NCBI GenBank assembly: GCA_014871385.1
Contig: CM026428.1
Location: 1,399,088-1,463,087, forward strand
Direction of reading: 5' to 3'
Origin: Ceratodon purpureus
Lineage: Eukaryota > Streptophyta > Bryopsida > Pseudoditrichales > Ditrichaceae
Length of the DNA: 64,000 nt
Notes under the pieces: model-generated
Told to the model about the DNA's origin: nothing
Seen by the model: only the letters and a program-made list of their open reading frames with translations
The model's database searches: none
Position numbers and translations under genes: made by a program
In this document: piece by piece, positions 1 through 64,000 of the stretch
Position numbering within the stretch: position 1 is the first letter of the stretch
How the letters are laid out: every line of letters begins with the position of its first letter

Positions 1-196
1 CCTATCAAGCTTGTACCGACTCCTCTGTCTTTTGTTGGTCTCCTCTCCGAATGCACACCAATTCACCCGACGTCCACCCTCCTCGTACTCCAAAGCAATT
101 CCTTCCGCAAACCTGATTGTAATCAGGTTCGGATTCTCCTCCTCTTCATGCTGGTACAGAATGGGGTGCAAATACTTCACCCTCTCCACGACCTCT
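1..196 (-). pseudogene. 3'-ward part of a coiled-coil/RING-family gene split by the LTR retrotransposon
   Basis: On the minus strand this stretch is open throughout and continues, in frame and with one copy of the cctct duplication, from the coding piece at 22752-22125 on the far side of the retrotransposon. It encodes a segment whose order of features (hydrophobic helix, NP-N-LI motif, then VNWCAF followed by a basic R-rich stretch) matches the region around VNWCVH in the protein encoded at 3179-4720. The gene runs off the left edge of the window, so any C-terminal zinc finger cannot be seen. Function is unknown. With a 21.9-kb insertion in the coding region it is almost certainly inactive unless the element is spliced out. 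Confidence 0.75.
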
Positions 197-629
197 TGAT
201 AGAGGGAGGATTTATCAACCAAACCCTAACTCTATAAACCCATCAAAACCCTAGAAAACCCAACACATCCAAGTACTCCAAACACTCATAACAAGCTAGA
301 AACATACAATACAAGTGAAGAAAACAGTCAAAACTGCAATTAATGAGTCAAAACAGCCCATAATCATGGTACAGCAGCCTCTAATGGCTCTCAGACTCCT
401 CTAACTCTAATTGCTCTAGTCTGGAATGATCACAGGAAACCCTAAAGTTGCCTCTTAAACCCCTATTGAACCTGGCGACTATCATCCAGTCGGCTGGACA
501 GAGTTCATCCAGTCGGCTGGACAGAGTTCATCCAGATGACTGGATGACTGTCAGGGGACTGCCAAGGTAAAAACTGAGGGGACCTAAAGGAAACTAAGAA
601 AAAAGGGGGAGAGTGATCTCCGGTTAACA
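197..629 (-). repeat. 3' LTR of the retrotransposon (433 bp)
   Basis: It matches 21715-22124 almost base for base. It differs by one substitution (aattgctc here, aactgctc there) and by a tandem duplication of 23 bp near 485-530, which doubles the block containing ccagtcggctgg. It starts TGATAGAGGG and ends CGGTTAACA. Because the coding strand is minus, this is the downstream LTR. Confidence 0.96.
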
Positions 630-645
630 TTATCCCCTTTTTCCG
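630..645 (-). other. Polypurine tract of the retrotransposon
   Basis: Read on the minus strand, the bases just before the 3' LTR are ggaaaaaggggataa, a purine run in the position expected for plus-strand DNA priming. A very similar run (atccccttttt on the plus strand) recurs near 20830 and 21210 in the leader. Confidence 0.7.
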
Positions 646-827
646 GTAGTTCTGTCCTCAGAACGTGCGGGCAGCGGGAAAAAGAAGGAATGCAAACCGG
701 GCCCTAAAAAAAACGCAACAGGGGAAAGTTGCTCTAAAACAAAACTGTTCGCGCTAACGGACTACTCTGCAGCCTAAATCCGGTGAACACTATTTTACAA
801 CCCACACAGAAGCTAAGGGCAAGTCGG

Positions 828-2625
828 CTATGTCGTTGGCGGAGCATCATCGTCCATCAGCCAGGGCTGAAAGTCGGGGTCGCGTTCTTCGAATCGCATT
901 AACCAGCGCTGTTGGCGCTGGAAGTCGGCATGATGGCTGATGAGGGCGGCCTCCAGGTCTCTGCTCTTGGTTGTAACATAGTCTCGCACGGCGCGACTAA
1001 GATCGCGAGGGGGAGATGTCCGGGTGGCTAGCTCTAGAGATAGACGTTGATTCTCCAAGAGTAACCGGTCGGCTTGTTGCAAGCGGTTGCTGAGGGTCTG
1101 CTCCAACTCCAGACGGCGTATGGATGGGTCGGGTCGGCTCACGGGAGCGGTGGCGGCTGCCAACTGGTCCTGTAGGGTGGTAACAGCCAACTGAAGTTCC
1201 GCCTTGTCCTTGACAAGCTGATCCCGTGCGATGGCGGTAGACTGTAATGTGTTGGCTAATAAGGCCACCTGAGCGGTTAAGTCCCTGACCGTGGCGTTGA
1301 GGGCCTTGGCGGAGGAGGCTGTCTGCTGGCGATTGGCTTCCAGCTGTCTGGCTGCAGCCTTGGTCCTGACAAGGACAGTAGCTAAAGCCTGAAGGTTATT
1401 CATCAACACGCCAAAGTCAGATGACGGGTCAAGGAAACCCTGGGAAGATGTTCCATTGGAATCATCTGGTGGTCCTCCGGAAGAACCGTTGGGGTGAAGT
1501 CGCGTGGTGCGGTGGGTGATTGGTGTGGCCGCGTTGCTAGCACCCTGGGGGTTGCTGACAGTGGTGGTGGTCGCTCGGCCCGTGTGGTGCGGCCTCCCTG
1601 AAGCAGTATGAGCAGCTGTGGTGTTTGGGGGATCGGCTGCGGCAGCTGATGGTGGAGCCAAGTCGGCTGCTGTAGCCGTGTCCTCAGAGCGAGGGGTGGT
1701 GGTCGCGAGTATCCCTCGAAAAATGGGAAGTGGCTCCTTCCATGGGAGAATGGCCCAACCTAAGGAGAGTAAACCAACTTCGGCCGCCAAGGGAGAATCT
1801 GCTCTGGGGGAGGTACTCCGGCAAAGTGGTGGCAAAGCAGCCTGAGCCGGCCCGAAGGTTGGATCACCAAGGGGGTCGAGTAGAGGTTCAGGCAGGGTTT
1901 TGCAGGGTTGACTCATGGGGGATGAACCCTCAGTCAGCTCGTCATCAGGTGGCAAAATTGGATCCTAGCCAGACACTGTGGCGGAAGATTCGCCAGACAG
2001 ACTGCAAAGGCGAAGAATAGGTACAGTGGGTCGTGTACCTGGGAATTCCGGTTCTGAGGGTGGAGTGGGCTGACCCGGAAGTTGTGGGCGGGACCGTAGG
2101 GGATACCGGCAACTGGGCGAGGCTGTCACTGGGGGAAGAGTGGTTGTATGGGGTAGGCGACTGGCTGGTGTTGCTTCCCCGGTAAAGTCTGGTTGTCGCA
2201 CCCTCTTGCCATTCTTCACCAGCCGGCGGCGGCGTCGGCCGACATCAGACGAGCCTTCTTGCGAGTTCGTGGTCGGCTGTGCCTCGGTGGTTGGGACAGA
2301 TGCACTCACTGGGCCAGGAAACCTATCTCCGCTAGCTCGATCTCGAAGCTTGGAGCCAGCCAAAGACTGAGGGGGTGGGTCAGTGGCCGGTGAGCCCTCG
2401 TGGCTGCCATCCATAGTGTCGACGCTAGAAGAGATATGGGTCGGGCCGACAACTTCTTCGCGGTCCGGAAACCAGTAGGACAACAGTGCATCCATGACGG
2501 GGGCACCTCGAAGTCGGCGCTTGCCTGGGGCCTCCGAATGGATATAGATAAGATGACGACGGAGGTTGGCGAGGACATAGTGTGACCAATCAAACCTCTC
2601 GTTACGCTTACCAGCCTCCTCAGCA
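828..2625 (-). CDS. Distal part of the retrotransposon's post-integrase reading frame, coiled-coil protein
   Basis: This minus-strand frame continues the integrase frame of 14769-11573 once the nested transposon and one agca are removed: the residues before the junction (HIFAA) run directly into EEAGKRNERF. It contains a short conserved-looking helical block, a long Pro/Ser/Thr-rich stretch, then about 130 residues of predicted coiled coil rich in Gln, Leu and Ala, and ends DDDAPPTT. One in-frame TAG lies at 1965-1967; the frame is open on both sides of it. Some plant gypsy elements of the Tat/Athila type carry extra frames here. No known domain is recognised and the role is unknown. Confidence 0.65.
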
Positions 2626-2650
2626 GGGTAGATGCATGGTTGGGTGCCTC
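2626..2650 (+). repeat. Left terminal inverted repeat of the nested DNA transposon
   Basis: It starts gggtagatgca, is preceded by target duplication agca, and pairs with 11544-11568 with two mismatches over 25 bases. Confidence 0.88.
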
Positions 2651-3178
2651 AAGGGCGACATGAGGGGAGTTACTTGAAGTCCATAACAAGCTGGCATTTG
2701 ATGAGCCCATGAGCTGTCAGTACAAGACCGTATCATTAAGTTCCCACGCTCAGGCGCCATTGATCCGTTGGAGGGAAAGATGGACGGTGTCGATCAGTAA
2801 TGAATATCCGCGTTCCCGCCACCTCGAAGGAATAATACGCCACAGAGCTTCGGGAACAGGGGAGCTTCGGGGTTTAAGCGGATACAATCTTGTCCGTTCG
2901 TTTGGTAGGGTTTCTGATCGAGTGGCTAGGGTTTCTGCTCGAGTGGTGACGGGGAGGGGCGGGAGGGAAGGAGATGATGGCGGCTGACGGCAGCGTGTTG
3001 TCTCACTCTCTGGACAGTATGCGAGGATGCTTGCAACGTGACGTGAAGTTTTGCATACGAAACTCAGTGTAGAACTTGATGAGAGTTGCAGGACACTGAT
3101 ATTTTTGGAGTTGTCACGAGTTTTTCGCTGTAGTTTGTGTCAGGTAGTAGGGTTAACGCCATAGCCTGAAAGAAAGAC

Positions 3179-4720
3179 ATGAGTCATACGGAGGAAGAGC
3201 CGAGTGAGTGCGAGAGAGGAAACCCCAGGTTGAAGAAGAAAATAAAGGTCGAAGGTGCGGCGTCGCTCTCGTGGGTGGATCCGCTATACGCCGAGAAGCC
3301 TGATCTTCTGTGGAACCGAGTTGAGCCAGTGAAGAAGACTGATTTCGAGAAGAAGTATGGTTTGAGCAACCAGGGAATACCACCAAAGCGCTTGAAGATA
3401 CCGCTGCATGTAACTGAAGCGGAGATTGAGAAGTTGTTCGGCCAGAAGGTTAGCAATGGATACTCTTATTCCTGGTCAGAGGACGTGGAGTGGGTGAGAA
3501 AGGTGGAGCGCATGTGGATGATCACACACCAACGAACTCAAGTGCCGAATACTAGGTTGATCAACGCAGCGGAGGCGAAGGGTTTGGCGTATGAGCTTAA
3601 GAAGGGGGAGAAGGCTGTAAACTGGTGTGTGCACGCAGAGTGGAGTTGCCGCGACCAATTGCGTAGGATAAACCAGGAGAGAGATGCTGCGAAGGCCGGA
3701 AAGGTCCCGGTTTGCGAGTTTTTTGAAGACGACGCAGATGACGGAGGCGGTCTCAGCAATGCGAGTGGTTTTGCAGGGGTTCAAGGAACTGTGAGTGGCG
3801 AGCATCGAACACCAAGTGGCGTCTTGCTCGAGGCACCGGTGGATTACCGAGCGATGGCAATCGGGGAGTGGCAGGAGTATCTTGGGCTTCTGGAGAGAGA
3901 AGCGCCGACTTTGGAGGCGCTTGTGAGCCGGTTAAGTGAAGAAAAGGAGCGTGCCAAACTGGAGCTGGTGAAGGTCTCCTCACAGGTGGATTATGGTCGG
4001 TCACTCCTCTCAACTGCACAGGAAACACTTGCGGCATTACAGGCCGATTGTGAGATGAAGGAACGGCATGTCGAAGGGCTGACGTCTGCGGGGCCGGGGT
4101 GCACAACAGAGATCGACTCTGCTGTATCGGAGCTTGAGCGGGCGCGAAGGAAGGTCGAGTCACAATTGGGGGCCATCGAGCAGATGAAGGCGTTGTTTCT
4201 TGGCGGGACAGCCTCTGAAGGGGAGGTTGCTGAGGTCAAATGCCAAGAGGCGGAACAAGCGTGGGGCAGCGCTGTGAAGAAACAGGATCTCTGGAAACGA
4301 CATAGGGTTGCACTCAGCAATCAGCTGAGAGAAATGAAGAGTGCTTACAAGCGTCCTACGCTGCACCCAGCCCCTTTGCCTTTTCTTTATCTTGATTGTG
4401 AGAGTATACATGTGCCAGTTTTTAGCTTGGAAATCCCACCTTGTCCATTTTGTACAAGAGGCTTCGAGCCTGCGTGGGATTGCAGATTGTCTTCATGCCG
4501 CCACCCTTATCATACGTGGTGTGCGTATACACACTTTTCCAGCAATACTAAGTGCATGTTTGAAGGTTGCAACTCTGAGCAGCATCGAGATTGGTGGATA
4601 ATGGCGGGGATCACGAAGCCTGAGGTGGATAATGGCGGAGCGCAGTTCGATCCATGGGATATTTGCAAGTCCCAGAATGTTGGCCGAGGCTTCGAAGGTA
4701 CGAACTGTGGACCGCAATGA
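3179..4720 (+). CDS. Transposon-borne coiled-coil protein with C-terminal RING-like zinc finger
   Basis: A 513-residue uninterrupted frame inside the nested DNA transposon. The N-terminus is charged and has a KKKIK basic cluster. Residues about 40-140 hold a block shared with the host-side gene at 22752-22125 (KKTDFEKKYGLSN here, KKVDFATEYGLSN there, followed by a KLFG motif). Residues about 225-380 are a predicted coiled coil. The C-terminus (about 425-480) has an ordered CPFC, C, C-H, YH-WC, C, C and H-WW pattern, typical of a RING-variant zinc-binding fold. Function is unknown; a ubiquitin-ligase or DNA-binding accessory role is only a guess. The start is the first ATG of the long frame. 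Confidence 0.75.
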   Translation: MSHTEEEPSECERGNPRLKKKIKVEGAASLSWVDPLYAEKPDLLWNRVEPVKKTDFEKKYGLSNQGIPPKRLKIPLHVTEAEIEKLFGQKVSNGYSYSWSEDVEWVRKVERMWMITHQRTQVPNTRLINAAEAKGLAYELKKGEKAVNWCVHAEWSCRDQLRRINQERDAAKAGKVPVCEFFEDDADDGGGLSNASGFAGVQGTVSGEHRTPSGVLLEAPVDYRAMAIGEWQEYLGLLEREAPTLEALVSRLSEEKERAKLELVKVSSQVDYGRSLLSTAQETLAALQADCEMKERHVEGLTSAGPGCTTEIDSAVSELERARRKVESQLGAIEQMKALFLGGTASEGEVAEVKCQEAEQAWGSAVKKQDLWKRHRVALSNQLREMKSAYKRPTLHPAPLPFLYLDCESIHVPVFSLEIPPCPFCTRGFEPAWDCRLSSCRHPYHTWCAYTHFSSNTKCMFEGCNSEQHRDWWIMAGITKPEVDNGGAQFDPWDICKSQNVGRGFEGTNCGPQ

Positions 4721-5227
4721 CTTGCAGTTGTTTTGTAATGAAGTATGAGAGTGGGAGGATGTATGTGTTGCATCATAGGAAGTTGTAGATATGGCTTACG
4801 GACTTCTATACACGATCTGATCTTGGGCTTTATATGACCTAGTCTATACTCCCTAGAAGTTCATTGCAGCATGTTCAAGGCAATGCTAATTCATTTCAAT
4901 GTATTGTGTCTTTCTAGTGTTTTCGTGCAAATGCTTCAGTTTAATAGAAGATTATGTTCGGTCATATCACAGAGGAAGAGTTCATAGTTGTACATATTAG
5001 TTGTAGGAGAGGTTTAAACATTCACTACGGATTCATGTGAAGTTACTGTTGTTACTTGATATTGCCAGAAGATTCTAGGTGTTAGTCAGATGTGACTGTA
5101 ACCTCTGTCCGTTTAGTATATGTTCCTAGTTGTTACAAAGAGTTGCTATGTTCATATTAGGTTCTAATCAGGCCTGCACGGTGTCCTGTTTTCCATCAAT
5201 GCAGATCCAGCTCGAACATCCCGATCA
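4721..5227. other. Non-coding spacer inside the nested transposon
   Basis: AT-rich sequence between the two plus-strand genes; I see no gene. It could hold the 3' end of the upstream transcript and the promoter of the next gene, or an intron joining the two frames into one gene. Confidence 0.4.
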
Positions 5228-5950
5228 ATGTCGAGGAGTGAGAATCAGTCAGCACGATCAAACACGATAAGCCCCTCTGTTGGGAGCTTTCAGGATTTTT
5301 CAAGGAAATTCGATACGCGAGAGTCCGGACTTGGAAGGCTCCCTCAGATCCAGAGGCGATCAGAAGCACCTGTTACGGAGCAGGGTGAACCAGATGTCCA
5401 AGGTTTCTTCATTTCGCCCAGACGCAGGAAAGGTGTACCGCAACGTCTTGATCTTGATAGCATCGAGGAGCAGGTGATGACGCCAAGATCTATGGAGAAC
5501 TATGCCAATATGACCCCTGAGACAGACGCCCAAGTTGTCACACCTAGACGTGGGAAGGGGCACTGTACTGAACCAGCTGCTATGAAGGGCACTCCGAAAC
5601 AGAAGAGACTGCAAGCGCAAGCTGCTGAAGGTGGCAAAGACACACCGAAACGCTCGAGGGGGGCCTTGAAGGTTGTGGCAGCGGAAGCATTGGAAGAATC
5701 AAAACTGCTGAAGACAACAGAGGACTTTGAGGACGATAACGACAATGAGGGGGGGGAAGGAGTCGAAGAAGGTGAATTTAATCACGCAACAGAAGAAGGC
5801 GCCTCGGACCATGACGAAGCTCCTGCCACAAAGTCGGGTGGGAAAAAAGGCACGAAGAACAGCAAGGCAAAGAAGCCCGTCGCTCAAAGGGTTAGTGTGT
5901 CGAAGGTGACAAGAGCAGCAGCGGGGAAGGTTGCAGCCTCAGCAAAGTAG
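5228..5950 (+). CDS. Basic, low-complexity protein of the nested transposon
   Basis: A 240-residue frame that starts MSRSENQSAR. It has several SPRRRKG/TPRRGKG-type motifs in its first half, an acidic Glu/Asp run near residues 165-195 and a Lys/Ala-rich tail (GGKKGTKNSKAKKP). The composition resembles disordered chromatin-associated proteins, but no domain is recognised. It lies 0.5 kb downstream of 3179-4720 on the same strand and could be a second gene or a 3' exon of that gene. Its codon pattern looks coding rather than random. Confidence 0.55.
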   Translation: MSRSENQSARSNTISPSVGSFQDFSRKFDTRESGLGRLPQIQRRSEAPVTEQGEPDVQGFFISPRRRKGVPQRLDLDSIEEQVMTPRSMENYANMTPETDAQVVTPRRGKGHCTEPAAMKGTPKQKRLQAQAAEGGKDTPKRSRGALKVVAAEALEESKLLKTTEDFEDDNDNEGGEGVEEGEFNHATEEGASDHDEAPATKSGGKKGTKNSKAKKPVAQRVSVSKVTRAAAGKVAASAK

Positions 5951-6581
5951 ACGTCAGTGTTGATGTCGAACTCATCCCATTCTGTAGTTGGGAGTGGGTT
6001 GATTTGTACATAAGTGTTTTGACTTGTTTTGTAGTTGTGATTACTTTCTAGAAAGGAGGTACTCGGGACTTCGTAAACAATAGGACGTTTGTGGAGACTG
6101 TGTTTGTAAGTTTTTGGTGGTACTTGGCAGTTTTGAGAATCCATGATACTCAGACTAGACTGAATTGCGAAATTGTATACTCACTGGCAGTGACGGGTTA
6201 TCTTCTCTTCCCATTATACTCAATTGCTTGGAAACGTTTGCTAAAAGTTTAGGTCCATGGTTTACGAAATTACATCCAATTTAGCCCAAGAAAGTGATTA
6301 CAATGAATAATTCCGTCCTCTGAACACAGTCTGTCATACGGATTGAGAATATATCTCGTAAGTCCTATTTTGTGAAAAATAAAGCCACTTGCTTTTCTTT
6401 CCTAAACTCTTCAGAAGCAGAAACTTCAAGAAAAAATGAACGCTCTTAAGTATCCAAAACACAAAGCGAGACACATCCACTCCCACGTCATTGACTGTCA
6501 CCAAACACGTAAACAAAACTAACTGTTTGCAAGTTCCACTGCTGAAAAAACACCCTAACAATCCCCCAAACGACTGATTCT

Positions 6582-6705
6582 ATGAGCTAGCAGGGACTCT
6601 ACATGGGACACGGGAGCTAACAGGGACTATGCATGAGCTATCAGGGACTATGCATGAGCTAACAGGGACTATGCATGAGCTAACAGGGACTGTGCATGCA
6701 CTACT
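6582..6705 (+). repeat. Short tandem repeat, about 21-bp unit, in the nested transposon
   Basis: About five units of gagctaacagggactatgca, the first ones degenerate, lie between the convergent genes of the transposon. The region 5951-7012 otherwise holds no gene that I can support. Confidence 0.8.
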
Positions 6706-7012
6706 GCAGCCTACAACAAATGGCTGGGGAGAATCAATCAAACCCTGCATTGATCGATCGATTGATGTTTAAGTCTTCGCTGTGAGAAGAAATCAAATTC
6801 CAGGAATGCATTGACATATTAGTGCTCCCTATAGTGCTCACAACAAGTAGATCAAGTGCAATTATTCAAATACAGTAAGCTAATTTGGTATAAGAAATCC
6901 AGTTTGAGGTTTTCATTGGAGGGACCCGCAATGCGCAGGTCCCATAAAAAAATGTGCCTCGCCTTGAAAAGGCAAGGCACTAGCAAGGCAAATGCAAGGA
7001 AATGCATTAGCT

Positions 7013-10000
7013 TCAAAATTGTGCATACTCATCAATTGCTTCCTCCACTGAGGTTGGCAACTTGTACACAGCGGTATTGCCTGCAACACGGTGCTCAGCA
7101 ATGATCATGGGAAATTTTACAGCTCTGATGTAATCAACATTGTGGTGAGCTAAGTGTGACTTCTGTAAGTAGACATAAGTGTCAGCCCCAGTTCCAAATT
7201 TCTGAAAGTACCTCCCTTGAATCACCTTATCTCCCACCTGAAAGGTCTCGCCCCACTTACACTTGAATCCCTGCGTACAAGTGAAGACTTTTCTCGTGCA
7301 TACAAGAATGTGGAAAGCAACGTTTTCTTCATTATCAGCAGCTGCAGAAACAGCAAAATTATCCCCCAACTCTAAAATTGTAGCAAAATACGCACCATTG
7401 ATGCCGAACCCATCCCAGTCGTCCACCTTAAATTCAACATTCACAACACCTTGGACATAGGCAGTTCTAGTGACAACGAGGACTTCAACATCCCATTCCC
7501 CAGTCCAGGCCCTGTTCTCGCATGCCTCCCAATTGGTGGCTATGCATGCTGAACAGAAACAGGCCAAGCTTCTTTTCAAAAGTTTATTGACTTCCATTGG
7601 ACCCACAGATCGAATTTGATGCATGTCCCTACAGCCTTTGATGGGCTCGCAGTCATACTCCGTCTCTCTATCTACATCTTCTTCCAGAACATGCCAGAAC
7701 GTACGACGTACAGGCCGTCTCTCACCTGAATAACTAGACTCCGGCCGGACACTTAACTTCTCTCTAAGAAACTGACATACAGTCTCAGCATCTTGTAAAC
7801 GAGGCCCTAGCATATCCAACTGCGCATTGCGCATGTACCGCTTGATCACAGCACCTGCGCCGTCATGGGGACCTTTCCCATGACCGGTCCCAAAAAATGA
7901 CCACATGCACATACATCCACCAGTAAGTTCTGGGTATCGACTGACAAAGTACCAAGGAATTCTGCTTTTGAATTGACCTGAGCACCCATCAGACCATATC
8001 CAGTGCCTTTTTGGGGTGAACCCCTCCTCTACCGTAGCATCCCAATGCATCTGCAAACAATGCTGGACAAAGTAGCTATCGTGTTTCTTATCATCACTGA
8101 TGTAAAAGTGATACTGCATAATGTTTCTAGTACTTGCATCTTCAGGGTCCGGCTCTGGATTTCTCACCCATGTAATGTGAACAAGGATACTGACTTGGTA
8201 ACTGTGCCAATGCATCGACTGGACTTCATTCTGGACCTCGAAGGAATAATTTTCGGCATAATCAACCACAGAAACCATAGTATCGGCAGGGAAATTTTCC
8301 AGACATGTTCTGAATTGCTCATCTTCCCATTTGGCCACAAAACTATGACGTGCAAAGTCCTGAAGCTTTGGTTTTAGGTAACTCACCAGCTTATCAGATG
8401 TGCTTTCCTCGTAAACCAACTGCAGCTTCTTTCGTTGCTCCCCTTTCTTGGTTGTGATCGTTTCCAAGGAAAAGTGCTTCCATTTTACAATGTTTGCCTT
8501 AAAGCCCTCTTCCTCCGTTAGGCAAAGCGGCAAATAATCTACCCCACAAGAGTCACAATCCCCAAAAACACATTCCCGGGCATGCCACTGACTGCCGTCT
8601 TTTTTGGGGCACAGTATGGAGTCAACCATATCTGTAACTCCAGAAAAAGTCCGCAAATGACCAGAGCAGTGATTCCCCTCTACAGTCCAACACACATCTT
8701 CACACTGGCAATCACAGAACTCACTAGAATGCAAAGCAGCTTTGGTCCTCATATAATTAAATCCCAACCTCAATTCTTCCATTTCCACGTGGTATATACA
8801 ACAGCATACATTTCGTTCTTTTAATTTTTTGACAAAAAAAGGCTGGAATGAATCGAACATGCGCTTACCAATGATTATCCTTGGATTTGCAGCCTGGAAC
8901 CGTAAGTAGAATTCCATCTGTAGCAAGAAAAATGCAACGAGTTAGTCACCTTTAACATCACAAGTTCGTCACATGAACACCTGTTTAATCAATACAAGTT
9001 CTCTCACCGTCCTGCACACCCTAACAGTCCCAAATGACTCCATTTCAGGTTCACACAACCCCGAGCAGACTCAATAGAACTCCCTCACACATTACTATAC
9101 ATACCAAGAAACAAAGGCGACTACATAGAAGCACATGTCGGCTGCACAAAAGTTCTTACCACTTCGGCAGAAGATCCCTAAAAGCCATACATACCACTAG
9201 ATAATGGACGGTAGCACACTAAAACTCATTAGAAGTCCCTCACACATTCCTATACATACCAAGAAACTTAATAAACTATATAGAAGCACCTGTGGGTCGC
9301 AGAAAAGTTCTTACCAGTTTGCAGGAAGGTCCCCAAAGGCCCTACATACCACTAGACAACAAAGGGTAGCACATACAGAACCATTCTATACCCTAACACC
9401 TTGGTACACTCCCTTAGAAGGCCTCATAATCCCTATCACTCTAAACCTACTTGACCCAAGAGTTCACTTGATACATGATCATTCTCAATGCACTTAGGTG
9501 TAGTTTCTGAAAATCTAGCTAAAGTTCACAAAGTTCCTGTAGTTTTCTTCACGGTGAATATGCACACCAGTGGTTCTTGGTTGGTTGGAACGTTTAATTT
9601 TCAGAGTTCATATCAATCAATCCCTACATCTTTAAACTACCGACTTTCACAAACTGTTCACGGTTGAGGGGTTTCAGAGTTCATATCAATCAATCCCTAC
9701 GTCTTTAAACTGCCGAGGCTGAAGTTTCAAAATTTCCTAGTCTTTACGAGAGCAGCTTGACTACATTATTTGGACACAAGAGACTGTGACAAAGAACTTC
9801 TTGTTTACAAAGACCGTACACCTTAGAAATTCAAATGAGAATATACAGAAAGAACGACTCTGAAGTTCAGAAATCATACCTGCGTTTCCAACAGATATTG
9901 GCAATGGTGTGTCTCTCGCACTCCAGGGGAAACCCATTGCTTGACAACCTCTTTACGGTTCGGACTGGCCCTTGTTTGCGCAACCCACCAAGATATCACC

Positions 10001-10665
10001 GCCGCCTTCACAGAGTCACTAGTGGCATCTTTCCTTTGTTTTCTCACAGAAAGTGTCCATACAACTTCCTTGTTGCTCTCCATCGAACTCCGTCTCTGAA
10101 TAGCAGCTTTCACGTTTCTTGGCTCAACCCCAAGCAAACGGGCCGTCTGTCTCACCGAGGTGGGGGCCGCCGTGCTCACGGCTGCTGTGAGGATCGCATG
10201 CTTCGTCACCAAATCGGCCTTCCTTCTCGCATTCTTTACCTCCGACAGAGACTGCACCAAGCCAGAGATAATTTTCTTCTGTGCTACAACCTCTGCACAC
10301 ACTCTCCGAGACTCCGGCAAGACAACCGCCGTAATAGGGTTTGACCAGACCGCTTTCAAAACAGCTTCTTGGTGTTTAGCATCTCCAGATGCGTCCAATG
10401 TGGAGGACACAACATCAAGAATGGCCTTCGCATCACGCCGCACATGCCTTCGGTTCAATCGTCCGTCTTCTTGTGCAACATTTGATCTCTCGGCAAATCT
10501 CTCTTCAACATACTGACGTTGCGACGCAAGCGCCTCTCTCTTACGACGTCTACACAGTCGCTGCCGCTCTCTCTCTCTCTCCCTATCACGCTCGGTTCGT
10601 TGCCTTTCGACGGGGCCAGGGCGCTTCACGCCAGCCCTTCTTTCCGCTTCCCTTGCACTCCCCAT
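7013..10665 (-). CDS. Transposase-like protein of the nested DNA transposon, two exons
   Basis: Exons are 10665-9880 and 8917-7013 (minus), with GT at 9879-9878 and AG at 8919-8918; the phase is kept. An upstream in-frame ATG at 10755 is possible, but the one at 10665 (MGSAREAERR) gives a cleaner basic N-terminus. The first exon has an Arg/Glu-rich region and a helix-turn-helix-like stretch (TSVRQTARLLGVEPRNVKAA). The second has a CxC-rich zinc-binding part followed by blocks I associate with a widespread family of uncharacterised eukaryotic transposon proteins: VDYAENYSF, WSDGCSGQFK and HGKGPHDGAGA, whose Asp/His residues are candidate catalytic sites. The total is about 897 residues, with no stop or frameshift, so it may be functional. 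The superfamily is not assigned. Confidence 0.75.
9078..9400. repeat. Imperfect direct duplication (about 155 bp) inside the transposase intron
   Basis: Two copies, beginning tccctcacacatt near 9083 and 9237, share about four-fifths of their bases. A second short direct duplication (tcagagttcatatcaatcaa) occurs near 9600 and 9675. All lie within the 962-bp intron 8918-9879. Confidence 0.75.
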
Positions 10666-11543
10666 ACTACTAGCGAGAGAAGAGAATACCCTAACCTTGC
10701 AGCGACTATGACAGAAGAGAAAACAACGCCCTAGACCTCGCAGCGACCAACCCACAAAATATCATGTGCAAACCCTCAACAATCATACCTCAATCAATAG
10801 CATCAAGCCTACAATCGAAGGGACTTCAGCAACACAGTAATCCTTGAAGCATTCTGACGCCATAGCCAAAGGAGTAGAACACAAGAGAATTCCTGCGACA
10901 AGCAAGGGCGGCTGCAACAATCGCCTGCATCAAAGTCGCAACATCGCGAAACCCCTCTTTCCTTCACCCTAACCCTAGAACCCGAAGCTGACGTCAGCAC
11001 GTGGACAAAGCTCCTGCCGCAATCGCTGAAAATCTAAACCCTCTAAATTGTCTTGAGTGGAAAATCTAAAATCGAGCCCATATGTACATTTCCATAACAT
11101 ACAGTTCTCTTAAAACAAATTTCTGAAAAGCCTTAATTTTGACCCTTATATGGACTTTTGAAAAAATGACTCATTTTAGTCTTTTTAAAAGTCCATAACT
11201 ATACTTTTATGAATGATAATCTTGAAAGGGATGACATTTCTAAATACTATAATCTACAACTCAATATATGGTATGTCACTATTTCAACAACAATCTATTT
11301 TTCTTCATGAAAATCGCCCAAGTATACTTACATTCCCTGGTGACCAAAGTCCATGCAATAACTTTGAAAGTCCATATTAGGTACATTTAAGAACGTCCCC
11401 TTGAAAAAATATATATGTCCTTGCACACAATCAAGTTGAGAACCTATTTACAAATTTTCACGATCGTACAAGTAAGTGTACTATCCCACTATTACTTTGC
11501 AATACAAAGGACCTCCTGAAAACTGCCCTGTGACAGAAAAAGC

Positions 11544-11568
11544 GAGGCACCGAACCGTGCATCTACCC
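11544..11568 (-). repeat. Right terminal inverted repeat of the nested DNA transposon
   Basis: It is the complement of 2626-2650 with two mismatches, ends gcatctaccc and is followed by the target duplication agca. The interval 10756-11543 is AT-rich subterminal DNA without a supported gene. Confidence 0.88.
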
Positions 11569-11572
11569 AGCA

Positions 11573-14500
11573 GCGAAAATATGCTCCAATAGGTTGTTGC
11601 TGACAAACAGCAACCGCTGCTTGAAACCAATAGCATCCCGTAAGGCCTGTGCGCGGGTCTGATATGCAGGAGTAAGGGCAGAGGTACGATTACCATCGTG
11701 AATGTGTTTATCCTTTGTCAGCCCATACTTCGCAAACTTCGGATGGAAACCATCAGTCCTGCGCTGGTCCAGTAAGTCGACACCTGAGTCGAAACCCAAA
11801 GCCTCCCGGATAACAAAAGCCGTGATCTCCACTGGTTTCCCCCAAACCATGGAGCGGATTGTATCTCTGCTGTCGGCTGACGAGCGGCAGGAACCCTTGG
11901 TTGGTGGGGAGTACTCGAACCCCTCGATGAAGTCCAGGATGAGCTCGTGGCGAGGCTCAGGCCAACGAAAGTGATAAAAAACGTCGAGGCTGGTCAGTCC
12001 AGCCCAATCATCGTCCTGCATCTCTCTCCAAAAGTCCCAGTGGGTGTATGGTTCGAAAACAACCGCCCAGCGACGGTGGGGGTTGCGAGGTACACAGACC
12101 TGTTTGGGAAGCCGACCATCCACAGGGGTGTGTTTGCGCTTGACTCCCCTCCTCTGAGTAGATAGGGTTGGCAGTGACTCGCCGGGTGGAGGAAGGACAG
12201 TCGCTGAAAGAACTGGAAGAGCATCAGCATTATCCAGCTGTGGGGCGCGGTTGACTGCCTCGACGTGCGGTGTGGGCAGCTGACTGCTAGGGCCCGCCTC
12301 GTCCATGGACTCCTGCCCGTTGAGAGTCGGCAATACTCCCCTCGAAAAGTATCGCTCCAAGGTGCCGATCTGTCCTCGGCGTCGTCGATGACCGCGCTTA
12401 GCAGGTCGGCTGTGATACTCCGGGTCCTGTCTGTGCTCGAAAAAAGGTGGAGAGCTGAAGACCTGGGAGCAGTGGGCAGGAAATTCGCCACAGGCAGAAT
12501 CGCTGCTAGTGCTGGAAAGCTGTGGTGGATCGTCTCCGTGAGCTTGGAAGTTGGTGGGACAGAATTGGTCCGAGAAAACCCGACTAGGCTGTGGCTCTAC
12601 AACTGCTGCGGAGAGGCCTGCTTGTAGGGAACTAGGGTTGTGAAGATAATGACAGAAAGAGGGTGAAGAGGAAACTGGGGGGGGGTTGAGTTGAGATGAA
12701 GGAAGGTCCGTAAGAAAAGAATCAATGGGCTCAACCTTAACCCGACAAGTTGGCTGAGGTGCGTGACTCGAAACAGAGAAAACAGCAGTAGAAATTGAGG
12801 ATAAGAGTGACTGGCAAGATTGAACTTCAAGACAGCAAGGAGGGTGAGTACTGTGAGTGCGATCAAAGGATCGCTGACCTGAACCGCGGGTTGGAGGGAG
12901 GTGACTGAAGGGCGCATCAATGTGCGAACATTCATGCCAATCGTATGCGGCTGCGACTCCCGGATCGGTTCTAGAAATCGCCTCCAACGTGCAGGGTGGT
13001 GAGTGCGAGGATACTCCGGCCGATGCTGAGTAACAGGGAACCTGCAAAGGAATGCCGCCGACAGTGCGCTCCTCGCTAGCTGGGTGACCACGAACGAGCC
13101 GGCTGGAGATCTGTTGGAGAGGATCGGGGAAAGGAACGTGTGCTGCGGAGCAGCGTGAGCAGGGTGATGGGTGTGGAGCCGGTGAAATGGAGCGCCGTCT
13201 GTGAAACCCTAAGTCGTCTCTAGAGTGAGCTGTCTCGGGGCGGAGGGCAAAGACGCGGTCACTGACTGTATCCCTGGGTCGGACGGGGGCGGCAGCTCGC
13301 AAGGCGTCCTCTATTCTCAGCGTATGACTGCGAGGACGGAGAAGGGACTCGGATGGGGTTGCGTCCAGAATGGGAGAGAGAGGTTGCTGGGGCACGGAGG
13401 TTGGATTTTGGCCTGACCCTAACCCTAAAACCAACGAGGAAGCTTCAGCCCGAGTGCTAAATGGCCGGGTGCTAAGGCTCTCGAGGGAGCGATGAGCTTG
13501 GAGTGGGGGGCAAGTCTCGCAGGAGGTGCTGGCCGGGAGTAGGGGGGCTGTCAGGGGCGTAGAGTCAATAAAGCAACACGCCACATCAAAAATTGAATTG
13601 GCCAAAGTAGTTGAAGCAGTGGGTGAAGGCTGAGTGTTGAGGACGGGAAGGTGCTGACTAACATCTTGAGGGGCCGTCGTCAAGTGAGTTGGGTCTGCCA
13701 TGGTTGGAGTAGACGAACTCGGGATGAGAGAATGAGGAAGGGAGCTACCAGAGCTCTGCTGGGCTCTTAAATGCACTGCGGGCTCGAGTGTCTCATCAGC
13801 TTGGTCTTCAGGTATTTCCGTGGGCAGCCCCCCTGGCAGCTGTTTAGGGCAAATGGTGACCAATTGATCCGCAGAGTAAAAACGGTATGGTTTTAGCTTA
13901 TTAATGTTGACGATGATGGGGTCCGGCTCAAAATGGGCCTCTGTTACCAACAGGGCAGTGTTGTTAGGTAACCTATACTGCACCCGATATGGGCCAAACC
14001 AGCGACACTTAAATTTTCCTGTATGCTCCTTCTCTCCCTTGGGATACCAAAGAACATGATCACCCACTTGGAAGTCCTTCTGCCTGTAATGCTGTTGGCT
14101 CCATAGAGCCCTGTCCCATTGCCGGCTACCCGCCTCCCCCTGCGCGGCCAGCCTGTGACTGTCCAACTGTTCCAAGTCGGCTGTGCGTGCCTGCAGTACT
14201 CGGGTAAGGGTATAATCGATGCTGCCGTCTGTCCTGCGGGTAGGGACCGTATACTCTGTAGGCATCAATGGATGGAGTCCGTAAACCAACTGGAAAGGTG
14301 TGTACCCGGTAGAGACCTTAAAAGCAGTCCTATAAGATAATAGGGCGGTGGGCAAATGCTCATCCCAGTCGGTTCTGTTGTCATTAACCAGTTTGGTCAG
14401 CAGCCGACCTAACACCTTGTTGGTTGACTCGGCCTGTCCGTTCCCCTGAGGGTAATAGGTAGTTGAGGTGCGATGTTGCAGTAAAAAGTGCTGCACCAAG

Positions 14501-14829
14501 TACTCAATAGCCTCATTGATAAAATGAGTCCCTTGATCACTGATTAAAGTCAGCGGACATCCATAACGGGTCAGAATCTGTTCGTACAGAAACTTGGCAG
14601 TCACTGCTGCAGTATTAGTGCGCAGGGCCTTCGCTTCCACCCATTTGGTGGCATAGTCGGTTGCCACCAAAATGTACCTATTGCCGGTCCGAGCTGCTGC
14701 TGGCTTAATGGGGCCTACAAAGTCTAGACCCCACTTCATAAAGGGCTCCGCAGGTAGGCTAGTGACCAACTGAGCCAGACCAGTGTTGGCTAAGCCGCCG
14801 ACCCGCTGGCACTTATCACATGCCCTGCA
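11573..14829 (-). CDS. Retrotransposon integrase with long C-terminal extension (frame cut by the nested transposon)
   Basis: This is the same frame as the reverse transcriptase at 16638-14830, after a TAG at 14830-14832. It starts within the integrase zinc finger ([12 protein letters not shown]). The catalytic core has Asp in GLDFVGPI, Asp in LISDQGTHF and Glu in NGQAEST, giving the D,D-35-E layout. A GPY-type module (WFGPYRVQY) follows; no chromodomain is seen. About 700 further residues follow: a Ser/Pro-rich region and a conserved-looking block ([16 protein letters not shown] to [11 protein letters not shown]). At 11568 the frame is broken by the transposon end; its continuation is at 2625-828. 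The extension's function is unknown. Confidence 0.9.
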
Positions 14830-16638
14830 CTACTCAGACACATCCTTGTGCATTGTCGGCCACCAATAACCCGCATCTAAAATCTTCCTGGATGTGATGT
14901 CTTGTGAAAAGTGGCCCCCTGCGCAGCCGTCATGCATTTCCCTCATCACTGTCTCAGCCTGTATAGGGTCGAGAACCCTGCGTAGCACCAGGTCTTGTCC
15001 CTTCTTGTACAGCACATCCTGAATCAGAGTATATGGTAATGCCTTGAGGGTTAATCTCCGCTTCTCATCCTTTGTCATCGTGGCAGTAGGTTCACCCGTG
15101 CGCAGGTAGTCCATGACATCTTGGAGCCATTCTGGCTTGACATAAAACAGTCCTGCGTCTGGAAGCTGGTCTGGAACTCCTGTTGGCGCCTCGCCATTCG
15201 GAAGTCGGCTCAGCAAGTCGGCAGCGCCATGCGTCTTACCGGGCTTATACACCACCGTGAAATCGTATTCCTGGAAGAGCAAATCCCAACGTGCAATCCG
15301 CCCCGACACTTGGGGCTTGTTAACCAGATATACAAGGGCCATGTGGTCCACATAAAAAACCAGCTTGTTTCCCAAAAGGTAATGGCGATATTTATTTAAA
15401 GCATACACCATAGCTAGAGCTTCTTTTTCTGTTGTTGTATAATTCTTCTCAGCTGAATTCAACAATCGAGATGCATAAGAGATGGGCTGATCGCACTTCC
15501 CATTCTGATTCTGAGCCAGCATGGCTCCCACTGCGATGTCTGAAGCATCGGTGTGCACGTGGAACTCCAGGTCCCACCTCGGGGCAACCAAAATCGGGGC
15601 ATTGGTATACCTGTCCTTAATGTCCGCCCACGCAGCTTCACACTTCTCAACCCACTTGAACTCTTCAGTCTTCCTCATCAGCCTGGTGATGGGTTCCATG
15701 ATGTGAGCATAGAATTTGATGTAGATTCGATTGAACTGCGCAAAACCGTTGAAGATCTGTACGTCGGTTGCATGTTGTCGTCGAGGCATATCCTGGATAA
15801 CTTGGATCTTCTTAGGGTCTGGCATCTTGCCTGCCTTAGAAACAACATGCCCCAAAATGATGCCAGAAGCTACCAGAAAAGCACACTTTTCGGGATTCAA
15901 GCTGATACCATACTCCCGGCATTTTTCAAAACACAGTCGCAGCTTGAGCAAATGGTCGGCTATGTCACTGTAAACGGTAAAGTCATCTAAGAACAGCTTC
16001 ATGAAGAGCCCCAGGTATTCCTTGAACGCCTTGTTCACAGCCCTCTGGTAGGTCGGCGGTGCATTAGTCAAGCCAAAAGGCATGACTACCCATACGAAGG
16101 CACCCCACTCCGTGATGAAGGCTGTCTTGTGCCTGTCCTCTAGGGCAATGGAAATCTGGTAGTAGCCCGACCTACCATCCAGGAAAGTGTACATTTCGTA
16201 ACCTGCCACAGCATCTAAGACCTCTTCAGTAAACGGCAGGGGATAAGGGTCCTTCCTGGTAGCAGCATTTAATTTCCGATAATCAATACAAATGCGTAAT
16301 TGACCATTTTTTTTGGGGACAACAACAATAGGTGAGAGCCAAGTTGCCTCCTCGACTGATACAATGAACCCTGCTGCTAGGAGCTTGTCTATGTCCTGTT
16401 TGACTATGCTGGCATAGTTGGGGTTCATCCTGTATCTAGCTTGATGGCTGGGAGGAACATCCTTCTCCAATACGATGCGATGCTGGGCTACTGAAGGAGG
16501 GATGCCCTTCAGATCCTTGTAAGTCCAGGCAAAAACATCTGTATACTCTCGTAAGAGATCCTCTGCTGCTTTGGCTAACGCTGGCTCCAGGTGGCTACCA
16601 ATCTTCAAAACTTTTAGGATCTTCCTCAGTGCCGACAT
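14830..16638 (-). CDS. Retrotransposon reverse transcriptase and RNase H
   Basis: A 602-residue frame. Reverse transcriptase motifs are in order: WLSPIVVVPKKNG, LRICIDYRKLNA, the TFLDGRSGYYQI block, MPFGLTNAPPTYQ and the catalytic LFLDDFTVYSD. RNase H follows, with HTDASDIAVGAML, the conserved TEKEALA and YVDHMALVYL. The end of the frame enters the integrase zinc finger (HDGCAGGH) and stops at TAG 14830-14832. It overlaps the Gag-protease frame by 44 bases, in a frame reached by a +1 (or -2) shift, so Pol would need frameshifting. All key catalytic residues I can check are present. Confidence 0.95.
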   Translation of the reverse strand: MSALRKILKVLKIGSHLEPALAKAAEDLLREYTDVFAWTYKDLKGIPPSVAQHRIVLEKDVPPSHQARYRMNPNYASIVKQDIDKLLAAGFIVSVEEATWLSPIVVVPKKNGQLRICIDYRKLNAATRKDPYPLPFTEEVLDAVAGYEMYTFLDGRSGYYQISIALEDRHKTAFITEWGAFVWVVMPFGLTNAPPTYQRAVNKAFKEYLGLFMKLFLDDFTVYSDIADHLLKLRLCFEKCREYGISLNPEKCAFLVASGIILGHVVSKAGKMPDPKKIQVIQDMPRRQHATDVQIFNGFAQFNRIYIKFYAHIMEPITRLMRKTEEFKWVEKCEAAWADIKDRYTNAPILVAPRWDLEFHVHTDASDIAVGAMLAQNQNGKCDQPISYASRLLNSAEKNYTTTEKEALAMVYALNKYRHYLLGNKLVFYVDHMALVYLVNKPQVSGRIARWDLLFQEYDFTVVYKPGKTHGAADLLSRLPNGEAPTGVPDQLPDAGLFYVKPEWLQDVMDYLRTGEPTATMTKDEKRRLTLKALPYTLIQDVLYKKGQDLVLRRVLDPIQAETVMREMHDGCAGGHFSQDITSRKILDAGYWWPTMHKDVSE

Positions 16639-19600
16639 TAATCTTCCGCAGCTGTTCCTCCTCGGTTAAGTTCCATGCTGCCACCTTCATCTCCGCTAGC
16701 TTCTCTCGTACAGGAGTCTCATCAACCCGCACCTCGCCCTCTGTAAAGGTATAGAAATTCTCTGGATACGTCGCAGAATCCAGGGTAGGAGGAAGTGCCT
16801 TTGCTGAGGCGGCGATGTCCAAGTCGGCTCGTAAGTCGGCTGCGTCAAAGTCGGCCTTGCGAAGGTCCGGTTGGTACAGGTCGGCTTCGTCATGTAGTGG
16901 AACGCGCAAGGGCTCTGGGAGGGTAATGGTGCCGACTGCAAATATATCTTCTTCTGACTGTAAAAATCGATCTTCCTCCTCATCAGTCAAACCTTCGGCT
17001 AGGTTGTAACACACCAGTACTTCTGGTAACTTGGGCAAGGGTCCTTGTCTCTGATTGATGGATATGGTTTTCACTGTCCCATTCCCTCGAATCGTCACTA
17101 CTTTGTTCCCCCAGTCATGAGTTGCTTTAGCATCTATAAGCCAAGGTCGGCCCAGGAGCATGCTGTAGGCTTCGTTAACCTCCTTATTGCGGATGACTGT
17201 GAGACTAATGTTATACGGAATGCCATGGATGTGGATCCGGACATTCCTAATCAGGCCCACTGGCTCCACCACTGCCTGGTCTGCCATGCGTAATCTATAG
17301 GGGGCAGGTGATGGCTCCTTGAGTCCCAATCTGATTCGTTCTTCCTCCGTGATGAGATTTACTCCTGAGCCTCCATCCAGCAGGACATTTTCCAATGTTA
17401 ACTTGCCCACCTGCACAGAGATCACCGGTAGACCCCTGTCAATATCCACTGCCCCAACAACGAGGCTAGGATTTACCTGTGTACTTCCCAGGCTCCGTTT
17501 CTGAGTTGGCAGGGTAGCCGACAGTGAGTCTTGACAACCCTCAGCGGATGAGGCAGAGCCAGTCATAGGCTTTGAAGGCGTTCGGATGTCAGGAAACACC
17601 TTAGCCCTCACATACTTTGTCAGGTTAGGAGCAACTTCCAGCAGCTCTCCCAATGATACCGTGATAGGTGTCTGTAATATCTGCCTGCTGACTGTTTTTG
17701 CCAGGGCCTCTGGCTGTAGAGCATCTGGGCTCTTCACCTCTTCTCCTACAGCTTTCTTGTGTGGTGTCTGCAAGCAATCCGAGTCAGGGAACCCTGCCCA
17801 ATCTCCTCCCAAAACTGGCCCCTCTTGAGTCGTGGCTTCAGGGTCGGCTGTTTTAGCCCTCTGGTCCTCTTCCTCAGCACGCCTAGCCTCCTCATTTTCC
17901 TTGTTGATTTCCTCTGTGAAGGCTATAAACTCCTTTCGAAGGCGCTCTTCCTTATCCCAGTCTGCTTGAGTTTTGGGTTGCCTAGGTTCAGGTTCCTTAA
18001 GCTCCTTATCCTCTAGAGGGAGCCCAGCCCTTTCCCTGGCAGCCCTGGTCAAAATCGTGGCCACCTCTGGGTCATCTAATTCCTGTAACTCTACACTGTT
18101 GACCCCCACAGTATTCGTTCCTTGTTTCTTAGCAGCCATGAATTGCTGAAAATCCAATTTATGTGGGCAGTTGCGCATCTGGTGATCAGTGCCTAAACAA
18201 AGGAAACAGGCATCACTTCGCCCTGACCCGCCTGCTTGATAACCCCCTTGTCTGTTGTAAACTGGCCTCCCTGTATTGGTAGTCGGCTGCGTAGCCGACA
18301 CCTCATGAACCCCCACAGTCGGCCGGCCTTCCGATTTTGAGAGTCTATTATTCGGGTTGGCTGGGTTCACAAAGCAGTATGCATCATCATGCCCGAATTT
18401 TTTGCACACAGTACAATACCTTCTAGGGATAGTATCAACCCCTTCTGTCTGAGCAGTGACAGTGTTAGCACGACTACTGGTCGGCTCTGTCTTCTTAGTC
18501 TGGAAGTACAACTTCTTACCAGACGCGTCAGTACAGTTGGTCTCACAGCGTCTCGCTAGCTCCTTAAGCTCAGTCAGGGTAGTAGCTGTAGAGCCGCTGG
18601 TAGTTACCTTAAGGTAGTCCAGTAACCCAGCTCGGAAGTATGTCAATTTAAATCCCTCTCCCACATCAGTTTGCAGGCAATTTACCAGCTTCATGAAGCA
18701 TTCATAATAATCCTGAACCTTTTCTCCTTCTCCCTGTTTGAACGTTCGCAATGTCATATAGACCTGCTCGTCTGAATCCTGCTTCCTATATCGTAGTTTG
18801 AATGCCTCCTTAGCCTCCTCCCAGGTACAGTAGAGATGGTGGTCTAACCAGTCATCAAACCAGCGCTGAGCCTTGTCCACCAGCGTTGTACCAAACAGAG
18901 TAATGATGACCTTCTCATCTGTTTCGCCATTAAACCAGACACATTTGTCAAAGTATCTGAGGTGGGCATCAGGGTCACTACCCTCCTTGTAGGCCCTGTA
19001 AGGTAACTGCTTCCTCTGCGTACTAACAGGCGGCCTTGGCGGAGCTGAGTTGAGGTCCGTTGTCCGTACTACTGGTGCTACTGGAGGAAGTATGGCTGTC
19101 ACTGGATAAGATGGTGGGACCTGGGGGGCAGTTGGTACAGTGGACGGACCTCCTGGAAAGGCGGTGGAACTGTAGCCGACTGGTGCGGGAGCCAATGGTA
19201 TGACTGGAGGGACCCCTTCGGATACAGCTCCAGGGATGGTCCCCACGAAAGTTGGCTCTACAGTTTTCCCAGAGTACCCAGCTGGTTGGGTCGGCTGTGC
19301 GGAATGATACACATCCCCGGTGAGATGATCCACGTATCCTGGCAGCTTATGGACAGTCGAAGAATTCACTGCAGGCAAAGGGTTAGGTATCACCCTCCCT
19401 ACAGTTGCTTCGGGTCCCACTGTATACCTGTAGGGGGTTTTTGGAATAGTCCCTTCAGTGCGCCCCTGCTCTGTTTTCCTCCGTTGGTCCTCCCACAGGT
19501 CCTGCAGTTGGGCCAACTCCTGTTTCTCACGCTCTAGACGTTCCTGCTCCTTCTGTTGGGCAATCAGTTGTTGTGCTGCTAGCTGTTGGGCCGCCAACTG

Positions 19601-20728
19601 TTGTGCCGCCAGTCTTTGCACAGCCTCTTCCACACGACGGTGTAAATCTTCCCCTTGCGGTGTTGGATTCTTCTCTGTCCACTGTGGTTCAGTGTGCCAA
19701 TGTTGCAGGGAAGCCACTCCTGAGGGTATACCTTGTTGTAAAGCCTCTAACTGCATTAGATATTTCCCTGGATCCTGTTTGCTTTGAGTCTGGCTGGCCT
19801 GGTGTTGCCTGACTCTCTCCCGTCTTGCCATTAGCTCCGCTGCAAAGGCCTCTAGTGCCCTCTGATCTTCCTCTTCTGGCTCCCACCCTGACCGTAGTCG
19901 AAATTCATCCAGAAACTGAACATTTCTGTTAGGAAGATTGTCTGAGGGGTGAAAGGGTCCTTGCTCCTGTACTGATCGACTCCTGGTTTCATCCATCTTC
20001 TGTCGCAGATTCTGGAATGCAGCGGGTAGTGTCTCAGGGGTTTTTGGCAAGTGCCCTGGTGATACAGGTCGGCTACGTAGCCGAGTCGGCTCCGTCTCCA
20101 GGTCGGCTCTGCCGGTAACTGTACTCGGCCACTGTGTTGGCTCCGCGAAGACCTCCTCCGTTTGACGCCTTTCTTCCCGGAAAGTGTTGTAGTCGTCCAC
20201 TGCAGCAGAAAAATCTCTTCTGAAGGACGCTGTTCTCTTCATGTCTTGGTACTTCCAAGGAGTGTTGGTTGGATCAGGTTTGCGACTCAGCCTATCCCCT
20301 TTTTCAGACTGCCTTTCCTCTCCAAATCTGCTCTCTCTTGTCCTCCCATCTGATGATGACAGGTCATTCTCCACCTCCATGTCAATCAGCTTGCCGACTT
20401 GCTTGGCTGCACTGCCCTGCGAGCTAAGTCGGCTCTGTCCTTCCGCTTGCTTCTGCTCAGTAGTCCGTTCCTCACGTTGCATATATCTTCGATATCGCTC
20501 CATTGCCTGTCTCTCAGCTTTGAAGTCGTTCATATCCCCCTCCTCCATGGCTTTCACTGGCCGTAGTGAGCAGGCGACTGTCTCTGTGCTGGTCTCTCTT
20601 GCTTCCAGTCCTGTCTGGCCGTTACTGCCTGTCAGAGTGAATGCGTCTGGTCCGCTGTTCTCAATCAATTGCCAATGACTCCTGGTCTGCCTCTTCGGCA
20701 GTCTGTATCTCTGCCACTCAGCACTCAC
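16595..20728 (-). CDS. Retrotransposon Gag and aspartic protease
   Basis: A 1,377-residue frame. The first 550 residues are charged, Gln/Glu-rich and include AAQQL repeats. A Gag core follows (RAYKEGSDPDAHLRYFDKC through AQRWFDDWL). Two CCHC-type zinc knuckles are visible: CTVCKKFGHDDAYC and CFLCLGTDHQMRNC. The retropepsin site is LLDGGSGVNLI, where DGGSG replaces the usual DSG/DTG; GGSG forms are seen in plant gypsy elements. Near the C-terminus is a block encoded by clustered AGCCGAC heptamers (KADFDAADLRADLD). The product would form the particle and process the polyprotein. The start is the first ATG of the open frame. Confidence 0.93.
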   Translation of the reverse strand: MSAEWQRYRLPKRQTRSHWQLIENSGPDAFTLTGSNGQTGLEARETSTETVACSLRPVKAMEEGDMNDFKAERQAMERYRRYMQREERTTEQKQAEGQSRLSSQGSAAKQVGKLIDMEVENDLSSSDGRTRESRFGEERQSEKGDRLSRKPDPTNTPWKYQDMKRTASFRRDFSAAVDDYNTFREERRQTEEVFAEPTQWPSTVTGRADLETEPTRLRSRPVSPGHLPKTPETLPAAFQNLRQKMDETRSRSVQEQGPFHPSDNLPNRNVQFLDEFRLRSGWEPEEEDQRALEAFAAELMARRERVRQHQASQTQSKQDPGKYLMQLEALQQGIPSGVASLQHWHTEPQWTEKNPTPQGEDLHRRVEEAVQRLAAQQLAAQQLAAQQLIAQQKEQERLEREKQELAQLQDLWEDQRRKTEQGRTEGTIPKTPYRYTVGPEATVGRVIPNPLPAVNSSTVHKLPGYVDHLTGDVYHSAQPTQPAGYSGKTVEPTFVGTIPGAVSEGVPPVIPLAPAPVGYSSTAFPGGPSTVPTAPQVPPSYPVTAILPPVAPVVRTTDLNSAPPRPPVSTQRKQLPYRAYKEGSDPDAHLRYFDKCVWFNGETDEKVIITLFGTTLVDKAQRWFDDWLDHHLYCTWEEAKEAFKLRYRKQDSDEQVYMTLRTFKQGEGEKVQDYYECFMKLVNCLQTDVGEGFKLTYFRAGLLDYLKVTTSGSTATTLTELKELARRCETNCTDASGKKLYFQTKKTEPTSSRANTVTAQTEGVDTIPRRYCTVCKKFGHDDAYCFVNPANPNNRLSKSEGRPTVGVHEVSATQPTTNTGRPVYNRQGGYQAGGSGRSDACFLCLGTDHQMRNCPHKLDFQQFMAAKKQGTNTVGVNSVELQELDDPEVATILTRAARERAGLPLEDKELKEPEPRQPKTQADWDKEERLRKEFIAFTEEINKENEEARRAEEEDQRAKTADPEATTQEGPVLGGDWAGFPDSDCLQTPHKKAVGEEVKSPDALQPEALAKTVSRQILQTPITVSLGELLEVAPNLTKYVRAKVFPDIRTPSKPMTGSASSAEGCQDSLSATLPTQKRSLGSTQVNPSLVVGAVDIDRGLPVISVQVGKLTLENVLLDGGSGVNLITEEERIRLGLKEPSPAPYRLRMADQAVVEPVGLIRNVRIHIHGIPYNISLTVIRNKEVNEAYSMLLGRPWLIDAKATHDWGNKVVTIRGNGTVKTISINQRQGPLPKLPEVLVCYNLAEGLTDEEEDRFLQSEEDIFAVGTITLPEPLRVPLHDEADLYQPDLRKADFDAADLRADLDIAASAKALPPTLDSATYPENFYTFTEGEVRVDETPVREKLAEMKVAAWNLTEEEQLRKINVGTEEDPKSFEDW

Positions 20729-21714
20729 TGACCCAACACTTGGTGTGTGGTCCGGTCAATACTAACAAGCAGTTGTACAGGGTTCCGAACAAGACTAAAG
20801 TAATTTCAGAACTATTCTGTCCCCTATTCCTATCCCCTTTTTCGCACTGAATTAATCTCTCAGAATTTACAGTCTATGGGTGATAGTGTTTAGTTACCAC
20901 TGTGATTGTCCTGGTCAAAAATTAACCTTCTGCCCAGGTTTTCACATCCATCAATTTTCCAAATCACTTTAAACCCCACCTCACACAAATTGCCTAAACC
21001 GACCCACGTCCTCAACCCGAGGTCCGCAGCCGACCCAGGTCTCAATTTCAGGTACCCAAATTCAAATTTCAAAATCTTAACAGTTTTTTAAGCATCTTTG
21101 AATCTTCGAATCTGGTGTTTTTTTGAATTTTGAATACACAATTTTTTTGTGGATTACTTACCTTTCACCCCCTTTTGTTTCAATGGATGTTCGAATGTGA
21201 CTTGAATCACCCTCTATCCCCTTTTTCGCTGTGGAACTGCCCTCAGTTCACAAGGTGGGTGTCAGCCAATTCGCTTTTCCTTCAATTGCTCACAGTACCT
21301 GCGCCCAAACAGCCTGAAGCAAGGTTAATATGCTGTTACTGTCCTTCTGAACACATACTGGAACTGCCACTGTGTCTGTACCACTGTTTTCTGCCCAGAA
21401 AACACCTGAACCCAAAACTGTCCCTCTCCCTCTCTACTACAGCAGTGTGCAGAATTCAGATATCTAGACTTGGGCTGTGTGCTTGCTAGCACGACTGCCT
21501 GCCCTTTGCAATACTGCAATGGCTCTCAACATCTGTCAGGGACTGCTTAGCACCTCGGACTCCCAGGGCAGTGGTTTCAGCACTACTACGAAACCTCTAA
21601 CAGTCAGTACTGCCTCTCTGCAGATTAAATGACTGACTCTCAGACCGCTCTAGTGTGTGGACAGCCTTCAGCAAGCAGGAGATCACATGATCCGAACTAA
21701 AGCATGGTCGCCAA
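20729..21714 (-). other. Untranslated leader of the retrotransposon, with probable primer-binding site
   Basis: About 990 bp between the 5' LTR and Gag without a supported gene. Just inside the LTR the minus strand reads ttggcgaccatgc; tggcgac fits a tRNA-primed start one base after the LTR, but I cannot name the tRNA. Confidence 0.55.
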
Positions 21715-22124
21715 TGATAGAGGGAGGATTTATCAACCAAACCCTAACTCTATAAACCCATCAAAACCCTAGAAAACCCAACACATCCAAGTACTCCAAA
21801 CACTCATAACAAGCTAGAAACATACAATACAAGTGAAGAAAACAGTCAAAACTGCAATTAATGAGTCAAAACAGCCCATAATCATGGTACAGCAGCCTCT
21901 AATGGCTCTCAGACTCCTCTAACTCTAACTGCTCTAGTCTGGAATGATCACAGGAAACCCTAAAGTTGCCTCTTAAACCCCTATTGAACCTGGCGACTAT
22001 CATCCAGTCGGCTGGACAGAGTTCATCCAGATGACTGGATGACTGTCAGGGGACTGCCAAGGTAAAAACTGAGGGGACCTAAAGGAAACTAAGAAAAAAG
22101 GGGGAGAGTGATCTCCGGTTAACA
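21715..22124 (-). repeat. 5' LTR of the retrotransposon (410 bp)
   Basis: Direct repeat of 197-629 lacking the 23-bp duplication. It begins TGATAGAGGG, ends GGTTAACA and is followed by target duplication cctct. It should hold the promoter for the minus-strand transcript; it carries one AGCCGAC motif (minus strand) near 22007. Confidence 0.96.
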
Positions 22125-22752
22125 CCTCTTGAACCTCGCAGTCCTGCCAATAGAATCCGCTCCGGCCCCCATCCCCATATGGTTTACCAAATAATTTTCG
22201 CACCCTGTCCGCGGAGACTGACCCGCGACGGAAGTGGTGGGGATTATCTCCATCGTTGGAGAGTCCATACTCTGTTGCGAAATCCACCTTCTTCAACTCC
22301 CGCGGAGGCTTCTTCAACCTGTCAATCTCTTCGTCAACATCCTCTACGCACAGGAAGGCCTTCTCGGACCGCATACTCCCCTTCCCCTTCTTCTTCGCTG
22401 TAGACTTCAAACCTGCAGCTGCCTCTCCCTCCTCCTCGTCCCGGCTTGGTGCTCGTTGTCGCATCGCTCCTCCTGCCTTCGTCGGCATTGGTGTTGCTCC
22501 TTCTCTCACCTCGTCCCGGCCTCGCTTTCCTTCTGCTTGTCTCCCCTTCTTCCGAATCTCCTCGGCAGCAGGCTCCTCCGTGGATGTCCGTCCTCTAGCT
22601 GTCGACCCTCGTGCCTTCTTCCGCGGACCCTCCTGTCCAGCTTCGTCCTCATCGCTCCCCGCATTTCGACTCCTTCTCTCTTGCGCTCCCTTACTTCGGC
22701 CCTTCCGCGCACTGTCCCTGTCTCCAGAGCGTGCGCTCTGGCTGCGTTCCAT
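22125..22752 (-). pseudogene. 5' part of the coiled-coil/RING-family gene split by the retrotransposon
   Basis: The minus-strand frame starts at ATG 22752 (MERSQSARSGD). It encodes about 120 residues of Arg/Lys/Glu-rich disordered sequence, then a domain with KKVDFATEYGLSN and VRKLFGKPYG that parallels the protein at 3179-4720. The frame is interrupted by the LTR at 22124 and resumes at 196 on the other side. Whether this is a host gene or a gene of an older copy of the same DNA transposon family cannot be told: I found no matching inverted end on the right side. Confidence 0.75.
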
Positions 22753-25603
22753 CCCTGCCCCGGCCCCCACCTGCCAATCCCGAGCTACTATCACTGCCAC
22801 CCTCAGTGCACCTTCACGGCGCCAACACAAGCTTGAACTGACCCTAAACCTAAAACCCTCAAACCCCAAGCTCACGAACCCCCCGTAGAAACCCACATTA
22901 CAGCAAACACATTGTGCCCTACCAATCTCCACTAGCCATCTCTGGTTCAAGCGATTTTTGTCAGAGTCCACAAGCATGGCTCCCAACGACCCCCAACTCC
23001 AGAGGTGCGAGACGAAGGTCACCCCCGACCACCGGTCACCCACCAACTGAACAACCTATACACCACCGCCCACCGGTCGATCCTACATTCTCCGTCGATG
23101 GTAACTGGTGACCGCCGGTCACTCTGGTGAGTAATCACTTCCCGCCGTTCCTAAGCCGTCACTTCAAACACTTCCACTTATCATTGCGTGGGAACATTAA
23201 TTCACATTTGGTGGTATACTCCCACACTTAATTCTCTCCTATCCTTAACCAGACTAGTTTACTTAATTACCATTCTCAAAAAAATCCCTAAAAAATTAAA
23301 AAATCCCCAAAAAAATGTTTGTATGTTTAAACGGACATGTGAAGCTTTAAATAAATTATCCTTGTTTTCACAATGACATTATACACTATGGTGAGGGTTT
23401 CCAAGAATAACAAAATATATACTGCACATAATCAAAATATCATAAGTAGATCGCCACTAGAATGCATGAGGAAATCTCTTTCAGTATTATTTTCTTCTTA
23501 GAATTAAATTTGTCTAAGAACTTTAAAAAAAAAAAAAAAAAACTAAAAAACATTTTCAAGTGAAATTTGTTCATCATCCCTTTAATTTTTTATTTCTTTC
23601 TTTTTTATGAAAATGAAATTCAGCTATCTAAATTGTTACACCAATGCGTACCGCTTTTAATTAAAATAACTTGAAATAGCCTTAAATGAAAACCAACTAA
23701 AATACATTTACTTCACTTTGATTTCACAATTACGCCACTCTTCAAGTAACTTCTCATGTGGTCCTTAAAAGAACGTTGATTTTTTTTAATAAAAATGAAC
23801 AACATATATAAAGTAACTTCTACAATATCTTCCACTTTCGTCCTTGAAGAAATGTCCTTCTTCATTTCTTCCGCTTCTGCTTTTTCTTTTATTGTTTCAT
23901 AATTTATTTAAAGAGGGGATGAAATGATGTTCATCTATTATTTGTTCTAATTTATTTTTTCTCCCTTCTTATAGTACTATATCATCATATTTGTTTATTT
24001 TTTTCTATCTCTCTAGTATTATTTTTCTTTTCTCATCTTTCTAAATTTATTTTCCATTTGTCCTTTTAAATTACCATATTCCATATTTGTTTACTCTTTT
24101 TTATCCTTCTATTTATATTATTTTTTCCTTTATTTTTTTTCTTCTATTGTTTTTCTTCTATTGTTTTTCTTTTATTTCTTTTCTTCCTTCATCTTTCACC
24201 ATATTCCATATTTGTTTCCGCAAGTGAAAGGGATAAATGAAAAATAAAAATGGAAATGTAAAAAAAAAAAGATTATAACGGGGATGAAATTGAGAGTGAA
24301 CAATGGGAGTGGAAGGGATGAATGAAAGGAGTGGAGGAAATTGAAAAAATAAATAAAATGGAAGACAATGGAGATGTAAATGAAGAAGAAAAGTGCAAGT
24401 GGAAGGGATAAATGAAAGATTAAAATGGAAATGGAAAAAATAAAATAAAATAGAAGACAATGGAGATGAAAATGAAGAAGAAAAGTGCAAGTGGAAGGGA
24501 TAGATGAAAAATTAAAATAAAAATGGAAAAAAAAAAACAAGATTATTATAGAGATGCAATTGAGACCAAATAGTGGGAGTGGAAGGGATAAATGAAAATA
24601 GTGGAGGAAATGGAAAAGATGAAAGGAATACAATAGAGATGTAAATGAAGAAGAAAAGCGTAAGTGGAAGAGATAAATGAAAAATAAAATAGAAATGGAA
24701 AAATAAAATAAAAAATTATAATCAGGATGAAAATGAGAGTGAAAAGTGGTAGTGGAAGGGATAAATGAAAAGAGTGGATGGAAAGGGAAAAAAATTAAGG
24801 GGAAGAAAATTTGATGTTCATATACTAATTTTTTAAATTGCACCTTCTATTATTCAAAACTCAAAATAGCTCTTGCCAAAAAAATGTAAAAAACAAAAAA
24901 TAAACATACTATATTCAGTAATTTCTATGGCATTTTCCTAGTTTATTTTTAAGATGCCAAATTAGGAACATTGTATAATTCTTAAATAAAAAATGTATAA
25001 AAAATCAATAGTGATCGTTTTCAATTTATATCTTATGATTGTATTAAAAAGAGGATCATATTAGAGCCATACTATAATTTAAATGAAAACAGTTTGTATA
25101 GTATTTTGGAATGCTTCAACAAACCAATCACTTGACTGAACTAGGCTTCATCCGAAGTTCATCTAAAAAAATCCAGAAGTCCACACAACTCCATAGCTTT
25201 CAGACGCTTAACAAATATACAATTTACAGGAGCACGATGATACCACATTACATGGATGATGGGCAACGTCGTTGGAATTGAACTAGGATGCTGTGTGATT
25301 CAATCAAGTCTAGATCCTGCCGCCGAGGCTGGACATCAATTCCCGCCAGTGTATGTATTTGAATTCTGCCACATGTCGAGTCGAGAACAGCTGGCCCACA
25401 TGGATCTCAATCAAAGGGAATCCTTAGTGTCAGAGCTCGCTATTTTGATTGGCTCATCCAAATCGCCGAATCCCTCCTCCTGCATGGAATTTGAACGGCT
25501 CAGATTGAGTTAGGCAGAGTACTTATTGTACACTTAAGTACTCAAAGGTCCCAATGGTACAATATAGTTTTGCCAAAACTGCACTACCTCTAGTGTACTC
25601 TCA
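22753..25603. other. AT-rich intergenic region without supported genes
   Basis: It contains A/T homopolymers and a change from pyrimidine-rich (about 23840-24190) to purine-rich sequence (24200-24790). The open frames here are artefacts of composition. Sequence 25250-25510 is less AT-rich and has a short open frame without recognisable similarity. Confidence 0.6.
24200..24790 (+). repeat. Purine-rich degenerate tandem repeat
   Basis: Repeated variants of gtggaagggataaatgaaaa and aatggagatgaaaatgaag at irregular spacing of roughly 90-130 bp. Nearly all bases are A or G, apart from scattered T. Confidence 0.75.
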
Positions 25604-25838
25604 CCCCCATGTTGGAGTTGAGTGTGGCCGTTGGAGTGGAGCAGGTCGCCCCTGTTGGGTGGAGGTGCAACCCTCCCCCCGCGAGGGAGAGCCAAAGCCT
25701 TCTATCCACCAACGCGAGAGAGAGGCTAGTTTAGTACTTAGATACGATTACATTAAGATTGCAAACGTCGAAACGTGTGAAACTTAGCGCATTCAAGAAT
25801 TTGCTTGAAAAAACTCTAACGGGTTGAGGGCCTATTAC

Positions 25839-25911
25839 CGCCGACCGTGGGACTCGAACCCACGACCACGTGGTTAAAAGCCACGCGCTCTACCAACTGA
25901 GCTAGGTCGGC
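25839..25911 (-). tRNA. tRNA-Lys(UUU), array copy 1
   Basis: A 73-nt cloverleaf on the minus strand. The acceptor stem GCCGACC pairs with GGTCGGC, with discriminator G. The D arm is GCTCAGTTGGTAGAGC. The anticodon stem CGTGG/CCACG holds loop CTTTTAA, with anticodon UUU at 25878-25876. The T arm contains GGTTCGAACCC. No intron. A T6 polymerase III terminator lies 25 nt downstream (25813-25808). Confidence 0.97.
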
Positions 25912-26809
25912 CTCGACCAATCACAGTGTCGCATTCCCGATCACGCCCTGATTTTTCGGAGTCACATGTTGAGAAAACCTGATTATTGTAAGAATTTATT
26001 TTGAAAACGTCAACCCAGTTATGATAAAGGGTCTCGGGCGTTTGGTGGCGCTTGATCGGGCGCATAACCTCACTACGAAGAAGGAGAGTGCACAATCTAG
26101 TCTCATGAGCTAACTCCGCTGAGTAACCACCTCCACCAGCGTCCATCTTCAAAAGTCGCAGAAGCACGCCACAGCTCCAAAGATTCTAGTGACTAGCTTC
26201 CTTGGAGTAGCACCCAACACCACATGAACAAAGATCAAACGAAGTACAGCAAGAAGAGACTGCATCCACGCTCCATGTGGAGGCGCCGTGCGGCTGCCTA
26301 AACGAGAGTGACCTCCTCCACGCACTCCGTCGCTTGAGCAAGGATCCGTCCTCCGAGACTCGATGAGACTCAACACAACTGCTGAGCGTGCTGCTAACAT
26401 AACTGGCCGTGAAATGCACTACTTCTAGTTATAGGAATCAAACTGTAATTTTAGACCTTGCATCAACAAGAGCAGGAAGGAAGTTGTACCACAAATAGAG
26501 TCAGCTATCAACTACCTAAGAAGCCGTAAAACTAGACCTTTAGCTACAAAGAGGAACATGATTAAAAGAGGAACACCCCATGTTGGAGTTGAGTGTGGCC
26601 GTTGGAGTGGAGCAGGTCGCCCCTGTTGGGTGGAGGTGCAACCCTCCCCCCGCGAGGGAGAGCCGAAGCCTTCTATCCACCAACGCGAGAGAGAGGCTAG
26701 TTTAGTACTTAGATACGATTACATTAAGATTGCAAACGTCGAAACGTGTGAAACTTAGCGCATTCAAGAATTTGCTTGAAAAAACTCTAACGGGTTGAGG
26801 GCCTATTAC

Positions 26810-26882
26810 CGCCGACCGTGGGACTCGAACCCACGACCACGTGGTTAAAAGCCACGCGCTCTACCAACTGAGCTAGGTCGGC
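26810..26882 (-). tRNA. tRNA-Lys(UUU), array copy 2
   Basis: Identical to copy 1, exactly 971 bp away, with the same T6 terminator. It lies in a type B unit. Confidence 0.97.
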
Positions 26883-27780
26883 CTCGACCAATCACAGTGT
26901 CGCATTCCCGATCACGCCCTGATTTTTCGGAGTCACATGTTGAGAAAACCTGATTATTGTAAGAATTTATTTTGAAAACGTCAACCCAGTTATGATAAAG
27001 GGTCTCGGGCGTTTGGTGGCGCTTGATCGGGCGCATAACCTCACTACGAAGAAGGAGAGTGCACAATCTAGTCTCATGAGCTAACGCCGCTGAGTAACCA
27101 CCTCCACCAGCGTCCATCTTCAAAAGTCGCAGAAGCACGCCACAGCTCCAAAGATTCTAGTGACTAGCTTCCTTGGAGTAGCACCCAACACCACATGAAC
27201 AAAGATCAAACGAAGTACAGCAAGAAGAAACTGCATCCACGCTCCATGTGGAGGCGCCGTGCGGCTGCCTAAACGAGAGTGACCTCCTCCACGCACTCCG
27301 TCGCTTGAGCAAGGATCCGTCCTCCGAGACTCGATGAGACTCAACACAACTGCTGAGCGTGCTGCTAACATAACTGGCCGTGAAATGCACTACTTCTAGT
27401 TATAGGAATCAAACTGTAATTTTAGACCTTGCATCAACAAGAGCAGGAAGGAAGTTGTACCACAAATAGAGTCAGCTATCAACTACCTAAGAAGCCGTAA
27501 AACTAGACCTTTAGCTACAAAGAGGAACATGATTAAAAGAGGAACACCCCATGTTGGAGTTGAGTGTGGCCGTTGGAGTGGAGCAGGTCGCCCCTGTTGG
27601 GTGGAGGTGCAACCCTCCCCCCGCGAGGGAGAGCCGAAGCCTTCTATCCACCAACGCGAGAGAGAGGCTAGTTTAGTACTTAGATACGATTACATTAAGA
27701 TTGCAAACGTCGAAACGTGTGAAACTTAGCGCATTCAAGAATTTGCTTGAAAAAACTCTAACGGGTTGAGGGCCTATTAC

Positions 27781-27853
27781 CGCCGACCGTGGGACTCGAA
27801 CCCACGACCACGTGGTTAAAAGCCACGCGCTCTACCAACTGAGCTAGGTCGGC
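27781..27853 (-). tRNA. tRNA-Lys(UUU), array copy 3
   Basis: Identical cloverleaf and terminator, in a type A unit. Confidence 0.97.
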
Positions 27854-28751
27854 CTCGACCAATCACAGTGTCGCATTCCCGATCACGCCCTGATTTTTCG
27901 GAGTCACATGTTGAGAAAACCTGATTATTGTAAGAATTTATTTTGAAAACGTCAACCCAGTTATGATAAAGGGTCTCGGGCGTTTGGTGGCGCTTGATCG
28001 GGCGCATAACCTCACTACGAAGAAGGAGAGTGCACAATCTAGTCTCATGAGCTAACTCCGCTGAGTAACCACCTCCACCAGCGTCCATCTTCAAAAGTCG
28101 CAGAAGCACGCCACAGCTCCAAAGATTCTAGTGACTAGCTTCCTTGGAGTAGCACCCAACACCACATGAACAAAGATCAAACGAAGTACAGCAAGAAGAG
28201 ACTGCATCCACGCTCCATGTGGAGGCGCCGTGCGGCTGCCTAAACGAGAGTGACCTCCTCCACGCACTCCGTCGCTTGAGCAAGGATCCGTCCTCCGAGA
28301 CTCGATGAGACTCAACACAACTGCTGAGCGTGCTGCTAACATAACTGGCCGTGAAATGCACTACTTCTAGTTATAGGAATCAAACTGTAATTTTAGACCT
28401 TGCATCAACAAGAGCAGGAAGGAAGTTGTACCACAAATAGAGTCAGCTATCAACTACCTAAGAAGCCGTAAAACTAGACCTTTAGCTACAAAGAGGAACA
28501 TGATTAAAAGAGGAACACCCCATGTTGGAGTTGAGTGTGGCCGTTGGAGTGGAGCAGGTCGCCCCTGTTGGGTGGAGGTGCAACCCTCCCCCCGCGAGGG
28601 AGAGCCGAAGCCTTCTATCCACCAACGCGAGAGAGAGGCTAGTTTAGTACTTAGATACGATTACATTAAGATTGCAAACGTCGAAACGTGTGAAACTTAG
28701 CGCATTCAAGAATTTGCTTGAAAAAACTCTAACGGGTTGAGGGCCTATTAC

Positions 28752-28824
28752 CGCCGACCGTGGGACTCGAACCCACGACCACGTGGTTAAAAGCCACGCG
28801 CTCTACCAACTGAGCTAGGTCGGC
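28752..28824 (-). tRNA. tRNA-Lys(UUU), array copy 4
   Basis: Identical cloverleaf and terminator, in the type B unit that the MULE splits about 540 bp upstream of the tRNA (in tRNA orientation). Confidence 0.97.
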
Positions 28825-29368
28825 CTCGACCAATCACAGTGTCGCATTCCCGATCACGCCCTGATTTTTCGGAGTCACATGTTGAGAAAACCTGATTATT
28901 GTAAGAATTTATTTTGAAAACGTCAACCCAGTTATGATAAAGGGTCTCGGGCGTTTGGTGGCGCTTGATCGGGCGCATAACCTCACTACGAAGAAGGAGA
29001 GTGCACAATCTAGTCTCATGAGCTAACGCCGCTGAGTAACCACCTCCACCAGCGTCCATCTTCAAAAGTCGCAGAAGCACGCCACAGCTCCAAAGATTCT
29101 AGTGACTAGCTTCCTTGGAGTAGCACCCAACACCACATGAACAAAGATCAAACGAAGTACAGCAAGAAGAAACTGCATCCACGCTCCATGTGGAGGCGCC
29201 GTGCGGCTGCCTAAACGAGAGTGACCTCCTCCACGCACTCCGTCGCTTGAGCAAGGATCCGTCCTCCGAGACTCGATGAGACTCAACACAACTGCTGAGC
29301 GTGCTGCTAACATAACTGGCCGTGAAATGCACTACTTCTAGTTATAGGAATCAAACTGTAATTTTAGA

Positions 29369-29584
29369 GGACGTAGCTTGTACGTGAGCGGAGAGCGCAG
29401 AGCGGAGAGCGGTGAGCGCAGATTTGGAGAGCGGAGAGCACAGAGTGGGGGACAGAACCTAAAAATAGCACTTTTTTTACTAAAAATAAAATATAAAATT
29501 AGAAGATTCGAATATTCTCAGTATATTTTTGGGAAAACACTAATTTTAGTAATTTTATTGACCCTATAACCGTGGAATAATTAC
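29369..29584 (+). repeat. Left terminal inverted repeat of the MULE
   Basis: The first about 70 bp match the right end closely from position 12 on (gtacgtgagcggagagcg, then ggagagcggtgagcgcag). An inner block (gaccctataaccgtggaa) at 29560-29577 also matches the right end. Between these blocks the sequences have diverged. The GAGAGCG motif is repeated several times. Confidence 0.85.
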
Positions 29585-29879
29585 AGTGTTTTCATTGAAT
29601 TTGTAGTTCGTTTTCTCTTTTTTTTGATGATTAATTTTTTAACGTGCACCAATTACTATGCTCCAGCTCCTTCTAACTAGTTTAGGCATAGATTAATTCC
29701 CCTTATCTCCTCAAATTTATACGCAAGTTACAGCTAAAAATGTATTGGTATTAAAGCTCTTAAGAGGGATAAAGTAACATTTAATATCGTAACACTTTCT
29801 TAACATTGTTAGAAATCATCCGCCATTGTCTACATGGTTTATTTCTTTTATTTTTCATATTAACTTCCATTACTCTATC

Positions 29880-30345
29880 TATCTTTCCTTTCCTTTAATT
29901 CTCTTTCATTTTATTTTCTCTTTCATTTTATTTTTTCTTTCATTTTATTTTTTCTTTCATTTTATTTTCTCTTTCATTTTATTTTCTTTTTCATTTTATT
30001 TTCTCTTTCATTTTATTCTCTCTTTCATTTTATTTTCTCTTTCATTTTATTTTCTCTTTCATTTTATTTTCTCTTTCATTTTATTTTCTCTTTCATTATA
30101 ATTTCTCTTTCATTTTATTTTCCTTTTCATTTTATTTTCTCTTTCATTTTATTTTGTCTTTCATTTTATTCTCTCTTTCATTTTATTGTCTCATTCATTT
30201 TATTTTCTCATTCATTTTATTTTCTCATTCATATTATTTTCTCATTCATTTTATTTTGTCTTTCATTTTATTTTCTCTTTCATTTTATTTTCTCTTTCAT
30301 TTTATTTTGTCTTTCATTTTATTTTCTCTTTCATTTTCTTAGTCG
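29880..30345 (+). repeat. 17-bp pyrimidine-rich tandem repeat in the MULE
   Basis: About 26 copies of tctctttcattttattt with single-base variants, such as tcattcatt and tgtctttc. Long open frames of Phe, Leu and Ser here are artefacts. Confidence 0.9.
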
Positions 30346-30641
30346 CCTTCATATTATTTTCAACCTTAATATTTATTTTTGCTTTTTTTCCTTTTAGCTT
30401 TTATAATTATTTTTTAATTTTTTTTATTATTTTTTAATTTTAAAAGGTAAATGACTTCTGCTCAACCCTCATCCTTTTCCATTCAGTTGAGGAAGATGCA
30501 ACTTTCAAATGAATGAATATCCGATTTTCAAGGGCGCCAAGCATCTCCTTCACGGATATTTAAGTTAGGATTATGGAATGTCTCTTCCTCTTTTCTGTTG
30601 GTGTTTTGTGAAGCTCTTTTCCGTACTGCGGGACAGCAGTT

Positions 30642-31103
30642 ATGGAAGACGTCAGAGATATTGTTGTTTCACTTGCTGACGATCTTGGTCCATTTCAACC
30701 ATATGTTGATGTCCAGGACGAAGAAGAGGTGATGGCCAGCAGCCAAGGGCGTCCTTTAACAACGGATGTTGACGTGCAACCGGATGTTAGAGCTGACCCT
30801 CCACGTTCAGAAAATTCGGATGATATCAGAGTGCAGGAGGAGGACGCAGATGTGCCTTTGCAACCTCATGCATACTCCAAGGTTGGAAAGATCCCAAGGG
30901 GAACCTATTCCAGGGAATCAGTGAATCGGAGGCGGGGAGGTGGGCCATTGCTGAAACGTTCATACCAAGGACACTTGCCAAGTGTGGGAACGAAGGTGAA
31001 CGCAAATGTAGTTTGTCCTGCAGTACAGTCAGAGGTTCGCAGCCTTGCTGATAGTGTAGTGGGCAACCCTAAACGTGTTAGGTTCGAAGATTATGACATC
31101 TAA
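30642..31103 (+). CDS. Hypothetical acidic MULE-borne protein, 153 residues
   Basis: An intact frame starting MEDVRDIVVS. The N-terminal half is acidic and probably disordered; the C-terminal half is basic (NRRRGGGPLLKRSYQ). Near the end is KRVRFEDYD, which fits the short RVxF protein phosphatase 1 docking consensus, though this could be chance. No domain is recognised. It lies between the left inverted repeat and the 3' end of the convergent transposase gene, a position typical of MULE accessory genes. Whether it is a complete gene or an exon is unclear. Confidence 0.5.
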   Translation: MEDVRDIVVSLADDLGPFQPYVDVQDEEEVMASSQGRPLTTDVDVQPDVRADPPRSENSDDIRVQEEDADVPLQPHAYSKVGKIPRGTYSRESVNRRRGGGPLLKRSYQGHLPSVGTKVNANVVCPAVQSEVRSLADSVVGNPKRVRFEDYDI

Positions 31104-31345
31104 TAACAAGTATATGTTTGCTGTAATAAAGGGTACATGTCAAGGGATACGATGTATATAGTGCACTTGTTCAAGATAGAATGTATTGAAATAGAGTGCA
31201 ATCAATGTGAACGACAAAGCCTTTATAATGAAAAAGTCAATACAGCTTCTGTATTGCTGACTCAGAACATGCGATATTACTAAAATCATTCACTACATGA
31301 TCAATGGCCAATGTGGAAATGGCAGTTCCGAAGAAGGAGTGCTAC

Positions 31346-34300
31346 CTACTTCTTCGCCAAGGGGTGACGCAAGATTCCAGTCTCTAGGAGTAGCTTGACC
31401 TCGTTAAAGCTGAAGGTAGGCGCATGGATGAAAAGCTCGGCTTCGGGATCACGGTTGCAGACCTTCAAGAGTATGTAGTAGAGGTGCTTACAATACGTGA
31501 ACTGAGTCCTGCCTTTGAACGTAGTCATCGTCTTCTTGAATGCTGGGCAAGTGCAACCAGGGTAAGAACTGATGGTAATCTGGTAACGTGTGATGTGAGG
31601 AGCGACGCCCGAATCCAGCCCAATGATGCAACCGTGGCCCGGCTCAGGTATCATGGTGACGGAACGGAGGCGCGCTTTGAGAGACTCGGAGGAGCCCATG
31701 GAGAGTCGCTGCGCCGGATTGGGACGAGTGGCAGTGCGCTTCACCATCTTGCCGTCTCTCTTGCCTGGGTAGCGGTCAGCGTCTGCAGGGACTGGCACCG
31801 AGTTGAGATTTGGAGGGGGCGGGGCAGAGGAGAAGAGGCGTCTTGGGGAGACCGGCTTTTTAGGCGGAAGTTGAAAGCCTGCTGCTTCGAGGGCAAGAAT
31901 CTCAGACAGTTTTAGATTAGTTCCTAGTTTCACTGGCCAGACCTCTGGAATGGAGGGGAATTCCTGGTCCTTTGAGTAGTGCGCTACCCACTTGCGCTTA
32001 GAGCCTTTCACGCAGCGCTCAATATCGTCGAAGCAGAAGAAGAACTCTGTCTTCTCAACAGTGTTCCTGCGATAGTTAGTCCACAGCCCAGTGTAGGTCG
32101 GTGCAGCTGTGCAAAGGGGCCCCCTGACGATTCTCTCAGTGCACTTCTTCTTCGTTTCAGCTCTCTGGGCCCAGCAGCACTTCGCAGAAAGTTTGTGAAG
32201 TCTCGAAATGTGCCACTCCTTCACGTCCACCTTGGTTTCTTCAACCGCGTTGACATGGCGAATGCCGCCCTTGTTCACAGGTGAAGGTAAAGGGGAATCA
32301 ACTTCCTGGGCAGGAGGTTGCGTACATTGTACCTCGGTGTCGTGTTCGGAGTCGTCTTCCACAATGACGGGCATCTGCATAGGGCGAGCCCTGACGGCAC
32401 GTCTTGGGCCTCTTGGGCGTGAGAAGTTTGTCTTGTCCGGGCGATGAGACTCCTCGTCAGCTCCGATGGGGACGTCGGCTTTTCGCTTCTGTGAACCGAA
32501 GACTTCCGCTCCAGGCATGATAGGCTGACGGGTGCGGAACTCATCCGCGCCTCGCATATCGAGCATGGACTTATCGAGCAGTGTAGGATTTCCCCATTTC
32601 TTGGCGTTGCGTTCAGCCATCCGGAGTCTGAGTTCCTTCTTGGACGGTCCTGTTCCGCCGACGTCACCTTTGAGGAATTGGTAGTAGTTAACAACTTGAA
32701 GAAAAGCCCGAACGAAATCGTCCACGGTAGCAACGTAGAGGTCGTTCCCGTGGTTTCCAGAAGCCTGGAGCCACTTGTTGTGAACTGTTTCGGCGAGGTT
32801 ACAGGTGGGCATCTCTGTGAGTTCTTCTTCCGTGAATTTCTGCAATTTTGACAGTAGGTGCCATTAGATTCACGGATTAGAGTTTTGTAGGTGAGGGCTA
32901 CGAAACGAGTATGAAAAACATCAAAACAGAGTTCAGAGATAATACCTCGGTCATGAATCCCCCCCATTGGCGGAAGCGGTGGTGCCAGAATGACAGCCAC
33001 TGATCGAGTTTGATGAGCCCGCTTTCGCCAACGACCCCGGTGGATGCCCACCATGCTCGCAACGCGTGGTACAGAGTTTCCGCCTCTGCCATGCTGGTCG
33101 CATTCTTGTACTGAGTGCACATCTTCTTGTGCTGTTCCCAGAGTTCTTCGGGGAAGTGCTTCTGCGTATACGCCACCATGTTCTGAGTCCAGTGGAACAA
33201 GCACGACCTCTCCCGGTCCTCCATTGGGTCCTCATTGTTCCCATTGCCGTAAAGGATTCGCACTGCATTCCAATTCGCCTGTGCGTTATCCGCCATGAAC
33301 CCCTTGAAGTTCGGCGCTGCAACGCCATTGATCTCCATGACCAGGTTCAGGTTTTTCCAGAAGACGAGCTGGGCGTCCGTGTCCTCGGACTGCATGTCGC
33401 AAGTGGCGATTGTCATCACGCGGCAGTACGTGGCGTCGTACACATGGCACGCCATGGTCGACCAGTCTTTGACGCGTTTTACATGGTCGAACATGATCCA
33501 TGCGTTCTCCAAGTCGCCACCAGCTTGCATTCGGCTGACCAAGTCGACACCACTTCCCGGCCCGACCTCCGACATCTTGAAGAGGAAGACTTTGTCACGC
33601 ATCGATCCCTGACCAGGAAACCTATTCTCCTGGACATACGCCCAGAGACTATTACCACGGAGCTTGGTGATACCGTCCATGATTCCGTACCTTTTGAATT
33701 TTTTGAAGGTGGCGACTTTGTTGCGGATGTTGGGCGACGCCATATCTTTGCATCGATCCAGAACAGGAACCAGCTCCTCCATCGTCAGCTTCCTCGGTGG
33801 TGCATCCTCGGGCTGTAGAAGGTAGCTCCCGATGAGGAGTTTGCTGGCCTCCAGGACAACGGCGCTCTTTGTTGCTTTGTTGTTCATCTCTACCTGCTCT
33901 TCTATTAAGCTACTAATCCTGCTTTAGAGTCTCTGTAGTCTCCAACTTTCACTGGATGATCATGTGTTCCTATGTGAATACAAGCTCTAGTCTGAATCGG
34001 TTTGCCCACAACGTAATAAATCTTAGCCTCGCATGTAGCTACGCATGATGGAGGTTCTTTACATACCTTGCACACTAGCGTGGAGTCAGATGGAGGAGGC
34101 TGGTCCATGAGAAAAGCTTGCAGGGTACAGCCTTCGAACTCAGTCTTGTTAACCTCGAAGATCTTGGGAACACGCTTCAGGAAGTCACACTCCTTGTTGC
34201 TGCAGCGCAGCCATCCGACGCAGATGGAACTTCGAAAAGAGAGTCCGAAGTCGTTCTTGATGTTTGTTGTGATGGTCTTGGTCCACAAGTGTCCGTCGTA

Positions 34301-35101
34301 TCGTTTGTCCATTCCTTGCATTGACTTGGCGGCGAGCTTAGAGGATTCTGCAGCAGCTGGGGGCAACTCAAAAAGAACCGGACCATCAAACTTCGCAGGC
34401 AAGTACTCTACTCTCTCGTGTCTAATAGTGGAATAGTCTATCTTCTTCAAAATGTTTTTGGACCCACGCGTCTTAGCAATCTCTTTAAGGAGCGGAACAA
34501 TGCTAACTGTGACCTGGGACAATGGAGGAGACACATTGGAAGGAGGAGCATCAGCGTGGGCCTTAGGCACCAACTTGACAGGACTGACTTCGTCATCAGA
34601 AGAGAGAGATATGACGGTCGGAGGAGGTTTCTCTACATCTGAAGTCTCGGTACCAGGCTCGACTTTGACCTTGACATCACGAGGTAAGGGAGTCTGAATT
34701 GTGCAAGTAGAAGAGCGACGGGGGGTGAGGATCTCAGTGGATGCAGCCATAAGAGAATCAGTAAGACCATAGACTCTATAGGATCCAGGGAGGAGTCTCC
34801 ACTGCAACATGTTGTTGTCATCTCTCACTGAAGGTTGCCCGAGGGTGTGGGTAACCTCCGCAGTAACGTCATCAAAGATCTCCTCCTCTATACTGATGGA
34901 ATCCTCACGGAAATGGAATCTGAGACTCAGGCGAAGAGAGGAAACTGTAGCTAGACCATCGTCATCTACGCGAAACCTAAGAGGGATGCCCATGCCTTGG
35001 GCGTACAGACAGACCATCCCCATGTTCGCAAGCAACTCAGTGATACTAGTGGAAGAAGGGAGGAAAGTGAGTGTACCAGCCAAGCGGTATCGCGAGAACA
35101 A
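31346..35101 (-). CDS. MULE transposase (DDE plus SWIM zinc finger) with one frameshift
   Basis: The minus-strand pieces are 35101-about 33920, about 33920-32946 and 32839-31346. The intron 32945-32840 has GT/AG borders and keeps phase. Piece 1 has a Ser/Pro-rich N-terminus with a SUMO-interaction-like VISLSSDDE and a Cys-rich zinc-binding region that ends HDHPVKVGDYRDSKA, a hallmark of MULE transposases. Piece 2 has the DDE core: Asp in HVYDATYCR, Asp in FMADNAQANW and the CLFHWTQNM box. Piece 3 carries the SWIM finger (CTC...CKH, 31570-31470). A one-base shift near 33920 separates KVGDYRDSKA from RISSLIEEQVE. The shift could be a mutation or programmed; otherwise the gene looks intact. Confidence 0.85.
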
Positions 35102-35649
35102 AGTGAGAGGAATGATGCATCGCTGTTGATCATTTTATTCAGTTTGGAATGTCCATGTGAATAGTTGGGGAATGATGCTGTCTGTTAGGTGACGAATGTA
35201 TGATTTAAGAGAGACGGCGCTAACTAATCACAGTGCCACTTTTTGCAGGTCTAAGTATATCAGGTCAAGAATTTTAGAACTATACTTTGACAATTTGAAT
35301 CGTGGAGCGGATTCTATCTCACATGATGTATTATAAGATTAGAAAGAGCCGTCATTTTAATTCTACATTTAAAACAATGATTATAAAAAGGAGCATGATT
35401 AAAGTGCTTGATATCAAATCTTTCAATTTAGAGTGCACTTAAATATATTCCTTATAATTAAAGTTTGATATTTTAAATAACGCTTTAATTAAAAATTGCT
35501 AATGATATTCTTAATATAAAGTGGGCAGACAATGTGTCAGTTGTTGAGATTGTAGATCAACTTAGGGTTCTAGGAGAATTGTTGTACGTAAGAAGTATTT
35601 AAGCAGGGAGAGGTTTTCATGAAAGTCTTTTTGTGAGAGAGTCCTTCCT
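35102..35649. other. Presumed divergent promoter region of the MULE
   Basis: AT-rich, without a supported gene. It separates the minus-strand transposase from the plus-strand cargo, so it probably holds both promoters. Confidence 0.45.
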
Positions 35650-36147
35650 TTGGTTAGACACATGAAGCAGAGTGGAGGGCCATCTCCCTCCACTTATGTT
35701 ACTCCTAAACAGAGAAGGAAACCTGGCCGCACTGATTTTACAAATAGAAGAGCTAGAAAGAGGAGAGCATCACGGAAGCAAGTAGATTTTAAAAGTGACC
35801 ATTTGAGTGCACCCGTGAAACGGAGAGGAGGAGATCTGCCTGTAGCTTTGAAGTTTTGTAGCCTTCGCAAACTCATTCTAGACTCTATAGTAGAGGAGAA
35901 AGAGGAATTATTAGAGAACACGGTCGTCGAGAATCACGAGCAGGAACAGGAGGTACTTTTAAGTAGAGGAGAACGTGAGGCCATGACGGAAGAATTAGTC
36001 TTTAATTGTAGTCAGAAACTAGAGTCTCCGCAACCTTCAATTGCATTCAATGAGTTCTCGACAGGGGAGCATGATTCTCAATCAGATTTTTATTTAAACC
36101 CCGACAATGTAAGTATTCATATTCTCTCTAGTACGACGGTAATGTGA
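35650..36147 (+). CDS. Hypothetical basic MULE-borne protein, up to 165 residues
   Basis: An open frame starting MVRHMKQSGG (a second ATG lies four codons on). The N-terminal 60 residues are Arg/Lys-rich with clusters such as NRRARKRRASRKQ that would suit nuclear localisation or nucleic-acid binding. The rest is acidic. No domain is recognised. It is the first plus-strand frame after the presumed divergent promoter. It could be a separate gene or a 5' exon of the cargo gene that begins at 36480. Confidence 0.45.
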   Translation: MVRHMKQSGGPSPSTYVTPKQRRKPGRTDFTNRRARKRRASRKQVDFKSDHLSAPVKRRGGDLPVALKFCSLRKLILDSIVEEKEELLENTVVENHEQEQEVLLSRGEREAMTEELVFNCSQKLESPQPSIAFNEFSTGEHDSQSDFYLNPDNVSIHILSSTTVM

Positions 36148-36479
36148 GTTATTTGTGTAATCTAGTGTTTTTGTAAAACGTTAGTAATTGAAAAGTTTGA
36201 ATAAAGAATGTGAGGTTCGTTCTAAGTCTATTTCAGAGGGGCCGCGGCAATTTACACACTCGAATCATAAGTCTCATTGAGAGGGCCGCGGCACTTGACA
36301 CACAGGAATCATGGATTTAAATGTTTGCTATTTTTACACAGAGCCCCGAGAGGATGAGAGGGGTCGGGGATCAATCTGGTGGCTTTGCTTTTGGAGAATG
36401 CACCGAGTTTGAGCACCTCCGACTCGAGGCGAGGCGAGCGCGGCTGAGCATTCTTGACGCAGGAGAGGGAGGGAGAGCA

Positions 36480-38730
36480 ATGGCTGCGCAGGGAGAAGAG
36501 AATGTTGCCGGCCCCGGCCGAGGTGATGATGAGCAGATTGCCCCAGGAGCTCAGGTCGGTGACCTTGCTGGAGGAGTGGAGGAGCTCGAGCTCGAGGTGG
36601 AGGACCAGCTGGAGAACCAGCTCGACGACCAAATCACCGACGACGAGGTAAGCAACCTGATCGTGGAGGTTGCGAGCTTGTTGGGTGACTCGCATTTTGC
36701 TTCCCTGTTCGAATGGTCGTGTTTGATGTATTTGTTGGGGTCGTGAGATTCGCTGCTGGGTTGTTGGGTTGTTGGAGGGTGTTGGGGATTCTTTGCTTCA
36801 GGAGTGTTGGGGATTCGATTGTTGGGGATTCGCAGGATTCGCTTTGGATGGTCGGGACTGCTGGAATTTTGTTGGGGAGAATTGGGATTTCAACTTCGGG
36901 TTTCGGAACTTGTTTCGTCTGTGATGTGTGTTAAGGCGTGTGTGTTGGGGATTGAGTTGGACAATGGGGATTGAGACTTAAATCTTGAGGACCACTTATG
37001 CTGCTTGCTCAGGGTGAATATTGGGTTCGTGTTTGCTGTGCGGAACTCGGATTCATTTGAGTGCTCGGATTCAAGTTGGGAGTTTGGGTACCTGGGAGTG
37101 TGGGGAACCTCATGAGTGCTTGAATGGTTGAATCTGAACCAGGCCGAGAAGGCTCTATGCCTTCCATGAGGCTCTCATTGTTTTTTTTTAATTTAATCCA
37201 ATTCGAATGAGTCGGCACCGTGTCTGCTTTCGGAGCAGACACGAGTGCCGCGGCCTCATTCAGTTTTGTTTATTTTTTTTTATTTGCTTTTTAACTTCTT
37301 TCTTTTGGTTGGATTCAAGTGGGGGTTTGGGTACCTGGGAGGGTGGGGAACCTCATGAGTGCTTGAATGGTTGAATCTGAACCAGGCCGAGAAGGCTCTA
37401 TGCCTTCCATGAGGCTCTCATTGTTTTTTTTTTAATTTAATCCAATTCGAATGAGTCGGCACCGTGTCTGCTTTCGGAGCAGACACGAGTGCCGCGGCCT
37501 CATTCAGTTTTGTTTATTTTCTTTTTTTTGCTTTTTAACTTCTTTATTTTGGTTGAATTCAAGTGGGGGTTTGGGTACCTGGGAGGGTGGGGAACCTCAT
37601 GAGTGCTTGAATGGTTGAATCTGAACCAGGCCGAGAAGGCTCTATGCCTTCCATGAGGCTCTCATTGTTTTTTTTTTAATTTAATCCAATTCGAATGAGT
37701 CGGCACCGTGTCTGCTTTCGGAGCAGACACGAGTGCCGCGGCCTCATTCAGTTTTGTTTATTTTCTTTTTTTTGCTTTTTAACTTCTTTCTTTTGGTTGG
37801 ATTCAAGTGGGGGTTTGGGTACCTGGGAGGGTGGGGAACCTCATGAGTGCTTGAATGGTTGAATCTGAACCAGGCCGAGAAGGCTCTATGCCTTCCATGA
37901 GGCTCTCATTGTTTTTTTTTTAATTTAATCCAATTCGAATGAGTCGGCACCGTGTCTGCTTTCGGAGCAGACACGAGTGCCGCGGCCTCATTCAGTTTTG
38001 TGTATTTTCTTTTTTTTGCTTTTTAACTTCTTTATTTTGCTCGCGAGAGAGAATGATTTTAATTAACGACATCGGTGCATTTTCTATGACGTATAGGATA
38101 CTTCACAGCAGAACATGGGGACCGAGAGTGAAAGCAAGGGACCTGAGGAGACCGAGGTATAGTTTTTGATGTTATATTAATTGGATACGTATGTTCTTCA
38201 TTTCCGAAATAATTGAAGTTGGGCTTCTTAAAGTTCTTTCAAATGATTTGAAAACTCTAACTTCCTCATGTGCCTTGTACTCGCAGGTAGGCTCTGATGC
38301 TCCCGACATGTCTGTCAATTCTCCAATCTCTGTCATAAACCTTTCAGACCTGTCAGCCCCAGAGGATGAGCGTCTTTGTACCTGTGATATAGCCATTCCT
38401 TTGGGTGTAGACACTGGACCTTTCGAGGTCCAGTCACCCCAGTACATGCCTACTTCGCCTGTTTATGAGCCCACCTCTCCTGTGTACATGCCCACCTCTC
38501 CAGTGTACATGCCCACCTCTCCACGTCTTGGCACACCGCCGTCTTCGCCTAATCCCCCAGTTTCACCTTTGGTGTTGAGGAGGCCAGCCCATGTAGTGTT
38601 TGCCCTTCCGGCAATACTGCCCAGCGCTTGCCGTCAGACCAGGCGATTTTGGAGGAGGCGCCATCATTGGAATAGTAGAGAGGCTAGACAGTACTATGGA
38701 AGGGCTCCTCGTAGAGTGGCACGGCCTTGA
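36480..38730 (+). CDS. MULE cargo, short form: protein ending in RNA polymerase II CTD-like heptads
   Basis: Proposed exons are 36480-36647, 38109-38156 and 38287-38730, all phase 0 with GT/AG borders, giving about 220 residues. Exon 1 is acidic (ELELEVEDQLENQLDD). Exon 3 encodes four consecutive heptads at 38443-38526 (YMPTSPV, YEPTSPV, YMPTSPV, YMPTSPR), which keep Tyr1, Pro3, Thr4, Ser5 and Pro6 of the YSPTSPS repeat. An Arg-rich tail follows, then stop TGA 38728-38730. Exon 2 could instead splice to 38870, bypassing this exon and giving the long form. The exon chain is inferred; a peptide similar to the polymerase CTD is seen directly. Confidence 0.55.
37058..38036 (+). repeat. Four tandem copies of a 244-bp unit with strong hairpins, in intron 1 of the MULE cargo
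   Basis: The gagtcggcac landmark recurs at 37209, 37453, 37697 and 37941 (period 244). Each unit has a hairpin of cggcac and gtgtctgc, loop tttcgga, then gcagacac and gtgccg. A second, smaller hairpin is gaaggc/gccttc. The flanking DNA (36648-37057) is G/T-rich intron without a supported gene. Confidence 0.9.
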
Positions 38731-38869
38731 TTCTTGGTGCTATAGATGAAATTTGAGATGTTTTTTTTTAGTCTTTCATTTATGAGAAAATCTCTATGTG
38801 ATTGGTAAATTCCATTTCTCAGTATCTACATTGTTGTGTTTGATTGTTCCTTTCCATTCCTTACGGCAG

Positions 38870-41800
38870 GTACCCGAGTTGACGCAAACACAGGACGTCT
38901 TGCCATCATCATCAAAGCCTTTGGACTTGAAAGACGCTCTTGAAGGGGAACTGCTTCATCGAACACAGCATAAAGTTGACTCCATCAACGTCATCAATGT
39001 CGTTCGTATTCAGCCCTTGAGGAAGTCTCGCCTGCTGGTCCCATTGTGTAGAATGGTCGCAATGGCAAAAGTCAGACCGGTTGGCGAAATGGGCGTGCAA
39101 CATCTGGAGAGGGAGTTCGTGAAGGGCTACAGAGATGGGGACCGCGTGATGTACATTTCCATGTTCAACACTGAAGAGGTGTCAATGGATGTCACGGAGG
39201 AAGTGAAGGCAAAGTGGAGCCCGTGCTGGCGTAGGGCTAACGAAGCCTTCGAAGCCGACCTAGGTTTAGACGATGACCTCAATCAATTCAGTGGCAAAAT
39301 GTTTTTTGTATGGGAAGGTAACCATCGCCTTTCAGCTTGGTTACGGCACATCAACAAGCATCATGCCGACGACCCAGCTTGGCACATCTCCGTGCATTGC
39401 ATCATATTGGACCCCCGCGGCCAAGTGGGCAATCTTCTCCATGCCATGCACGACATCAACTGGTAAGAATTTTGGTGGAACAATTTTTCAATTTTGATTT
39501 CGGATCATCCTTCTATTATGATGTGTTTTCTAAACTGTTTATTTTGTCCACAGGTCTACTGAGAATGACCATGTGAAGAGTAATCTTCCAGCAAAGTTAT
39601 TCCGCATCCGCTCTTTCGGTGTCATGAAGTTAGAAGAATTCAAAGATCTTCTAAGCCCCGAAGAGTTTGAAATCTGTGTGCAGAATAAACACGCAAAGGA
39701 CCGATGGTTCACCTTGACAACAAAGGTTTTCATTGCGTTCCTATACCGAGTAAGAATTTATACCATGACTCAGCAAGTACATTCGTTTGATGCATATACT
39801 TTAAGTAATGCATTTCAAGTGGTTTGTACATTGATTTTAATATAATGTATCTCCATGTACAGAGAGAGATTGCAGTCGCCTCGGATCAGGCCGCAAGAGC
39901 CTACAAGGAGAACACGCCAGTAGACGATCAATCTGGATCTGGAGTTTGGGATGCGATGACGACAGCGTCAAACAACTACATTGAGGCCGTCAAGAAGAAG
40001 GACTTCACCAAGTACTTGGCCATTGCGAATCCCAAAAATGGTGACGACTTCCTGGCCGAGGTGAATCCTTAATCACTTCATCTTAAGCTATTTTGTTCTT
40101 ATCTCCTATGATATCTTCATTTCATAATGCTAACAGTTCTGTTCTAAATGCAGATTAACCGCCACTTCAGCGATCTCAACAAACCTGAGATGACATTGGA
40201 CAAGCTGCAGAAGATTGTGCCGGCGGCTGTGGAACCCAAGTACAAAGCTCGTTGGTTGAGGTGGTGGAACTCCTCTCCGACTTCAAGGCAGTCTTATAGG
40301 TTCCCACCACCGGAGTTCAAGGAAGCTGACCTCGACCGTTGGCTAAACAGGGCTACATTCTGGGCAGGGGTATGCTCCCTTATTTCCAGAACTGATGATG
40401 TCTTTGTCATTCTATCACTTTGATTGTCGTAGACTAATTTTGCTGACTGTCTTCTGTAGTTGGAAGAAGCGGTCATCCAAGAGTTCGAAAACATGTGTAA
40501 GTCTGAGGAGCTGGACATCAATTGGAATGCCTCCCCTGATGTTCAGCGACCAGGCGATTACGTGGAGAGCTGGCGTATTCTGCTTTGGGACAGAGCATTC
40601 CCGACATTCCTTGGATCCAAGGCGAAGAAGACTTTTGATAAGAAGTCGATTTTCACGAAATTCCCTGGAACGGTAGATGTTGTCAAGCGAGTCATTTACC
40701 GGTATGAATCTTTTCTCAAACATGTGTGCATTTCGAATCCTGCATTTCGTCTCTCCCACATACTAAGTATTTTAAAATTGGCCCACAATAGGTACTTCAA
40801 GAGAGAGCTTCTTCCCAAAGGAGCCGTCACTGTCCACCAACTCCCGAAGTACTTTCCTTTATGGATCCAGAGAGGCACGGACGAGTGTATCTACTCTGCT
40901 CAGCAATTGAAGAGGTACAAAGCTCCCCACTTGGAGGCAGGATGTTGGTATCTAGATTGCCTCCTTGGTTTTACAGTCGATTCTGAGGCCGATGTCAAAT
41001 CATCACTTGATCTGCGAGCGCCAGTAGTCGGAGACTCCAACGACGGTTCTGAAGAAGACGAAGAACATCAAAGTCAATCATCTGCACCTCAACCGAAGAA
41101 AGGGAGAGCTCGGCGACTGCGAACACTTGGTTCGAAGTCACAGACCTCACAAGATACTGGGGCTGAGTCTTCCTCACCAGGGAAGGAGACGGGCAACGCT
41201 TCTCCAACTGTAGACGTCCCAATGCCAACGTCGACCACAGCGACTGCGCCTTCATCCATTGGTGCTTCTGCGATCACGCGAAGTCTCATTGAGCAGAGGA
41301 AGGCCAAACTATATCCTCAACCAACTTCTTCCGCTGGAGCTTCGATTTCCACACATGTTTCCGTCTTCAACTCATCTGTGGATTCCATGTTACGGCGTAA
41401 TAGGAGACAGGAGGTAAAAGGTGGCGACCCGGATTGGATCAAGACTCAAGACTTCATTCGCAAGGTTTGTTCCTATATTTCGACATTTAATGGATTCTGC
41501 CACCTCTACTCGTTATGTAGCTACTAACTCTCCTTTCTTGTTTCCTCAAGTTTGGAGCAGGCCGCGAAAACGAAGTTCCGGACCGGTGCAAACTAGAGAA
41601 CCATCTGGGAGTCGACTTGATCATTGCCGACATTCCTGAGAATCTTCCCGTCCCTTCCGTTTCCGTTCCTCCCACGAGTATTCCGCCTTGGAACTCTCGC
41701 TACAGGGATTATTTGTACGACATCTTCCATTTTGCAGATGATTTCCTGCAGAAAGATGGTGCCCTCTGCCTCATCTACAACACTGATCAGAAGCTGGCTA

Positions 41801-42867
41801 AGGATATCGAGGAAGAAGCTGCTGCTGGTGGATACGTGCTGTTCAAGGACTGGTGGGGTGTCAATGTACTCGGCCTGACTTCTCCAACGAACCCCGAGAA
41901 CTTGGTACTTTTCCTAAACATGCCCTTCTCTTTGCTTACTGATAACCCTTCCGCTTCATTTTACTCACTAGTTTTGCTTGAATGCAGACTATGCGATTCT
42001 GGATTCGCGTCTACGTTCGTAGTGGCAGTACTTTCTCCTTCCAGACGAAGAAGGAAGACCTGATACATGGGCTCCTCAACATTACCAAGAGTGATGCCAT
42101 TTTCAACTTCACCGATTCCGAATCTCAGCTCATGAATGGGGGGGTGCCGTGGAGAGGCCCAAGGGAGAAATCCCCTGAGATGATGCAGAGCATCATTGAG
42201 GAGCTGTCCAAGCCCGGCGACATAGTTGTTGACTGGAATGCTGGGACAGGTAACTCTTCTTACATATCTCTGCTTCATTTTTCCTCTCGTTTTTTCCAAA
42301 GTTTCTCATTTCTTTGTTTCTCTTCGAGTTTCAGGGGCCTCCATCAAGGCCGCCCAGGCTGTTGGTCGTCACATTCTCGCTTTTGAGGAGGACGAAGCCA
42401 TATTCAACGCCCTTCTCAAACCATCAGCCATGGGTCCTCCTAAACATCCAAGGCCGGCAGCAGCAGGCGAAGCGCCTCCAAAGAGACCAAGACCTGATAA
42501 GTGGTGTAAGTCTTTCATTCTTTGTTTATATTATCCAATCATTACTTCTCTTTCTAGCTCTACGTACTCTATCTAACCACAGTCGGTTCTCTATTGCAGA
42601 GTAGTTTCAGCAACACCGCCACGTGGGCCAAGAGCAGTGTCCACTCCATCGTGGCGTCTTCATTCCAGCCCGATTCAGCCTTTCATACTTCCGGACTACG
42701 CAGAGGGCTTAGCACAGGCGTTTCAATCTGGAGCCCTGACATATGTTCCAAGTCGGCCAACTACTTTTGATCCCAGGGCCCTTCTATTCGTCGATGATGA
42801 GGCGGTAGAAGGAGATTCAGAGTCATCTAGTTCTGAGAGTGGAAGTAGCGATGGTAGCATTTTCTGA
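38870..42867 (+). CDS. MULE cargo, long form: ParB-like domain fused to amino DNA methyltransferase-like domain
   Basis: Exons: 38870-39462, 39554-39749, 39863-40060, 40154-40369, 40460-40701, 40792-41464, 41551-41904, 41988-42249, 42335-42505 and 42602-42867. All introns are GT/AG and phase is kept throughout (1,056 residues; 1,128 if exons 36480-36647 and 38109-38156 are joined in front). The N-terminal domain has FFVWEGNHRLSAW, which matches the GxHRxxA box of the ParB/sulfiredoxin fold. The middle part is helical, then disordered. The C-terminal part has LIIADIPENLP in the place of methyltransferase motif IV (DPPY). It then has REKSPEMM, GDIVVDWNAGTG and GRHILAFEEDEAIF, which match the C-terminal motif-I block of bacterial N4-cytosine/N6-adenine methyltransferases. 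Motif order DPPY-before-GxG fits the beta-type permutation. Catalytic DPPY is altered to DIPE. ParB-methyltransferase fusions are known from phages and bacteria. The role here, for example marking transposon DNA, is inference. Confidence 0.75.
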
Positions 42868-43381
42868 GTTTGAAGGAGGCTTCGGTCTTTCATTGTTTTC
42901 ATTTGCTTTGATTTGATTTAATTGGAGTTCTTTGGGTAATCCTTCGTCTACTCTACTACCCTAAACCTAAACTTGTTATGATTCTCATGTCCATTTTGTC
43001 TCCGTGTTTGTAAAGGATGAAATGTCACAACTGTAATGCTCAAAATATAATATGAAGAATGAAATGTTACAAAAGAAAGGCTCAAATATAATATTGTGCT
43101 GTTAATTATATTTTACTCATTCAAAATCCCATATTTCCATAGGCATGTTATCTATTCTTGACTTGGTGTACATCTTGGTTTCTGCTACTCCATTATTCTA
43201 CACGAACTCTGAAATATTCCACGAACTTCTAAGACCATTTCTTTTAGTTGGTTTCGAGTTGTCTTATTCCTAGAATCGTCTATATTATCTAAAACCATCG
43301 TGCTGGAATACTCGTATCTAGATCCAATAAGGGACCAAATCTAAAGGATTGTATTCAAACACCCCACTAGACTTCACAGTA
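42868..43381. other. Non-coding region after the MULE cargo gene
   Basis: AT-rich 3' flank; no gene seen. It probably contains the polyadenylation region of the cargo gene. Confidence 0.5.
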
Positions 43382-43765
43382 CTAATCCTTCGAAGGATAT
43401 ACAGTCCAACTCTTGTCCATATCAAACCAGCAAGTTTCGCCATCCGATATGATCACTTCGGGCAGCTGAACAACTGGATTCTCATCGACGTTCGATAGCA
43501 AGGGATACGGGATTAGGGACAACTCCATAATACGGAGAAGCTCATTGGTACAAAGCACTGTCCAACGCCATTCACCTTCACCAACATGGAGGCTTCCGAT
43601 GTGCCTAAACGGTGGCAGGTCCATGCCTCGTTCCCTGGCGCGCTCCACCTCCAACAGCCACGGCCGCAGCTCCTCATAACTCGCCGGTGCCTTTGGGGGC
43701 AAACCTACAGCCGCTCTCGTCCTCCTGGATCTCGCATTACACACCTTCGGCATCGCGCAACACAC
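43382..43765 (-). CDS. Hypothetical MULE-borne protein, 127 residues
   Basis: A minus-strand frame with a coding-like codon pattern, starting MCCAMPKVCNARSRR. It has an Arg-rich start, a helical central part (SYEELRPWLLEVERARERG) and a C-terminal part with several Trp residues (GEWRWTVLC). No domain is recognised. It could be a small gene or a relic exon of captured DNA. No upstream exon was found in 43766-44398, which otherwise holds no gene. Confidence 0.4.
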   Translation of the reverse strand: MCCAMPKVCNARSRRTRAAVGLPPKAPASYEELRPWLLEVERARERGMDLPPFRHIGSLHVGEGEWRWTVLCTNELLRIMELSLIPYPLLSNVDENPVVQLPEVIISDGETCWFDMDKSWTVYPSKD

Positions 43766-44398
43766 TAAATTGTTGTAGTCTTAAAACGTTCCACGCAAGC
43801 CTACAGATTGACCCCCCCGAACTCCATCGCTACCTTCGCATATAGCACAGAATGCCAAGGACTGTATGACTATCCTAATACGCCACCTAGAGACAAGCTC
43901 AAGAAACCAAGAGTGACCTCCTTCTCTGGAACCCAGCTTACCAACTGTTGTTTCATGCTGAAAATCTCCTACTTCTATCACTCAAATTCAGATGCTTCGC
44001 TGCCTAGGAAGAGAGAGTAATCTTCGATGAAGACAAGGACTCTGACAAGGTATATCTTGGTTTCAGCAGTCAAGATATTATACACGAATTTTGAAATATT
44101 CCAGGAAGTTTTCAAACCTTGCCTCCTTTATGTTCTGTGAAATTTGTTTCTTTCCTTGTGCATTTACATAATCCTATGAAAGAATTAATTGTTTGATCTA
44201 AAACTCAACGCCTGATCATTGTAGCTTTCCTACACCCATGACAAATCTAAAGGACTGTATGCATGACGTCATCATGACATCAGCCCTAATTTGTATCTTA
44301 GAGAACAAACGTAATAAATTCTTACCAGAGATAACCCTAAATTCCACGGTAATATACTCTTTTTCTAAAAAAAGTGTCAAAATTAAGCCTTAATTTAG

Positions 44399-44523
44399 TA
44401 ATTTTCCACGGTTATAGGGTCTACTTTGCTTTTGAAATTTTTCCTAATTGTCAATTCTGTGCTCTCCATTCTGCGCTCACCGCTCTCCGCTCTACGCTCT
44501 CCGCTCACGTACGAACTTTCCCC
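44399..44523 (-). repeat. Right terminal inverted repeat of the MULE
   Basis: Its complement starts ggggaaagttcgtacgtgagc and runs through the same GAGAGCG-rich block as the left end. It then reaches accctataaccgtggaa after a shorter spacer than on the left. Followed by target duplication taattttaga. Confidence 0.85.
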
Positions 44524-44887
44524 TAATTTTAGACCTTGCATCAACAAGAGCAGGAAGGAAGTTGTACCACAAATAGAGTCAGCTATCAACTACCTAAGAA
44601 GCCGTAAAACTAGACCTTTAGCTACAAAGAGGAACATGATTAAAAGAGGAACACCCCATGTTGGAGTTGAGTGTGGCCGTTGGAGTGGAGCAGGTCGCCC
44701 CTGTTGGGTGGAGGTGCAACCCTCCCCCCGCGAGGGAGAGCCGAAGCCTTCTATCCACCAACGCGAGAGAGAGGCTAGTTTAGTACTTAGATACGATTAC
44801 ATTAAGATTGCAAACGTCGAAACGTGTGAAACTTAGCGCATTCAAGAATTTGCTTGAAAAAACTCTAACGGGTTGAGGGCCTATTAC

Positions 44888-44960
44888 CGCCGACCGTGGG
44901 ACTCGAACCCACGACCACGTGGTTAAAAGCCACGCGCTCTACCAACTGAGCTAGGTCGGC
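44888..44960 (-). tRNA. tRNA-Lys(UUU), array copy 5
   Basis: Identical cloverleaf and T6 terminator, in the type A unit right of the MULE. Confidence 0.97.
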
Positions 44961-45858
44961 CTCGACCAATCACAGTGTCGCATTCCCGATCACGCCCTGA
45001 TTTTTCGGAGTCACATGTTGAGAAAACCTGATTATTGTAAGAATTTATTTTGAAAACGTCAACCCAGTTATGATAAAGGGTCTCGGGCGTTTGGTGGCGC
45101 TTGATCGGGCGCATAACCTCACTACGAAGAAGGAGAGTGCACAATCTAGTCTCATGAGCTAACTCCGCTGAGTAACCACCTCCACCAGCGTCCATCTTCA
45201 AAAGTCGCAGAAGCACGCCACAGCTCCAAAGATTCTAGTGACTAGCTTCCTTGGAGTAGCACCCAACACCACATGAACAAAGATCAAACGAAGTACAGCA
45301 AGAAGAGACTGCATCCACGCTCCATGTGGAGGCGCCGTGCGGCTGCCTAAACGAGAGTGACCTCCTCCACGCACTCCGTCGCTTGAGCAAGGATCCGTCC
45401 TCCGAGACTCGATGAGACTCAACACAACTGCTGAGCGTGCTGCTAACATAACTGGCCGTGAAATGCACTACTTCTAGTTATAGGAATCAAACTGTAATTT
45501 TAGACCTTGCATCAACAAGAGCAGGAAGGAAGTTGTACCACAAATAGAGTCAGCTATCAACTACCTAAGAAGCCGTAAAACTAGACCTTTAGCTACAAAG
45601 AGGAACATGATTAAAAGAGGAACACCCCATGTTGGAGTTGAGTGTGGCCGTTGGAGTGGAGCAGGTCGCCCCTGTTGGGTGGAGGTGCAACCCTCCCCCC
45701 ACGAGGGAGAGCCGAAGCCTTCTATCCACCAACGCGAGAGAGAGGCTAGTTTAGTACTTAGATACGATTACATTAAGATTGCAAACGTCGAAACGTGTGA
45801 AACTTAGCGCATTCAAGAATTTGCTTGAAAAAACTCTAACGGGTTGAGGGCCTATTAC

Positions 45859-45931
45859 CGCCGACCGTGGGACTCGAACCCACGACCACGTGGTTAAAAG
45901 CCACGCGCTCTACCAACTGAGCTAGGTCGGC
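45859..45931 (-). tRNA. tRNA-Lys(UUU), array copy 6
   Basis: Identical cloverleaf and terminator. The unit is truncated 135 bp beyond the tRNA's 5' end, so any far-upstream control sequence is missing in this copy. Confidence 0.97.
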
Positions 45932-46374
45932 CTCGACCAATCACAGTGTCGCATTCCCGATCACGCCCTGATTTTTCGGAGTCACATGTTGAGAAAACCT
46001 GATTATTGTAAGAATTTATTTTGAAAACGTCAACCCAGTTATGATAAAGGGTCTCGGGCGTTTGGTGCTGGTTATGTTGACCTCTAATTATCAGTAGCCA
46101 CTGTGACGCGGCTATCTCACTCTAGTCCACAGTCTCTTGCCCCCCTCGTAGCCTCAAAGCCGTCACTTTTGCCCAAAAGAGCTTATCTATCAGCGATACA
46201 CATTTAGACTCTCCCATCTTCATCCTCTTGTGACAATGACGGTTTTATGCTCGAGGACGATGTTGGCAGCCCAGGCACTGGTTCCATTGATCCGAGCTCC
46301 GGAGCCTGGTCGTGATGGTTGGAGCTCCGATTTTACACTGCGTTGTTCTTTGATCAGTGCGTTGTGTTGTGCAG

Positions 46375-46545
46375 ATGGCGATTCGGAGGAGCAACAGGAT
46401 CGCCATCGGGCTCGGGGTCGTCGGCGCGATGTTCACGCTGCTGGCGTACGAGCAGACGCTCATGAGCAGCATGCAAAGCACACTGCTGGGCTTCTTCATC
46501 CTGCTCATCGCTTTGGTCATCAAGGAGCTCGACTTGATGCCTTGA
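46375..46545 (+). CDS. Small two-helix membrane protein, 56 residues
   Basis: The frame starts MAIRRSNRIA. Two hydrophobic segments are visible: about residues 11-30 (GLGVVGAMFTLLAYEQTLM) and 36-52 (LLGFFILLIALVIKELDLM). The basic N-terminus suggests a cytosolic or matrix-side start. The base pair before the ATG is preceded by gttgtgttgtgcag, a good splice acceptor, so a 5' UTR intron is likely, as is common in small plant genes. The family is not recognised with certainty. The even hydrophobic pattern and good codon use make it more than a chance frame. It lies 309 bp right of the tRNA array. Confidence 0.65.
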   Translation: MAIRRSNRIAIGLGVVGAMFTLLAYEQTLMSSMQSTLLGFFILLIALVIKELDLMP

Positions 46546-48362
46546 TGGCCAGGAGGAGTGCAGTGGCGGCGGACCCACTGCGTCGGATTCGAGATCGGAT
46601 TTTATTTGAATGGAGCTTAGATTTGTGGATCGCCTCCGACCTCGCCTGGTAGGTGTGTTGGTTTTGGAGCTTGCCGGATCTTGCCCTGTTCTGAGGAGAA
46701 ATGTGGTCATAGAACTGCTCATTTCCGGAGATTTGTGTACCTCACGGAATAGTTGTGAGACTATTCTACTTCCTCTGTTTTAATTTGAGGTGTTTAGATC
46801 TGGCCAGAAGGTGCATTGCGGGGACGGTGTTTGCTTCGCTTCTAGATTTAGCATTGTAACATTATTTCTCGAAAGAGTTTAATACACACGGTTCTGGATT
46901 ATTTGAAATGCAGGGAACCTGCTATAAGCTGCATTTTCCCTGTTTACGCGTTCGTGTTATAGTCTTGGCGGTTCCTGTCTTGAACTGAAATATCTGTACG
47001 AGTCCGTAGACGCGAATCCTCATTCACGAAAATAGGTTCAACAACCAAGCCCACCCGAAATGTGAGTGGAAAACAGAGTCGTGACCTAATTCGAAAGGAA
47101 ATTGACTAGCAGCTGTGAAGGTATCTACTGTAGGTGCTGAACTTACAAAGCCAACTCGTAACCGAGCAATCATGCACACCATACATTTCCTTCATGCTAT
47201 TTAAGTGTAGGTCTAGTGCTCAAGAGAGGCATGAAAATATTGTGCGATCAACTCTACCGAAAAATCACATGTATTAATACATGAAGACACCAGATCCAGA
47301 GGACAAGCTTCCGTTCCTCAAGCCGCTTAAGTCCTCAAGAATTTCCAGAGCGCTCTCCTGCCTGGCAGACGTTCACTTCGATAGCAAATTCTAACACTAG
47401 TCCACATCTTCCCTTCTCTGTTCTATTTTTAATTTGAGGGAGCTGCTGGTTTGGAAAACTTTGATTTCAGATGGTTCGCCTAGTCACCATTGACAATCAG
47501 AGGATGGTGTATAATTTGACAAGAAAAGACTCCCTAGGTGATATATTACCTGGGCGGATTTCGAGTACTGAATAGACACCACTGAAGGAGATACGAGGAA
47601 AGCAGCCAAAACATGGATTAAATGCGGCACTCAGAGGACTCTCTTCAAGCGCATAGAGAATTAGTAACTCAGCAATGTGGTAACATATTTAGTGTTTGTG
47701 TTGAGTGGTAAGAGTATGTATGATCCAGCGACGGCCTGCATGATTAATTGCCTGACAGGATATTGAACACATCAAGTGTGTAAGCTGAAGAGAGCTTTGT
47801 TTAGTACGAGAGTCACATAGCAGCATTGGTATTGGCAAAGACACTTCTGTTTTATTTAGCAAACTCGAGTGCTCCGCGTTCTGTGAAAGACACCTCCTCC
47901 TCACATGGATCACCATAGTCATCACAAGTATATTACAGCTCAATTCTAGCATATCTGCCAATGGTCACCCATTGTGTGTACTTCTCTAGGCAAATGGAAC
48001 TGTTACAGCTCTTGCGACTTACGCAGTCACTGTGATCAAAACCGTACATGTAAGTGCTGAGCAATCACTTTAAAGGGTTTATCAAACTAATGTTCTAAAT
48101 CTATGTCTCATTTTCACTTGAACACTGCACTCAGCTTATCACCGTGCCAAACCAGCCTGAAACGTCCATTCAAAAAGATGGAACACTCAGACCAAACATG
48201 ACATATTTCTTACAATAGTGAACTTCATTTATAAATGTTTCAAAAAAGTCTTGACATATGTATATCCATAACAACTGTTCAATTAACTGTACATTACATG
48301 AACCCTACGTTTTTATCTTGTCTACCTTGACGTACTGAAGGAAAACAAATAGGAGTAACATA
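46546..48362. other. Intergenic region without supported genes
   Basis: It holds the likely 3' UTR of the small membrane protein gene at its left and the carboxypeptidase 3' UTR at its right. I see no coding, RNA or repeat feature that I can support. Confidence 0.6.
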
Positions 48363-51300
48363 TTAAGCTAATTTCGTGAACGCGTCTCGTTTGTTCGGGA
48401 TCTCCTTGATGATGGTCACATCAGAGAGATTGTCCCCAAGAGACTTTCCTCTTGTCCAGCGGTAGAGCATTTCGAGGGAATTCTTGGGTTGATCCATTGG
48501 AACCATATGGCCAGCATCGTGCACCTGTTATTGCAGACCAACCAAGCAGATGAGAAGGTGTAGATTGTGGAAATTGCATGCAAGAAAGCATTTCTTTATA
48601 TGTTCTGAACAACAAAGTATTTCCAAACAAGCCTACAAAGCGAAGCCTGAAATGTATGTTAACGAGACACACGAATATTACCTTCACAAATTGCAGAGGT
48701 CCATAGCCTGTTGTAAGACCAGCTTCTTCACCGTCAACTTCAAACTTTTTCCAGTCAGCTTTGGCATACTCAATCTGGCCTGACCAGTCCATTGCAGTTA
48801 CCCACCTAGAATTTCCTGAAATCGATAAAATGTGAACATGCTGAGAATTAGGCAATCGGGACTAGTCACTGAATAGGCGGTTCCGTCTTATGACGACTCC
48901 CAAGGTCATTCACCATTGAAAAAATCCGTAACTTGACCTCGAAAAGACAAAAAATCTGCTCAAGATTTCATGCGAGTGTCATGATGAATTGACATATTCA
49001 AGAACTTTGGACAAGGTTTGGAAGGACTAACCTAACCAGTTACAGATCAGGTCGTACTCTCCAGCATAGACAAGAAGCTCAATCCCATCCTCCAAAAGCT
49101 CCGGAATTCCCTTCTCAAGATTCTTCATCCAGTCAACAATCATGGCTTCGTATACCAAAGGACTGCATGACACAAACTTTCGGTCCCCGACACCTAATGC
49201 GTCTCTTGTGGTCGAGTTGTTCAAGAAGGTGTCCAGATTTGAGAAGTCGTAGCAAAGATCACCTTGGCACTCCTTTCTCACATCATAGTACTGGAGAAAC
49301 AACGCATGAACATGAGACTTCCCAACGTACTTCTCAGATTTTATATGTTTTCACTCCACATCACTTACAATCCGATCAGTTTGACAAGTGAAAGATGTGT
49401 CAGAGGCAAATTTTAGTTACATCAGAAATTGGTCAATGCTATACTTTCGATACAATGGCATATAAAAACCCACGAGAACACAGGTAAGTTAAGAATTTCA
49501 TACTACCATACATTCGACACTAAAACTCTATGCTAGTAGCTTGAGGAAATGACAGAGGCTTACATTGATATTTCCAGCAATTGCCAAGATGGAATTGAAG
49601 ATGCTTTGACAGACTAGGTAAGCTGCAATGCAAGTGACTGTACCCTTCGGACCTGCACATCAAGAAACGTTTGATAACCAAGTCAACCTCGCATTGTCCG
49701 AAGCATGAGGATCAACGCCCACAACACCCTTAGATATTGCTTAGGAAAGAGCAGATAAGGAGTTGAACGACACGTTTCTGCAGGATGACTGCACATAATG
49801 ACTACGTGCAACATTGTAGTGGGCCTTACCACAGAGTTTGATTGATGTGGCACAAGCTGGGAACAATTTACTCAATCTATTGTGATCATATTCACTGATA
49901 AGCTTCATGTCGAGGGCATAGTCAGCGTATGCTTCGTATTGGATATCAGGTTGGGTTAGACCATTTCCAATGGCAAAGCCCTGCACGAAGACGGTGTAAA
50001 AAACATTTAGAAATCACACAGAACAGATACTGTTACCAAGGGGCTGGGCGGCGTAATAACACTGAAACAGCTATTTGGAAGATTTTCGGCCCACAAACGC
50101 AGAAGCAACCGTGAGTAATTAGCACCTTCAAATTAATGGGAACTCCCTCTTTGTTCTTCAATGCCTTGTGGAGGCGTCCAGCAACAGCTGGAACGTAATG
50201 GCCCGCGTACGATTCGCCAGTGACAAAAAACTTGTTCTTCGCATACTCGGGATGTGCTTCAAAGAATGCCTGTCACCAAATATACACTTTAATATCTAAG
50301 AACCTCAGAGTTAAATTCGAGTTCACTCTAGGATTCAACCTGATAAACTTTTTGCAAAGCCAAACTTCCACTCGTCAGATGTACCCAAAAAAACACATAA
50401 TACGATGCAAAGAACACTACAACTTCAGATGATATTTCACAGCGAGAGACTCAAACCTGAAAGAAGTCGTACATATCTTCACCCACTCCCTCTTCGTCGT
50501 GACGAATATCACGTACATCAGTACTGTAACTAAAGCCCGTCCCAATAGGCTGATCCACAAAGATAATGCTAGAAACCTGTTCAACAACTGTTTGGTAAGA
50601 ATTGTGCTCCAACCAATCGAGTAGAGAAACAAATGCTCTAAAAAATAAGAGCCTCCGTGATCCCTCGTTGAACACCAACATTAATACACATGTGCCACCA
50701 GAATATATACCTTATCCCATCCATAATCGTTCCAGACAAGGCTCATGTCATCATTAATCTTGAATGGTCCATTCTCGTAAAACAATGCAAGTTCGCTTGC
50801 ACAGCCTGGACCGCCAGTCATCCACAACACCACAGGATCGTCCGTCTTGTTCCCTCGTGACTCAAAGAAGAAGTAAAACATGCTGCAAAATCACAAAACA
50901 AACACGGACTCAATATCTACAGCTCATTCATGTCAGTTCCTAACTCTTTCCACAAGCTGAACTCGAGTTAGTCAGTAATTACAAGTCCAGAACCTACACA
51001 TGAAAAGAAGATGCGTCCACAACTCAACACACTCCCTCCTACGTTCTACATTGCCAAAACACAGCTCACAGGAAATGCACACTCGTGATAATAATAATGC
51101 CACACTGGCTACCTCAAACAAAACCATAAGGAACGTTGCAGTGACACAATACGTTACTACGACAATCAACATCAAGAAAATAATCAGAATAACAACATGA
51201 ATCAAAAAAACAAATCCTAATTATAACCCTTCACAATCAACCAAACTGTTCATACCATCGGTAAATCTAAATGGACGCCGCAAACAATTGATCAATTCAA

Positions 51301-51793
51301 CAACATCGAACCCAGTTTATAAAAGAACACCACAGCACTCCAACCATAACACAGAACAAAATTCAAAGCTGCCAATCAAGGGCAGGTTAAAAGAGAGTAC
51401 AGCATTCGGGCATTCAGAAAAAGAAACCCAAGATCAGTACAACACACAAAAGTACTCAAGACCACGGGCGAGGTGGCCTTACTTAGCAGCATGCGTCCTG
51501 GCGAGCTTGAAGTAGCCAGCATACTGTCCGAGCTCCTCGGTACTGATCCCGGCATCGCCCTTCACGTCCAAATTGATCTTCCGCTCCTGCAGTCGCGGCC
51601 CATTCAGAAACCCATCGTCATTAGCCCCATCCAACACCCCCGGCACGAGGTTCAACGCCTTGATGAGCCGCTCCGCTTGGCCCTGCGGGAAGCGAGCGCT
51701 CGTCGGAGACTCCGGCACCACTCGGCCAGCAGAAGCGACGCAACAAAGCGACAAACAGAGCACAACGCTCACGAGCTTCGCCATGGATCCCAT
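48363..51793 (-). CDS. Serine carboxypeptidase-like protein (peptidase family S10), nine exons
   Basis: Exons (minus): 51793-51483, 50882-50711, 50576-50457, 50269-50126, 49980-49830, 49652-49564, 49290-49032, 48815-48682 and 48524-48363; all phases agree (513 residues). It starts MGSMAKLV and has a signal peptide (LVSVVLCLSLCCVASA), so the enzyme should enter the secretory path to vacuole or apoplast. Family landmarks in order: LWMTGGPGCAS (oxyanion region), FVDQPIGTGFSYS, the catalytic Ser in GESYAGHYVPA, the catalytic Asp in GEYDLICNW and the catalytic His in HDAGHMVPMDQP. The triad is complete, so it should be active as a peptidase or an acyltransferase of the same fold. It resembles the carboxypeptidase-III-like branch in having FYFFFESRG and IGNGLTQP. 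A nearby second ATG (51784) could also start it. Confidence 0.95.
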
Positions 51794-54051
51794 GTTAACC
51801 CAGAACCCACTTCGAATTCTTTAAGAGCTCCTCCGCAACTCACAAACCATGCCCCGAATCACGAACCCAACTCCCGAATTGCGATCAAAACCACAACCCC
51901 GGCGAGGAAAAGGCGATCCACCGCTACTGCTGAAATCCCCAATCTCAACGGAATTTATACGCTAAACCCTCCTCCGAAGCGATTATCCACATGCGGACAC
52001 GCCTGCTGCGATCGACGTGATCCCTGCCGCTTTACGTATTGCTCAAGACAATCCCCGCAATGCCGGCATTGCTCGAATTAGCTCCAAAAACGTCTGCAAA
52101 ATGGCCTAAAATGGCCCTGAACCGGCCCAAAAATGGCTCAAAATGGCTTTAAAATGACCCAAATTCCGAGGCAAAAATTATAGAAAAATTCCAGTGAACA
52201 GTTCCATCCAACGATCACTTGATGAGCTCATCCCAGCGCTCATTCGTAATTGATTTCCACCTGAAATTGCAGCGATCGGCGGCATATTTGCTCATGGCAG
52301 AGCGTGTGTTTCTTAAGGGATGCATGCCCTAAACCGTCACCATACTTCATACCCTGTATCATGTACATCATGTGTACACTTGTTTCATTAATATCTAGAA
52401 GATCGGTGGGAGGTGCCGGTTTCGGGTATAGTGACGGTTTCTGGGATGCGTTTCGCACGGAGATTAGGGCTCGTAATCAGCGGATTAGGGGCAAGGGAGG
52501 GAGTTATGGAATGTGATTCCAAGGCCGGCGTTATCTGCCACTTATGTACATTTTAGTTTCTCAGCTTGCAGTATGTGCAAAAAAGGAAGATAGCTCAAGT
52601 CAAGGAATTGTCAAGATTCACAGTGTACCGGTGTTAGGGTACTTGTGATCTTGAGTACAGGAACGTGGGAACGTTGACAGGAATTCACGCATCCCCTTCT
52701 GACAGGTGGACATGCCGACGTAGCGCGTTCCCGGAGCTTACTTAGTAGGCGGGAACCGAGAACTTTGGGAACTATGACCATGGGCGATATGTTTGTTGTA
52801 TTCAAGGTTCGGGAAGTTTCAGAAGTTATCCAGTTATTATCCTTTTTTAATAAGATTATCTGGTAATTTATATATGATATCTATCTGATATTTAAATGAT
52901 ATTCATGTGATATTTAGGTTATATTTAGTTTTTGAGCTAGGAAAATCATAAACCTCCAAAATCAAATTGGTAATTCTGCATTTTCATTCGGCTCACTTAC
53001 AACTATGTGTCGAATTTCCCTAATCATTGGTTCAATTGCATCAGAACCTACACATGGAGCTAATCGTATTTATCGTCACCAAATTGAAGGCCCTCCTAAC
53101 AAGTATGCAAGCATGAAGGCCGGTTAACACCAAAATAGCATTAAATTGAAGCCCAAAGCTATGAAGATTTTTTATTGCTGGATGGCCTTGTTGCTTAGTT
53201 TATGATTTTCGATCTTGAAAACACATTAGGTTGGTGCTTGCATTTTATTTTTTTACTATGGATGGAAAATCAAATTAGGAACCGCTACTAAGTGGATCAT
53301 GTTTTTTTTGGAGTCCAATCCAATAGAAGTGATTGTGTTTTGGTAAGCATTGTGGTAGGGAGTGTATGAATTGGCAGAATATTGAAGTGATGATTCAGAA
53401 TCCAAGTTTTTCAGAGATATCAGGGAGTCGAATGTTAGATTAGGGTGGATACGATGGATAAGGTGATGGCCTCAGTGACACTTGAGTATGTTTCTGTAAA
53501 CGTAGTAGGAGAAGCGGTGGTCCATTGTCGGCGGATTAAGTTCTCATTTCTCGAGTATTATTTTAATCACTAAATTTTGCAATATTTCAAAGAATAGGAA
53601 TCTTATTTACACGTGGCGGGGCAGGAGGAAATTCAAAGGGGAACTGGTTGGTTGGGTTGCAAGGGGGGTGCCACGTGGATGAGCATGTCCTTGGCTCGCA
53701 AGCAAGTCTGCATGGGGAACCGGGAACTTGCGTTCTCACTAGCTCTGCAGATCCGGGGATCAAACCAGTCAATGAATTATTGAAACCCTTCTCAGATACC
53801 TTGTAATCTATACCCTGGAACATATCCTGGATCTCAATAGATCAGGTTCTCAACGGATATTGTTGGAACAGTGTTTGCGATGCATGGAGAGCGTTTTCTA
53901 GGGCATGGGAGGGAGAAGGCGATGGCGATGGCGAGACGAAGAAAAATGCTCGCGACGTCGAAGCAAATGCTGCGAGAGGAGACAATTATGAGGTAGGGCG
54001 CGGGTTTTGATCGCACTCGAGGTCACCCGGATCGTCCTCGTGGTAGGCGCC
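51794..54051. other. Intergenic region between the divergent carboxypeptidase and THOC5 genes
   Basis: No gene that I can support. Local features are repeated aaaatggc words near 52095-52155 and gatat-rich DNA at 52850-52925. Both promoters should lie here because the two genes diverge. Confidence 0.6.
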
Positions 54052-57000
54052 ATGGAGAAGGCGTCGTACGAGGGCGTGGTGAAGATCCGGAGCAGCTTGG
54101 AGGACTTGATGGCGCGCATGCTGGCCTTGAAGCGCGATGGTCAGAACGTCAAGGGCTCCCTGTCGATGCGGGAGATTGTCACCGATGCTTCTGTGCTGTT
54201 CATCGACCTCCGCCGGGTGAGCTCTCAAGTTTGGTTTCAGTTTTGTTGTCATTGGTTTAGATGATTTCATTTAGGTTACCTGTTGTAGCTCAATTTTGCT
54301 GCTGTTGAGGTTGTGTTGGAAGGCTGTGAGGATGAAATTTTGGTTCCGGTTTGGTCTAGCGTTAAAGAGGTTCTGCGACTGCAAGTTTCATGAAATTCAG
54401 ATGCAGTTTGAAGTTCACATGCTGTGAATTCAACGTCAGATGTTTGTTTTTCAAGGAGGAGGTTGGTTTCGGAGGCATCTTGTTAGGTTTTTTAGAGTTA
54501 GGACTGTAGAGTGGAGTTCACATTGTGACGGAAGTGCTTTTCTGGATGCAGGAGAATCGAGAGATTTTGCAAGAGGAAGACAAGATAAAGTTGGAGACGG
54601 AGGCTGCGAAAGCTCCCATTGATCATACGACGTTGCAACTGCATAATTTGCTGTATGAGAAGAATCACTACGTCAAGGCCATCAAGACTTGCAAGGATTT
54701 TAGGTCGAAGTATCCGGACATTGACCTGGTTTCGGAGGAGGTGTTTTTTCAAGATGCGCCGCAAGAGCTTCAGTCTGACCCTACCTTGCGAGATGATCCT
54801 CATAAACTCATGATTCAGCGTCTCAAGTTTGAGCTCCATCAGGTGCGTGCTAATTGAACGTTTTTTGTTATTTAGAATGAGCTTTTTGGAGGAATTGGAG
54901 TGTGTGCAATGAGGAACATCTTACTCTGCTGTCTCAGATTGCTTTTTGCACAAATATGACGCTTGATTCTTTGAAGGGCAGATTGATCAGATTTTGTCTA
55001 TAGAGTCAGAATTGCATTTTCTTCTTGACCTTCACGTGTATGCACCGAAAAAAAAGCGTTCTTAATCCGATATTGCATTGTGACAGCGCAAGGAACTGCT
55101 GAAGCAACGAGAGGTTGTGGAAGCCCGCAAGAAGGTGTTGCAAGAAAGTATTGCCAGTCGGCGAAAGTTCCTTGGCGGTCTGTCTTCCCACCTTAAAACC
55201 CTGAAGAAAGCCACTTTACCTGTTCAGACGCAGTTGAACATCCCACACACGAAGCGGAGCAAACAGGATTCTCTCGCAGAGCTTCTACCTGCTCCGCTGT
55301 ATATTTTTTATACGGAGTTGTTGGCTCACAAGGAGGTCTTCAACGAAGCTGTGGAATTGGAGATCGTCGGAAGTGGAAAGGATGCTCTCACAATGGCGAA
55401 ACAGCTTGCATTGAAGGAAGCAGGTACTGCAGCCTACGATCTTGTTCGGCATAGTTTAAATCTGCAATCTCATATAACACTATTGTACTAGATTGTTCTC
55501 TGGTGTTTTGATTTTTAACTATTTTAATGTACCCTAATATGTAGGTTTCACTTCAAATTATGTTTCGATCGATCGTGTTATACATTTCGTTAGCAACTAG
55601 TGGACAGGGGTGTGTATTCTTCCAATAGCAGTCTCTCACCTAGGATCTTGACAGAGTGTCCATCAATTGATGAGAGTTTGCATTTATTTCATAGATTGAT
55701 GAAGTAGGCGTTCCGAGCAATCACGAGACAGGCGACTGCAAATCTTGCCTTATTTTTGTACTCAATATGACGATGAATTGGATTTCTTCTTAGTACTGTT
55801 TTGCTTCCGTATAGAAGTACGAGGAGATTTGTCTATCGCTTCACCTGGTTGCTTGTTTTTATTATGATGTTTTTCACCTTAATTCCTCTGCGCAGGTAGG
55901 AGGTCGGCAGATAGTGGTGGAGGAAGACGTGACGATGATGAGGAGGACACCCAAAGGCAGCGAAAGCGAGCCAAGAAGCCGCATGACAAGGATGCTCCTG
56001 AGAAGGAAAATTTGTACCAGTCCCACCCTCTAACTGTGTCAGTTCAAATATTCGATGAAAAGCAAAGAGGAAACAAGCTTCTAACTCTGAAGGTTGAGTA
56101 CCTCACGACGCTGGATGTGTTGTGTGTGGGTGAGGAAGGCACTCCTCCTGGAGGTGTCTCTCCTGCTTTCTCGTTGGCCAACTTGTTCCGCAACGACCCG
56201 GGCCTAGAGTTGCCAAGCAAGGTAATGAAACTGATTATTTAGTGCATATTTATGTTAGAGGGTGCTTTTCTGTACCCAGCTTGTGTCATCAAGCCTTGAG
56301 AACCATTTCTTGGTTATATAAAAATATACTGCACTCTAATTCTTTATGAGTTTTTCCTATTTCCAGACATCAAGGCTTCGAGCAGGTCCTGGGTTTGTAT
56401 TTGACGTAAAAAGAACTTTGCGGCCTTATAAGTGGGCTCAACATCTTGGTGGAAAGGACAATCTACCAGTCTCTCCCCCAGTTTTACATGGAAAAGAATC
56501 ACAGGCCACTCAACCACAGCACCGTCTTCAGAGTGTCTTCCAGCATCTTCGAGCTCGAAGAAAAGCGCAGCTTGCATTGAAGTAAGTAATTTTGTATCTT
56601 TGAGAAATAGATAACAACTAAATCTGAACAAAATTCTTAGTGCACCCATCCAAGTTTAAACACTAATATTTTTCAAATAATGTACACATACAAGATTTGC
56701 TCTTAAAACACGAATGCCAGTTTATGAGTTATGCTGAATTATATACATAGTTTCCTGCAGAAGAATTGTCTCATTAAATCGTAATGTATTGTAGGTAATA
56801 CTTAGTCACGAACTCAGTAAAATACCGTAGTGGCTATTGGTTTGTTGCATATTACACTAGTTGGTCGATCATTGACACATTCATCTGACTTTACAAGTAT
56901 TGTCGATGACAGAGACCAGTTGGATTCTCTTGGAAAATTGAGACGTCCTTCTGTCAAATCCGATTCCTCCTTGCCTTGGACTTCCCACAATCCTAAGGCC

Positions 57001-58185
57001 ACTTTGCAAGCTTGGGCTTTGCCCGATAGCAGAAACGGAAAACTCTCTTCCTCACCCACTTCTGGAAGACCAACAAGTGCAAATACGGTGACTGCAGATA
57101 GTGACACTGGAAAAGAAGACGGAGAGCTCCCGTCGACAGGGGCCACTGATATGGATGTCACGATGAACAGCTCTAAGCCTGAAGCGGACACTCCTGAAAT
57201 TAGAAAGGACAGTGCTGGAGGTGCTGAAAGCATGGGTATCGACGGAATGGGACAAGGCAATATCCCATCGCCTGATGGGTCTTCAAAGATGTCAGTTCCA
57301 GCAGATGCTTTAAGCGATGAGGGCGAGATTAGACAACAGGATGCTGAGATGGGAGAAGCTACGGGACACAGTACTGGAGAGGATCATATAGTACAGCTGC
57401 CTGCCCTACCGGGAATTAATGTTCCAGGGCCTCGTTCTTTTAGGGCTGTGCTCCGCAGAGAGAATGCAGGGTCCTCTGGAAAGCAACGCGTCGAATTGGA
57501 AGTACAGGTGAGTATTTAGCCTTTGTGGAGTTACGTGCATGTGACCATATAAAATATGAACCCGTCAATTGGCTTGTGGTGGTGTTATGCTTCCTACAAT
57601 GTTTGTTCTAAAGTTGGTACGGTAATGTCTTCTGCGCATGATTAATGTCTTGCATTGATGAATAATGCTGCGACCTTGTCACCCCTTTCTGCAGGTAGTG
57701 ATTGGTGCCGACTATCCTTCCCGCGCACCTGAGTTCCGGGTGAGGTTAATATCAGGGATACCTGAAAAGAAGCCGCAGCCTGTATCAGATGGGAGCGGAA
57801 GCTCGGCAGTGCAGGCACCGGGTGATGTTCGACTTTTGGAAACAGAGGTAAGATTAAATCTATCCTCCCTCATTTACGAGGTGGAGAATTCTTCATGAAG
57901 TGTACTGACAGTGGATTATGGCAAACAGTGAATTCTGTCAAATAGAACTTGTCATAAAGGGTGATTGTTTTCCATTTCTTAGGCGTAGTTTCTTTTATTA
58001 TGTTGCTGTGCTCTCTATGACTCTCTATTAGTTTCTTTAAACTTGTTTTTGTTTCAATACTTAAGCTGAATTGTTGGTGGTCGCAGGTGAATAACACCGT
58101 ACCTAAGAAACTACCAGCAAGGGAACGCAACTATGTTTTGGCTCATCAAATTTTGGCCCTGATGGTGCAATTTGACAAGTTTTGA
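54052..58185 (+). CDS. THO5: THO complex subunit 5 homologue, eight exons
   Basis: Exons: 54052-54216, 54552-54842, 55087-55423, 55896-56221, 56367-56581, 56898-57507, 57695-57847 and 58087-58185; phases agree (731 residues). The family core is clear: APIDHTTLQLHNLLYEK and HYVKAIKTCKDFRSKYP in exon 2, then FELHQ/RKELLKQRE and LPVQTQLNIPHTKR with LAELLPAPLYIFY in exon 3. An acidic/basic linker (RDDDEEDTQRQRKRAKK) follows, then the C-terminal part with ADYPSRAPEFRVRL, and an end block NYVLAHQILALMVQFD. THOC5 is part of the nuclear THO/TREX complex that couples transcription to mRNA export and, in plants, small-RNA precursor handling. The start is the first ATG giving the family N-terminus. The acceptor of exon 6 (ttacaag) was chosen because it alone keeps phase. 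Confidence 0.93.
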
Positions 58186-60464
58186 GACAAAGGAATCTGC
58201 TCTTTGCGAAGAAAATGAAAATCTAGTTTTTTCTATAAGCTTGCAAAGGAGCTTCGAATACGGAATTACTGTGTTTTCATGTCCACTTGTTTATTGACAG
58301 GTTTCAATTATGTGTTTCTCCTCTTAGTCTGTACAATACAGTAACACTTAACTTTCATGACATTGTGATTTTTACCAAAAAAATTAATGTGTTGGATCAA
58401 AACACCATGCAATGCCAGAGTGTCTTTCACCTATTGTGCACATGGAGGTACACTGAAGTCCTCTTTCAAATGTGTGCTGCTTCTCTTGCTAGTGATGATT
58501 CTTCTCATGCTATTTTGACAATTTCTAATGAAATTGTGCTAATTATACTAACTAATACTCGCAGCAGTTGTGTTAATGAGTGTAACTACCCAATTCCAAG
58601 TACACGTCCTAGGAACATGAAACTTCAGACGTTTTTACGAAAAGCATCAGCCTCTTCTATAATGTAAGATATACTTTCTATATGAATCCTTTGTAGCCTA
58701 AATTCACCACCTCCATAATATTCTAGAATCAATCCTAGGCAACCTTTCGTTTAGGGATCTTTGAACACTAGTAGAAAAGAGGTTCAACTACACCGAACAT
58801 TATATTGAAATGCTATCTAATTTAGGCTTTTTGAAATGGTGCATTCAAAAGTCTCTTTGGTGTAATACGGCACCTAACTTGGGCAGAATCGAAGGTGAAT
58901 AGTGTCACTATGGTCCCCACGAATATTGTATATTCTGGCACTCGCCACGTGGGTTTCACTGGTTTCTAGTAAAAATAAATCTAGCAGCACTGTAATTTTT
59001 TGTACGGCTATTTGACTGGATGGAGACAAATTCTGTTTGTTTGATGTTCATGTTGTTTTTATATATTACCCGCTTTATAGTACCCAGGTGGCGGAGATAG
59101 ATGCCCAAAGACCTTCATCCGGCGTATTTAGAGTTAGCTATACAACACATGTGGATTAACTTGCAATCATAGGCGGGAAGACACTACGGAGGACAAGCTG
59201 CGGAGGATCGCTAAAATGAAAACACAAGAGCAAACTCAGCATAGAGGGAGAGATTCGGAGAGTGACGTGGGAGGGAGCGAGTGACCAAGCGAGAGTTTTA
59301 CCAGAGTATGTGCGAGAGGGCGAAGGCAAAGGCAAGGGCGTAGGGGTGGAGGAAGCTGAGGGTGGAATCGCCAAATCGCTAGACGAACATACATTCGGGA
59401 GCGGGCGGGAAGGCAACATCACGGAGGGGAGGAGGAGAGAGGGAGGGAGCTTTGGCGAGGGTGGGGCTACGGAGGGTGGGGCTGCGGAGGGTGAGGGTGA
59501 GTCCGCGAATGAGGTTCGAGGGAGAGTGTCATAAGTTTGAGAGCCTCACAAAGAAAGAGCGAACGAATGGAATGCGTCCGCATTAACCAACTGCAGGTTG
59601 GTGTACATAGCCGCATTAACCAACTTGCAAAAATGGAATGCGTCCGCATTGGACGAGGCACCCTTGACGATGTCAATGAGTTAAAAAATTCAGTAGCGCG
59701 GATCTCGGATCAGAGTCGATGCAACCATTGGTCAATATTCTTAGGTAGGACTCGACCCCACATCTATGCGATACAATTATAGCTTACCTGCCTTTGTGAA
59801 CACCGAAATGAAATCTACACAAATCACATAGCACTACCCAAAATACATGAACATCAAAGAGTTTTTTTGGTCTAGTTAGAGGTTGTTTCTACTAGTGGTA
59901 ATTCTTAAACCAGATTGAAAGAGTCCTGTCAAAATGAAGCAATACATCTATGTCAAGTGAAGAAATGGAGATGTCAACGAAAAAATGAGTAAGTTCAAAA
60001 AAAATTCTCAGCAATAAATTTCTTAATTAATGAAAAGCCACCTTAATAGTAGTTCTAGAATGTCATGTCCAAAATGAATAATTATACTTTTTGGAACGAT
60101 TGCATTCATCCTTTGTAAACTATTTTAAATTGTTATTTTTCTTTTGTGAATATTATGAAAATTTTAAAAATTAAATAAAACAAAGAATTTCATTGTCAAT
60201 TTTGGAGTTGTTTTTTGATGAATTTATAGTATGTCAACAATATTTCTTCTAAACTTATTTAATGTTCTCAAGATTATCGTAAATGATTTATTGGAATTTG
60301 CAAATGTCTTATCGTAATTATTATTGTATGGCATAGTGTTAATAATCCACCTGTGAAAATATCAATAACCTTAAAGTCATTCTTAAAGTACGATATATTA
60401 ATCATGACAAATTAGTTTATTGATATCTATTCTTTTATTGTTTGTGACCTATAACTCATATTTT

Positions 60465-60512
<48 letters not shown>

Positions 60513-61083
60513 ACCGCTTTCATCGTTCCTCAAAAATAACATACTTCATTTGCTTTATTATTGAATATAAACTCCATTAAGATTCTAAAATGAATCTAGA
60601 TTCTGAAAAGATTGCTATAAAAATTATGTAGAATTAGGATATCACATATGTCTTAAACAAAACAATTGGATCCTTTACTGAATGTAAAGTCTCATGACAC
60701 AAAGATAAGATCTACTAAAAAAGCTTCAAAATTAAAAATGGTCCAGGCTATTTCCAAACATATGCCAAGATAAAAAATTCCTACTCCCAAAGAATGTGAA
60801 GAGGAAATTAGAATTTAGAAAACTTTTTTAAATCGGGGATACGGGTATATAAAACGCGAACGGGCATGTGCTCATTTGCAATCCACCTCTCTTCTAATCA
60901 CAAGAGTAGTCAAACTTCTTTTGACCTCCAATAATACCTAGGTGTGCACGGTCTTATGCCCCAGACTTCCGGTTTAAAAAGGAACGGAAATGGGGACCCT
61001 TACCTGATGAAGCAATCGGTCCTTGGTTCGGACCCCGGAGTGGCAAACAATGTGCAAGCCAAGGACTCAAACCAGAGCTCAAC
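58186..61083. other. Intergenic region without supported genes
   Basis: It contains an open, GGGAGG-rich low-complexity stretch at 59260-59540 and AT-rich DNA at 60000-60800. No gene, RNA or mobile element is supported. Confidence 0.6.
60471..60508. repeat. (AT)n microsatellite
   Basis: Nineteen uninterrupted AT dinucleotides. Confidence 0.98.
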
Positions 61084-61084
61084 T

Positions 61085-61099
61085 AGGGTTTAGGGTTTA
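61085..61099 (-). promoter_or_regulatory. Double telo-box upstream of the WDR55-like gene
   Basis: The plus strand has two agggttta units in a row, about 115 bp before the ATG. The complement contains aaaccctaaaccct. In plants the telo-box (AAACCCTA) is common in promoters of ribosome-biogenesis and translation genes, which fits a WDR55 homologue. Confidence 0.6.
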
Positions 61100-61211
61100 G
61101 CGAGCGCTACTCCAATTTTACTTTGATTTTGCGTTGCAGGCTGTGTGTGTGTGAGAGAGAGAGAGAGAGAGGGAGAGTTGCGGTGAGTCTGTGAGCTTGG
61201 GCGCCATCGCC

Positions 61212-62300
61212 ATGGCGGAGACGGCGATGGAGATCGACATCGGCACGCAGCCCTTCGACCTGGCCTTCCACCCGTCCGCCAACATCATCGCCGTCGCCAC
61301 CATCACGGGCCATCTGCAATTGTACAAGTACGGGGAACCGGGAGGCGAGGTAAGCCGAGCCTGGAGCGTGCAAGCGCACACCGAGTCGTGCCGCGCGGTG
61401 CGCTTCGCGCAGGGCGGGGAGTATCTGCTCACGGCCTCGCCCGACAAGTCCATCCTCGCTACCAATGTGGAGACCGGGCAGGCGGTGGCGCGCCTGGCCG
61501 ACGCGCACGCCGTGGCCATCAACCGCCTGGTGAACTGCGGCGACACCACCGTCGCGTCGGGCGATGACGAGGGCACCATCAAGGTGTGGGACACGCGCCA
61601 CAACAAGTGCTGCAACACCTTCGACGCGCATGAGGATTTCGTGGCGGACATGGAGTTTCTGCCCGGGAGTCATCAGCTGCTCGGCGCCAGCGGGGACGGC
61701 ACTCTCTCGATTTGTAACCTACGTCGCAACAGAATCGACTCCAAGACGGAGTTCGCCGAGGATGAGCTCCTGTCGGTCGTAGTATGCAAGCACGGGCAGA
61801 AAGTGATCTGCGGGTCGCAGGATGGAGTCCTGTTGTTGTACTCATGGGGCGCCATGGCGGATTGCAGCGATAGGTTCTTAGGGCACCCGAATTCGGTCGA
61901 TGCCATGCTCAAAGTCGACGAGGATACGCTTCTTACGGGATCCAGCGACGGGATCATCCGAATTGTGACGATTTTGCCGAACAAGATGATCGGTGTGATA
62001 GGAGAGCATGCTGATTTTCCCGTGGAGCGGCTTGGTTTCTCCCATGACAGGAATGTTTTAGGGAGTGCTTCTCATGACAACACTGTGAAGCTCTGGGATG
62101 TGAGGTATTTGCATGAAGACGAGGAAGTGGAGGATGCGGCAGAGGAGGCAGCGGTTGCTCCCACCGTGCAACCAACAGCTGCTGATTCTGACAGCGATGA
62201 TCAGATGGAAGTGGAGGGATCGAAGCAGCGGAAAAAGAAGGGGAAGAAGGGCAAGCAGCGCGGTGGTGCTCCTTCCAGCACCTTTTTTGATGACCTATGA
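61212..62300 (+). CDS. WDR55: WD40-repeat protein, WDR55-like
   Basis: A single-exon frame of 362 residues starting MAETAMEIDIG; this ATG is the one that gives the family's short N-terminus (METDI-type, then PFDLAFHPS). Seven WD-like blades can be traced, with the clearest ends at IKVWDTR (about residue 125) and VKLWDVR (about residue 295). The two WDxR sites fit the DWD/DDB1-binding consensus used by substrate receptors of CUL4 ubiquitin ligases; plant WDR55 is reported to bind DDB1. The C-terminus is acidic then Lys/Gly-rich (KKKGKKGKQRGG), as in nucleolar WDR55/yeast Jip5 proteins linked to rRNA processing. GC-rich codon use in the first half differs from the AT-rich surroundings. A CT/GA-rich 5' UTR precedes it. 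Confidence 0.93.
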   Translation: MAETAMEIDIGTQPFDLAFHPSANIIAVATITGHLQLYKYGEPGGEVSRAWSVQAHTESCRAVRFAQGGEYLLTASPDKSILATNVETGQAVARLADAHAVAINRLVNCGDTTVASGDDEGTIKVWDTRHNKCCNTFDAHEDFVADMEFLPGSHQLLGASGDGTLSICNLRRNRIDSKTEFAEDELLSVVVCKHGQKVICGSQDGVLLLYSWGAMADCSDRFLGHPNSVDAMLKVDEDTLLTGSSDGIIRIVTILPNKMIGVIGEHADFPVERLGFSHDRNVLGSASHDNTVKLWDVRYLHEDEEVEDAAEEAAVAPTVQPTAADSDSDDQMEVEGSKQRKKKGKKGKQRGGAPSSTFFDDL

Positions 62301-64000
62301 TGTATTATGTTGGTATTTTTTCTTCGGGTGAGAGCTTCCTCATACTCTTGATTGCAATTAGAATTACAATCAGGCACGGCTGTTGTACACCACTTCCACT
62401 TGTGTGATCTAACGATGAATGGCTCGTGTTAGATACATGATGAGGAGAGATGCGAGTGATTCAGCAGAAGATACAGATGGGTACATGACCATCATGTTTA
62501 CATTGATTTTTTATTTTTTTTATTTTTTTATATAGATGTACTTATATATTCTCAATGGTGCATCTGTTCACCAAAGCTTTACTGTTTGAAATTGTGGAGG
62601 ATGAGGGAGAACCTCGTAGCTGTGTTGAGCAACCAGAAGGTTGTGAACTTTGAATTCTGTTACTTGAATTGTTGTGGGTTATGCCAATGAGCATTTATGA
62701 CACAATTCTGAGGGATTGTAATACGTACTCTAGTACTGTATGTTTATATGTTCATCCTTTGCTTCACAAAATTATTGAGAATTATATGAGACATTCTTAG
62801 AGCATTTTGAATAGCTGAAGAACGATTGTTTTGCCTCTATTGTTAAATATTCTACAAATTATTAGTGTTCGCAGAAATATATAATTCCAATAATGCATAT
62901 CAGGTAATCATCAATTAATTGTGGAGAATAGTTTGGATCAATGTTTGAAAATAATTATTTAGATTATGAATTTATTCATGCCAGAGCTTCCTACTAATTT
63001 CTGCAACTGTGTATTGACTATTATTATTCTTTTAAGTTAAAGGACTTGGAAAATAGAATTAGAATTAGACATAGGAAAAATTTGCTAAATATTCATCTAA
63101 ATAGATGCTTAATGATTGAAGAGTTTTGTTAATTACTTTTAGAAGGAAAATGTCTGTTTTCTCTTTTAACACAATGATAGCCTGCCCAAATAATGCAGTT
63201 TTGATATAATGATTGAATGTTTTTTACAATTGCAATATCTCCAATTGAAGACAGTCAAGTTTTAAGTTCTGGTTTTCAAGTTTCAAGTTCTGGTTTTCAA
63301 GTTTTATGTTCTGGTTTTCAAGTTTTAAGTTCTGGTTTTCTAGATCTCTAATGTTGTGAACATTATAAGATGAAGCCTTAATTAAGCTAAAGAATAGCTA
63401 GGAGCACTAGATTTTAGCGGATTTTTTTACCTTGATTGGGATTGCGATAATCAGAAACTTTTAATTAAAAAGTAATCATACAATTCTATCCTCAACTTAT
63501 TAGCATATACTTCTAAAAAATTAGATATTCATCTAATAGTGGAATTGATGGACATGTGTATTTGAATTATATAATGTACACTTTGAATTGAAATTATGGA
63601 AATGTGTGACTTCAAAGTTAAACAAAATTTGGGTTAAATTTTTACAACTAAAAATAAAGAAGTTTCCCAAATCCTTATATTCAACACCCTTTTATTACAA
63701 TCTTTCAACCAATAATGGACTAATTTACAAATGTTTTGAATTTTATAAGTGAAAGTGTCCTATCCATGTTGAAAATTGAAAGGAGTGTATACATTTGTTA
63801 AGATCAAGTTGTATGTACTAAGGGAAGATGCACAAGATAACACAATTCAATTTTTATCTTAAAATAACAAACTTCCAAATACAAGAAATATTGTGTAATA
63901 TATGTGTTGTATTTCTAAGCATATATTGTACTTTCAAATATTTGTGATAATTTCAGTTCTATTCATAAGTATTTTGATAGTTGCACAATTTCACATTGAT
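62301..64000. other. AT-rich intergenic region
   Basis: No gene supported to the right edge. The first 300 bp are probably the WDR55 3' UTR. Confidence 0.6.
63256..63340 (+). repeat. About 21-bp tandem repeat, four copies
   Basis: Four units of caagttttaagttctggttt with one or two substitutions each. Confidence 0.9.

What the first reader, a model, noticed from the sequence alone, without database searches (positions are those of the whole stretch)
38870..42867. A ParB-like/amino-methyltransferase fusion carried as cargo by a plant MULE
Seen: an exon chain whose phases all agree encodes FFVWEGNHRLSAW (ParB/sulfiredoxin-type GxHRxxA box) in one domain and a C-terminal region with GDIVVDWNAGTG, GRHILAFEEDEA and a DPPY-position motif, all between the inverted ends of a Mutator-like element. 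Known: such fusions occur in phages and bacteria, where ParB-like and N4/N6 methyltransferase domains act on DNA. Bacterial-type amino-methyltransferases have been reported as rare captures in eukaryotes (for example in bdelloid rotifers). Inference: a transposon that brings its own DNA-marking enzyme could tag or protect its own DNA, or act on host silencing. I know of no description of this pairing in a plant MULE.
Basis: partly seen in the sequence, partly recalled or inferred. Interest (0 to 1): 0.92.

Follow-up and report, generated by a model that had tools for sequence, protein, structure and literature searches.

The report
Moss jumping gene with ParB-like protein
A large family of jumping genes in a moss carries a two-part protein of bacterial style, built like a DNA-binding ParB domain joined to a DNA-methylating domain, and keeps a row of palindromes in front of its gene that may be the sites the protein recognises; such proteins were already known from algal jumping genes, but no description of the linked palindrome rows turned up in the search lists seen.

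Summary
A 15,156-bp Mutator-like element (MULE; window 29368-44523, 9-bp target duplication, perfect empty site in neighbouring repeats) of the moss Ceratodon purpureus encodes a divergent transposase and a 1069-aa spliced protein. Predicted folds are ParB/sulfiredoxin (N-terminal) and beta-class DNA amino-methyltransferase (C-terminal, modelled on a related copy). At least 150 genomic copies hold the ParB box; the gene is under purifying selection and linked to the transposase, so it is a resident gene, not chance cargo. The pairing is not new: an Ectocarpus Sola1 transposon with both domains is published and cites green and red algal cases. New here: a land plant, a MULE, motif IV changed from DPPY to D[I/V]PE in this family (sisters have DQP[FY]/DTPF), and tandem arrays, mostly of 200-255-bp units with one palindrome each, just upstream of the gene. 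One palindrome's exact 25-mer occurs 304 times in 362 Mb; the 100 sites listed form 7 arrays, each ending 1.3-1.9 kb upstream of a ParB box, same strand. Best reading: the protein binds its own array as a self-directed, VANC-like regulator; methylation is uncertain. Binding, transcription and methylation are untested.

The parts
29368..44523 (.). Complete MULE insertion, 15,156 bp
   Evidence: empty site 120/120 with 9-bp TSD; in 9 of 10 fetched copies the match to the window ends at 44523 or 44524, in c11a at 44496
29359..29367 (.). Target site duplication, left copy
44524..44532 (.). Target site duplication, right copy
29368..29422 (+). Left terminal inverted repeat (core 29375-29422)
   Evidence: 48 nt, 94% complementary to 44470-44517
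44470..44523 (-). Right terminal inverted repeat (core 44470-44517)
30642..31103 (+). Small ORF (orfL), 153 aa, no Pfam family
   Evidence: 82-90% aa identity in c11a and c13a, each with one stop near its end; no Pfam match; pN/pS 0.46-0.56 in three comparisons
31346..35134 (-). MULE-type transposase in three ORF pieces (31346-32863, 32898-33923, 33905-35134); the window copy's frame is interrupted between the last two
   Evidence: no Pfam match (one sub-threshold DUF hit only); CxxHxxxN and SWIM-like CxC..CxH motifs read by eye
35623..36147 (+). Conserved ORF (orfM), function unknown
   Evidence: 64-92% aa identity in 7 of 10 fetched copies
37067..38039 (+). Tandem array, four 244-bp units, one dyad each
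37219..37243 (.). Dyad CGTGTCTGC-TTTCGGA-GCAGACACG; identical dyads at 37463-37487, 37707-37731, 37951-37975
38115..38156 (+). Proposed first exon, shared by two alternative products
   Evidence: inferred from phase
38287..38730 (+). Alternative second exon: small protein with RNA polymerase II CTD-like heptads and a basic end
   Evidence: matched in all 10 fetched copies, with a stop in c1c and a frame break in c11a; dN/dS 0.08-0.20 where dS exceeds 0.5; PF05001 E 0.0083, 16.8 bits against a cut-off of 20.3
38870..39462 (+). ParB/sulfiredoxin-fold exon with GNHR box
39554..41464 (+). Middle region, exons 39554-39749, 39863-40060, 40154-40369, 40460-40701, 40792-41464; fold not tested
   Evidence: dN/dS 0.09-0.15 where dS exceeds 0.5
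41551..41904 (+). Methyltransferase exon with the motif IV position, ADIPEN
41988..42505 (+). Methyltransferase exons 41988-42249 and 42335-42505, motif I DWNAGTG
   Evidence: PF01555 33.6 bits
42605..42867 (+). C-terminal tail exon and stop
43382..43780 (-). Small ORF (orfR), 95-100% identical in 8 of 10 fetched copies, part of a recently exchanged 3' end

Best explanation
A large MULE family of Ceratodon purpureus whose second gene, divergent from the transposase, encodes a ParB-fold/amino-methyltransferase-fold fusion. SHOWN by sequence or prediction: the element and its empty site, both folds, many copies, purifying selection, linkage to the transposase, and a palindrome array just upstream of the gene. 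INFERRED: the protein binds the array palindromes, as a dimer, through its ParB-like part or the untested middle region; it concentrates on its own element as ParB does on parS or VANC does on its motif repeats, and there counters host silencing or controls the two divergent promoters. In this family the methyltransferase fold probably reads or holds DNA rather than methylating it, or has altered chemistry.
Confidence: 0.45

Rival explanations
1. The protein is an active N4C or N6A DNA methyltransferase that marks its own element's DNA, targeted by the ParB-like part.
For: PF01555 above cut-off; beta-class fold; the motif IV aspartate and one proline are kept; sister families keep DQPY, DQPF or DTPF; the same proposal is made for Ectocarpus.
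Against: D[I/V]PE lacks the aromatic residue of DPPY, motif I has lost its phenylalanine, and the methyltransferase exons show weaker constraint (dN/dS 0.23-0.43 against 0.06-0.13 for the ParB exon, comparisons with dS above 0.5).
Confidence: 0.2
2. The protein is a transposition helper (MURB-like in role, recalled): it binds DNA, and the array is an internal assembly or enhancer site for transposition.
For: Divergent second gene linked to the transposase; array inside the element.
Against: The array type follows the ParB gene and not the transposase in c8a; the dyads are not in the terminal repeats (4 matches in the window, all in the array).
Confidence: 0.2
3. The array is an RNA-level or host-factor feature (hairpin transcripts, promoter repeats) unrelated to the ParB-like protein.
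For: Type I dyads have a TTCGG-type loop, and type I units carry a second small hairpin and a T tract, read by eye.
Against: Departures from pairing are mostly not G-U: 2 G-U against 40 others in the ten inner pairs of 25 distinct type II sites, 1 against 5 in 5 distinct type I sites; no Rfam match in 36100-38900.
Confidence: 0.15

Closest known systems
Ectocarpus Sola1-1_Ec32 ParB-like/N4-N6 methyltransferase gene (PMC12477816; abstract, outline and passages read), with green algal (Iyer 2011) and red algal (Petroll 2025) cases that it cites and that I could not read
   Same: One protein of about 1,100 residues with ParB-like and N4/N6 methyltransferase domains, on the strand opposite the transposase, in a large DNA transposon
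   Different: Transposon superfamily (Sola1, not MULE) and host lineage; motif state and any palindrome array of those elements were not compared here
VANC anti-silencing proteins of Arabidopsis VANDAL MULEs (PMC5735166; abstract and passages read)
   Same: MULE accessory gene; short motifs in noncoding tandem repeats of the same element, varying between related elements
   Different: No ParB or methyltransferase domain in VANC (recalled); VANC action is shown by experiment, here nothing is; VANC motifs are short and not described as palindromes in the passages seen
ParB/parS partition systems and ParB-CTPase fold proteins, including phage ParB-N6_N4 methyltransferase fusions (PMC12704722; passages read)
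   Same: ParB fold, fusion to PF01555, dyad sites (parS is a palindrome, recalled and in abstracts listed)
   Different: GNHR variant box, plant transposon; a ParA partner was not searched for; NTP binding untested
Bdelloid rotifer N4CMT (PDB 8s9m; PMC8885841 seen in a search listing only)
   Same: Beta-class amino-methyltransferase fold in a eukaryote
   Different: Not a transposon gene and no ParB-like domain (both recalled)

Membership tests
Mutator-like element (MULE) | Target site duplication of about 9 bp | tested here: met
   9 bp, 120/120 empty site
Mutator-like element (MULE) | Terminal inverted repeats | tested here: met
   48 nt, 94%
Mutator-like element (MULE) | Transposase of the MULE family (PF10551, SWIM zinc finger) | tested here: inconclusive
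   no Pfam match, even for the joined pieces; genome search with PF10551 not answered; CxxHxxxN and CxC..CxH motifs read by eye, their meaning recalled
ParB/sulfiredoxin fold | Fold match | tested here: met
ParB/sulfiredoxin fold | GxxR phosphate-binding box | tested here: met
   GNHR invariant in 13 of 13 aligned sequences
ParB/sulfiredoxin fold | NTP binding | not testable with these tools
   needs protein
Pfam ParB_N (PF02195) | Profile match above cut-off | tested here: not met
   no match in the protein or the genome
Beta-class DNA amino-methyltransferase (PF01555) | Profile match above cut-off and motif order IV before I | tested here: met
   33.6 bits; CcrM alignment
Beta-class DNA amino-methyltransferase, catalytic | [DNS]PP[YFW] motif IV (pattern recalled) | tested here: not met
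   D[I/V]PE in the window family; sisters DQPY, DQPF, DTPF also lack the first proline
Algal transposon ParB-methyltransferase proteins | Both domains in one transposon-encoded protein, opposite strand to the transposase | tested here: met
Algal transposon ParB-methyltransferase proteins | Common descent with the Ectocarpus protein | not tested
VANC-type anti-silencing | Loss of DNA methylation over own element | not testable with these tools
   needs methylomes or transgenes
ParABS partition | ParA partner | not tested
   no search for ParA was made

The most novel reading that the evidence does not exclude
A eukaryotic transposon carries its own ParB-parS-like module: a ParB-fold fusion protein whose cognate sites are palindromes kept in a tandem array beside its gene. 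The array makes each copy recognisable to its own protein, and array plus ParB gene are exchanged between elements as a cassette, so that self-recognition evolves as a unit. The methyltransferase fold has been rebuilt (D[I/V]PE) into a non-standard role.
Probability: 0.35. Interest if true: 0.86.

Novelty: new variant of a known kind. Interest (0 to 1): 0.66.

Why it matters
If the protein reads the arrays, it gives a second, unrelated solution in MULEs to the problem that VANC solves, namely how a transposon finds and de-silences only itself, and it would put a bacterial-style ParB-fold module to work on plant chromatin. The element is abundant in a moss in which gene targeting is possible (recalled), so binding, methylation and silencing can be tested directly. 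It also extends ParB-methyltransferase transposon proteins from algae to a land plant and to another transposon superfamily, which raises the question of whether they are one ancient module.

Tried and rejected
Rejected: chance exon chain; single capture or Pack-MULE cargo; a partition protein recognisable by PF02195. An RNA family for the array: none in Rfam.

Led nowhere: the protein-database search with the window protein gave nothing at E <= 0.01, with a sister protein two C. purpureus proteins, with an alignment only one of these. These searches need shared 5-residue words: one search missed P0001, a true relative, so absence from other plants is NOT shown. PHROGs gave DNA methyltransferase families and one weak unknown (E 0.55). 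The Bostrychia and Iyer 2011 texts are not held. Nine literature searches in the held library listed no paper on a moss or other land-plant transposon with these two domains, nor on palindrome arrays tied to a ParB-like transposon gene; only the top 6 to 25 papers of each ranking were seen, and most subscription papers are not in the library. Not answered: a genome count of the type II dyad and of the window's own dyad, a genome search with the motif IV exon, and a PF10551 genome search.

Against my reading: 4 of 18 array units lack a significant dyad; no array in 3 of 10 short stretches of 801 bp; c3a, c4a, c1c and c13a show no transposase in the stretch fetched, 6 of 10 copies do; c3a exon 9, the c1c short exon and the second c4a copy carry a stop and the c11a short exon a frame break; only the 118 best of 2248 transposase candidates and the 150 best of 1696 ParB candidates were scored; dN/dS was printed for 19 of 55 pairs, with dS often above 1; the two dyad types are homologous within type, so the 14 significant units are not independent.

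Full report
OBSERVATION. The product, 1069 aa, contains the motifs named. The DPPY position is ADIPEN.

ELEMENT. Terminal repeats and a 9-bp duplication bound 29368-44523. The element sits in a 971-bp tandem repeat that carries tRNA-Lys; three undisturbed neighbouring units give the empty site, 120 of 120 bases identical when nine bases are counted as duplication. In 9 of 10 fetched copies the match to the window stops at 44523/44524, in c11a at 44496.

HOST. Two database proteins that match sister genes are from Ceratodon purpureus (M758_1G295400 and KC19_7G101700), and the contig length given for the second, 17,972,677, equals that of the window's contig C8. The contig C6 of 110.5 Mb is, from memory, of the size of this moss's sex chromosome.

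CATALYTIC MOTIFS. Window family: D[I/V]PEN; the distant L039/L040 family: DVPED; c3a's remote copy: DLIEN. Other sisters: DQPY (L029), DQPF (L030-L033, L038), DTPF (L036, L037); L034 and L035 did not show this stretch. Motif I reads DWNAGTG in the window, EWSAGTG in c8a and c1b (the last G, from the next exon, is not shown in that alignment), DLNASTG, DLSASTG and similar in sisters. That ENLPVP/EDLPVP is kept between families whose exons are 33% identical suggests a maintained, altered site and not decay; this is inference.

COPIES, SELECTION, LINKAGE. At least 150 copies of the ParB box, 40 of them identical over its 55 residues, the window's own included (capped). For comparisons with dS above 0.5, NG86 dN/dS is 0.06-0.13 (ParB exon), 0.09-0.15 (middle), 0.23-0.43 (methyltransferase exons) and 0.08-0.20 (short exon). 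35 of 150 ParB copies have one of the 118 best transposase copies 5.8-19 kb upstream and divergent; the other three arrangements give 0, 1, 1; random placement gives 0.55 on average, 4 at most. Both lists are truncated, so this is a floor. Of the 10 fetched copies 6 show transposase.

ARRAYS. Between the transposase and the gene lies a tandem array: 4 units of 244 bp in the window, up to 34 units of 213 bp elsewhere, 117-361 bp over all 18 arrays seen, 15 of the 18 with units of 200-255 bp when c11a is taken at its shortest period of 128. The 18 come from 21 copies: the window, 10 long fetches and 7 of 10 short ones; L045, L046 and L052 show no array in 801 bp, though L045 and L046 hold one dyad each. 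Type I (GGTGTCTGC-TTTCGGA-GCAGACACC and variants): 75 sites in 10 elements, 5 distinct sequences. Type II (CCTACTGTCG-TCAA-CGACAGTAGG and variants): 81 sites in 8 elements, 25 distinct, those of c1c degenerate (up to 7 substitutions allowed). 14 of 18 units have a dyad that at most 8 of 200 shuffles reach; c11a, c1c, c4a and c13a do not. These are two dyad types, not 14 independent observations. In type I the dyad columns are nearly invariant; a T tract and a short stretch before it are partly conserved, and the sequence after it falls to about half. The exact type I 25-mer occurs 304 times in 362 Mb, the reversed control never. Only 100 places are listed, on C1 and part of C2; they form 7 arrays, and 7 of 7 end 1.3-1.9 kb upstream of a ParB box, same strand; 29 listed ParB copies lie on those two contigs. 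The window's dyad differs from that 25-mer by a swap of both partners of one pair, which keeps the palindrome. Departures from pairing are seldom G-U, which favours DNA over RNA. In c8a the transposase is window-like but the array and ParB gene are of the other type.

MECHANISM. See Best explanation. Shown: anatomy, linkage, conservation. Inferred: binding, dimerisation, self-targeting, anti-silencing. The VANC21 work (PMC5735166, abstract and passages read) is the model for the inference: motif repeats in noncoding DNA of a MULE, bound by its own accessory protein, both diverging between families.

KNOWN. [quoted passage not shown] PMC12704722 (passages) reports ParB-fold fusions to N6_N4 methyltransferase domains among the frequent ones in phages. 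So the pairing and the self-marking idea are in print; the land-plant MULE setting, the altered motif IV and the palindrome arrays were not met in the search lists given under Tried and rejected.

SCORE. A confirmed, well-bounded variant of a known kind with one new, strong cis feature: 0.66.

Noticed in passing
window 38287-38730: Alternative exon sharing exon 1 encodes a small basic protein with YxPTSPx heptads like the RNA polymerase II CTD; matched in all 10 fetched copies (stop in c1c, frame break in c11a), dN/dS 0.08-0.20 where dS exceeds 0.5.
   Followed up: partly
window 25839-28824 and 44888-45931: 971-bp tandem repeats, each with a tRNA-Lys (TTT) gene, flank the insertion on both sides.
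   Followed up: yes
window 33905-33923: The window copy's transposase frame is interrupted here (341-aa piece), while about 103 of the 118 listed copies, by my count, have one open frame of 724-753 aa; the window copy may not make a full transposase.
   Followed up: partly
window 43382-43780: orfR and the 3' end are nearly identical among elements whose other parts are highly diverged, so 3' ends have probably been exchanged recently.
   Followed up: partly
L029-L038, L041-L044: Sister ParB-methyltransferase genes with DQPY/DQPF/DTPF or DVPED; L030, L031 and L038 look like close copies on different chromosomes, perhaps mobile too; carrier unknown, and no palindrome array in the stretch fetched for four of them.
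   Followed up: partly
G000 contig C6 (110.5 Mb): Holds 54 of 150 listed ParB copies but only 12 of 118 best transposase copies, as if copies there were older or more often incomplete.
   Followed up: no
L025/L026 (c13a): Left and right ends, orfL, array and ParB exons are present, transposase and exons 8-11 absent: an internally deleted derivative.
   Followed up: no
window 11563-20755 (-): Long ORFs that look like a Ty3/gypsy-type retroelement (integrase, reverse transcriptase and zinc-knuckle motifs read by eye).
   Followed up: no
window 7013-8941 (-): 642-aa ORF without a Pfam family above cut-off; appearance of another transposase, by eye only.
   Followed up: no
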